Source: Rhodocyclaceae bacterium (GTDB taxonomy: Bacteria > Pseudomonadota > Gammaproteobacteria > Burkholderiales > Rhodocyclaceae). From it: a stretch of DNA of 36,698 nucleotides. The notes beneath the pieces are model-generated. The model saw only the letters and a program-made list of their open reading frames with translations. It ran no database searches and was not told where the DNA came from. The stretch is from NCBI GenBank assembly GCA_025353195.1, contig JANXRC010000122.1, positions 1-36,698 on the forward strand, read 5' to 3'. The number at the start of each line of letters is the position of its first letter. Positions within the stretch are counted from its first letter, which is position 1. The translations under genes and the position numbers were made by a program. This document shows positions 1-36,698 of the stretch, piece by piece.

Positions 1-181
1 CGCTCTTGCCCTTGCCTCCACGCGCCCAGCGCAGCTTGCGCACACCGCCGGTGCCTTGCATCAGGTCGCCGGCTTTCGGCTGCGCCGAGAGATAGTCGAT
101 TACGCCTTTGCGCTCAACCTCGGAAAGCAAACGCTCGGCGCAACGGATGTATTCGGGCAGTTCGGCAACGGTGGCCAGCAT
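1..181 (-). CDS. RelE/HigB-type toxin, 5' part (runs off left edge)
   Basis: Sixty codons are visible from an ATG at 181 to the window edge; the C-terminal part is missing. The peptide opens with MLATVAELPEYI and contains AGDLMQGTGGVRKLRWA followed by a basic Gly/Lys stretch, which is the conserved core of a RelE/ParE-superfamily toxin group (COG4737-like, often annotated HigB/RelE). Members are usually about 100-115 residues and act as ribosome-dependent mRNA endonucleases; that activity is known from the superfamily and not shown here. In this group the toxin gene normally precedes a helix-turn-helix antitoxin gene, so the antitoxin should lie just outside the left edge. No Shine-Dalgarno is obvious. 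A TAGTAT hexamer about 8 bases before the ATG on the minus strand, inside a palindrome, could be the -10 element of a leaderless or near-leaderless transcript. Confidence 0.8.
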   Translation of the reverse strand, partial: MLATVAELPEYIRCAERLLSEVERKGVIDYLSAQPKAGDLMQGTGGVRKLRWARGGKGKS

Positions 182-189
182 GGGCGGAT

Positions 190-208
190 ACTAATCCATT
201 GGATTAGT
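190..208. promoter_or_regulatory. Perfect palindrome at toxin promoter, probable operator
   Basis: ACTAATCCA-T-TGGATTAGT is a perfect inverted repeat with 9-base arms and one central base, ending 8 bases before the toxin ATG and overlapping its likely -10 region. Toxin-antitoxin operons of this type are autorepressed by the HTH antitoxin binding such a palindrome, so an operator role is the simplest reading (inference from family behaviour). Confidence 0.65.
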
Positions 209-215
209 TGTGTCG

Positions 216-247
216 ACCCCGGTTCCGCGACACCCCGGTTCCGCGAC
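216..247. repeat. Tandem 16-bp direct repeat (two copies)
   Basis: The unit accccggttccgcgac occurs twice head to tail with no mismatch (216-231 and 232-247), upstream of the toxin gene. It contains no open frame. It could be a slippage product or part of a regulatory region; no function can be assigned. Confidence 0.85.
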
Positions 248-267
248 ACGCTGGCAGCGCCTTGAAA

Positions 268-315
268 GTCGGCGCTGGCGAGACGGTGGCAAGTTGCCAT
301 CAGGCCGGCGCCGAC
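268..315. repeat. REP-like palindromic element, copy A
   Basis: Arms at 268-279 (GTCGGCGCTGGC) and 304-315 (GCCGGCGCCGAC) pair over 12 positions with one G.T wobble. A second small stem (TGGCAA/TTGCCA, 287-299) lies in the loop. The left arm and its flank (264-285 region) match 21 of 23 positions at 1359-1381, and the core recurs at 8614. This looks like a dispersed extragenic palindromic element. No T-run follows, so it is not a standard intrinsic terminator. Confidence 0.5.
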
Positions 316-427
316 AGGCCCGTGGCTCCGTCAGGGTTTCACATTCCTCCGCCCCGGGCCTGCCGGTGACGCCCAGTGTGGGACTCCAGCTAGACGATGT
401 TCAGACTTGAATTGAATTCCCGCATGC

Positions 428-433
428 GACAAT
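428..433 (+). promoter_or_regulatory. Possible -10 box for eamA
   Basis: GACAAT lies 6 bases before the ATG at 440, with TTGAAT at 407-412 as a poorly spaced -35 candidate (15-base spacer). If used, transcription would start at or next to the start codon, giving a leaderless message; no Shine-Dalgarno is visible. Weak evidence. Confidence 0.25.
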
Positions 434-439
434 CCCCGC

Positions 440-1333
440 ATGCCCGCCGCCCTTCCCCTGCGACACTTCCTGCTCGCGCTCGCCGTGGTCGCCGTCTGGG
501 GCAGCAATTTCGTGGTCATCAAGGTCGCCCTCGGGCATCTGCCGCCGCTCCTGTTCGCGGCCTTGCGCTTCGGCCTCGTGCTGGTTCCAGGCATGTTCTT
601 GGTTGCGCGCCCGGCGGTGCGCCTGGGCAACCTTGCGCTGTACGGCTTGCTGATCGGGGTCGGCCAGTTCGGCTTGCTCTATGTCGCCATGAACGGCCAT
701 ATCTCGCCGGGCCTCGCCTCGCTGGTGATCCAGGTCCAGGTCTTCTTCACCATCGGCCTGTCGATGCGCCTCTCTGGCGAACGGGTGCGCGGCTTCCAGT
801 GGTTCGCCCTGCTGCTCGCCTCGGCGGGAATCGCCGTCATCATCCTGCATACCGACGGCACCACCACGCCGCTGGGTTTGCTGCTGGTGCTGCTGGCGGC
901 GCTGGCGTGGGCCGGCGGCAACATCGCCGCGATACGGGGCGCCCCGGCCAACATGGTGGCCTACGTGGTCTGGTCCAGTGGTTTTGCGGTGCCGCCGCTG
1001 ATTGCGCTCTCGCTGTTCGTCGAAGGCTGGGACGCCGTGGCGGCCGGCCTGCAGGCGGCCGATGCGGCGACCTGGGCGGCGGTGGCTTACCAATCCTGGG
1101 GCAATTCGATCTTCGGCTATGCGGCGTGGGGCTGGCTGCTGGCGAAGCACCCGGCGGCGACGATCACGCCGATGGCTTTGCTGGTGCCGGTGTTCGGCAT
1201 GGGCGGCGCGGCGCTGTGGCTGGACGAATCGCTGCCGTTCTGGAAACTGGCCGCCGCCGCACTGGTGATGACGGGCCTGGCGCTCAACCTGCTGTGGCCC
1301 CGGCTGCGCGCGGCCCTGGCCTCAAGAGGGTGA
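440..1333 (+). CDS. eamA: EamA-family DMT exporter (O-acetylserine/cysteine exporter-like)
   Basis: A 297-residue inner-membrane protein with about ten hydrophobic segments arranged as two EamA repeats (roughly residues 7-140 and 150-290), the standard length of the drug/metabolite transporter superfamily. The N-terminal WGSNFVVIKV, the central GLASLVIQVQVFFTI and the late LLVPVFGMGGAALWLDE match the pattern of Escherichia coli EamA (YdeD), which exports cysteine-pathway metabolites such as O-acetylserine. The resemblance runs over the whole length, so the family call is secure, but substrate in this organism is inferred. It is monocistronic, flanked by non-coding stretches carrying palindromic elements. 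The ATG at 440 is the first in frame that leaves a proper first membrane segment. Confidence 0.85.
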   Translation: MPAALPLRHFLLALAVVAVWGSNFVVIKVALGHLPPLLFAALRFGLVLVPGMFLVARPAVRLGNLALYGLLIGVGQFGLLYVAMNGHISPGLASLVIQVQVFFTIGLSMRLSGERVRGFQWFALLLASAGIAVIILHTDGTTTPLGLLLVLLAALAWAGGNIAAIRGAPANMVAYVVWSSGFAVPPLIALSLFVEGWDAVAAGLQAADAATWAAVAYQSWGNSIFGYAAWGWLLAKHPAATITPMALLVPVFGMGGAALWLDESLPFWKLAAAALVMTGLALNLLWPRLRAALASRG

Positions 1334-1361
1334 TCGATGGGGCCGGGCGCGAATCCCGAAA

Positions 1362-1413
1362 GTCGGCGCCGGCGATACGGCGAGGCTTGTCGGGTCAGGC
1401 GGATTCCGGCGCC
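1362..1413. repeat. REP-like palindromic element, copy B
   Basis: GTCGGCGCCGGC begins at 1362 and CCGGCGCC ends at 1413; the core arms GGCGCCGG (1365-1372) and CCGGCGCC (1406-1413) are perfectly complementary. The stretch from 1359 to 1381 is nearly identical to that at 264-286. It lies after the eamA stop codon with no T-run. Confidence 0.5.
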
Positions 1414-1428
1414 CCGAAAGCCCTTGGA

Positions 1429-1450
1429 GGAACGAAAATACTTTCATTCC
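1429..1450. promoter_or_regulatory. Short inverted repeat upstream of DUF1631 gene
   Basis: GGAACGAAA (1429-1437) and TTTCATTCC (1442-1450) form 9-base arms with one mismatch around a 4-base loop. It sits about 30 bases before a possible -10 box (GATAAT, 1478-1483) and could be an operator. There is no known binding protein to link it to. Confidence 0.3.
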
Positions 1451-1477
1451 CGAAATATGCGCGCGGCTACCTAATGG

Positions 1478-1483
1478 GATAAT
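1478..1483 (+). promoter_or_regulatory. Possible -10 box for the DUF1631 gene
   Basis: GATAAT lies 32 bases before the ATG at 1515, a reasonable distance for a short leader. No convincing -35 hexamer sits 16-18 bases upstream, so this is only a candidate. Confidence 0.3.
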
Positions 1484-1514
1484 TCGGCACCTCGACACTC
1501 TGGCCACGCCTGAA

Positions 1515-3623
1515 ATGACGGAAAAAAACGCCACAACGCTGGCGAAGCTGATTGCCGGCTGCCGCGAGCAGATGGAAAGCGACTTGTGCGAACTGCTCGA
1601 GGAACTCGGGCCCGCGCTGATCAAGGAAGCCGGCGAGCGCGACCATGCCGGCCAGGACCAGCCCAAACGCGTCGCCGCCGCTACCCTGAAGCGCTCGCTG
1701 CAAGCGCACTGGGGCAAGGTGACGCCGGCATTGACGGCCAGTCTCGCCGGGCGCACCCAACTGGCTGCAAAGACGGGCTACGGCGACGCGAGAACGCTGA
1801 AGATCGTCAACGATGCCGAGGTCGACCTGCAGTTGGCCGCACGCGAGGTCCTTGAGCGCCTGACCACGGCCTGCCGCGAGGAGACCAACCCGCTGGAACG
1901 GCGGATTTCCTACCTGGTGCTGCGTAGCGCCATGATTCCCGGCGACCCGACGTTCAAAATCGCGTCACTGTGGTCCTGCATCGAGGCCGCCTGCGCCGAG
2001 GTGACCGACGACACGGCGGCAGGCATCCTGTTGCTGCAGCTGGTCGGCGAGCGCCTCGCCACGGAACTGCCCCAACTCTATCGCGTCGTCAACGAAGCCA
2101 TGATCGACGCCGACATCCTGCCGCGCCTCAAGCGAAGCTACCGGGAGATGACCCTGGTCGACCCCCAGGAGCTGGCTGCCGAATCGGCCAAGATGGCGAG
2201 CACCCTCGACCGGCTGGTGAAGGCGCGCACCAAGGACGGCGAAGGCGCCGCCAGCGGGTCCGACGGCGGCAGCCTGGAACTCTTCGACTCGATGAAGACG
2301 CTGCAGGCAGCGCCGGCGCCGGCGAACCCCGACACCCACACCAACCTTGTGCGCATGGCGCGCGACAGCGGTGCCGCGCGCGACGTGCGCCCGCAGGAAG
2401 CCGTCTCGCTGGACATCGTCGCCGAGTTGTTCGACCTGATCTTCAACGACCCGAACGTCGCGAACGGCATGAAGGGGCTGGTGGCCCGCCTGCAATCCAC
2501 GGTGCTGAAGGCGGCGATGCTCAACCAGCGCTTCTTCGCCGACCGCAGCCATCCGGCGCGGCGCTTCCTGGACAGCATTTCGACCATCGCGATCCGCTGG
2601 GGCAAGGTGGTCAATGCCGACGACCCCTTCTTCGTCAAGCTGTTGGAGCTGGTCAACAAGGTCCAGGCCACTTACGACGGCGACATCGGCGTGTTCGATG
2701 CCGCGAATGCGGAGCTGGATATCTTCCTCGCCGAGCGCGAGAAGATCGAGGAGCAGCAGGACCGCGAGCTGGCCGACGCGGTGCACGCCCGCGAGGAGGA
2801 AATCCGCCGCACCCGCGTGGCCCAGATGCGCGCGCAACGGGCGGCGAACCAGTGCATCGAGCGGCTGCTGGGGCCGAATGTGGCGGGCGAGATCGAAGCG
2901 TTCCTGCGCAGCTACTGGCGCGACGTGGTACAGGGAAGGATTTCGCAGTCCGGGGAGGACGGCGCGCCCACCGTTGAGGCCCTGCGGACCGCCGTCGCGC
3001 TGATCTGGGCCGTGACACCGAAACACGATCCCGCGGAACGCAAACGGCATGCCGCTGCGCTGCCCGGACTGCTGAAGAAGCTCAACGCCGGTTTCGAAGA
3101 GATCGGCACCTCGCCCACCGAGCGCAAGTCTTTCATGGACACGCTGATCGACCTGCAGCTCGCCGCGCTGCGCGCGGACAAGCAGAAGCGCCCCGCCGCC
3201 AAGGCCAAGCCGGTGCCGGCGGAAAAACCGCGCGATCGCAGCGCGGGGCCGACCCTGCAGGTCAGCCATGCCACCGACAGCGGCGTCCGCGTGCAGGACA
3301 TTTCGCTCCCGGGCGCCGGCGAGCTCGACGCGGGAAGCACACCGGACCGCGCCGACCTGCGCCGCGTGCGCCAACTCGTGCGCGGCGACTGGGTGGACTT
3401 CATCACCGCAGGCCAAAGCCGCCGCGAGCGCCTGACCTGGATCAACAACAGCCGGACGCTGTTCCTCTTCAGCAACAGCGCATCGACCTGCGCCATTTCA
3501 ATCTCACCGGAAGCCCTGGCGGTGCGCCTGAGGAACCAGACCGTGCGCATCGTGTTGCCCGACCGGCCGATGTTCGAACGAGCCATCCACGGCGCCATCC
3601 GGTCACTGGACAAGCGCGCCTGA
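1515..3623 (+). CDS. DUF1631 family protein
   Basis: A 702-residue, mainly helical, soluble protein with no signal peptide or membrane segment. Its length and composition match the DUF1631 family (PF07793), found in beta- and gammaproteobacteria and of unknown biochemical function. A charged helical stretch near residues 410-455, rich in Glu and Arg, may form a coiled coil. The final 90 residues (GDWVDFITAGQSRRERLTWI, then a TLFLFSN strand) resemble the PilZ-like end seen in this family, which suggests but does not prove cyclic-di-GMP responsiveness; the canonical RxxxR and D/NxSxxG motifs are not clearly present. No strong Shine-Dalgarno precedes the ATG. It stands alone, convergent with the DUF4126 gene. 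Confidence 0.8.
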   Translation: MTEKNATTLAKLIAGCREQMESDLCELLEELGPALIKEAGERDHAGQDQPKRVAAATLKRSLQAHWGKVTPALTASLAGRTQLAAKTGYGDARTLKIVNDAEVDLQLAAREVLERLTTACREETNPLERRISYLVLRSAMIPGDPTFKIASLWSCIEAACAEVTDDTAAGILLLQLVGERLATELPQLYRVVNEAMIDADILPRLKRSYREMTLVDPQELAAESAKMASTLDRLVKARTKDGEGAASGSDGGSLELFDSMKTLQAAPAPANPDTHTNLVRMARDSGAARDVRPQEAVSLDIVAELFDLIFNDPNVANGMKGLVARLQSTVLKAAMLNQRFFADRSHPARRFLDSISTIAIRWGKVVNADDPFFVKLLELVNKVQATYDGDIGVFDAANAELDIFLAEREKIEEQQDRELADAVHAREEEIRRTRVAQMRAQRAANQCIERLLGPNVAGEIEAFLRSYWRDVVQGRISQSGEDGAPTVEALRTAVALIWAVTPKHDPAERKRHAAALPGLLKKLNAGFEEIGTSPTERKSFMDTLIDLQLAALRADKQKRPAAKAKPVPAEKPRDRSAGPTLQVSHATDSGVRVQDISLPGAGELDAGSTPDRADLRRVRQLVRGDWVDFITAGQSRRERLTWINNSRTLFLFSNSASTCAISISPEALAVRLRNQTVRIVLPDRPMFERAIHGAIRSLDKRA

Positions 3624-3650
3624 GGATCAGGCGCCGAAGGCGCTCAGGCG
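3617..3650. terminator. Hairpin between convergent genes, possible terminator
   Basis: CGCCTGAG (3617-3624) pairs with CTCAGGCG (3643-3650), and inside it GCGCC-GAA-GGCGC (3631-3643) makes an alternative perfect stem with a three-base loop. The structure covers the DUF1631 stop codon and lies between two convergent genes. No U-tract follows on either strand, so a canonical intrinsic terminator is unlikely; it may pause polymerase or protect the 3' end. Confidence 0.35.
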
Positions 3651-3717
3651 GTCTCGAACAGGACCGGGAAAGCGCGCGACATGCTGATGATCGCCGTCAT
3701 GCTCGAAGCGGTGCCCG

Positions 3718-4350
3718 TCAGCCCGGAAGCTTCGATGCAGTGCGCGGCAGCGACAGGCCGCGGATGACCCCCGCAATACCGCGCCAGAGTTTTGGCAACA
3801 ACCAGACGATCAATGCAATCTGAATAAGAAGCAGGGCCAGCGTCAGCCAGGGGTGGGCGAACATCAGCCACAAGCCGGTGAGGGCCACCAGGTCCTCGCC
3901 GGACGAAGCGGCGATGTTGGTAAATGGCTCGGGCGACGCATTGATCATGGCGCGCGTGCCCGCCTTGGTGAAGTGGGTGCCGGCCGCCAGCGTGCCGCCG
4001 AGCAGCGCCATCGCGGTCTGCCATTCGACACCCTGACCGCCGAACACCATGGCCGCCAACGCCGCGCCGGCCGGAATGCGAATGAAGGTATGCACCGTGT
4101 CCCACACGGAATCGAGCAGCGGGATCTTGTCGGCAAAGAATTCGACGACCAGCATGAGTCCGGCGGCGCCCAGCACCCAGGGATGCTCGAGCAGGCGCAG
4201 CCCCTCCGGCAGGACTATCCAGCCCAGGTTGCCGGCCAGGCCGACGACGAACAGGCTGGTATAAAGGCGAAATCCCGAGGCCCAGCCCAGCCCCGCGGCC
4301 AAGGCCAGGAGCCCGGCAAAGTCCAGCGGCAAATGGGCAAGATCCATCAT
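3718..4350 (-). CDS. DUF4126 domain inner-membrane protein
   Basis: A 210-residue membrane protein with about five or six hydrophobic segments. The opening LALAAGLGWASGFRLYTSLF and the glycine-rich loop VFGGQGVEWQTAMALLGGTLAAGTH are the signature of the DUF4126 family, bacterial membrane proteins with no established function. The start at 4350 is supported by a CGGAG ribosome site five bases upstream; a second ATG follows directly. The gene is divergent from arsS, sharing a 168-base intergenic region. No partner or substrate can be deduced from the sequence. Confidence 0.8.
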   Translation of the reverse strand: MMDLAHLPLDFAGLLALAAGLGWASGFRLYTSLFVVGLAGNLGWIVLPEGLRLLEHPWVLGAAGLMLVVEFFADKIPLLDSVWDTVHTFIRIPAGAALAAMVFGGQGVEWQTAMALLGGTLAAGTHFTKAGTRAMINASPEPFTNIAASSGEDLVALTGLWLMFAHPWLTLALLLIQIALIVWLLPKLWRGIAGVIRGLSLPRTASKLPG

Positions 4351-4446
4351 CGATACTCCGCGTTCAGGCGACAGTCACAAGACTCCACTATATCCCTCGG
4401 CAGAAATAGCTCAAGCCGTCACCGGGCCATGGCCGGATCGGTTTCA

Positions 4447-4460
4447 TGCATTTTGATGCA
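4447..4460. promoter_or_regulatory. Short inverted repeat in the arsS / DUF4126 intergenic region
   Basis: TGCAT-TTTG-ATGCA is a perfect 5-base inverted repeat with a 4-base loop, 59 bases before the arsS start. It could be an operator for either divergent gene, but repeats this short arise by chance. Confidence 0.2.
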
Positions 4461-4518
4461 CACTGTAAGAAATCGAGGGTTCGGCCGACGAAGCAAGGTC
4501 ACCTCCTGGAGATACTTC

Positions 4519-5517
4519 ATGCACGCCACCCTGCACCTGCTCGCCAGCACCGACTTTCCGGCCCTGACGCGACGCGCCGTTGAAACCCTGCAATTGAACC
4601 TCGGCTATCGCTGCAACCAGAGTTGCCTGCACTGCCACGTCAATGCCGGGCCGAATCGCACGGAAGAAATGACCGCCGAAACCGTCGATGCCGTGATCGA
4701 CTTTCTCGCCGCCAGCCCGGAAGTCACCGCAGTCGACCTGACCGGCGGCGCGCCCGAGCTCAACCCGCAGTTCCGGCGGCTGGTGATCGCCGCGCGGGCG
4801 CGTGGCTTGCGCGTCATCGACCGCTGCAACCTGACCATTCTGGAAGAACCGGGCTTCGAAGACATGGCCGCGTTTCTGGCCGGGCACAGGGTCGAGGTCG
4901 TCGCCTCGCTGCCCTGCTATCTGGAGGAAAACGTCGACCGGCAGCGCGGCAAGGGGGTTTTCGAGGCCAGCCTGCGCGGACTGCGGCAGCTCAATGCGCT
5001 GGGCTACGGCCGTGCAGACAGCGGGCTCAGCCTCAACCTGGTCTACAACCCGCAGGGGGCCAGCCTGCCGCCGCCCCAGGTTGCGCTGGAATCCGCCTAC
5101 AAGAAACATCTTGGCGAGAATTTCGGCATCGTCTTCAATCAGCTGTTCACCCTGGCCAACATGCCGATCCAGCGCTTTGGCAGCATGCTGATTTCGAAAG
5201 GCCAGTTCAACGATTACATGGGCACGCTGCGCGAGGCCCACCGCGAAGAGAATCTCGAGCAGGTAATGTGCCGCAGCCTGATCAGCGTCGACTGGCAAGG
5301 CTATCTCTACGACTGCGACTTCAATCAGCAGCTTGGCCTGGCCCTCGCCAACCCGTCAGGTTCGCGCCTGCATATCACCCAAGTCACCGCCGGCCTGCTG
5401 GAAGAGCGGCCGATCCGGGTCGCCGATCACTGCTACGGCTGCACCGCCGGCCAGGGCTCGAGTTGCGGCGGCGCGCTGGGCAATGAAACGGCGCCGGCGC
5501 CGACGTGCGGGAGCTGA
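4519..5517 (+). CDS. arsS: Arsenosugar biosynthesis radical SAM protein ArsS
   Basis: A 332-residue radical SAM enzyme. The CNQSCLHC motif (C32, C36, C39) binds the catalytic [4Fe-4S] cluster; TGGAPE follows as the glycine-rich SAM site. The C-terminal cysteine-rich domain ends with C305, C308 and C316 in a CYGCTAGQGSSCGG motif, typical of ArsS/DUF3641. In characterised ArsS, a 5'-deoxyadenosyl group is joined to dimethylated arsenic, the first committed step to arsenosugars. Some family members are selenoproteins; here the visible positions are cysteine. The ATG at 4519 has a CTGGAGA ribosome site. The 3' end (5491-5504) overlaps a GGCGCC palindrome resembling the intergenic repeats of this window. 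It heads a tight operon with a symporter three bases downstream; no arsM lies nearby. Confidence 0.9.
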   Translation: MHATLHLLASTDFPALTRRAVETLQLNLGYRCNQSCLHCHVNAGPNRTEEMTAETVDAVIDFLAASPEVTAVDLTGGAPELNPQFRRLVIAARARGLRVIDRCNLTILEEPGFEDMAAFLAGHRVEVVASLPCYLEENVDRQRGKGVFEASLRGLRQLNALGYGRADSGLSLNLVYNPQGASLPPPQVALESAYKKHLGENFGIVFNQLFTLANMPIQRFGSMLISKGQFNDYMGTLREAHREENLEQVMCRSLISVDWQGYLYDCDFNQQLGLALANPSGSRLHITQVTAGLLEERPIRVADHCYGCTAGQGSSCGGALGNETAPAPTCGS

Positions 5518-5520
5518 ACC

Positions 5521-6918
5521 ATGAGCGAATTTCAGGGACTGTTCTTCTGGGGCTTCCTGCTGGTCTTCGGCGCCGGGATGTATCTGGTGGCGCCGCGCGC
5601 CACGGATGAGCCCGGCTTTTTCAGCGGCCATGACGCTCAAGGCCGGCCGGCCTCGGAATGGGCGCTGATGATGAGTATTTTCATCAGCTGGATATTCGCC
5701 AAGTCGGTGACCAACGCCGCCAACCTCGGCGCCGCCTACGGTGTCGTCGGCGGGCTGGCCTACGCGGCCTACTGGCTGTCGATTCCGGTGGCGGGTTTGG
5801 TGATCTACCGTTTGCGCACGCGCGAAGGCGCCACGGGTCTGATTCCATTTCTGGTGAGCAAGTACGGCCGCGGCGCGGCGCTGGCTTTTTCGGCCGCGAT
5901 CCTGGTGCGCTTGTTCAACGAAGTCTGGAGCAACACGGCGGTCGTCGGCGGCTATTACGGCGAATCCGGATCGCCCGGCTTCATCGCCGCTGCCTTGCTG
6001 TTCACCGCCGCCGTGCTGTTCTACAGCCTCAAAGGCGGCTTGCGCAGCTCGATCTTCAGTGACGTCATACAGGCGGTGGTGTTCATTCTTTTCGTCGGCG
6101 TCGTGCTGGCCTTCGTCCTGCCGGCCCATGCGCCCCGCGAACTGCTGGCGCAAGGCAGCTTCACCCTCGCCTCCGGCGGCGATCTCCTGCTGGTGGCGCT
6201 GCTGCAGACCGTGTCCTATCCGTTTCACGATCCGGTGCTGACCGACCGCGGTTTCATCACCCGCGAAAAGACCATGCTGCGCGCCTTTATCCTGGCCGGC
6301 GTGCTGGGCTTCATTGCGATTTTTGCGTTCAGCCTGGTCGGCGTGCATGCGCGGCTCGAAGGCATCAGGATCAGCAGCAACGTGCCGGCCGACGTCGCGC
6401 GCGGACTAGGATTTTCAGGTTTCTTTGCGATGATCGTGGTGATGGTTTCGTCGGCCGGTTCGACGCTGGATTCGACCTTCACCTCGCTCTCCAAACTGGT
6501 CGCACGCGAGCTGCCGCTGCTGGCGGGCCGCCTGCCCTCGCCGCGGGCGATGACCATCGGCGCCTTCACCATGATCGTCTTCGCCCTGCTCGGCAACCTG
6601 CCGATGATCGCCGGCACCGACATCCTCAAGGCGACCACGGTCAGCGGCACCATGGTGATCGGCCTGGCTCCGATCTTTCTGTTCTCGCACCGGGTTCGCT
6701 ATTCCCCGCTGTCATTTCACCTCGCGTTCTGGACCGGGATGACGCTGGGCGTGTTGCAGCTGATGGATCTGGTCCCGCCAAGCTGGGCCATCGGCGGCGG
6801 CAAATACGGCATCCTGCTCGGCACCAATCTGTACGGCCTGCTGCTCTGCACGGCGGGATTCTTCGTGCCGCTGCTGGTGCCGCGCACGCGACTGTCGTCG
6901 GCATCGGGCGCGGCATGA
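5521..6918 (+). CDS. Sodium:solute symporter family protein
   Basis: A 465-residue membrane protein with about twelve to thirteen hydrophobic segments, matching the SSS (sodium:solute symporter) family in length and pattern. Visible family features are SWIFAKSVTNAANLGAAYG early, the YSLKGGLRSSIFSDVIQ loop, which is the best-conserved SSS stretch, and SSAGSTLDSTFTSLSK later, where Na+-coordinating serines usually lie. The substrate cannot be read from the sequence. The start has a GGGAG ribosome site and lies three bases after the arsS stop, in the same reading frame; the next gene overlaps its stop codon by ATGA. Operon context suggests transport of an organoarsenical or of a precursor, which is inference only. 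Confidence 0.85.
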   Translation: MSEFQGLFFWGFLLVFGAGMYLVAPRATDEPGFFSGHDAQGRPASEWALMMSIFISWIFAKSVTNAANLGAAYGVVGGLAYAAYWLSIPVAGLVIYRLRTREGATGLIPFLVSKYGRGAALAFSAAILVRLFNEVWSNTAVVGGYYGESGSPGFIAAALLFTAAVLFYSLKGGLRSSIFSDVIQAVVFILFVGVVLAFVLPAHAPRELLAQGSFTLASGGDLLLVALLQTVSYPFHDPVLTDRGFITREKTMLRAFILAGVLGFIAIFAFSLVGVHARLEGIRISSNVPADVARGLGFSGFFAMIVVMVSSAGSTLDSTFTSLSKLVARELPLLAGRLPSPRAMTIGAFTMIVFALLGNLPMIAGTDILKATTVSGTMVIGLAPIFLFSHRVRYSPLSFHLAFWTGMTLGVLQLMDLVPPSWAIGGGKYGILLGTNLYGLLLCTAGFFVPLLVPRTRLSSASGAA

Positions 6919-7868
6919 GCGCAGCCGGCCGCGTGTGTCCGACCCGCTACCGCTACGGCGCGGAGGCGATTGCCGATGCGCCGGAGCGTGCGGCGCAGAC
7001 CTTGTATGTGATCGGCGGCCTCTACGGCAACCTGCCCGCGCTCGATGCGATCGAGGCAATGGCCCGGGCCGAGCCGGGGCCGGTCGAATTGTGTTTCAAC
7101 GGCGACTTCAACTGGTTCAACGTGGATGATGCCGGCTTCCGCGCGATCAACCAGCGCGTGCTGCAGCACAGCGTCATCGTCGGCAACGTCGAGGCCGAGC
7201 TGGGCACAGATTCGAACGACGCCGGCTGCGGCTGCGCCTATCCGGATGCGGTGGATGACGGCATCGTCGAGCGCTCGAACCGGATTCACGCCGCGCTCAA
7301 GCGGACCGCCACACGGCATCCCGATCTGCTCGCCCGCCTGCAGGAGTCGGCGCTGGTGGCACGGTGGCGAGTCGGCCGGCTGCGCATCGGAGTGGTGCAC
7401 GGCGATGCCGATTCGCTCGCCGGCTGGCGGTTCGACCCCGACCGCCTCGATGATCCCGCGGAACGTGAATGGCAGGCGGCAGCCTTTGCGAGGGCCGAGG
7501 TCGACGTCTTTGCCAGCACCCATACCTGCCTGCCCGCGATGCGCTGCTTCGACCATCACGGGGAAAAGTTGATCGCCAACAACGGCGCGGCCGGCATGCC
7601 CAACTTTGCCGGCACCCGTTTCGGCATCCTGACCCGGATCGGACTGCAGGCGTCGCCCCATGCCGCGCTCTACGGCCACGCCCTGCAGGACGTGCACGTC
7701 GATGCGCTGGCGATCCGCTACGATCCTGCGGCGTGGGAGGCCGGCTTCCTGCGCAACTGGCCCGCCGGATCGCCTGCCTGGCAATCCTACTTCGAGCGCA
7801 TCACCCACGGCCCGGACTACACCCGACAGCAGGCCTTTGCCGGTAGCTCCCTGCTCACCGTATCCTGA
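6915..7868 (+). CDS. Metallophosphoesterase-like protein with lost metal ligands
   Basis: A 317-residue soluble protein whose ATG overlaps the symporter stop (ATGA). Its order of blocks follows calcineurin-like phosphoesterases: a first strand ending in GGLYGNLPALDAI, then CFNGDFNWFN, VGNVEAEL, VVHGDAD and FASTHTCLP. In active enzymes the first block is DxHGN and the third GNHE; here the D and H are replaced (G35-L36-Y37) and the H of GNH is V92. The GD (G63-D64) is kept. A GCGCAYP motif near residue 110 and ERSNRI after it are unusual. If the alignment is right, a normal two-metal site cannot form, so it may bind a ligand without hydrolysis or use different chemistry. Tight coupling to arsS and the symporter suggests a shared pathway. 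Confidence 0.6.
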   Translation: MSAAGRVCPTRYRYGAEAIADAPERAAQTLYVIGGLYGNLPALDAIEAMARAEPGPVELCFNGDFNWFNVDDAGFRAINQRVLQHSVIVGNVEAELGTDSNDAGCGCAYPDAVDDGIVERSNRIHAALKRTATRHPDLLARLQESALVARWRVGRLRIGVVHGDADSLAGWRFDPDRLDDPAEREWQAAAFARAEVDVFASTHTCLPAMRCFDHHGEKLIANNGAAGMPNFAGTRFGILTRIGLQASPHAALYGHALQDVHVDALAIRYDPAAWEAGFLRNWPAGSPAWQSYFERITHGPDYTRQQAFAGSSLLTVS

Positions 7869-7888
7869 TCACCCTGCAAGGACAGAAC

Positions 7889-8575
7889 ATGCCAAGCAAT
7901 TACCTGACCGATATCGACGCCTGCGTCTTCGATGCCTATGGCACGCTGTTCGACTTCAACACTGCGGCCAGCGCCGCCCGGGATGAATTGGGCGACGACT
8001 GGCAGCGCCTCTCCGACCTGTGGCGCCTGAAGCAACTTCAATACACCTGGCTGCGCGGCTTGGCGCACCAGCACGCCGACTTCTGGCAGGTCACCGGCGA
8101 CGCGCTGGATTTTGCCCTTGCCGCCTTGCGCGTCGAGCGGCCGGGCCTGCACGCGCGCCTGATGAAGCTTTACCTCGAGCTCGGCACCTATCCCGAAGTG
8201 CCGGCCATGCTGCGCGAGCTGAAGGCCCGCGGCATGAAGCTCGCCATTTTGTCCAACGGCACGCCGGCCATGCTTGCGGCGGTGGTCACCAACTCGGGAC
8301 TGGACGGCGTCTTCGATGCCGTGCTTTCGGTCGAGGACGTGGGCGTCTACAAGCCGCATCCGTCAGTGTATGACCTGGCGGCGAAGCGCCTGAAACTCGA
8401 ACCGTCGCGTATCTGCTTCCTGTCATCGAACGGCTGGGACGCCTACTCGGCCAAGGCCTTCGGCTTTCGCGTGATCTGGTGCAACCGCTTCGCGCAGGTG
8501 CCCGAACGGATACCGGCTACGCCCGACGGCGAGATCGCCGATCTTGCGGCGCTGCCGGCCATGCTCAATCAGTAG
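7889..8575 (+). CDS. (S)-2-haloacid dehalogenase, type II (HAD superfamily)
   Basis: A 228-residue HAD-superfamily enzyme that hydrolyses L-2-haloacids to D-2-hydroxyacids. Every residue known to be essential in L-DEX of Pseudomonas sp. YL has its counterpart with constant spacing: nucleophile D15 and T19 in FDAYGTLFD, R46 in the WRLKQLQYTW block, S122 and N123 in LSNG, K155 and Y161, and S179, N181, D184 in SSNGWDA. This supports a working dehalogenase-type active site rather than a generic HAD phosphatase. It starts 20 bases after the phosphoesterase-like gene with a CAAGGACAG ribosome site, so it is probably the last gene of the arsS operon. The natural substrate could be another 2-substituted carboxylic acid. 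A GC-rich hairpin follows at 8617-8636. Confidence 0.88.
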   Translation: MPSNYLTDIDACVFDAYGTLFDFNTAASAARDELGDDWQRLSDLWRLKQLQYTWLRGLAHQHADFWQVTGDALDFALAALRVERPGLHARLMKLYLELGTYPEVPAMLRELKARGMKLAILSNGTPAMLAAVVTNSGLDGVFDAVLSVEDVGVYKPHPSVYDLAAKRLKLEPSRICFLSSNGWDAYSAKAFGFRVIWCNRFAQVPERIPATPDGEIADLAALPAMLNQ

Positions 8576-8613
8576 TCGGTTCGCGTCGGACTGCTCATGC
8601 CAAGTCGCTAGGA

Positions 8614-8636
8614 GTCGGCGCCGGGGGCACGGCGCC
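8614..8636. repeat. REP-like palindromic element, copy C / end-of-operon hairpin
   Basis: GTCGGCGCCGG at 8614-8624 is the same core as in the elements at 268 and 1362. GGCGCCG (8617-8623) pairs with CGGCGCC (8630-8636) over 7 bases with a 6-base loop, 42 bases after the dehalogenase stop. It is placed as a terminator would be, though the T-rich stretch (8651-8659) lies too far downstream for the classical form. Confidence 0.45.
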
Positions 8637-8664
8637 AATCGCGTTTGGCATCATTTCTTCGCGC

Positions 8665-8670
8665 TATACT
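8665..8670 (+). promoter_or_regulatory. Probable -10 box of the ugp operon
   Basis: TATACT lies 60 bases before the ugpB start in an A/T-rich island within GC-rich DNA. TTGGCA at 8645-8650 is a possible -35 with a short 14-base spacer, so the promoter may depend on an activator. In enterobacteria ugp is under PhoB and cAMP-CRP; no clear Pho box was seen here. Confidence 0.4.
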
Positions 8671-8729
8671 AGAAAAATATTCCTCGGCGAGAAGCCGACT
8701 TGAAACCGGGACAACCAGAGGAGAACACC

Positions 8730-10040
8730 ATGAATTTCAAGACGCTCGCCGCCGCATTGTTTACCCTCGGCGTTCTCGCCGCTCCGGCTGCTCAAGCCGT
8801 GACCGAAATCCAGTGGTGGCATTCGATGGGGGGCGCGCTCGGCGAGGCGCTCAACGGACTTGCCAACAAGTTCAACGAAAGCCAGCAGGACTACAAGGTC
8901 GTCCCCGTCTACAAGGGGCAGTACCCCGAGTCGATGACAGCCGCGATCGCCGCTTTCCGCGCCGGCAACGCGCCGCACATTCTGCAGGTGTTCGAGGTCG
9001 GCACCGCAACCATGATGGCGGCCAAGGGCGCGATCGTGCCGGTGGCCAAGGTGATGACGGACGCCAAGGAACCGTTCGATCCGAAGGCCTACCTGCCGAC
9101 CGTGACGGGCTATTACTCGGACCTCAAGGGCAACATGCTTTCCTTCCCCTTCAACAGCTCGACGGTGATGTTCTACATCAACAAGGATGCCTTCAGGAAG
9201 GCGGGCCTGGAGCCTGTTGCGCCGAAGACCTGGAAGGAGTTCCTCGCCGACGCCGAGAAGCTGAAGGCGGCCGGCCAGCAGTGCGTCTATACCACCAGCT
9301 GGCCATCCTGGATGCATGTCGAGAACTTCAGCGCCTGGCATAACATTCCGATCGGCACCAAGCAGAACGGCATGGGCGGCCTCGACACGGAATTCACGAT
9401 CAATTCGCCGCTGCAAGTGCGCCACATCGCGATGCTGGGCGACATGGCGAAGAAGGGCCTGTTCACCTACGCCGGACGCACCAACCAGGGCGACGCCAAG
9501 TTCTACAGCGGCGAGTGCGCCATGTTCAGCGGCAGCGCAGGTGCGCAGGCGGGCATCAAGAAGGCGGCCAAGTTCGAATGGTCGATCAATTTCATCCCGT
9601 ATTACGACGACGTGAAGGGTGCGCCGCAGAACTCGATCATCGGCGGCGCTTCGCTCTGGGTGATGGGCGGCAAGAAGCCGATCGAGTACAAGGGCGTGGC
9701 CAAGTTCCTGGCCTTCCTGTCGGAACCCAAGATCCAGATGGAATGGCACACCACCACGGGCTACGTGCCGATCACCCAGGCCTCCTACGAGCTGACGCGA
9801 GCAACCGGCTTCTACGAGAAGAACCCCGGCGCCGACATGCCGGTGAAGCAGCTCACCAACAAGCCGCCGACCGCGAATTCGAAGGGCCTGCGCTTCGGCA
9901 ACTACGTGCAGGGCCGCGAGGTGATCGAGGAGGAGCTGGAGGCCGTGTTCGCGGGCAAGAAGGACGCCCAGACGGCGTTGAACGACGCGGTAAAGCGGGG
10001 CAACGAGATCCTGCGCAAGTTCCAGGCGGCGAACAAGTAG
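8730..10040 (+). CDS. ugpB: Glycerol-3-phosphate ABC transporter, periplasmic binding protein UgpB
   Basis: A 436-residue periplasmic solute-binding protein. The first 22-23 residues form a signal peptide (MNFKTLAAALFTLGVLAAPA, cut after AQA). The mature protein begins VTEIQWWHSMGG, the characteristic start of UgpB, and continues with NKFNESQQDYKVVPVYKG and GAVPVAKVM-like blocks seen across UgpB proteins. It captures sn-glycerol-3-phosphate or glycerophosphodiesters and passes them to UgpAE. An AGAGGAGA ribosome site precedes the ATG at 8730; a TTG further upstream in frame would spoil the signal peptide. It is the first gene of ugpBAEC, followed by ugpA after 27 bases. Confidence 0.93.
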   Translation: MNFKTLAAALFTLGVLAAPAAQAVTEIQWWHSMGGALGEALNGLANKFNESQQDYKVVPVYKGQYPESMTAAIAAFRAGNAPHILQVFEVGTATMMAAKGAIVPVAKVMTDAKEPFDPKAYLPTVTGYYSDLKGNMLSFPFNSSTVMFYINKDAFRKAGLEPVAPKTWKEFLADAEKLKAAGQQCVYTTSWPSWMHVENFSAWHNIPIGTKQNGMGGLDTEFTINSPLQVRHIAMLGDMAKKGLFTYAGRTNQGDAKFYSGECAMFSGSAGAQAGIKKAAKFEWSINFIPYYDDVKGAPQNSIIGGASLWVMGGKKPIEYKGVAKFLAFLSEPKIQMEWHTTTGYVPITQASYELTRATGFYEKNPGADMPVKQLTNKPPTANSKGLRFGNYVQGREVIEEELEAVFAGKKDAQTALNDAVKRGNEILRKFQAANK

Positions 10041-10067
10041 CTAGTAACATCGGTCACGCCGAACGGG

Positions 10068-10949
10068 ATGGAAAAGCGCGTCGTCTTCCGCTCGGCGTGG
10101 CTGCCCTACGCGCTGCTGGCGCCGCAGCTCGCCATCACGGTGGTGTTCTTCTTCTGGCCGGCGGGACAGGCGGTCTGGTACTCCTTCCAGTTGCAGGATG
10201 CGTTCGGCCTGCACAGCGAATTCGTCTGGTTCGAAAACTTCACGGCGCTGTTCGCCGATCCTCACTACCTGGAGTCCTTCAAGACCACGGCGGTGTTCAG
10301 CGTGGCCGTGGCCGGCCTCGGCATTTCGATCTCGCTGCTGCTCGCCACCATGGCCGACCGGGTGGTGCGCGGCGCCCTCGTTTACAAGACCATCCTGATC
10401 TGGCCCTACGCAGTGGCGGCGGCGGTCGCCGGAGTGCTGTGGGCGTTCCTGTTCGCGCCGTCCATCGGCATCGTCACCTACGTGCTGAAAGGCTTCGGCG
10501 TCGACTGGAACTGGATCATCAAGGGCGACCAGGCGATGCTGCTGATCATCATCGCATCGGTGTGGAAGCAGATCAGCTACAACTTCCTGTTCTTTCTCGC
10601 CGGGCTGCAGTCGATCCCGAAATCCCTCATCGAGGCGGCGGCGATCGACGGTGCGGGACCGGCCCGGCGCTTCTGGACCATCGTGCTGCCGCTGCTGTCG
10701 CCGACCGCCTTCTTCCTGCTGGTGGTCAACATCGTCTATGCGTTCTTCGACACCTTCGGCGTGATCGACGCCACCACGATGGGCGGGCCGGCACAGGCGA
10801 CGCAGATCCTTGTGTACAAGGTTTACCACGACGGCATCAAGTCGGCCGACATCGGCGGCTCGTCGGCGCAATCGGTGATCCTGATGATCATCGTCATCGC
10901 GTTGACGGCCGCGCAATTCAAATACATCGAGCGCAAGGTGCAGTACTGA
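10068..10949 (+). CDS. ugpA: Glycerol-3-phosphate ABC transporter permease UgpA
   Basis: A 293-residue inner-membrane permease with six predicted membrane segments. The N-terminal block [21 protein letters not shown] and the cytoplasmic EAA loop ([25 protein letters not shown], near residue 185-210) that docks onto the ATPase are typical of UgpA in the MalF/UgpA permease group. It pairs with UgpE to form the channel. The ribosome site is weak. It lies between ugpB and ugpE, with ten bases before the ugpE start. Family and operon position agree, so the assignment is firm. Confidence 0.93.
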
Positions 10950-10959
10950 TGGGCGTCCC

Positions 10960-11808
10960 ATGGTAGAGAAGCGGCCACTGCTCGACTTCGTCACGCACGC
11001 GGTTCTGATCGTCGGTGCCTTCGTCATTGCCTTCCCGCTTTACGTGACCTTCGTCGCGTCCACGCTGTCGCTCGACGAGATCATGTCGGTGCCGATGCCG
11101 CTGCTGCCGGGCAGCCATTTCGTCGAAAACTATTCCCAAGTGCTGTTCGCCGGGTCGACCGGCGGCTCGCGGGCGGCGGTACTGGACATGCTGTTCAACA
11201 GCATGGTGATGGCCCTGGCGGTGCCGCTGGGCAAGATCAGCATCTCGATTCTCTCCTCGTTCGCCATCGTCTATTTCCGCTTCCCGCTGCGCAATTTCCT
11301 TTTCTGGACGATCTTCGTCACCTTGATGCTGCCGGTCGAGGTGCGCATCATCCCGACCTTCAAGGTCATGGCCGACCTCGGCCTGCTCAATACCTATGCC
11401 GGCCTGACGCTGCCGCTGATCGCCTCGGCGACCGCAACCTTCCTCTTCCGCCAGTTCTTCATGACCATTCCGGACGAGCTGGCCGAGGCGGCCCGCATCG
11501 ACGGCGCCGGGCCGATGCGCTTCTTCTGGGACGTGGTGGTGCCGCTGTCCAAGACCACCATGGCGGCGCTTTTCGTCATCCAGTTCATCTACGGCTGGAA
11601 CCAGTACCTGTGGCCACTGCTCATCACCAGCGATGAATCCATGTACACGGTGGTGATCGGCATCAAGCGCATGATCACCGGCGGCGATGCGGCCAACGAG
11701 TGGAACCTCATCATGGCGACCGCCGTGCTGGCCATGCTGCCACCGGCGGCAGTGGTGCTGCTGATGCAAAAATGGTTCGTCAAGGGACTCGTGGAAACCG
11801 AGAAATGA
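10960..11808 (+). CDS. ugpE: Glycerol-3-phosphate ABC transporter permease UgpE
   Basis: A 282-residue inner-membrane permease with six predicted membrane segments. It has the UgpE-like opening [19 protein letters not shown], the [15 protein letters not shown] stretch, and the EAA loop [20 protein letters not shown] that contacts the UgpC ATPase. The gene starts 10 bases after ugpA. An ATG overlapping the ugpA stop is out of frame and closes after five codons, so the ATG at 10960 is the start. Like UgpA it lacks any extra domain. Confidence 0.93.
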
Positions 11809-11818
11809 GCAAACGATA

Positions 11819-12829
<1,011 letters not shown>

Positions 12830-12863
12830 GTTGCAGGCACCCCGTTGGCGCCGCCGATCGAGC

Positions 12864-14147
12864 CTAGCGACCTGATAGAAAGCGTTCGGCTTCGGTCACC
12901 GCCTTGAAGGCCGTGGCGATGGCGATGCCCGCTCCACTGCGCCCGCGAATCCAGTCCTGGTGGGCAAGGATGACCCCGGCGGCAAAAAGGCGGTCATGGT
13001 ATCGACGACCCTCGCTGGTCAATGGCCTGAAGGAATCATCGACTTCGATGCCGGCCCGATGTATCGGGTGGCCACGAGGATCCGTGTAGCGGGCGCGGTA
13101 CCAGTCGGCCCTGGCTGCCGGCTGGGTCACCGGCAGGTCCAGCAAGTGCTCGCGGATTCCCGTGGGATGCGCTTCGAGACCCCCGCTCAGGAAACGGCCG
13201 GTCGCCAGGATGACCGCTTGCGCATGCACCCGGATCGGGCCAAAGTTGTCGCTCAGGGCGAGAGTCGCGCCATCGTCGCCAAAGCTCAGCGAGGTGACTT
13301 TTTGCTGGGGAACCAGGGTTACCCCCTTCTGCGGCAACACCTGCTGGAATAACTCGCGCAGGCGGATCCCCGGTACGGAAGGCGGCATGGTGGGAATTTC
13401 AAAGATTTCACGGCCCGTGAGGCGCTCCAGTTCCGCGCGCACATGGTCCGGGCGGTGCATGCCGAGCATTGCCGGGAGGCCGATGATACTGGTCGATCCG
13501 GCAACACCGTTCAATGCCTCGGCCAGCTTTTCCCGGATCGCGGGAACCTCCAGTGCCCGGGCCATGACTTCGGGATAGACCTCACCGCGCTCCATGCCGG
13601 GAAAGCTGATGCGTTGCGTGGTGAGACGCGGCCAGCGCTGCCGCAGATTGGCCACCACCTCGACGCCGCTGAATCCCTTCAATCCCCTGAAATCGACGAT
13701 CACGCAAGCTGCGTTGGCGGCCAGGGCGTGTGGCCCGGCGGCCATGGTGGCCGGCACGCAGAGCGTCTGCTTGAGGGTGCCCACTGGAGTCAGCGCTGAA
13801 ATATTGACGGCTCCCGGCGCACTGTAGGCCAACCCGCATTCGCCGAGAAAGGCGGTAAATTCGGCGAACGCGCGCTGGATGTCGTCGGCGGCAACCCGAC
13901 TGAGCGGATGCGTCGGTTCCGTTTCGCGCAGGCTTGCCAGGGCTTGCCATGGGTCGGTGACAACGTCTGCCACGCCGTCGCGCTTGCCGATCAAGTCCAG
14001 GTAGCCCGTGGTATAGGCCACCGCCCCCGTGTTGCCGACTTGCGCGGTGGCGATCTTGCGGTTCAGGGCGAAGATCGACGCGGCAAAACCGGCGATCCCC
14101 GAGCCGATCACGGCCAGTTGCGTGGTGAAATGCCGCGGCGCGTTCAT
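12864..14147 (-). CDS. glpB: Anaerobic glycerol-3-phosphate dehydrogenase subunit B
   Basis: A 427-residue flavoprotein (E. coli GlpB is about 419). The nucleotide-binding motif IGSGIAGFAAS lies at residues 13-23; TGYLDLIG, TPVGTLKQT, PTMPPSVPGIRLRELFQQ and the late ATGRFLSGGLEA, with GIRE after it, follow GlpB in order. GlpB is the subunit that links the GlpA catalytic flavoprotein to GlpC and membrane quinones. The ATG at 14147 has a GGAG ribosome site and fits the family N-terminus; a GTG at 14192 overlapping glpA is an alternative. It is the last gene of the minus-strand block. The order here is glpC-glpA-glpB rather than the A-B-C order of E. coli. Confidence 0.85.
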   Translation of the reverse strand: MNAPRHFTTQLAVIGSGIAGFAASIFALNRKIATAQVGNTGAVAYTTGYLDLIGKRDGVADVVTDPWQALASLRETEPTHPLSRVAADDIQRAFAEFTAFLGECGLAYSAPGAVNISALTPVGTLKQTLCVPATMAAGPHALAANAACVIVDFRGLKGFSGVEVVANLRQRWPRLTTQRISFPGMERGEVYPEVMARALEVPAIREKLAEALNGVAGSTSIIGLPAMLGMHRPDHVRAELERLTGREIFEIPTMPPSVPGIRLRELFQQVLPQKGVTLVPQQKVTSLSFGDDGATLALSDNFGPIRVHAQAVILATGRFLSGGLEAHPTGIREHLLDLPVTQPAARADWYRARYTDPRGHPIHRAGIEVDDSFRPLTSEGRRYHDRLFAAGVILAHQDWIRGRSGAGIAIATAFKAVTEAERFLSGR

Positions 14148-14181
14148 TTGCCGCTCCGCTGCCGCGCCTTCCGTGCGCCGC

Positions 14182-15762
14182 TCATTGGTCACCCCCCAGC
14201 GTGTCCAGACCGAGCAGGCCGCAGTGCAGGGCTTCCGCAAGTTCCATCTGCGCCGCCTGCTGTCCCCAAATCACGCTGCGCTGACCCTTGAAGCGTTCGT
14301 CGAAAAAGTCTCGCATTTGCGCCAGGCCGGTGGCATCCCGGTAGTAGCCCTGATCGTAAAGCCAGGAGCCGATGCGGATGCCACAGAACGATCCCTGGCA
14401 GGGGCCTTTTCCGGCCCGGGTGCGCAGCGCGATCAACTCGATGGTCCGCTCCTTCTCGATGTCCGGCGAGCTGGCAAAGACCTGTTCGATCGCCGATTGC
14501 GGCACCATTTCGCATTCGCAGAGAATCATGTCGTCCGGATCCCTGTCGTGACGCCAGCGCTTCGGTGCGGCAGCGGGATCGGCCCAGCTGCTGGCTTCAT
14601 CATCGGGCAGCGGAACGCTGGCCGTGGCGCTGGCCTGGTCGTTGCCGAGGCGGCGGGCGACGAGATCGGAGGTCTTTTCGGCCATCAGCCGGAAAGTCGT
14701 GAGCTTGCCGCCGGTAATGGTGCAGAAATTACCGACGCCTTGCGTTGCGTGGTCGAGCAGCGCAAAGCCGCGCGTCGCGGCGCGGTCCGTGGCACCGACG
14801 GTTTGCAGCAGCGGTCGGACCCGGGAAAAGGCCCGAATGTAGCGGGCGCCGGCCAGAGCCGGAATCATCGCCGCTCCCTCGCGAATGTTGCGATCGATTT
14901 CCTCAGCAGTCGGGGCTACCTGTTCCAGATCGTCGACACGGGTGGAGGTCGTGCCGAGCAGGGAAACCGTTCCGCCCGGCACCAGGATGTCGCCGTCGCC
15001 GGGAGGCCGCAGCCGGTTGATGACGCGCTGCGCCAGGCGGTCGCTGCTGACCAGGATGGTTCCCTTCGAGTAGAGCAGGCGCACGTCGGCGCAACCCGCC
15101 AGCCGCGCGATGTTCATGGCCCACGCGCCGCCGGCGTTCACAAACTGCCGGGCGCGGATCGTGAGCGGGCGGTTGTGCAGATGGTCGTGGCAGATGGCCG
15201 CACGGATTTCTCCCGCCGCCACTTCGAAGCGAAGTACCTCGGTATGCGGGCGATAGACGCTGCCGTTGATCAGCCGGGCGTGATCGACATTCGCCATGGC
15301 CAGGTGAAAGGGATCGATCGTGGCATCGGGTACCCGATAGGCCTTGAACAGCTCTTCCGAGAGCAGGGGTTCCAGCCTTCTCGCCTCGCCGGGACTCAGT
15401 TCCTCGCACTCGATGGCGGCACTGCGGCAAAGCGCCGGAAATTGTTCGGCAAACGCCGGATCATCCCCTTCGACGGCGACAAACAAGCCTCCGGCAGTCT
15501 CAATGCACTGCGGGGCAAGCCGCTTGAGCAGCGCGTTTTCCTGGCGGCATTCCATCGCTGCGCCGGGATCGGTCGAGACATAACGGGCGCCGGAGTGCAG
15601 CAGGCCGTGGTTGCCTCCGGAAGCACCGGCGCACAGGTCGCGCTTGTCGATCAGCAGGCTGTGAATGCCGCGCAGCGCGAGGTCACGCATGATTCCGGTG
15701 CCGGTCACTCCGCCGCCGATGATGAGGACCTCGGTTTCGAGGGTCGTTGCGTCGGATGACAT
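14182..15762 (-). CDS. glpA: Anaerobic glycerol-3-phosphate dehydrogenase subunit A
   Basis: A 526-residue FAD enzyme that oxidises glycerol-3-phosphate to dihydroxyacetone phosphate. The N-terminal dinucleotide fold has IIGGGVTGTGI at residues 14-24, followed by the DAO domain with ASGGNHGLLHSGARY. The C-terminus carries a BFD-like [2Fe-2S] domain with C415, C417, C455 and C460 (CEC ... CQGSFC), the feature separating GlpA from GlpD. Length is close to the E. coli protein (about 542). The ATG lies three bases after the glpC stop and the stop is followed by glpB, so the three are co-translated. Substrate supply is explained by the adjacent ugp importer. Confidence 0.9.
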   Translation of the reverse strand: MSSDATTLETEVLIIGGGVTGTGIMRDLALRGIHSLLIDKRDLCAGASGGNHGLLHSGARYVSTDPGAAMECRQENALLKRLAPQCIETAGGLFVAVEGDDPAFAEQFPALCRSAAIECEELSPGEARRLEPLLSEELFKAYRVPDATIDPFHLAMANVDHARLINGSVYRPHTEVLRFEVAAGEIRAAICHDHLHNRPLTIRARQFVNAGGAWAMNIARLAGCADVRLLYSKGTILVSSDRLAQRVINRLRPPGDGDILVPGGTVSLLGTTSTRVDDLEQVAPTAEEIDRNIREGAAMIPALAGARYIRAFSRVRPLLQTVGATDRAATRGFALLDHATQGVGNFCTITGGKLTTFRLMAEKTSDLVARRLGNDQASATASVPLPDDEASSWADPAAAPKRWRHDRDPDDMILCECEMVPQSAIEQVFASSPDIEKERTIELIALRTRAGKGPCQGSFCGIRIGSWLYDQGYYRDATGLAQMRDFFDERFKGQRSVIWGQQAAQMELAEALHCGLLGLDTLGGDQ

Positions 15763-15765
15763 GGA

Positions 15766-17037
15766 TCAGCCGCGCAGCTCCGGCCCCAGATAGATGCGCT
15801 CGTTCTTGCCGAGAATCCCCAGCGAGAGGCAGATCAGCGTCCACAGATGCACGACCCCGTAGCGCCCGCCATAAAAGCGGCCGATGTCCAGCATCTGCGA
15901 ATGGCAGTTGTGGCAGGGCGTGAGGACGTAGGCGGCACCCGTGGCGGCGATTTGATCGAACTTGCGCTTGCCATAGGTCCGCCGGTGTTCCGTCATGCCG
16001 GCCTGCAGGAAGCCGCCGCCGCCGCCGCAACAATAGTTCGCGCTGCGATTCGGCTGCATGTCGACGAAGTTCTCATCGCCGACGAGGGTCTTGACGACGA
16101 AACGCATGTCCTCCGCGATGGCATCGCCGTAGGCCTTGCGCACGATCATGCAGGGGTCCTGCACGGTGAACTTGGTGCCCCTGGAATTCCATTGCGAATT
16201 GACCGGAAGCTTGCCTTCGCGGATCCATTGGGCGTAGTAGGTAACGATGCTTTCGAGACGGAAATTGGCCTGCAGACCGAAGCGCTCGATGCCGTGCCAC
16301 ATCGAGTAGTAGCTGTGGCCGCACTCGGTATTCAGCCAGACCTCGCAGCCGAGTTCATTGACCGCATCGACCCGCTTATGGATAACTTCGCGCCACGCCT
16401 CTTCATTGCCCGAGAACATGCAGAAATTCTCCGCCGCCCAGCCTTTCGACGAATAGGTCCAGTCGGCGCCGACGACATCGAAGATCTTCCACAGCGGAAC
16501 CATTTCTTCCGGCTCGCTCATCGGTTCGCGGGAGTTCTGGTTGACGAAGAAGTGCGCGCCCAGTTTGTCTATCGGCGCCCGCAACTGCTGGAAATCCGTT
16601 TGCGTGGCGCGGACTTCCGCCAGCACCTCCTCGACCACGGACACGAAGTCGGCGGGCGGCATGCCCATGGCGCTGGTCGAATCGGAAGCCCGGGTGAGCT
16701 GGCAGGAACGCACGATGCCCGACGGCTTCCTGTCCTCGGGCCAGTTGCCGCGAGCGAGAAAAACCAGTTGCGCGACGTCGATGCTCATCGGGCACACGTA
16801 CTGGCATCGCTTGCACAGCGTGCAGCACCAGATCCAGGGCGTAGACGAGAGTTCCTCATCCATGCCAAGCATGGCCATGCGAATGAACTTGCGCGGATCC
16901 ATGTTCTCGATCCCCGACGCAGGACAGCCCGAGGAGCAGAGCCCGCAGGTCAGGCAGGCCTCGAAGTTGGCACCCTCCGGCAACAGCTTGAGAGCTGCTT
17001 CCTTGAAGTTGATGCTTGCTATCGCAGTTTCCGCCAT
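15766..17037 (-). CDS. GlpC-position Fe-S protein, HdrD/DsrK-like
   Basis: A 423-residue soluble electron-transfer protein. Two [4Fe-4S] ferredoxin motifs are complete: C28, C31, C34, C38 and C72, C75, C78, C82. The C-terminal half has one full CCG motif, Cys-x39-Cys-Cys-x37-Cys-x2-Cys, ending in TPCHNCHSQ, while the first CCG copy is reduced to TECGHSYYSM. This pattern, with CCGGGGGF, is closer to HdrD/DsrK-type proteins than to E. coli GlpC, which has two CCG domains. Its place immediately before glpA and glpB makes it the likely electron acceptor subunit, passing electrons to quinone or another carrier. There is no membrane segment. Gene symbol glpC is withheld because of the family mismatch. 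Confidence 0.75.
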   Translation of the reverse strand: MAETAIASINFKEAALKLLPEGANFEACLTCGLCSSGCPASGIENMDPRKFIRMAMLGMDEELSSTPWIWCCTLCKRCQYVCPMSIDVAQLVFLARGNWPEDRKPSGIVRSCQLTRASDSTSAMGMPPADFVSVVEEVLAEVRATQTDFQQLRAPIDKLGAHFFVNQNSREPMSEPEEMVPLWKIFDVVGADWTYSSKGWAAENFCMFSGNEEAWREVIHKRVDAVNELGCEVWLNTECGHSYYSMWHGIERFGLQANFRLESIVTYYAQWIREGKLPVNSQWNSRGTKFTVQDPCMIVRKAYGDAIAEDMRFVVKTLVGDENFVDMQPNRSANYCCGGGGGFLQAGMTEHRRTYGKRKFDQIAATGAAYVLTPCHNCHSQMLDIGRFYGGRYGVVHLWTLICLSLGILGKNERIYLGPELRG

Positions 17038-17103
17038 GATCTCGTTGTCCGCTACCTGTCTCGGGCATGCCGCCGCATCGCCTGCGAAGTATGACGCAAG
17101 CGT

Positions 17104-17922
17104 CTAAGCCTTGCGCGCCGCCAGCAGCGCCTCGCTGAGTTCGACGAACCCCGCGCCGGCGCGAGCGCCAGTGACCCAGGCGGGCTTTGCCACCAGCCGA
17201 TCGGCAAAGTCAAGGACATTGGCGACACCCACCGAGTTGGGGAAAAACCCGAACATGGGTGCGTCATTGGGCGAGTCACCGACAAACACCCAGCGTTCCC
17301 GTTCTGCGTCCGCCTCCAGCGAGATGCCGAATTCTTCCGACAGCATACGCCGCGTCGTGCTCAGCTTGTCGTAGTCGCCGAACCAGCCATTGACGTGAAT
17401 CGAGCTGAGCTTGGCACGCATTCCGGCCGCTTCCATACGCCCCACGATGGCGTTCACTTCGGCCGGTGGCAAAGCGGCGACATCCTCGCAATAGTCGATG
17501 GCCAGGTCGGCGATACGGCAAAACTGATCCGACGCCAGCGCGCAACCCGGCACGGCCGCCAGAATTTCCGCGGCGAGGGCGTCAATTCGATCCTGTCGAT
17601 CAGGCGCAGGCGGGCCGGCGAACACGGTCCTGAGTCGCCTGGCACCGGCGTCGTAGCGCATCCAGAAGGCGCCGTTTTCGCCCACCACGGCATCAACCGG
17701 CCACATGCGGGCGATGTGGTCGCACCAACCGGCCGGCCTGCCGGTTACCGGAATCACACGGATGCCGGCGGCTTGCAGGCGTTCCAGTGCAGAGTAGGCC
17801 GCTGCGGTGAGACGCCCCGCGGTGGTGATGGTGTCGTCGATATCGGCCAGTACGCCAACGATCCGCGATCGGGCCTGCAAGGAAAATCCTGCCAGAGCCT
17901 GCATCTGGTGCCCGGCGTTCAT
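17104..17922 (-). CDS. HAD-IIB family phosphatase coupled to glpD
   Basis: A 272-residue Cof/HAD-IIB hydrolase. Motif I is DIDDTIT, with both catalytic aspartates, motif II is VTGRP and motif IV is GDSPNDAPMF, so the active site is intact. The C2-type cap between roughly residues 80 and 190 places it with the sucrose-phosphatase and mannosyl-3-phosphoglycerate phosphatase group. The ATG at 17922 overlaps the glpD stop (ATGA), which decides the start and implies coupled translation. The substrate cannot be read from the sequence; a three-carbon or glyceryl phosphate is suggested by the glpD context only. It is followed after 66 bases by the glpC-like gene. Confidence 0.8.
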   Translation of the reverse strand: MNAGHQMQALAGFSLQARSRIVGVLADIDDTITTAGRLTAAAYSALERLQAAGIRVIPVTGRPAGWCDHIARMWPVDAVVGENGAFWMRYDAGARRLRTVFAGPPAPDRQDRIDALAAEILAAVPGCALASDQFCRIADLAIDYCEDVAALPPAEVNAIVGRMEAAGMRAKLSSIHVNGWFGDYDKLSTTRRMLSEEFGISLEADAERERWVFVGDSPNDAPMFGFFPNSVGVANVLDFADRLVAKPAWVTGARAGAGFVELSEALLAARKA

Positions 17923-19430
17923 GTTGGTGCCGCCTGTGCAGTGGCAAACCAACCCGCGAAATTGTCCCGTTGTGCCGCCGACATGCGCAAACCAGCCTTG
18001 GTCCGCCGCCAGAGAACGTCATCCGCCGCCATCGCCCATTCATTGGCGACGAAATAGTCCGCTTCGCGCTGGTACAGGCCGCCACCGAAATCCCTGCCCA
18101 GATCGCCAGGGGTCTGCGCATCGGCGAGCACGGCCGCAACGGCGAGACCGTGCCTGTGGAACAGGTCGCGCAGCACGACAGGCGGCAGTTGCGGGTACCT
18201 GGCGTACAGGCGCTGCAATTCCGCATTCCGCCCGGCCGGATCGAATCCGCCTCCCGGAAGCGATTCGCTGCCAGTCCACGCCGCGCGCTGGTAGTCGAGC
18301 CACGGCGAGAGCTTGTCGAGTACCGTTTCGGCCAGCTTGCGATAGGTGGTGAGCTTGCCGCCAAATATCGCGAGTTGCACCGCACCATCGCGATCATCGA
18401 CGACCAGCGTGTAATCGCGCGTAATGGCGGCCGGATCGCCCTTGCCATCGTCATACAGGGGACGGACCCCGGTATATGTCCAGACGACATCGCCTTCAGT
18501 CAGTGGCTGTATCAGGTAACGATTGACCGCCGCCAGCAGATAGCGCGTTTCCTCGCCCGTGATTGACTGTTCCTGATCCATTGAACCGACTGCAACGTCG
18601 GTGGTACCTATCAGGGTAAACGCCTCCTGATAGGGAATCATGAAAATCACCCGGCCGTCGGTGTTTTGCAGAATGCAGGCGTGGTCACCACCATGGACTC
18701 GCGGCACGACTATATGACTGCCCTTCACCAGACGGACATTGGCGGCCACCGGGCTTTCGGTACGTTCAGTCACATTCTTGACCCAGGGTCCGGCAGCGTT
18801 GATCAGGACCCGCGCATACAACTCGAAACGCTTCCCGCCATCACCGGTTTCCACCATGGCGCGCCACCGCCCGTCTTCACGGGTAGCGGCGATCAGTCGC
18901 GTGCGTGGCAACAACGTAGCTCCATGCTCCTTTGCCGACATGAGATTCGCTATCACCAGGCGGGCATCGTCTGCCTGTGCGTCGAAATAACTGAATCCCC
19001 TGGTCAGTTCGGGTTTCAGTCCCGCGCCATATTGATCGGGACGCAAGCGGATGCCGGCCGAAGCGGGCAAGGAGCTGCGTCGCCCCATGTGATCGTAAAG
19101 CCAGAGCCCGACACGAATCATCCAGGCGGGGCGCAACGAGGCGACATGCGGCATCACAAAACGCAGAGGCAAGACCAGATGCGGCGCAAGGCGCAGGAGC
19201 ACTTCCCGCTCATCGAGCGACTCGGCAACCAGGCGAAATTCGTAATATTCGAGATAGCGCAAGCCGCCGTGAATCAGTTTGGTGCTGGAGGACGAAGTCG
19301 CGCCGCCGAAATCACCCTGGTCGATCAGCGCCGTCTTGACACCCCGCCCCGCCGCATCGCGGGCAATGCCGGCACCGTTGATGCCACCGCCAACGATCAG
19401 CAGGTCGAATTCCGTGTCGTGCGTCGTCAT
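17919..19430 (-). CDS. glpD: Aerobic glycerol-3-phosphate dehydrogenase GlpD
   Basis: A 503-residue peripheral membrane FAD enzyme that oxidises glycerol-3-phosphate and reduces ubiquinone. It begins with LLIVGGGINGAGIARDAAGRG, the FAD motif, then STKLIHGGLRYLE, RLVKGSHIVVPR and IGTTDVAVG, all standard GlpD blocks, and TYTGVRPLYDDG and FGGKLTTYRKLAE later. Length is normal (E. coli 501). It lacks the C-terminal [2Fe-2S] cysteines of GlpA. The gene lies 39 bases after the diguanylate cyclase gene and overlaps the HAD phosphatase by ATGA. No glpK, glpF or glpR gene is in the window, so regulation by the GlpR repressor cannot be judged. Confidence 0.93.
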   Translation of the reverse strand: MTTHDTEFDLLIVGGGINGAGIARDAAGRGVKTALIDQGDFGGATSSSSTKLIHGGLRYLEYYEFRLVAESLDEREVLLRLAPHLVLPLRFVMPHVASLRPAWMIRVGLWLYDHMGRRSSLPASAGIRLRPDQYGAGLKPELTRGFSYFDAQADDARLVIANLMSAKEHGATLLPRTRLIAATREDGRWRAMVETGDGGKRFELYARVLINAAGPWVKNVTERTESPVAANVRLVKGSHIVVPRVHGGDHACILQNTDGRVIFMIPYQEAFTLIGTTDVAVGSMDQEQSITGEETRYLLAAVNRYLIQPLTEGDVVWTYTGVRPLYDDGKGDPAAITRDYTLVVDDRDGAVQLAIFGGKLTTYRKLAETVLDKLSPWLDYQRAAWTGSESLPGGGFDPAGRNAELQRLYARYPQLPPVVLRDLFHRHGLAVAAVLADAQTPGDLGRDFGGGLYQREADYFVANEWAMAADDVLWRRTKAGLRMSAAQRDNFAGWFATAQAAPT

Positions 19431-19469
19431 CGATCAGCGCGAACCGGGGTCGCTTCCGTTGCACAAGAA

Positions 19470-21323
19470 TCAGCCATGGGCATCGACGTCCCACATTTCG
19501 GGCGCGAAGCGCACCACGCGGTTGCGCCCTCTCGACTTGGCCTGGTACAGGGCCACATCGGCGAATTTGACCACCTGCGAGAAGGTATCTGAATCCGCCG
19601 GATATTCGGCGACGCCGATCGAAATGGTTTTTTGCAGTATGCCGCCGGGCACGGGAACCTTGGTCGCCTCGACTGCGTCACGAATCTTTTCGGCCACCTT
19701 CATCGCGGCGTCAGCGCCGGTGTCCATCAGCACCAGAAGGAATTCCTCGCCGCCGTAGCGCACGGCCATGTCGGAACTGCGCACACTGCGCACCAGGATG
19801 TCGGCCAGGGTCTTGAGCACCTTGTCGCCGGCCTCGTGGCCGTGGGTATCATTCACCTGCTTGAACAAGTCGAGGTCGAGCATGAGCACCGAGAACACGC
19901 TCTTGCGTCGCTGCGTGCCACCCACCAGTGCAGTGACGTATTCTTCGAGAAAGCGGCGGTTGTACAAGCCTGTCATGGGATCGCGCAGGGCATTTTCGCG
20001 CAGGTGTTCCATGAGCCGCCTGGCCTCCAGCACGGGACCGGCTTCGCGCAGATAGACGGCGAGAAACGGCACCATCAGCCGCGCCAGTGCGGCTTCGTCG
20101 GCCGCAGCGACAATTTGCACCACCCAGCCCGCCGAGCCGGATTGCGTGATCGGCAGACAGATGTGGGTGTCGCCGGCAGCGCCGGGACGAAACATGGGAC
20201 ACAAGCCCGGAAAGTCCACCGCATTCACCACATGGCCGGTGCGGGCGGCGCGACATTGACTCGCATCGATGGTTACGTCCAGGGCGCACCAGCGGCAGGC
20301 GGCGCCGACTTCGCCATCGATCACGATGGGCGTCATGCGATTCTTGCTCGCCGCTATCTCATAGATGGAGAATCGCTTGAAGTCATACTTGTGCTGCAGC
20401 ACATCTGCCAGCCGCCGGTAGACTTCGAGTTTTGTCTGGTCTTCTTCGATGGCCTGCTTGAACTGCGAGGCCTCGACCAGGCTTTCGACCAACTCGGTGG
20501 TGTGCACCAACTGGTTGCCGCCTTCGTTCACCTGGTGCCCCATCAACTGGCCTACCCGCGTGCGGATGGTGGTCACCTCGCGTTCGAGAAACTCCATCAG
20601 ATGGTTGATGTTGAGTGCGATCTCGCCCACCTCGTCGGTACTGCGCTGGCGAATGCGGCCGGCGAAATTGCCGCCCACCGCCTGCGAACTGACCTCCCGC
20701 ACCTCCTGCGCGATTTCCGACAGCGGGTTCATCATGCGGCGCAACAGCGCCAGGGCGAGCAGCGCCGCGACGAACATCGCCAGGGTCACCATGACGACGG
20801 CGATGATTCCCTGGCGGCGAATTTCGGACAGCGAAATGTCGACGCTTACCGCGCCCAGCACCGTGCCATTCTTCACTTCGTGGCATTTCAGGCAATTGGG
20901 CACGCCCTCGTCATTGGCGATATAGGGAATCACCGCGTGGAATGCCAGGCCGTCATCCGTTTCGACGACATCGAAGGCTTCCTTGCCCGTCGCCAGCACG
21001 GCTTCGGCAGCGACGTCGGCTCTTTCGTTGATCAGGCCCGTACCGAACTGGCTGACTACGGCCGGCCCGCGCACGACCCGCACCTGTTGCACGCCGGGCA
21101 CCGCGGAAAGGCGATCAAGAAACTCCTGGCGCCTGTCGGTAGTCTTGCTGATCATGCTTTCGGTCAGGCCAACCATGACCGTTTCGGCGACCGATCGCGC
21201 ATGGCGTTCGGTGGCATACATCGAGAAGCGGCGAAAGCCCAGTGCGGAAAACACGGTCAGGACCACGACCAGCACGGCCAGAATGCCGACGAAGAACACC
21301 AGGATCTTGCTCTTGAGTTTCAT
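19470..21323 (-). CDS. Membrane diguanylate cyclase with haem-motif sensor, HAMP and GAF-like domains
   Basis: About 617 residues. TM1 is residues 7-29 and TM2 about 172-194, enclosing a periplasmic sensor with a c-type haem motif, C144-L-K-C147-H148. HAMP follows (195-250), then a helical linker, then a GAF-like domain carrying a cysteine group (CRWC, SQC, GLCPMF). The C-terminal GGDEF domain has GGEEF at 524-528 and an inhibitory I-site RSSD at 515-518, so it should make cyclic di-GMP with product inhibition. The haem suggests sensing of redox, oxygen or NO; this is inference. The start at 21323 gives a normal membrane anchor; upstream in-frame ATGs at 21362 and 21380 are possible. It precedes glpD by 39 bases. 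Confidence 0.87.
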   Translation of the reverse strand: MKLKSKILVFFVGILAVLVVVLTVFSALGFRRFSMYATERHARSVAETVMVGLTESMISKTTDRRQEFLDRLSAVPGVQQVRVVRGPAVVSQFGTGLINERADVAAEAVLATGKEAFDVVETDDGLAFHAVIPYIANDEGVPNCLKCHEVKNGTVLGAVSVDISLSEIRRQGIIAVVMVTLAMFVAALLALALLRRMMNPLSEIAQEVREVSSQAVGGNFAGRIRQRSTDEVGEIALNINHLMEFLEREVTTIRTRVGQLMGHQVNEGGNQLVHTTELVESLVEASQFKQAIEEDQTKLEVYRRLADVLQHKYDFKRFSIYEIAASKNRMTPIVIDGEVGAACRWCALDVTIDASQCRAARTGHVVNAVDFPGLCPMFRPGAAGDTHICLPITQSGSAGWVVQIVAAADEAALARLMVPFLAVYLREAGPVLEARRLMEHLRENALRDPMTGLYNRRFLEEYVTALVGGTQRRKSVFSVLMLDLDLFKQVNDTHGHEAGDKVLKTLADILVRSVRSSDMAVRYGGEEFLLVLMDTGADAAMKVAEKIRDAVEATKVPVPGGILQKTISIGVAEYPADSDTFSQVVKFADVALYQAKSRGRNRVVRFAPEMWDVDAHG

Positions 21324-21400
21324 TGAGGTGAAGCGGCCGGCCGTTTGCCATGACCGCGCCATCCTAACAAATATCCACAATCCGGATACAGGAACTCAGC

Positions 21401-21625
21401 TCAGGGCGCAACCACCGTGCACTGCTGCAGCCTGGCCTTGAGACAGGCCGGACACAGGCAGCTCGCCGCCGGCGAGCCCGGATCGGATATATCGGGAACC
21501 GGCATCAGGGCCGGCAGGGCCGAGCACCAGCACTCCTGGTCGCCGCCTTCGTTGCCGCAGCGGAACGATGCGCCGCATTGCGGGCAGACGCTGGTGGGTG
21601 CGGCCGCTGCGGGAGCGGCGCTCAC
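21401..21625 (-). CDS. Cysteine-rich CWC family protein
   Basis: A small protein of 74 residues with a GTG start that overlaps the stop of the anti-sigma gene (GTGA). Cysteine pairs CPQC, FRC, ECWC and CLCPAC match the cysteine-rich CWC family (PF14375), presumed zinc or metal binders with unknown function. There is no signal peptide, so it is cytoplasmic. No in-frame ATG lies near; an ATG at 21793 would give a proline- and alanine-rich extension overlapping the anti-sigma gene. The coupling puts it in the sigma / anti-sigma operon. Confidence 0.75.
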   Translation of the reverse strand: MSAAPAAAAPTSVCPQCGASFRCGNEGGDQECWCSALPALMPVPDISDPGSPAASCLCPACLKARLQQCTVVAP

Positions 21626-21801
21626 GGCAGGCCACCGCCGATACGCCGGCAAGCGGCACGCAGCACCTGCATCTGGTGGCGGTAGTTGGTACAGCCGGCG
21701 CAGATCCAGACGTGCAGTTGCAGCGCGAGGCGCTCGGGCAGGGAGAGGGGGCGATCCTGTTCCTGCGACATCAGCTCGGTCGCTTGCCTGCAACTCAGCA
21801 T
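21622..21801 (-). CDS. Very small zinc-finger anti-sigma factor
   Basis: A 59-residue protein with the ZAS-type zinc motif H30-x3-C34-x2-C37 and an upstream C4 that can complete the site, as in zf-HC2 anti-sigma factors. It has no membrane segment, so it is probably a soluble redox- or metal-sensitive partner in the style of RsrA/ChrR N-terminal domains, though shorter than those. The ATG at 21801 lies one base after the sigma gene stop. Its stop overlaps the CWC gene. Oxidation of the cysteines releasing the sigma factor is known for ZAS proteins and is inferred here. Confidence 0.8.
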   Translation of the reverse strand: MLSCRQATELMSQEQDRPLSLPERLALQLHVWICAGCTNYRHQMQVLRAACRRIGGGLP

Positions 21802-21802
21802 G

Positions 21803-22402
21803 TCAAGCCCCCGCTCCGGCAAACCATTTCGTTTCGAGACAGGTGCGCAGGCCCAGTCGGGCGCGGTGCAGCACCACCCAGCAATTGGACGAACTGATGC
21901 CGGTTTCCTTACAAATTTCGTCGGTCTCGAAGCCGAGGAATTCACGCATCATGAAAACGCGAGCGGTCTTGCCGGGCAGATGGTCGAGGCAGGCCTCGAA
22001 CACCCGCCAGAATTGCTGCTGCTCGAAGGAAGCCTCCGGATCAGCCCAGCGCCCGGGCTGTGTGGCCGGCTGCCAGTGGCCGCGCCGGTCAAACAGCGAC
22101 TCGGCGAGCAGGTCGTCGCCAGCCTCGTCGTCGGCCAGCGAGGTCGCCGCAATTTCGCGGCTCTGGCCGCGAATGATGTCGATGATCTTGTTGCGCAGGA
22201 TCGAAATCAGCCAGGTCTTGTAGGATGATCGACTTTCGAAGCGATGGCTGCCGAGCAGCGCCGCCAGCAGGGTTTCCTGCACTGCGTCTTCGGCAGCGCC
22301 CGCATCGCGCAGCTGCAGGCGGGCGAAACGCAGCAGGTCGGGGCGTAGCGTTTCCAACTCGGCGTTGAGTTCGGCTTGGCGATCCAATTCCATGGAACGC
22401 AT
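21803..22402 (-). CDS. ECF RNA polymerase sigma factor
   Basis: A 199-residue ECF sigma factor. Region 2 is seen in LRPDLLRFARLQLRDAGAAE, the DAVQETLLAAL core-binding helix and SYKTWLISILRNKIID; region 4 in LPGKTARVFMMREFLGFETD and the recognition helix around GISSSNCWVVLHRAR. The sequence fits the group named TIGR02943 (sigma-70 family) common in beta/gammaproteobacteria. ATG at 22402 or 22393 are both possible. It heads a minus-strand operon with its anti-sigma factor and a CWC protein, and is divergent, with 88 bases between, from the msrB-led operon, which it plausibly controls. No clear ECF -35/-10 pair was identified in that spacer. Confidence 0.88.
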   Translation of the reverse strand: MRSMELDRQAELNAELETLRPDLLRFARLQLRDAGAAEDAVQETLLAALLGSHRFESRSSYKTWLISILRNKIIDIIRGQSREIAATSLADDEAGDDLLAESLFDRRGHWQPATQPGRWADPEASFEQQQFWRVFEACLDHLPGKTARVFMMREFLGFETDEICKETGISSSNCWVVLHRARLGLRTCLETKWFAGAGA

Positions 22403-22490
22403 TTTGACCCAGGATGACTAACATCGGCAAACTGTAAGGAATGTCGAGGCCTGCAAGACCAAGCAGGGAATCAATCAACAGGAGAGCAAC

Positions 22491-22991
22491 ATGAACCGTC
22501 GCAACTGGATTTCAAGCGTTTCCGGCCTGATGGCCGCGTTCTCTTTACCCGCGGGCCCTGCCCGCGCCGCCAGCGCCTTTCCGCTGACCAAGAGCAAACA
22601 GGACTGGAAAGCGCTGCTGCCGGCAGACGCCTACCGCGTACTTTTCGAACACGACACGGAACCGGCCGGCAGCAGTGCGCTGAATGCGGAAAAGCGCGCC
22701 GGCACGTTTATTTGCGCCGCCTGCAATCAGCCGCTGTTCGACAGTGCCCACAAGTACGAAAGCGGCACCGGCTGGCCCAGCTTCTGGCAGCCGCTGGCCG
22801 GCGCGGTCGGCACGTCGACCGACTTCGGACTGATCTACCCGCGCACCGAGTATCACTGCTCGCATTGCGGCGGGCATCAGGGTCACGTCTTCAACGATGG
22901 CCCGCAACCCACGGGAAAGCGCTACTGCAATAATGGCGTCGCCCTGAAGTTCATTGCGAAAACCGAAACCTTGCCGGCACTGCGGACATGA
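22491..22991 (+). CDS. msrB: Peptide methionine-(R)-S-oxide reductase MsrB, exported
   Basis: A 166-residue MsrB with an N-terminal export signal (about 27 residues, MNRRNWISS start, AxA cut near ARAAS). The paired arginines followed by N-W resemble a Tat signal, but a Sec route is possible. The enzyme reduces methionine-R-sulfoxide. Zinc ligands are the CAAC and CSHC pairs; SGTGWPSFW and the catalytic C146 in RYCNNG are intact. An AGGAGAG ribosome site precedes the ATG. The stop overlaps msrA (ATGA). Both Msr enzymes being exported points to repair of periplasmic proteins, as for MsrP/PilB systems. Confidence 0.92.
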   Translation: MNRRNWISSVSGLMAAFSLPAGPARAASAFPLTKSKQDWKALLPADAYRVLFEHDTEPAGSSALNAEKRAGTFICAACNQPLFDSAHKYESGTGWPSFWQPLAGAVGTSTDFGLIYPRTEYHCSHCGGHQGHVFNDGPQPTGKRYCNNGVALKFIAKTETLPALRT

Positions 22992-23605
22992 GCCCATTCC
23001 TGAAGATGATTCTCGTCGTAGGCACCATCCTTGCGACTGCTGCTCACGCGGAGGCGCCGGCCGCCCCGGCTGTCGTGCCTGCCGGCAGCGCCACGGCGAT
23101 CTTCGCCGGCGGCTGTTTCTGGTGCGTCGAAAGCGACTTCGAAAAACTCCCCGGGGTCATCGAAGTCGAGTCGGGCTATACCGGCGGCAGGACCGCCAAC
23201 CCGAGCTACGAGCAGGTCAGTTCGGGCAGCACCGGACACGCCGAAGCGGTGCGGGTGATCTACGATCCGAAGAAGGTCAGCTACCCGCAATTGCTCGACT
23301 ACTTCTGGCGGCATATCGATCCCACCGTGAAGGATCGACAGTTCTGCGACGTCGGCAACCAATACCGCAGCGCCATCTACTGGCAGAACGAAGCCGAGCA
23401 CAAGGCCGCCGAAGCGAGCCGCGACGCATTGCTGAAGAGCGGCAAGTTCAAGGCGATCCATACCGAGCTGGCTCCGGCGACGGCCTTCTGGCTGGCCGAG
23501 ACCTACCATCAGGACTACTACAAGAAGAACCCGATCCGCTACGCCTATTATCGCAAGAGCTGCGGCCGGGACGCGCGGGTCGAAGAAGTCTGGAGCGGCA
23601 AGTAA
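22988..23605 (+). CDS. msrA: Peptide methionine-(S)-S-oxide reductase MsrA, exported
   Basis: A 205-residue MsrA with a cleavable Sec signal (first 21 residues, ending AAHA). The catalytic motif GCFWC places the sulfenic-acid cysteine at C43; the substrate-pocket stretches SGYTGG and the AEAVRVIYDPKKVSY block are conserved, and ETYHQDYYKKNP near the end is typical. A resolving cysteine may be C-terminal (SCGRD). It is translated by overlap with msrB and lies six bases before the next gene, so it belongs to the same operon. Confidence 0.92.
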   Translation: MSPFLKMILVVGTILATAAHAEAPAAPAVVPAGSATAIFAGGCFWCVESDFEKLPGVIEVESGYTGGRTANPSYEQVSSGSTGHAEAVRVIYDPKKVSYPQLLDYFWRHIDPTVKDRQFCDVGNQYRSAIYWQNEAEHKAAEASRDALLKSGKFKAIHTELAPATAFWLAETYHQDYYKKNPIRYAYYRKSCGRDARVEEVWSGK

Positions 23606-23611
23606 GGTCCG

Positions 23612-25756
23612 ATGAAGCACCAACGCCTGATCCTGCTGGTTGCGGTGCTTGCCGCCATCGCGGCCTTCATCGCTCTCGATCTGGGCCGCTTCCTGAGCCT
23701 CGAGTACTTCAAGAGCCAGCAGGCGGCGATAGAGAACTGGCGCGCGGCACAGCCGGCCATGGCAGCGTTGGCATTCTTCATCGCCTATGTCGCCGTCACC
23801 GGCCTGTCGCTGCCCGGGGCCGCGGTGATGACGCTGGCCGCGGGGGCGATTTTCGGTTTGCTGTGGGGCACGGTCCTGGTGTCCTTCGCGTCCAGCGCCG
23901 GTGCCACACTGGCCTTCCTCGCCTCGCGCTTCCTGCTGCGGGACTGGGTGCAGGAGCGCTTCGGCGAGCGCCTGCGAGTAATCAATCTCGGCGTCGAGAA
24001 GGAAGGTGGCTTCTATCTGTTCACCCTGCGACTGGTGCCGGTGTTTCCCTTCTTCATGATCAACCTGTTGATGGGCCTGACGCCGATTCGCACCCGCACC
24101 TTCTACTGGGTCAGCCAGGTCGGCATGCTCGCCGGCACGCTGGTGTACGTGAATGCCGGAACCCAACTCGCAGGCATAAACAGCCTGATGGGCATCCTGT
24201 CGCCGGCGCTGATTGCCTCCTTCGCCCTGCTCGGCGTCTTTCCGCTGATCGCGAAGAAGATCGTCGATGCGATCAAGGCGCATCAGGTCTACGCCGGCTG
24301 GACCCGGCCGCGACGTTTCGAGCGCAACCTGATCGTTATCGGCGGCGGCAGCGCCGGGCTGGTTACCGCCTACATCGCCGCCGCGGTGCAAGCCAAAGTG
24401 ACGCTGATCGAGAAGCACCAGCTCGGCGGCGACTGCCTCAACACGGGGTGCGTGCCGTCCAAGGCGCTGATCCGTACCGCCAGGCTGCTGTCGCATATTT
24501 CGCGGGCGCAGGAGTTTGGTTGCCGTAGCGCCAGCGCCGACTTCTCGTTCGCCGAGGTGATGGAGCGGGTGCAGCGCGTGATTCATGCCGTGGAGCCGCA
24601 CGATTCAGTGGAGCGCTATAGCGGACTCGGCGTCGAGGTGATCGCGGGCAGCGCGAAGATGCTTTCGCCCTGGGAGGTGGAGGTGATCGGCAACGATGGC
24701 CACCGCCAGTGCCTCACTACCCGCAGCATAGTAATTGCGGCCGGGGCGCGGCCCTTTGTGCCGCCCATCCCCGGAATCGAAGAAGTCGGCTATCTGACCT
24801 CCGATACGGTCTGGGCCCTGCGCGAATTGCCGCGGCGACTGGTCGTGCTCGGCGGCGGCCCGATCGGCGCGGAACTGACGCAGGCTTTTTCGAGGCTGGG
24901 CGCCAAAGTCACCCAAGTTGAAATGCTGCCGCGCCTGATGATGCGCGAAGACCCCGAGGCTTCCGCCCTCGTCACGCAGAGATTCCGCAATGAGGGCATC
25001 ACGGTGCTGCTCGAGCACCGCGCCAAACAGTTCGTGATCGAAAACGGCGAGAAGATACTGATCGCCGAGCATAAAGGCGTGGACCTCCGCATTCCCTTCG
25101 ATGCCGTGCTGGTTGCCGTCGGCCGCGTAGCCAATCTCAAGGGCTACGGACTGGAGGAACTGGGCATCGCCGCCGATCGCACCGTCGAGACCAACGAGTT
25201 CCTGCAAACGAAATATCCCAACATCTACGCCGCCGGAGATGTCGCCGGACCCTACCAGTTCACCCATACCGCCGCGCATCAGGCCTGGTATGCGGCGGTC
25301 AATGCCTTGTTCGATCCTTTCAGGAAGTTCCGCGCCGACTATTCGGTGATCCCCTGGGCCACCTTTGTCGAACCCGAGGTCGCGCGCGTCGGCCTCAACG
25401 AAAGCGAGGCGAAGGAGCGCGGCATTGCGCACGAGATCACGATCTACGCCATGGACGACCTGGATCGCGCGATCGCCGACGGCGAGGCGCACGGCTTCGT
25501 CAAGGTATTGACCGTGCCCGGCAAGGACCGGATTCTCGGCGTCACCATCGTCGGCGAACATGCCGCCGACCTGATTGCCGAATATGTCCTGGCAATGCGG
25601 CACGGCATCGGGCTGAACAAGATCCTGGGCACCATCCACATCTACCCGACCATGGCCGAAGCCAACAAGTACGCCGCCGGCGCTTGGAAGAAAGCCCACG
25701 CCCCGCGGAAGCTGCTGGAGTGGGTGGGCCGTTTTCACGCCTGGCGGCGGGGATGA
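23612..25756 (+). CDS. VTT (TVP38/TMEM64) membrane domain fused to mercuric-reductase-like flavoenzyme
   Basis: A 714-residue fusion. Residues 1-230 hold about five or six hydrophobic segments with the GAAVMTLAAGAIFGLLWGT and LVPVFPFFMINLLMGL blocks of the VTT/TVP38 domain. From about residue 237 it is a pyridine nucleotide-disulfide oxidoreductase: FAD motif VIGGGSAGL, redox pair C275 and C280 in CLNTGCVPSK, NAD(P) motif VLGGGPIGAEL, the AAGDVAG FAD site and the C-terminal dimer domain ending HIYPTMAEANKYA. It lacks the vicinal C-terminal cysteine pair that MerA uses to bind mercury and has no N-terminal metal domain, so mercury reduction is doubtful. Similar fusions are known in other bacteria. 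The stop overlaps the next glycosyltransferase (ATGA). Confidence 0.88.
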   Translation: MKHQRLILLVAVLAAIAAFIALDLGRFLSLEYFKSQQAAIENWRAAQPAMAALAFFIAYVAVTGLSLPGAAVMTLAAGAIFGLLWGTVLVSFASSAGATLAFLASRFLLRDWVQERFGERLRVINLGVEKEGGFYLFTLRLVPVFPFFMINLLMGLTPIRTRTFYWVSQVGMLAGTLVYVNAGTQLAGINSLMGILSPALIASFALLGVFPLIAKKIVDAIKAHQVYAGWTRPRRFERNLIVIGGGSAGLVTAYIAAAVQAKVTLIEKHQLGGDCLNTGCVPSKALIRTARLLSHISRAQEFGCRSASADFSFAEVMERVQRVIHAVEPHDSVERYSGLGVEVIAGSAKMLSPWEVEVIGNDGHRQCLTTRSIVIAAGARPFVPPIPGIEEVGYLTSDTVWALRELPRRLVVLGGGPIGAELTQAFSRLGAKVTQVEMLPRLMMREDPEASALVTQRFRNEGITVLLEHRAKQFVIENGEKILIAEHKGVDLRIPFDAVLVAVGRVANLKGYGLEELGIAADRTVETNEFLQTKYPNIYAAGDVAGPYQFTHTAAHQAWYAAVNALFDPFRKFRADYSVIPWATFVEPEVARVGLNESEAKERGIAHEITIYAMDDLDRAIADGEAHGFVKVLTVPGKDRILGVTIVGEHAADLIAEYVLAMRHGIGLNKILGTIHIYPTMAEANKYAAGAWKKAHAPRKLLEWVGRFHAWRRG

Positions 25757-26448
25757 AACCCGGGATCTCCATCATCATGCCGGTGCTCGACGAAGCGCCG
25801 CAGATCGCCGAGCGGCTGAAACCGCTGCAGGCCATGCGGGCGAAGGGAGCGGAACTGATCGTGGTGGATGGTGGCAGCGCGGATGGCACGGCCGCTATGG
25901 CGGAGGCCCTGGCCGATCGTGTCCTCGCCTCGCCGCGTGGCCGGGCGAGGCAGATGAATGCCGGGGCCGCCGCCAGCAAGGGCCGGGTAATGCTGTTCCT
26001 GCATGCCGACACCACGCTGCCGGAAACGGCTGTGCAAGCCATACTGGCTGCCGTCGACGCAGGTGCGTCATGGGGACGCTTCGATGTGCGCATCGATGGC
26101 TACCACCCCTTGCTGCGCATCATCGAGCGCATGATGAACTGGCGCTCTCGTCTGACCGGTATCGCCACCGGCGACCAGGCGATTTTTGTGCGACGGGAGG
26201 TGTTCGACGCCGTGGGCGGCTATGCCGATCTGCCGCTGATGGAGGACATCGCCTTGTCCACCGCACTGCACCGCCTGGCGACGCCTGCCTGTCTGCGCGA
26301 AACCGTCGTCACGTCCGGGCGACGCTGGGAACAACACGGTGTGCTGCGCACCATGCTGCTGATGTGGTGGCTGCGCGCCGCCTTTTTCCTTGGGGCCGAT
26401 CCGGCACGCCTGGCACTGCGCTATGGATACTCGCCGCGTGCCTCCTGA
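25753..26448 (+). CDS. TIGR04283-type glycosyltransferase (arsenosugar-biosynthesis family)
   Basis: A 231-residue GT2-fold enzyme. The nucleotide-sugar site is seen in ISIIMPVLDEA and VDGGSADGT; GRARQMNAGA and FLHADTTLP (with the DxD-like HAD) are the hallmark of the TIGR04283 family, which is named for genomic association with arsenosugar synthesis. A late MEDIALS block is the likely acceptor-side catalytic element. One or two short hydrophobic stretches near the C-terminus (LLMWWLRAAFFLG) may touch the membrane. The ATG overlaps the stop of the VTT fusion and the next gene starts inside this one. Acceptor and donor are unknown. Confidence 0.85.
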   Translation: MKPGISIIMPVLDEAPQIAERLKPLQAMRAKGAELIVVDGGSADGTAAMAEALADRVLASPRGRARQMNAGAAASKGRVMLFLHADTTLPETAVQAILAAVDAGASWGRFDVRIDGYHPLLRIIERMMNWRSRLTGIATGDQAIFVRREVFDAVGGYADLPLMEDIALSTALHRLATPACLRETVVTSGRRWEQHGVLRTMLLMWWLRAAFFLGADPARLALRYGYSPRAS

Positions 26449-27064
26449 GCGCATCGGGATCGCGGTCATGGCCAAGGCTCCCGAGGCCGGCTACGCCAAG
26501 ACGCGGCTGATTCCGGCGCTGAGCGCCAAGGCCGCTGCACGCCTGCACCGGCAACTGACCCTGAGGACCCTGAGCACCGCCGTCGCCGCCGACGTAGGCC
26601 CGGTCACCCTCTGGTGCGCGCCCGACACCCGTCACCGGTTTTTCCGCGCCCTGCAGCAACGTTGCGGCCTCGTTCTGCGCCCCCAGCCCGACGTCGATCT
26701 GGGTCGGCGCATGGCTCACGCATTTGCCGAGAACGACGGACAGCCGCTGCTGCTGATCGGCACCGACTGCCCCGCCCTGTGCGCCGGACATCTGCAGCAG
26801 GCCGCACGGGCCCTGCGTTCAGCGGTCGATGCAGTATTCATCACGGCAGAGGACGGCGGCTACTTTCTGGTGGGGCTGAAGCGGCCTTGTCCCGAACTGT
26901 TTCGGGGCATCGACTGGAGTACCGGCTGCGTCATGGCGCAGACCCGCGGCCGCCTGTCGGAGCTGGGCCTGCGCTGGCAGGAGGTGGCAACGCTTTGGGA
27001 CGTCGATCGCGCCGAGGACGTGTTGCGCTGGAAGTCCTTGCAGCAAGAGGAATCCTGCCGGTGA
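26423..27064 (+). CDS. TIGR04282-type glycosyltransferase (arsenosugar-biosynthesis family)
   Basis: A 213-residue protein with the fold of nucleotidyl/glycosyl transferases (DUF2064). It has MAKAPEAGYAKTRLIPAL, LLIGTDCPAL and AEDGGYFLVGL, the defining blocks of the TIGR04282 family. These proteins nearly always sit beside a TIGR04283 gene, as here. The start at 26423 overlaps the previous gene by 26 bases; a GTG at 26438 is an alternative. The stop overlaps the GTG of the following flavoprotein gene (GTGA). The role in arsenosugar glycosylation is a family-level inference, not shown biochemically for this protein. Confidence 0.85.
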   Translation: MDTRRVPPERIGIAVMAKAPEAGYAKTRLIPALSAKAAARLHRQLTLRTLSTAVAADVGPVTLWCAPDTRHRFFRALQQRCGLVLRPQPDVDLGRRMAHAFAENDGQPLLLIGTDCPALCAGHLQQAARALRSAVDAVFITAEDGGYFLVGLKRPCPELFRGIDWSTGCVMAQTRGRLSELGLRWQEVATLWDVDRAEDVLRWKSLQQEESCR

Positions 27065-28164
27065 CGCGACTGGTCCTGATCGGCGGCGGACATGCCCATG
27101 TGCATGTGCTGGCAGCACTTGCAACCGCTCCGTTTGCCAATGCTCAGGTGACACTGGTATCGCCGTATGCGCGCCAGATCTACTCGGGAATGCTGCCCGG
27201 CTGGATAGAGGGTTATTACGCGATTGAAGATTGTGCCCTGGCGCTGGATTCGATGGCGCGGCGCGCCGGTGTCAGGTTTGTGCAAACGTCATGCACCGCG
27301 CTGGATCTCACGGCGAGGCGGGTGCTCTGTGCGAATGGCGACGCCATTTCGTTTGACTATGCGTCGATTGATGCCGGCCCCGCGGCCAATCTCGGGGGAC
27401 TGACCGGTGTCCCGCAGCACGGACTACCGATCCGCCCCATCGAAAGTTTCGTCGCTGCCTGGCCCGGTTTGCTGGAACGAGCGCGGCAGGGCGAGTTCAA
27501 GCTGGCAATAGTCGGCGATGGCGCAGCGGCGATCGAACTGGCCTTTGCCATGCAGGCCCGCCTCGCGACGGAAGGGCTGAACCACGCCTGCCTGACGGTT
27601 GTCGGCGGCAATCGCGAACCCTTGGCCGGCTTTCCGTTTCTGCTGCGCCACAAGGCAGCAAAGCTGCTCGCCGCACAAGGCATCGCGCACCTGGGCAAGC
27701 GGCGCGCGGTCGCCCTGCTGGCGGATCATGTGCAGCTTGACGACGGTTCGCAGCTGGCCGCCGACGCCGCACTGATCGCCACCGGCGCTGCGGCACCACC
27801 ATGGCCGGCCGCCAGCGGCCTGGAGACGGACGAAGCAGGTTTCATCCGGGTCAACCCGATGCTGCAGAGCGTCTCCCATCCTTCGGTATTTGCCGCCGGC
27901 GATGTCGCTGCCTATGCGGATGCGCGGCCCAAATCCGGAGTGTTCGCCGTGCGTGCCGGTCCGCCGCTGGCGGAGAATCTGCGTGCGATATGCCAGGGGC
28001 AAGCCCTGAAACAATGGCAGCCGCAGCAACGTGCGCTGTATCTGCTCAGCACCGGCCACAAGCATGCGCTGGCAGCATGGGGCGGCTTCAGCGCCTCCGG
28101 CGCCTGGGTATGGCGCTGGAAGGACCGGATCGACCGTCGCTTCATGGCGCGGTTTGGTGCCTGA
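27061..28164 (+). CDS. FAD/NAD(P) oxidoreductase of the TIGR03169 (SelD-associated) type
   Basis: A 367-residue flavoprotein related to NADH dehydrogenase II. It starts with TRLVLIGGGHAHVHVLAAL, the signature opening of the group TIGR03169, usually found fused to the N-terminus of selenide-water dikinase SelD. YSGMLPGWIEGYYA, a second dinucleotide motif AIVGDGAAAIELAFA and the FAAGDVA motif near residue 280 follow in order. No SelD domain or gene follows, so this is the stand-alone form. No redox-active cysteine pair is seen, so electrons probably go from NAD(P)H through FAD to a quinone or small acceptor. The GTG start is fixed by overlap with the preceding stop. It ends the msrB-led operon. 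Confidence 0.8.
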   Translation: MTRLVLIGGGHAHVHVLAALATAPFANAQVTLVSPYARQIYSGMLPGWIEGYYAIEDCALALDSMARRAGVRFVQTSCTALDLTARRVLCANGDAISFDYASIDAGPAANLGGLTGVPQHGLPIRPIESFVAAWPGLLERARQGEFKLAIVGDGAAAIELAFAMQARLATEGLNHACLTVVGGNREPLAGFPFLLRHKAAKLLAAQGIAHLGKRRAVALLADHVQLDDGSQLAADAALIATGAAAPPWPAASGLETDEAGFIRVNPMLQSVSHPSVFAAGDVAAYADARPKSGVFAVRAGPPLAENLRAICQGQALKQWQPQQRALYLLSTGHKHALAAWGGFSASGAWVWRWKDRIDRRFMARFGA

Positions 28165-28260
28165 TTGCCCGCAGGCCGCCGGCGGTTCCCGAAAGCGCGT
28201 GCTCGAAAACACGTCAGGGAGTAGCATTGCGGATTGGGTCATTCCTCGAGGAGATCGGCC

Positions 28261-28623
28261 ATGAGTTTTCTTGAAACAATGCTCGGTCCGAAGTCGAAAT
28301 ACGACAAGAGCCTGCCTTATACCTATGAGGCCAGGCTGCGCATATTCGAGGAGAGCGGCGAATACAAGTCCTACTTCTCGGACACCATTTGCGGCCTGGT
28401 CGAATACTTGCACCGCAACAGCATACCGCCCGACGGCATAGAAATCTTCGGGGTTTACCAGGAGCACGAATCTCCGATCGACGCCAGGTTCTTCACCACA
28501 TCCGACCGGCAATGGCTGTTCAAGCCGGACATCTGCCGTGCCTTCCAGGAACATTACCCGGGGCACATACAGGACAAGACCTGCTCGTTCAAGGATAGAG
28601 CCCGCGCAGGCATAGGGCCCTGA
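28261..28623 (+). CDS. Conserved protein of unknown function (120 aa)
   Basis: A 120-residue acidic, soluble protein without signal peptide or membrane segment. The blocks YFSDTICGLVEYLHRN, IEIFGVYQEHESPID and WLFKPDICRAFQEHYPGHI look like a conserved family, but I cannot name it. An in-frame ATG 27 bases earlier exists; the start at 28261 is preferred because a GAGGAGA ribosome site lies just ahead. It begins 96 bases after the flavoprotein stop, so it may belong to the same operon or have its own promoter. Confidence 0.7.
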   Translation: MSFLETMLGPKSKYDKSLPYTYEARLRIFEESGEYKSYFSDTICGLVEYLHRNSIPPDGIEIFGVYQEHESPIDARFFTTSDRQWLFKPDICRAFQEHYPGHIQDKTCSFKDRARAGIGP

Positions 28624-28676
28624 CAACGTCTTTCGGGTATCCGCGGTCCGCACCGACAGGAAAAGTCCGCTGCCGA

Positions 28677-29591
28677 ATGGCTTTCCCCTCCCTTGTTCAA
28701 GCAGCATCCAGATCGCTGGGCGGGTTGATATGCCTGCTGTTCATCTGCGTCACGGATATCACCGGTGCCGCCACGCCAAACGCGGATCCAGCGGCGGCGT
28801 TGCGCGAGCGATATGCCTTCCTGGAAAAACAGCTGCGGTCAAATCAATTCGGACAACCGCTGGTTCTCGAATCCACTGAAACATCAGACCGCGTGCAGGG
28901 TGACATCCACGCGATCGTCAATTACCCGTTGGGCATTGTCGGTGCTGGTCTTGGCAATCCGGATCACTGGTGCGACGTGATGCTGCTGCACATCAATACC
29001 AAGTACTGTCATGCGGTGGCAGGACTTTCAGGCACCACGCTGAAAGTAAATGTCGGCACCAAAAAGCCGGAAGAGCTGGCCGATTCAAAGCGCATTGAAT
29101 TCAAGTTCAACGCCGCCGTATCGACGCCGGACTATTTTGAAGTAGTCCTCGACGCCAAAGAGGGGCCGCTGGGCACCAGCGACTATCACATTCGGCTGGA
29201 AGCCGTAGCGCTTCCGCAGGCCAAGGCTTTTCTGCATCTGACGTATTCATACACGATAAATCTTGTCGGACGGGTCGCTGTGATGAGTTATCTCGGCACC
29301 ATCGGCAGAAACAAAGTGGGCTTCACCTTGGCGAGTCCTCAAGTCGGCGCTCAAGCCGACTACATTGGCGGGGTGCGTGGTCTGGTGGAACGCAACACGA
29401 TGCGCTATTACCTCGCCATCACCAGCTTTCTGGAAGCCATCGATCTGGCACCGGAAGCCCAGCTTGAACACCGATTGCAGAGCTGGTTTACGGCTGTCGA
29501 GCGCTACCCGCGGCAATTGCATGAGATGGATCGGAAGGAGTACCTCGAGATGAAGCGCGCCGAACATTTGCGGCAGCAGGCAGATCGGTAG
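28677..29591 (+). CDS. Exported protein of unknown function (304 aa)
   Basis: A 304-residue protein with an N-terminal signal-type segment (GGLICLLFICVTDITGA, cut near residue 32), so it is probably periplasmic. Two cysteines (C98 and C111 region, HWCDVM and KYCHAV) could form a disulfide. The central TYSYTINLVGRVAVMSYLG block and a charged C-terminal helix are visible. I do not recognise the family; the strand-rich middle could be a lipid- or ligand-binding fold, which is a guess. No ribosome site is obvious. It lies 78 bases upstream of the efflux operon. Confidence 0.7.
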   Translation: MAFPSLVQAASRSLGGLICLLFICVTDITGAATPNADPAAALRERYAFLEKQLRSNQFGQPLVLESTETSDRVQGDIHAIVNYPLGIVGAGLGNPDHWCDVMLLHINTKYCHAVAGLSGTTLKVNVGTKKPEELADSKRIEFKFNAAVSTPDYFEVVLDAKEGPLGTSDYHIRLEAVALPQAKAFLHLTYSYTINLVGRVAVMSYLGTIGRNKVGFTLASPQVGAQADYIGGVRGLVERNTMRYYLAITSFLEAIDLAPEAQLEHRLQSWFTAVERYPRQLHEMDRKEYLEMKRAEHLRQQADR

Positions 29592-29655
29592 AAACCTTAA
29601 AGGCAACTCGGTCAGCACATAACATCTGCTTACATGCTCCTTGGATCGAATCGTC

Positions 29656-29661
29656 TAGAAT
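29656..29661 (+). promoter_or_regulatory. Possible -10 box for the efflux operon
   Basis: TAGAAT lies seven bases before the GTG at 29669. Transcription from it would begin at the GTG, so either the message is leaderless or translation starts further inside. The best -35 (TTACAT, 29630-29635) is 20 bases away, longer than ideal. Confidence 0.25.
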
Positions 29662-29668
29662 TGTTCCG

Positions 29669-31267
29669 GTGAAAGCTTTCTTCCCCTCGAGCTTGTTGTC
29701 CTCACTCAGACCACTCGCATTCGTCGTCGCCGAATGCGGACGGCCAGGCCAGCGCCACGGCTTCGCCGACCAGCTGGGCAATTGGCGATCGCGGCGAGTC
29801 CGCGCGGAAATCATCGGGAACCGCAAGCCTCGCCTTCGCCTGTCATGTCCGGCCACCGTACTACTGGCTTGCAGCGTCTTGTGCGCGAGCCAGGTGGCAC
29901 TGGCAGGCGGAACCGCTGACCCCTTCGACACCACCGCTCTGCATGCCGCGGGACCGGGCGACAGCCTCGGCGGCATGCTCAAGGCCACCTGCCGCGCCAC
30001 TGCAGGAAACGCGCCCCTGACCTTGACCGAAGTCATCGACCAGGCGCTCTGCAACAATTCGCGGACCCGGCTCGCCTGGGCCAATGCGCGTGCCCAGGCG
30101 GCCCAGGTCGGTATCGCCGAAAGCGCCTACCTGCCAACGCTTTCGGCCAGCGCCAGTCGAAGCCGCAACACCAGCGACTCAGGCACGAACATCAGCTACA
30201 ACCAGACCACCATGGCCTTGTCGGCCAGTTACCTGCTCTACGACTTCGGCGGCCGTGCGGCAACGCTGGATAATGCGCGGCAACTCATGGCAGCGCTTAG
30301 TGCGACACAGGACGCCACCCTGCAGTCCGTCTTCTTCGCCGCCATTCAGGCGTATTTTCAGTGGCATGCCAGCGAGGCGGCGGTCGGCGCTGCACGCGAG
30401 TCCGAGTACGCCAGCAAGGAGAGCCTCAAAGCCGCGGAAGCCCGCTATCGTATCGGCACCGGAACGCCGGCCGACCGGCTGCAAGCGCAGACCGCGATGT
30501 CACAAACGACGCTGACGCGCATCCAGGCCGAAGGCAACGCGAGGACGGCGCTGGGCAACCTTGCCAACGCGATGGGCCTCGACGCGCAGGACGCGCCTGC
30601 CATTGCTCCTGCCGCGGATGCGGTGCCCGACGCCGCATTCGAGCGCAACCTCAACGAATTGATCGCCGCCGCCAAGCGCGCGCGCCCGGACCTGATCGCC
30701 GCCGAGGCGCAGGTCAAGGCCGCGCAGGCCGGCATCGACGTTGCCCGCGCAACGGGCATGCCGAGCATTTCGCTCAATGCCGGCAACAGCTACAACAATA
30801 ACGACCTGGGCCCGACCGGAACGACGCGCGGCACCAGCATCGGCGTCGCGCTGTCGATTCCCCTGTTCTCGGGCTTCAACACTACATACCGCATACGCAG
30901 CGCCGAAGCTCAGCTTGAAGCCAGCACAGCGCAGCATGAGCAACTGGCAAAGCAGGTCTCGCTGGACGTCTGGCGCAGTTACTATGCCCTGACGACCAGC
31001 ATCGAATCCGTACGCGCCAGCGCGGATCTCGTCGCCAGCGCCGAGGCCTCCGAGAAGGTGGCTACCGGGCGCTACAAGGCAGGCGTCGGCGGTATTCTCG
31101 ACCTGCTCAATGCCCAGAGCGCGCTTGCCAGTGCACGCCAGCAAAACATTCAGGCCCTTTACAACTGGCGTATCGCCAAGGCCGCGCTGGCCCAGTCCAT
31201 GGGACAGATCGGATTCGACCAGATCGAATCCGCCACCACGCCATCGAAGAAAGCCTACCAGCCATGA
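29669..31267 (+). CDS. TolC-family outer membrane efflux protein
   Basis: A 532-residue outer-membrane factor. Two OEP repeats are clear: LTLTEVIDQALCNNSRTRLAWANARAQAAQ and its AESAYLPTLS strand start the first, and RARPDLIAAEAQVKAAQAGIDVARA with GVALSIPLFSGF the second, with long helices for the periplasmic tunnel. A hydrophobic signal (ATVLLACSVLCASQVALA) sits around residues 62-80, unusually far from the GTG at 29669; the first 55 residues are Arg-rich and atypical, so the true start may be a downstream non-ATG codon. The stop overlaps macA (ATGA). It provides the outer-membrane channel for the MacA-MacB pump that follows. Confidence 0.88.
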   Translation: MKAFFPSSLLSSLRPLAFVVAECGRPGQRHGFADQLGNWRSRRVRAEIIGNRKPRLRLSCPATVLLACSVLCASQVALAGGTADPFDTTALHAAGPGDSLGGMLKATCRATAGNAPLTLTEVIDQALCNNSRTRLAWANARAQAAQVGIAESAYLPTLSASASRSRNTSDSGTNISYNQTTMALSASYLLYDFGGRAATLDNARQLMAALSATQDATLQSVFFAAIQAYFQWHASEAAVGAARESEYASKESLKAAEARYRIGTGTPADRLQAQTAMSQTTLTRIQAEGNARTALGNLANAMGLDAQDAPAIAPAADAVPDAAFERNLNELIAAAKRARPDLIAAEAQVKAAQAGIDVARATGMPSISLNAGNSYNNNDLGPTGTTRGTSIGVALSIPLFSGFNTTYRIRSAEAQLEASTAQHEQLAKQVSLDVWRSYYALTTSIESVRASADLVASAEASEKVATGRYKAGVGGILDLLNAQSALASARQQNIQALYNWRIAKAALAQSMGQIGFDQIESATTPSKKAYQP

Positions 31268-32442
31268 ACCTGCGCAGACTGTTGGTGAACAAGTATTCGC
31301 TGTTGGGCGCACTGCTGCTGCTCGCCGCAGGCGGCTATCTCTACTGGGCCAAGGGCCGCACGCCCGATGCCGAGGCGCGCTACCGCACGCAAGCGATCGA
31401 GCAGGGCGACCTGACGCAACTGGCGTCGGCCAACGGTACGCTTAATCCGGTCGTACTGGTCAATGTCGGCACCCAGGTTTCGGGCACGGTCAAGAAGTGG
31501 TACGCCGACTTCAACGACCATGTCAAGGAGGGCCAGAAGTTGCTGGAGCTTGATCCGGCCATCTACCAGGCCCAAGCCAACCAGAGCGTGGCAAGCCTGA
31601 TCAACGTGCGCTCGCAATTGAAACTGGCCGAAGCCAACGAGATGCGCGCACGGGAACTGTTCAAACAGGAATACATCTCGCGCCAGGAGTTCGACACCAG
31701 CGTGCAGGCGCTCGAAGCGGCGCGTGCCCAAGTGGCGCTGGTGCAGGCGCAGTTGGCGAAGGACAACACCAACCTCGGCTATTCGGTGATCCGTTCGCCC
31801 GTGACCGGGGTCGTCGTTTCGCGCGAGGTCGACATCGGCCAGACGGTGGCGGCGAGCCTGCAAACACCCACGCTGTTCAAGATCGCCCAGGATCTGGCGA
31901 AGATGCAGATCGATTCGAGTTATGCGGAAGCAGACATAGGCAATCTCAAGATCGGCCAGCAGGCCACGTTCCGCGTCGATGCCTTTCCCAGCCGCGTCTT
32001 CCAGGGTGTCGTGAGGCAGGTACGGCTGAATCCGACGACGCAGCAGAACGTCGTCACCTACGACGTCGTGATTGCGGTCGACAATCCGGAACAGATCCTG
32101 ATGCCGGGCATGACGGCCTATGTCAATATACTTGTCGCCCAGCGCAAGGGTGCGCTGCTGTTGCCAAATGCCGCCTTGCGCTTCCGTCCCGTCGATGCCG
32201 GGCCGCGCAACGAAAAGCCACAGGAGAACCGCAAGGAAGGCAAGGGCAAGCCCGAGGGGCAGAGCGGCACCGTGTATGTCCTCAGCAATGGGCAACCAAA
32301 ACCCGTGCGCATCTCGGTCGGGATTACCGACAACCGCATGACCGAGTTGGTCGGCGGTGATCTCAAGGAAGGCGATGCAGTGATTGTCGAAGACCGTCAA
32401 CCGCCCGCCAAACCGGGGGCGCCCGGCATGAGACTGTTCTGA
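31264..32442 (+). CDS. macA: Periplasmic adaptor subunit, MacA type
   Basis: A 392-residue membrane-fusion protein with one N-terminal membrane anchor (residues 12-27). Typical blocks are GTLNPVVLVNVGTQVSGTVKKWYADFNDHVKEGQ (split lipoyl domain), an alpha hairpin near residues 100-160, IRSPVTGVVVSREVDIGQTVAA and the beta-barrel stretch DAFPSRVFQGVVRQVRLNPT. It connects the MacB-type transporter to the TolC-like channel. The ATG overlaps the tolC stop and its own stop shares a base with the ATPase gene. A Glu/Lys/Gly-rich insert (ENRKEGKGKPEGQ) near residue 325 is a flexible local feature. Substrate may be a macrolide, peptide or lipid; it is not determined. Confidence 0.88.
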   Translation: MNLRRLLVNKYSLLGALLLLAAGGYLYWAKGRTPDAEARYRTQAIEQGDLTQLASANGTLNPVVLVNVGTQVSGTVKKWYADFNDHVKEGQKLLELDPAIYQAQANQSVASLINVRSQLKLAEANEMRARELFKQEYISRQEFDTSVQALEAARAQVALVQAQLAKDNTNLGYSVIRSPVTGVVVSREVDIGQTVAASLQTPTLFKIAQDLAKMQIDSSYAEADIGNLKIGQQATFRVDAFPSRVFQGVVRQVRLNPTTQQNVVTYDVVIAVDNPEQILMPGMTAYVNILVAQRKGALLLPNAALRFRPVDAGPRNEKPQENRKEGKGKPEGQSGTVYVLSNGQPKPVRISVGITDNRMTELVGGDLKEGDAVIVEDRQPPAKPGAPGMRLF

Positions 32443-33176
32443 TGGACGGCAATGCCGATGCGGTTATCCGCATCGAGCAACTCTACAAGGAATACCTGAC
32501 CGAAGCCGGTCCGGTGCCGGTGCTCAAGGATGTTTCGGTGACGGTGGAACCGGGCGAATTCGTCGCCGTCATGGGGCCTTCGGGCTCGGGCAAATCGACC
32601 TTCATGAACATCCTCGGCTGCCTTGACGTCGCCACCGGTGGCCGCTATGTGCTCAACGGCCGCGACGTCGGCACGCTCGACAGCGACCAACTCGCTCACC
32701 TGCGCAACCAGGTGATCGGCTTCGTCTTCCAGGGCTTCAACCTGTTGCCGCGGGCCAACCTCGAAGACAACGTCGGTCTGCCGCTGATCTACCGCGGCGT
32801 ACCACGCGGCGAGCGTCTCGAGCATGCGCGCGAAATGCTCGCCAAAGTCGGGCTGGGCGCCTACAACCGTTCGCGGCCCAACCAGATTTCCGGTGGCCAG
32901 CAGCAGCGCGTCGCCATCGCCCGGGCATTGGTCAACCGGCCCAAACTGATCCTCGCCGACGAACCTACCGGCAACCTCGACACCGCTACCAGCAAGGAGG
33001 TCATGGCGCTGTTCACCGAACTCAACGAACGCGACGGCATCACCATCGTCCTCGTCACGCACGAATCGGACATCGCCGCCAACGCCCACCGTCTGGTGCG
33101 TCTGGCCGACGGCCGCATCATTTACGACGGGCCGGTCGAACACGCCGCGCCGGAGCTTATGGGGTCGACGGCATGA
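32442..33176 (+). CDS. MacB-type ABC transporter, ATPase subunit
   Basis: A 244-residue ATPase of the MacB/LolD/FtsE group. Walker A is GPSGSGKST, the Q-loop is VFQGFNLLPR, signature ISGGQQQRVAIARAL, Walker B LILADEPTGNLD, and the H-loop VTHESD. In E. coli MacB, ATPase and permease are one protein; here they are separate polypeptides, which is common in this family. The ATG uses the last base of the macA stop (TGATG), and the stop overlaps the permease gene (ATGA), so stoichiometric translation is expected. Confidence 0.92.
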   Translation: MDGNADAVIRIEQLYKEYLTEAGPVPVLKDVSVTVEPGEFVAVMGPSGSGKSTFMNILGCLDVATGGRYVLNGRDVGTLDSDQLAHLRNQVIGFVFQGFNLLPRANLEDNVGLPLIYRGVPRGERLEHAREMLAKVGLGAYNRSRPNQISGGQQQRVAIARALVNRPKLILADEPTGNLDTATSKEVMALFTELNERDGITIVLVTHESDIAANAHRLVRLADGRIIYDGPVEHAAPELMGSTA

Positions 33177-34393
33177 CCGCCGCCATGCTCGCGGAAGCCT
33201 GGGTGGCGATGGGCGCCAACCGGCTGCGCACCTTCCTCACCATGCTGGGCATGGTCATCGGCGTCGGTGCCGTGATCCTCATGCTCGCCGTCGGGCAGGG
33301 AGCGCAGCAGCAGGTGGAGGCCTCCATTGCCTCGATGGGCAGCAATCTGTTCATCATTCTCTCCGGCTCGACCACCTCGGGCGGCCTGCGCATGGGCGGC
33401 GGTGCCGCGCCGACACTGACGCTAGCGGACGCGCAAGCCCTCGAGGAACTTCCTTCGGTGGCCGCGATCGCACCCTCCTCTCCGGGAACGGCGCAAATAG
33501 TCTACGGTCCGAACAACTGGAGCACCCAGGTCATCGGCACGACGCCTGCCTTTCTGGCCGTGCGGGATTGGAAGCTTGCTGCCGGCTTTCCGTTCACCGA
33601 CTCCGACATCCGCTCGGCCACGCGCGTCGCGCTGCTGGGCAAGACCGTGGTCACCAACCTGTTCGGCGACGAAGACCCCGTCGGCAAAACGCTCCGCATC
33701 AAGAACAGCCCTTATATGGTGCTCGGCGTACTGGCGCCGAAAGGCCAGAGCCTTGACGGCCGCGATCAGGACGACACCGTCATCGTGCCGGTGACCACCG
33801 CGCAGCGCAAGCTGTTCGGCACCCAGTTCGCCGGCACTGTGCGCTTCATCATGGTCCAGGCGGAATCTGCCGCGGCGATGCCCGCCGTCGAAAGGGCCAT
33901 GAACGAGTTGCTGCGCCAGCGTCACCGTATCCGCGAAGGTGCGGATAGCGACTTTTCCGTGCGCAACCTGACGGCACTCGCCAACACTGCTGCCGAGACC
34001 GCTCAAGTCATGTCGCTGATGCTCGGCGCCATCGCCTCCGTGTCGCTGCTGGTCGGCGGCATCGGCATCATGAACATCATGCTGGTCTCGGTGACCGAGC
34101 GCACGCGCGAGATCGGCATCCGCATGGCCATCGGTGCGCGCGGCAAGGATATCCTGCTGCAGTTTCTGCTCGAAGCCATAATCATCTCGGTTATCGGCTG
34201 CCTGATCGGCGTGGTTCTAGGGGTCGGTGGCGCGCTCACGGTGAGCGAGGTCAGCGGAATGGCGATCGTCATAACCGCCTCGTCGATTGTCATGGCCTTC
34301 GCGGTAGCCGCCGCCGTCGGCATTTTTTTCGGCTGGTATCCGGCGAAGAAGGCTGCCGCCATGAAGCCGATCGACGCCCTGCGCTACCAGTGA
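33173..34393 (+). CDS. MacB-type ABC transporter, permease subunit
   Basis: A 406-residue permease with four membrane segments: one near residues 22-44 (TFLTMLGMVIGVGAVILMLAV) and three in the C-terminal FtsX domain (about 275-400). Between them is the MacB periplasmic core domain (residues 50-250). VGGIGIMNIMLVSVTERTRE, the coupling-helix motif, and the final FGWYPAKKAAAMKPIDALRY block are family hallmarks. Together with the ATPase it forms a mechanotransmission-type pump that pushes substrate from the periplasm through the adaptor and outer channel. It ends the four-gene efflux operon. Confidence 0.92.
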   Translation: MTAAMLAEAWVAMGANRLRTFLTMLGMVIGVGAVILMLAVGQGAQQQVEASIASMGSNLFIILSGSTTSGGLRMGGGAAPTLTLADAQALEELPSVAAIAPSSPGTAQIVYGPNNWSTQVIGTTPAFLAVRDWKLAAGFPFTDSDIRSATRVALLGKTVVTNLFGDEDPVGKTLRIKNSPYMVLGVLAPKGQSLDGRDQDDTVIVPVTTAQRKLFGTQFAGTVRFIMVQAESAAAMPAVERAMNELLRQRHRIREGADSDFSVRNLTALANTAAETAQVMSLMLGAIASVSLLVGGIGIMNIMLVSVTERTREIGIRMAIGARGKDILLQFLLEAIIISVIGCLIGVVLGVGGALTVSEVSGMAIVITASSIVMAFAVAAAVGIFFGWYPAKKAAAMKPIDALRYQ

Positions 34394-34396
34394 CAC

Positions 34397-34438
34397 GCCG
34401 ACCCCAGGAGGCAAAAGGCTTCGCCCGGGCTGGTCGGC
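34397..34438. terminator. Inverted repeat after the efflux operon, possible terminator
   Basis: GCCGACC (34397-34403) pairs with GGTCGGC (34432-34438); a small GGC-TTCG-CC stem lies inside. It starts four bases after the permease stop. There is no U-tract, so termination may be Rho-dependent or the structure may only stabilise the message. Confidence 0.3.
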
Positions 34439-34477
34439 CGCCCCGATCGTGGATAATCAAACCTTTCCGTTGCGCAA

Positions 34478-35995
34478 ATGATCATGGCTGAGGAAATCGA
34501 ACTCAAGCTGGCACTGGCAGAAGGCCATCAGGCGCGATTCCTGCGGCACCCGCTGCTGAAACAGGCAGCCGCGCGTCATGTTGACACCCTCGACAACATT
34601 TATTACGACACGACGGATCTTTCCCTGCATCGGCGCGGCATCGCCTTGCGGCTGCGCCGCAAGGGGCGCGACTGGCTGCAAACGGTCAAGCTGGCGGGCA
34701 GGTCGGCCGCCGGCCTGAGCAGCCGACCCGAGTGGGAAACGCCTTACACCGGGCATTTCGACTTCTCGGGCGTTGACCAGCCTGACGTGCGCGAATGGCT
34801 GGAAAGGCCCAAGCTGCTGGCTCGCATCGTGCCCATTTGCGAGACCCGTTTCCGCCGCATCACGTGGAAATTTCCTGCTGCCCGCGGCGCCGTGCTGGTG
34901 ACTCTGGATCGCGGCTGGATCATTGCCAATGGTCGCCGCGAATCCATCTCCGAAGTGGAACTGGAACTCGCCGGCGCGCCGGTCCACGCGATTTTTGGCC
35001 TCGCCGCGCAACTCGCCCAACGCGTGACCCTGACGCCATCGGTATTGTCCAAGGCAGAGCGCGGCTATCGCCTGCACGTCGGGGCGCCGCCGGTGCCGTT
35101 CAAGGCCGAAACCGTGGCGCTGTCCGCGGCAATGCCTCCATTCGAAGCCTTTCACCACATTGCACTGTCCTGCCTCGAACACCTGCAGCAGAATCATCGC
35201 GGCGCGCTGAGCAGTGACGACCCCGAATACATCCACCAGATGCGCGTCGCCACGCGCCGGCTGCGTGCCGCGCTAAGGCTTTTCGCCCCGGTGCTGCCGG
35301 AGAATTTTGCCGAGCCGCTGCGCGCCCCGCTGTCCGCATTGATGCAGCAACTGGGCCGCGCGCGCGACCTCGACGTGCTGCTGGCCGAAATTGCCAACCC
35401 GGTTCTCGCCGCCTTGCCCAATGAACCGCGGCTGCCGGCGCTTGCCAGCGATATCACCAACCGCCGCTACACAGCGCGTGCGCAGGCGATTGCCATGCTC
35501 GCGGCGCCGGACTACGGGCGCATGCTGCTGACTGCGCTCGAATGGCTGCACGCCAAGCCGCCTGCGGATGCGCTGACGATACTGCTGCAGAGCTTCGCCG
35601 CCGAACGCCTGAAACGCCTGCGCAACAAAGTACGCCGACTGGCCGTGGCCGCCGATATTGATGATCCGGCATCGCTGCACGCCCTGCGGATCGGTGTCAA
35701 ACGCCTGCGCTATGCGCTGGAATTCTTTTCGCCCCTGGCGCCGGAGCGGGCCTTGAGCCGTGTGCTCAAGCAACTCGCCACATTGCAGGACACGCTGGGG
35801 CAACTCAACGACCTGTCGAGTGCCGGGGCCATGCTGATGGATTGTGCGGGTGACGATCCCCGGCTGCGCGAGGCAGTGACGCTGATCGGCGGCTGGCATG
35901 GCCCCCACTATGCCAGCCTGCTGGCCGGCATATCGCGTGAACTGGTGCATCTGGCTCGGCTGCGCCTGCCAAAACTAGTCAGAAGTGTCGAGTAA
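34478..35995 (+). CDS. CYTH-CHAD domain protein (inorganic triphosphatase type)
   Basis: A 505-residue soluble protein. The N-terminal CYTH domain (residues 4-200) has the ExExK motif at E6, E8, K10 (EIELKL), DTTDLSLHRRGIALRLRRKG with basic phosphate ligands, and the SEVELEL strand. The C-terminal CHAD domain (about 225-500) carries conserved histidine and basic helices, for example HQMRVATRRLRAALR and HALRIGVKRLRYALEFF, which bind polyphosphate. The layout matches YgiF-type triphosphatases. E. coli YgiF hydrolyses inorganic triphosphate; CHAD domains are known to attach to polyphosphate granules. An ATG two codons inside is an alternative start. GATAAT at 34452-34457 is a possible -10 box. 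Confidence 0.88.
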   Translation: MIMAEEIELKLALAEGHQARFLRHPLLKQAAARHVDTLDNIYYDTTDLSLHRRGIALRLRRKGRDWLQTVKLAGRSAAGLSSRPEWETPYTGHFDFSGVDQPDVREWLERPKLLARIVPICETRFRRITWKFPAARGAVLVTLDRGWIIANGRRESISEVELELAGAPVHAIFGLAAQLAQRVTLTPSVLSKAERGYRLHVGAPPVPFKAETVALSAAMPPFEAFHHIALSCLEHLQQNHRGALSSDDPEYIHQMRVATRRLRAALRLFAPVLPENFAEPLRAPLSALMQQLGRARDLDVLLAEIANPVLAALPNEPRLPALASDITNRRYTARAQAIAMLAAPDYGRMLLTALEWLHAKPPADALTILLQSFAAERLKRLRNKVRRLAVAADIDDPASLHALRIGVKRLRYALEFFSPLAPERALSRVLKQLATLQDTLGQLNDLSSAGAMLMDCAGDDPRLREAVTLIGGWHGPHYASLLAGISRELVHLARLRLPKLVRSVE

Positions 35996-36049
35996 TACTC
36001 CCGTACCACCCACGACTCAGCCTTGGCACCCACCCTTGGAGACACAAAG

Positions 36050-36511
36050 ATGGACCTGATACTCTGGCGTCACGCCGAAGCCGAAGAAGGCGATGGCATC
36101 CTCCCTGATAACAAGCGGCGCCTGACCGCGCGCGGCGAAAAGCAGTCGAAGCAGGTCGCCCGCTGGTTGCGCCAGCACTTGCCGCGAAGACGGAAGGTCC
36201 TCGTCAGCCCGGCCGAACGCACCCAGCAAACAGCGCATGCGCTGGACCTGCCCTACGAGATCGAACCCCGGCTCGGCACCGGCGCGTCAGCGATCGATGT
36301 GTTGACGGCCGCCGGTTGGCCCCACCAGAGCGGAGCGGTACTGATCATCGGGCATCAGCCAACTTTGGGACGTGTCGCGGCACTGCTGCTTGGGGGGGAA
36401 GAAGCCGACTGGTCGATCAAGAAGGGGGGCATCTGGTGGTTTTCCCGGCGCGCGCGCGACAACGAAAAACAGACCGTGCTGCGCGCCGTCCTCAACCCCG
36501 ATTTCGCCTGA
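36050..36511 (+). CDS. sixA: Phosphohistidine phosphatase SixA
   Basis: A 153-residue histidine phosphatase. The catalytic RH(A/G) motif is WRHAEAEEGDG with H8 as the nucleophile, an arginine in TARGEKQS follows, and the second histidine is in IIGHQPTLGRVAAL, as in SixA. LVSPAERTQQTAHAL is also typical. Its known role is to dephosphorylate phosphohistidine on PTS-type carriers such as NPr. The start at 36050 has a GGAG ribosome site; an in-frame ATG 27 bases earlier is less likely. It follows the CYTH-CHAD gene by 54 bases and may be cotranscribed with it. Confidence 0.9.
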   Translation: MDLILWRHAEAEEGDGILPDNKRRLTARGEKQSKQVARWLRQHLPRRRKVLVSPAERTQQTAHALDLPYEIEPRLGTGASAIDVLTAAGWPHQSGAVLIIGHQPTLGRVAALLLGGEEADWSIKKGGIWWFSRRARDNEKQTVLRAVLNPDFA

Positions 36512-36698
36512 GTTCAGCACCTCGCGGTTTCATGCGATATACGTCGCAGTTTGATGACGGTGTCGCGGGTTTTTAGACTTGTCCGGTTCTGTAGCACATG
36601 AATTGTCCGCTTTTTCTGTTGGGGGCGGGAAGCGGCGGAGGGCGTAGCCCGAAGCCGGTTTCCGCCCCCAACGGCGCGCCTGGCGGACGGATCAGGCG
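36512..36698. other. Non-coding end of window: short repeats and long palindrome
   Basis: This stretch has no supported gene. It contains two direct copies of TTGTCCGsTTyT (36579-36590 and 36603-36614) followed by a long imperfect palindrome. Repeated TTGTCCG-type motifs are reminiscent of multiple terminal repeats of IS21-like elements, but no transposase or defined end is visible inside the window. Confidence 0.4.
36618..36672. repeat. Long imperfect palindrome
   Basis: GTTGGGGGCGG (36618-36628) is the exact reverse complement of CCGCCCCCAAC (36662-36672). A central GGGC-GTA-GCCC stem (36640-36650) and partly matching flanks extend it across 55 bases. It lies about 107 bases after the sixA stop. 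No U-tract follows on either strand, so it is not a classical terminator; a REP-type or mobile-element palindrome is more likely. Confidence 0.6.

Follow-up and report, generated by a model that had tools for sequence, protein, structure and literature searches.

How can a bacterial arsenosugar locus supply its ArsS when no ArsM is found? In the known pathway arsenite is methylated by ArsM and a 5'-deoxyadenosyl group is added by ArsS; to our knowledge, arsenosugar synthesis beyond ArsS is still largely open. The question is raised by the window, that is, the whole stretch of 36,698 nucleotides of the Rhodocyclaceae contig JANXRC010000122.1 that was analysed, where four ORFs are packed between positions 4519 and 8575 with gaps of 3, -4 and 20 bases:

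4519..5517, + strand: arsS, radical SAM enzyme (TIGR04167, DUF3641), 459.5 bits, cut-off 300; CNQSCLHC as CX3CX2C cluster motif
5521..6918, + strand: sodium:solute symporter-like transporter (SSS); PF00474 23.2 bits, gathering score 22.8
6915..7868, + strand: MPE, protein of predicted metallophosphoesterase fold, 4-base overlap with the symporter
7889..8575, + strand: HAD type II, L-2-haloacid dehalogenase-like, D-x-Y nucleophile motif; TIGR01428 217.5 bits, cut-off 125.4; best PDB matches 2no4 and 1jud

All four ORFs were found where the original prediction had placed them, and its gene calls hold for each (ORFs and model matches). ArsS covers positions 2-303 of the 303 of TIGR04167 and has DUF3641 at its C-terminus (PF12345, 188.2 bits). 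From these matches it is classed as a member of the TIGR04167 family, with transfer of 5'-deoxyadenosyl to DMA(III) as its putative activity. The prediction had also claimed that arsM is missing. Indeed, a search of the source genome with NF008823 gave no ArsM at E<=1e-20 (8 of the 18 first-look candidates were scored), a comparison with a cluster ArsM gave a single match there of 20.6 bits and 26% identity, and no ArsM was found in the window. The source genome carries Acr3 and a homologue of MTA phosphorylase that is just below its model cut-off.

The end of the locus at position 8575 has to be corrected, because more of its genes lie on the same contig at about 21.8-28.2 kb:

21803..22402, - strand: ECF sigma factor (TIGR02943), 260.3 bits, cut-off 162.2
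22491..22991, + strand: MsrB-like protein, named from the sequence alone
22988..23605, + strand: MsrA, TIGR00401 200.9 bits, cut-off 108.1
23612..25756, + strand: TVP38/TMEM64 - FAD disulfide oxidoreductase fusion, 72% identity to its counterpart in ArsS locus L040
25753..26448, + strand: TIGR04283 arsenosugar biosynthesis glycosyltransferase, 279 bits, cut-off 182
26390..27064 (start uncertain), + strand: TIGR04282 arsenosugar biosynthesis transferase (DUF2064), 196 bits, cut-off 134
27061..28164, + strand: TIGR03169 pyridine nucleotide-disulfide oxidoreductase, 386.4 bits, cut-off 310

The fusion of the window scored under its NCBIfam cut-offs (best NF004991, 503 vs 620 bits); for the fusion of L040, VTT and Pyr_redox domains were found in a homologue. 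A gene related to the ECF factor was present in 33 of the 189 fetched loci. The two halves are separated by a glycerol-3-phosphate block. The ugp/glp genes are disfavoured as functional partners, because loci L144 and L145 have no ugp/glp between their halves; only L210, among the best 80 of 477 loci, shows ugpBAEC beside MPE-HAD.

Regarding recurrence, MPE relatives occurred in 49 of the 300 genomes sampled from the order of the source (the match is weak and partial for G179, and partial or split for G010, G102, G212 and G241), and ArsS was present in 48 of these 49 compared with 93 of 300 overall (Fisher p 2.6e-28, the species not being independent). In 18 of the 49 genomes there was no ArsS within 2.4 kb of MPE, and 13 of these had them on different contigs or had no ArsS at all. 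We also collected the best 80 of 477 confirmed MPE loci, a set that therefore leans to close kin. ArsS was found in 53 of these 80, in 52 of them upstream on the same strand; such locus counts were made by tblastn (ArsS above 150 bits, MPE and ArsM above 100, others above 60), with some neighbourhoods ended by the contig and one set of ORF calls crude. The unit of transporter and MPE, mostly with ArsS, extends across Beta- and Gammaproteobacteria. Furthermore, the stop of the SSS gene lies at most 27 nt upstream of the Cys8 codon of MPE in 39 of 41 loci. A chance neighbourhood of the four genes is ruled out by this recurrence and by the tight SSS-MPE spacing. Of the four-gene order whose conservation the prediction had named as its check, transporter and MPE recur together, mostly with ArsS, but HAD follows MPE in only 16 of the 80 loci (best 80 of 477). 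The window cluster is part of a recurrent bacterial arsenosugar locus type without ArsM. The idea of a variant arsenosugar route is supported by this recurrent unit and by the two glycosyltransferases of the window that NCBI names for arsenosugars.

The relation between MPE and ArsM was seen in 95 ArsS loci: 33 had MPE, 12 had ArsM, none had both (hypergeometric 0.004) and 50 had neither. Likewise, no ArsM model match of at least 150 bits lay within 12 kb of MPE, and 11 lay within 12 kb of ArsS. MPE and ArsM are mutually exclusive at the locus level. At the genome level the exclusion was weaker, with ArsM of at least 150 bits in 8 of 48 genomes with ArsS and MPE and in 17 of 45 ArsS genomes without MPE. 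We also found a swap within one genus, where locus L035 (MPE and SSS, 9.6 kb after ArsS) is sister to L078 (ArsM) with SH-aLRT 100; the genome of L035 gave no ArsM at E<=1e-20 and that of L078 no MPE match. The downstream genes are common to both types: the TVP38 fusion, GT2 and DUF2064 occurred in 31, 27 and 23 of the 33 MPE loci and in 11, 11 and 11 of the 12 ArsM loci, and MTA phosphorylase in 11 of 189 loci, 6 with MPE and 5 with ArsM. We read this as an arsenosugar-type locus with an exchanged supply step, in which an imported methylated arsenical would pass through MPE to ArsS and so replace ArsM; we give this reading a probability of roughly 45%. The weaker exclusion in whole genomes, the 50 ArsS loci with neither gene, the genomes in which MPE is away from ArsS and the scarcity of MTA phosphorylase count against it.

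It is very improbable that ArsS and its partners handle selenium. This idea has on its side the model name rSAM_SeCys, the SelD-related oxidoreductase models nearby and the older name 'selenodomain-associated transferase'; against it, the alternative partner of ArsS is ArsM-like, and arsenic is the substrate element of characterised ArsS, as cited in passages of PMC12159101 and PMC8552651.

The window symporter is barely over the PF00474 gathering score and fails the TIGR00813 cut-off (29.3 vs 184), so that it appears to be a divergent sodium symporter. It was found in 8 of the 300 genomes of the order sample (E<=1e-30), with MPE directly downstream in every one. The slot upstream of MPE held SSS in 34 and an HtxB-like ABC system in 25 of the best 80 of 477 loci, both in none and neither in 21. 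Both transporters were seen only alongside MPE (best 80 of 477 MPE loci; 95 ArsS loci), and the 8 ArsS loci (of 95) that have a PiT/CysP-like permease all contain ArsM. The transporters are therefore partner-specific. PhnD/HtxB-type ABC systems are importers. Because the slot of the symporter holds elsewhere a binding-protein, hence uptake-type, ABC system, we consider import its more likely direction. The prediction had the symporter move either a methylated arsenic acid or a sugar product, which we have changed accordingly. No PhnD-like protein was matched in the window, where the symporter takes that slot.

The ABC binding protein is closest to HtxB (E 2.7e-52), known, like PtxB, as a protein for reduced phosphorus. 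In 31 of 31 sequences its pocket keeps W52, R178 and D206 and has Ser in place of N128 and His in place of F158 (residue numbers by hand count on the alignment); the HtxB residues are thus combined with PtxB-like His and Ser, a mix that resembles the 'hybrid' class described in part of PMC5700983. The same source treats HtxB as an import system and, in its binding results, reports no methylphosphonate binding by HtxB up to 10 mM, which disfavours a methylated oxyanion as substrate unless the changed pocket permits it. In favour of an arsenical, a passage of PMC6426599 reports that phnD expression rose 2-fold under DMA in Pelagibacter. The module might accordingly serve phosphite, hypophosphite or phosphonate import, with ArsS or a replacement joining 5'-deoxyadenosyl to phosphorus to give a C-P analogue of arsenosugars. 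Besides the pocket, this would suit another radical SAM protein seen in the ArsS slot of one genome whose ORFs were examined. That genome is one of 4 among 6 MPE genomes of a phylum sample in which ArsS was below cut-off, a finding that counts against the arsenic reading. Nevertheless, most downstream genes are shared with ArsM loci and the exclusion of ArsM and MPE makes sense for arsenic, so we regard a phosphorus module as quite unlikely.

MPE itself gave no match to Pfam and NCBIfam models even at E 10, and a search of PDB sequences with a profile built from the MPE alignment gave none either. Its AlphaFold2 model (pLDDT 93.9) matches metallophosphoesterases by Foldseek (3qfm, E 1.5e-11, 19% identity), the nearest structures being Ap4A hydrolase/phosphodiesterase; among 58 members, 18 match PF12850 at E<=1, the best of them with 5.2e-6. 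We therefore predict a metallophosphoesterase fold. The two-metal ligand set of this fold is D-x-H, GD, GNH, H and GHxH, and half of these ligands are lost in MPE. The prediction had called the usual metal ligands missing, which is right for M1 (replaced by G35, Y37 and C205) but not for M2, where D64, N91, H162 and H203 are kept. Moreover, cysteines C8, C105, C107 and C205 are found without exception (44 of 44 and 58 of 58 alignment rows). They are also present in a Burkholderia glumae plasmid homologue, whose locus is annotated with ArsS, MTA phosphorylase, TIGR04282/4283 and a thioredoxin-family protein. A simply dead phosphoesterase is disfavoured, because one ligand set is kept and the four cysteines are invariant.

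Arsenosugars with glycerophosphate aglycones occur. These, together with the fold, its M2 ligands and the Ap4A hydrolase/phosphodiesterase neighbours, would suit a late role, in which transporter and MPE would handle the arsenosugar or its phosphate for export or recycling, with MPE cleaving a sugar-phosphate or nucleotide intermediate as a phosphodiesterase with one metal. Such a role is unlikely in our view, since a late step common to both types would leave unexplained why none of the 95 ArsS loci has ArsM together with MPE and why the transporters go with MPE only, and the HtxB-type systems import.

The supply reading starts from what is missing and what stands there: ArsM is absent and a transporter and a four-cysteine MPE are seemingly in its place, which suggests that bacteria with this locus import ready-methylated arsenic instead of making it. 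The symporter, or the HtxB-like ABC system elsewhere, would bring in methylarsonate or dimethylarsinate as pre-formed compounds. The translationally coupled MPE would turn the oxyanion into a trivalent thiol-bound form usable by ArsS, its remaining metal site holding the oxyanion and its four cysteines reducing or binding arsenic. ArsS would adenosylate the trivalent arsenical, an MTA-phosphorylase-like enzyme would take off adenine in some loci, and TIGR04282/TIGR04283 with the oxidoreductases would complete the sugar. That MPE is a new enzyme type, which with a cysteine-rebuilt M1 site turns a metal-held arsenic (or phosphorus) oxyanion into a thiol-bound trivalent species for ArsS and forms with SSS/HtxB-like importers a dedicated methylated-arsenical route into arsenosugars, is possible, albeit rather doubtful. 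An ArsM substitute of this kind, with its importer, was not found named in Pfam, NCBIfam or the literature searched.

The original prediction had given HAD a more central part, as a core enzyme that may hydrolyse a 2-substituted acetate, with a methylated arsenic acid or a sugar product as the possible cargo of the symporter. The claim of complete catalytic residues is borne out: besides passing TIGR01428, HAD keeps all ten L-DEX catalytic positions, in the window and in L144, L145, L170, L210 and L235, and so it is an L-2-haloacid dehalogenase homologue with putative dehalogenation; of the 16 HADs found downstream, 5 were compared with NCBIfam. Another HAD-II subgroup was found after MPE in 12 further loci (best 80 of 477), where its gene has the same orientation as MPE in 6 and converges with it in 6. 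Phosphatases of the HAD kind have a second aspartate (D-x-D). A sugar-phosphatase role is disfavoured because this aspartate is replaced by Tyr in the window type and by Gly in the second group, and a C-X hydrolase type would be compatible with a 2-substituted acetate. However, the second subgroup deviates at 4 of the 10 positions, and no HAD lay within 2 kb downstream of MPE in 64 of the 80 loci (best 80 of 477; some ended by the contig), therefore HAD is hardly core and the predicted version is improbable. HAD is a recurrent accessory of MPE loci. In the supply reading it would be an optional carbon-heteroatom hydrolase, which could release dimethylarsinous acid from carboxymethylated arsenicals, e.g. 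dimethylarsinoylacetate.

This locus type provides a gene list for steps on both sides of ArsS. It also suggests how methylated arsenicals could be taken up and enter the pathway where ArsM is lacking, as in Accumulibacter, Competibacter and Denitromonas relatives, for which wastewater is a habitat, and in B. glumae plasmids, some from diseased rice. The protein family with the rebuilt active site, which is annotated there only as 'hypothetical protein', is brought to notice as well. 'ArsS' and 'arsenosugar' are absent from the main text of PMC3954881, a survey of Burkholderiales arsenic genes, and the pertinent part of PMC13077682 is an annotation list only.

Compared with known systems, MPE shares with the metallophosphoesterases (3qfm/3qfn SapH Ap4A hydrolase, 1nnw, 3rqz, 2gju; PF12850) its predicted fold and the M2 residues, but D-x-H has become G-x-Y, GNH has become GNV and GHTH has become THTC, four invariant cysteines are added and the window protein has no Pfam match. 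HAD agrees with the L-2-haloacid dehalogenases (1jud, 2no4; TIGR01428) in the ten positions and D-x-Y, whereas its genomic partner is an arsenosugar locus. The HtxB/PtxB hypophosphite/phosphite ABC importers resemble the alternative transporter of the module (25 of the best 80 of 477 loci) in W52, R178 and D206 and differ from it at N128 and F158, and the window uses a symporter. The arsQML arsinothricin cluster, as described in part of PMC8552651, also groups a transporter with a radical SAM enzyme of C-As bond formation, but ArsL transfers 3-amino-3-carboxypropyl, ArsM is kept and the transporter is GntP-related. Finally, with the Synechocystis ArsM-ArsS pathway (Xue 2019 and Cheng 2021, as cited in passages of PMC8552651 and PMC12159101) the window has in common an over-cut-off ArsS family member and the TIGR04282/TIGR04283 partners, whereas in place of a detectable ArsM it has a transporter and MPE, with HAD as an accessory and a glycerol-3-phosphate interruption.

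The packed row of four genes is real and recurrent. The four open reading frames of the original prediction were borne out in the window sequence, with gaps of 3, -4 and 20 bases:

4519..5517, +, ArsS, radical SAM enzyme (TIGR04167)
5521..6918, +, divergent sodium:solute symporter-like protein (symporter)
6915..7868, +, degenerate metallophosphoesterase-fold protein (MPE)
7889..8575, +, L-2-haloacid-dehalogenase homologue (HAD)

The window is the entire 36.7-kb contig of a 3.4-Mb genome that is 99% complete. The assignment of ArsS, at 459.5 bits against a cut-off of 300, is secure. HAD scores 217.5 bits as a homologue of type II haloacid dehalogenases, and its best solved relatives are 2no4 and 1jud. 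The symporter is strongly divergent (PF00474, 23.2 bits, cut-off 22.8) and had no PDB match, and no family model matched MPE. Elsewhere in the window, with names taken from the sequence only, there are a DUF4126-like small membrane protein gene divergent to arsS (3718-4350) and consecutive TolC-like, membrane fusion, ABC ATPase and MacB-like permease ORFs (29669-34393).

Regarding the conservation of this order, a wider scan gave at least 477 confirmed MPE relatives, and the locus counts refer to the best 80 of them, whose titles are Beta- or Gammaproteobacterial where the title tells. ArsS lies within 53 of these 80 loci, upstream and on the same strand in 52. Within 3.5 kb upstream of MPE we found the symporter in 34 loci, an HtxB-like ABC system (HtxB and PtxB being the binding proteins of hypophosphite and phosphite importers) in 25, both in none and neither in 21. 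The full one-strand order ArsS-symporter-MPE-HAD is present in 5 of the 80, namely L144 with a HAD of the window type and L164, L166, L178 and L204 with one of a second type.

A HAD-II gene occurs within 2 kb downstream of MPE in 16 of the 80 loci, on the same strand in 10. The window-type HAD, found in L144, L145, L170 and L210 of these 16 and also in L235, keeps all ten catalytic residues, as originally predicted. The other 12 form the second group, with four positions different (L152 lacks the N-terminus). TIGR01428 scores were obtained for five of the 16, and each exceeded the cut-off of 125.4, in the second group by a small margin (126.7-132.6). Both groups lack the second aspartate that HAD phosphatases have. 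We read HAD as an accessory, putative carbon-heteroatom hydrolase; that it acts on dimethylarsinoylacetate to free dimethylarsinous acid is speculation on chemical grounds.

The AlphaFold2 model of MPE (58 rows; pLDDT 93.9, pTM 0.92) matches metallophosphoesterases structurally, and 18 of 58 MPE members match PF12850 at E<=1. When MPE is aligned by profile with two ordinary metallophosphoesterases from its own genome, the motifs line up, at hhalign probabilities of only 37% and 6%: D-x-H corresponds to G35-x-Y37, GD to GD64, GNHD to GN91-V92-E93, H to H162 and GHTH to T-H203-T-C205. In the two-metal-site numbering that we assume, the M2 ligands are retained and the M1 ligands lost, with C205 at one M1 position. 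The predicted absence of the usual metal ligands therefore stands for M1 but not for M2. Furthermore, C8, C105, C107 and C205 are invariant in 44/44 and 58/58 alignment rows and are also present in the MPE protein of Burkholderia glumae. MPE may thus have a rebuilt metal or thiol site.

MPE relatives occur in 49 of 300 genomes of the order Burkholderiales and ArsS over its cut-off in 93; ArsS is present in 48 of the 49 (Fisher p 2.6e-28, the species not being independent). Both lie on one contig in 36 genomes, at most 12 kb apart in 35, in all of which MPE is downstream on the same strand, and at most 2.4 kb apart in 31. A search of the 300 genomes for the symporter gave 8 with it, always adjoining MPE. 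Among 398 genomes sampled from the phylum, 7 including the window's own have MPE, and ArsS is over its cut-off in 2 of the other 6. Five of these genomes are outside the order, and the symporter adjoins MPE in all four neighbourhoods fetched. In the gammaproteobacterial locus L236 the place of ArsS, between a TVP38 fusion and the symporter-MPE pair, is taken by a different radical SAM protein (5700-6662; best model NF049973, 101.6 of 380 bits). In 39 of 41 loci the distance from the symporter stop to the Cys8 codon of MPE is 27 nt or less, which suggests that the two genes are translationally coupled.

Regarding the ABC system, HtxB is the nearest relative of the binding protein of L036, and AioX and ArrX are arsenic-related relatives in the same PDB result. 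In 31 of 31 loci the binding protein keeps W52, R178 and D206 of HtxB, and Ser and His replace N128 and F158. According to passages of PMC5700983, which also describe a 'hybrid' class of binding proteins and name no ligand for it, Ser and His in these positions resemble PtxB and touch the third oxygen of phosphite. Because of this combination, the predicted ligand is an oxyanion with a non-oxygen substituent, either phosphite or, by shape, methylarsonate or dimethylarsinate. What counts against the arsenicals is that methylphosphonate at up to 10 mM did not bind to HtxB; its binding to PtxB was at 30-41 uM (both from PMC5700983). A hint in favour of arsenic has been published for Pelagibacter, in which dimethylarsinate doubled phnD expression, although none of the responsive genes could clearly be linked to arsenic metabolism (PMC6426599). 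In L036, L037, L041, L044 and L055-L058, MPE, mostly with HtxB-like ABC genes, is separate from ArsS within the sequence retrieved.

The arsenosugar locus of the window extends beyond the four-gene row:

21.8-28.2 kb, ECF sigma factor, MsrB-like protein, MsrA, TVP38-FAD oxidoreductase fusion, TIGR04283, TIGR04282, TIGR03169 oxidoreductase
within 8700-19430, between the two halves, +, ugpBAEC
within 8700-19430, between the two halves, -, glpB, glpA, GlpC/HdrD-like protein, HAD-IIB, glpD
also between the two halves, GGDEF-type ORF

The only over-cut-off match to TIGR04283 in the genome is the one in the window, and the TVP38 fusion is 72% identical to that of the ArsS locus L040. The DUF547, DUF3047, PhnD and ArsM proteins of other loci had no match in the window. 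In the two near relatives with enough flank, L144 and L145, the halves are closer together, so the glycerol-3-phosphate block looks like a later insertion; the ugp/glp genes are absent there. Between HAD and TIGR04283 only a sigma-like and an MsrA-like ORF stand out in L144, and a GGDEF-type and a sigma-like ORF in L145 (these ORFs, like the GGDEF-type ORF of the window, are named by inspection of sequence). The TVP38 fusion had no match in L144 or L145. As in the window, MPE-HAD-ugpBAEC is present in L210.

MPE matches are also found in 48 plasmid records, 47 from Burkholderia, and among the matches listed (19 distinct records) all are B. glumae. In the one record read, MPE is annotated as a hypothetical protein and comes after arsS, in a region with TIGR04282, TIGR04283, MTA phosphorylase, ECF sigma, CcdA, a thioredoxin-family protein and DUF547. 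On the B. glumae plasmid p79s4p (L244), Tn3/IS21 elements lie near an ArsS-MPE locus with MTA phosphorylase, ECF sigma, CcdA and a thioredoxin-family protein.

Neighbourhoods were fetched for all 95 other ArsS matches of the order sample (within 109 loci, L035-L143): MPE was present in 33 and ArsM in 12, no locus had both (probability 0.004 under independence), and 50 had neither. The symporter (7) and PhnD-like proteins (5) accompany only MPE, and a PiT/CysP-like permease occurs in 8 loci, all with ArsM and none with MPE (e.g. L076, 14396-16530). A second measure, the position of ArsM model hits of at least 150 bits, agrees: 11 of them are no more than 12 kb away from ArsS, and none is that close to MPE. 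The exclusion is weaker at genome level, where such hits occur in 8 of 48 genomes with ArsS and MPE versus 17 of 45 with ArsS and no MPE (p 0.034). A quick ArsS tree of 96 rows shows 19 changes of the MPE label and 9 of the ArsM label. Two loci from genus g79 form a sister pair with full SH-aLRT support: L035, which has MPE and the symporter 9.6 kb after ArsS, and L078, which has ArsM. Searches at E<=1e-20 gave no ArsM hit in the L035 genome, and MPE had no match in the L078 genome. Within the window's own family, genome G020 gave no match to MPE and has an ArsM match that begins 21 bases past the match to ArsS.

The downstream genes are common to both types of loci: the TVP38 fusion, GT2 and DUF2064 are in 31, 27 and 23 of the 33 MPE loci, and each in 11 of the 12 ArsM loci. 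Of 189 loci, 11 have an MTA-phosphorylase homologue (6 MPE loci, 5 ArsM loci), as expected if both types make a 5'-deoxyadenosyl adduct; the window's genome has one elsewhere, slightly below the cut-off (267.1 of 274.85), and carries Acr3. As far as these searches show, the ArsS-transporter-MPE locus is under-described. We regard it as a new form of the arsenosugar locus; the functional reading, in which an entry module would substitute for ArsM, the arsenic-methylating enzyme that precedes ArsS in the known pathway, is inferred with a probability of roughly 0.45.
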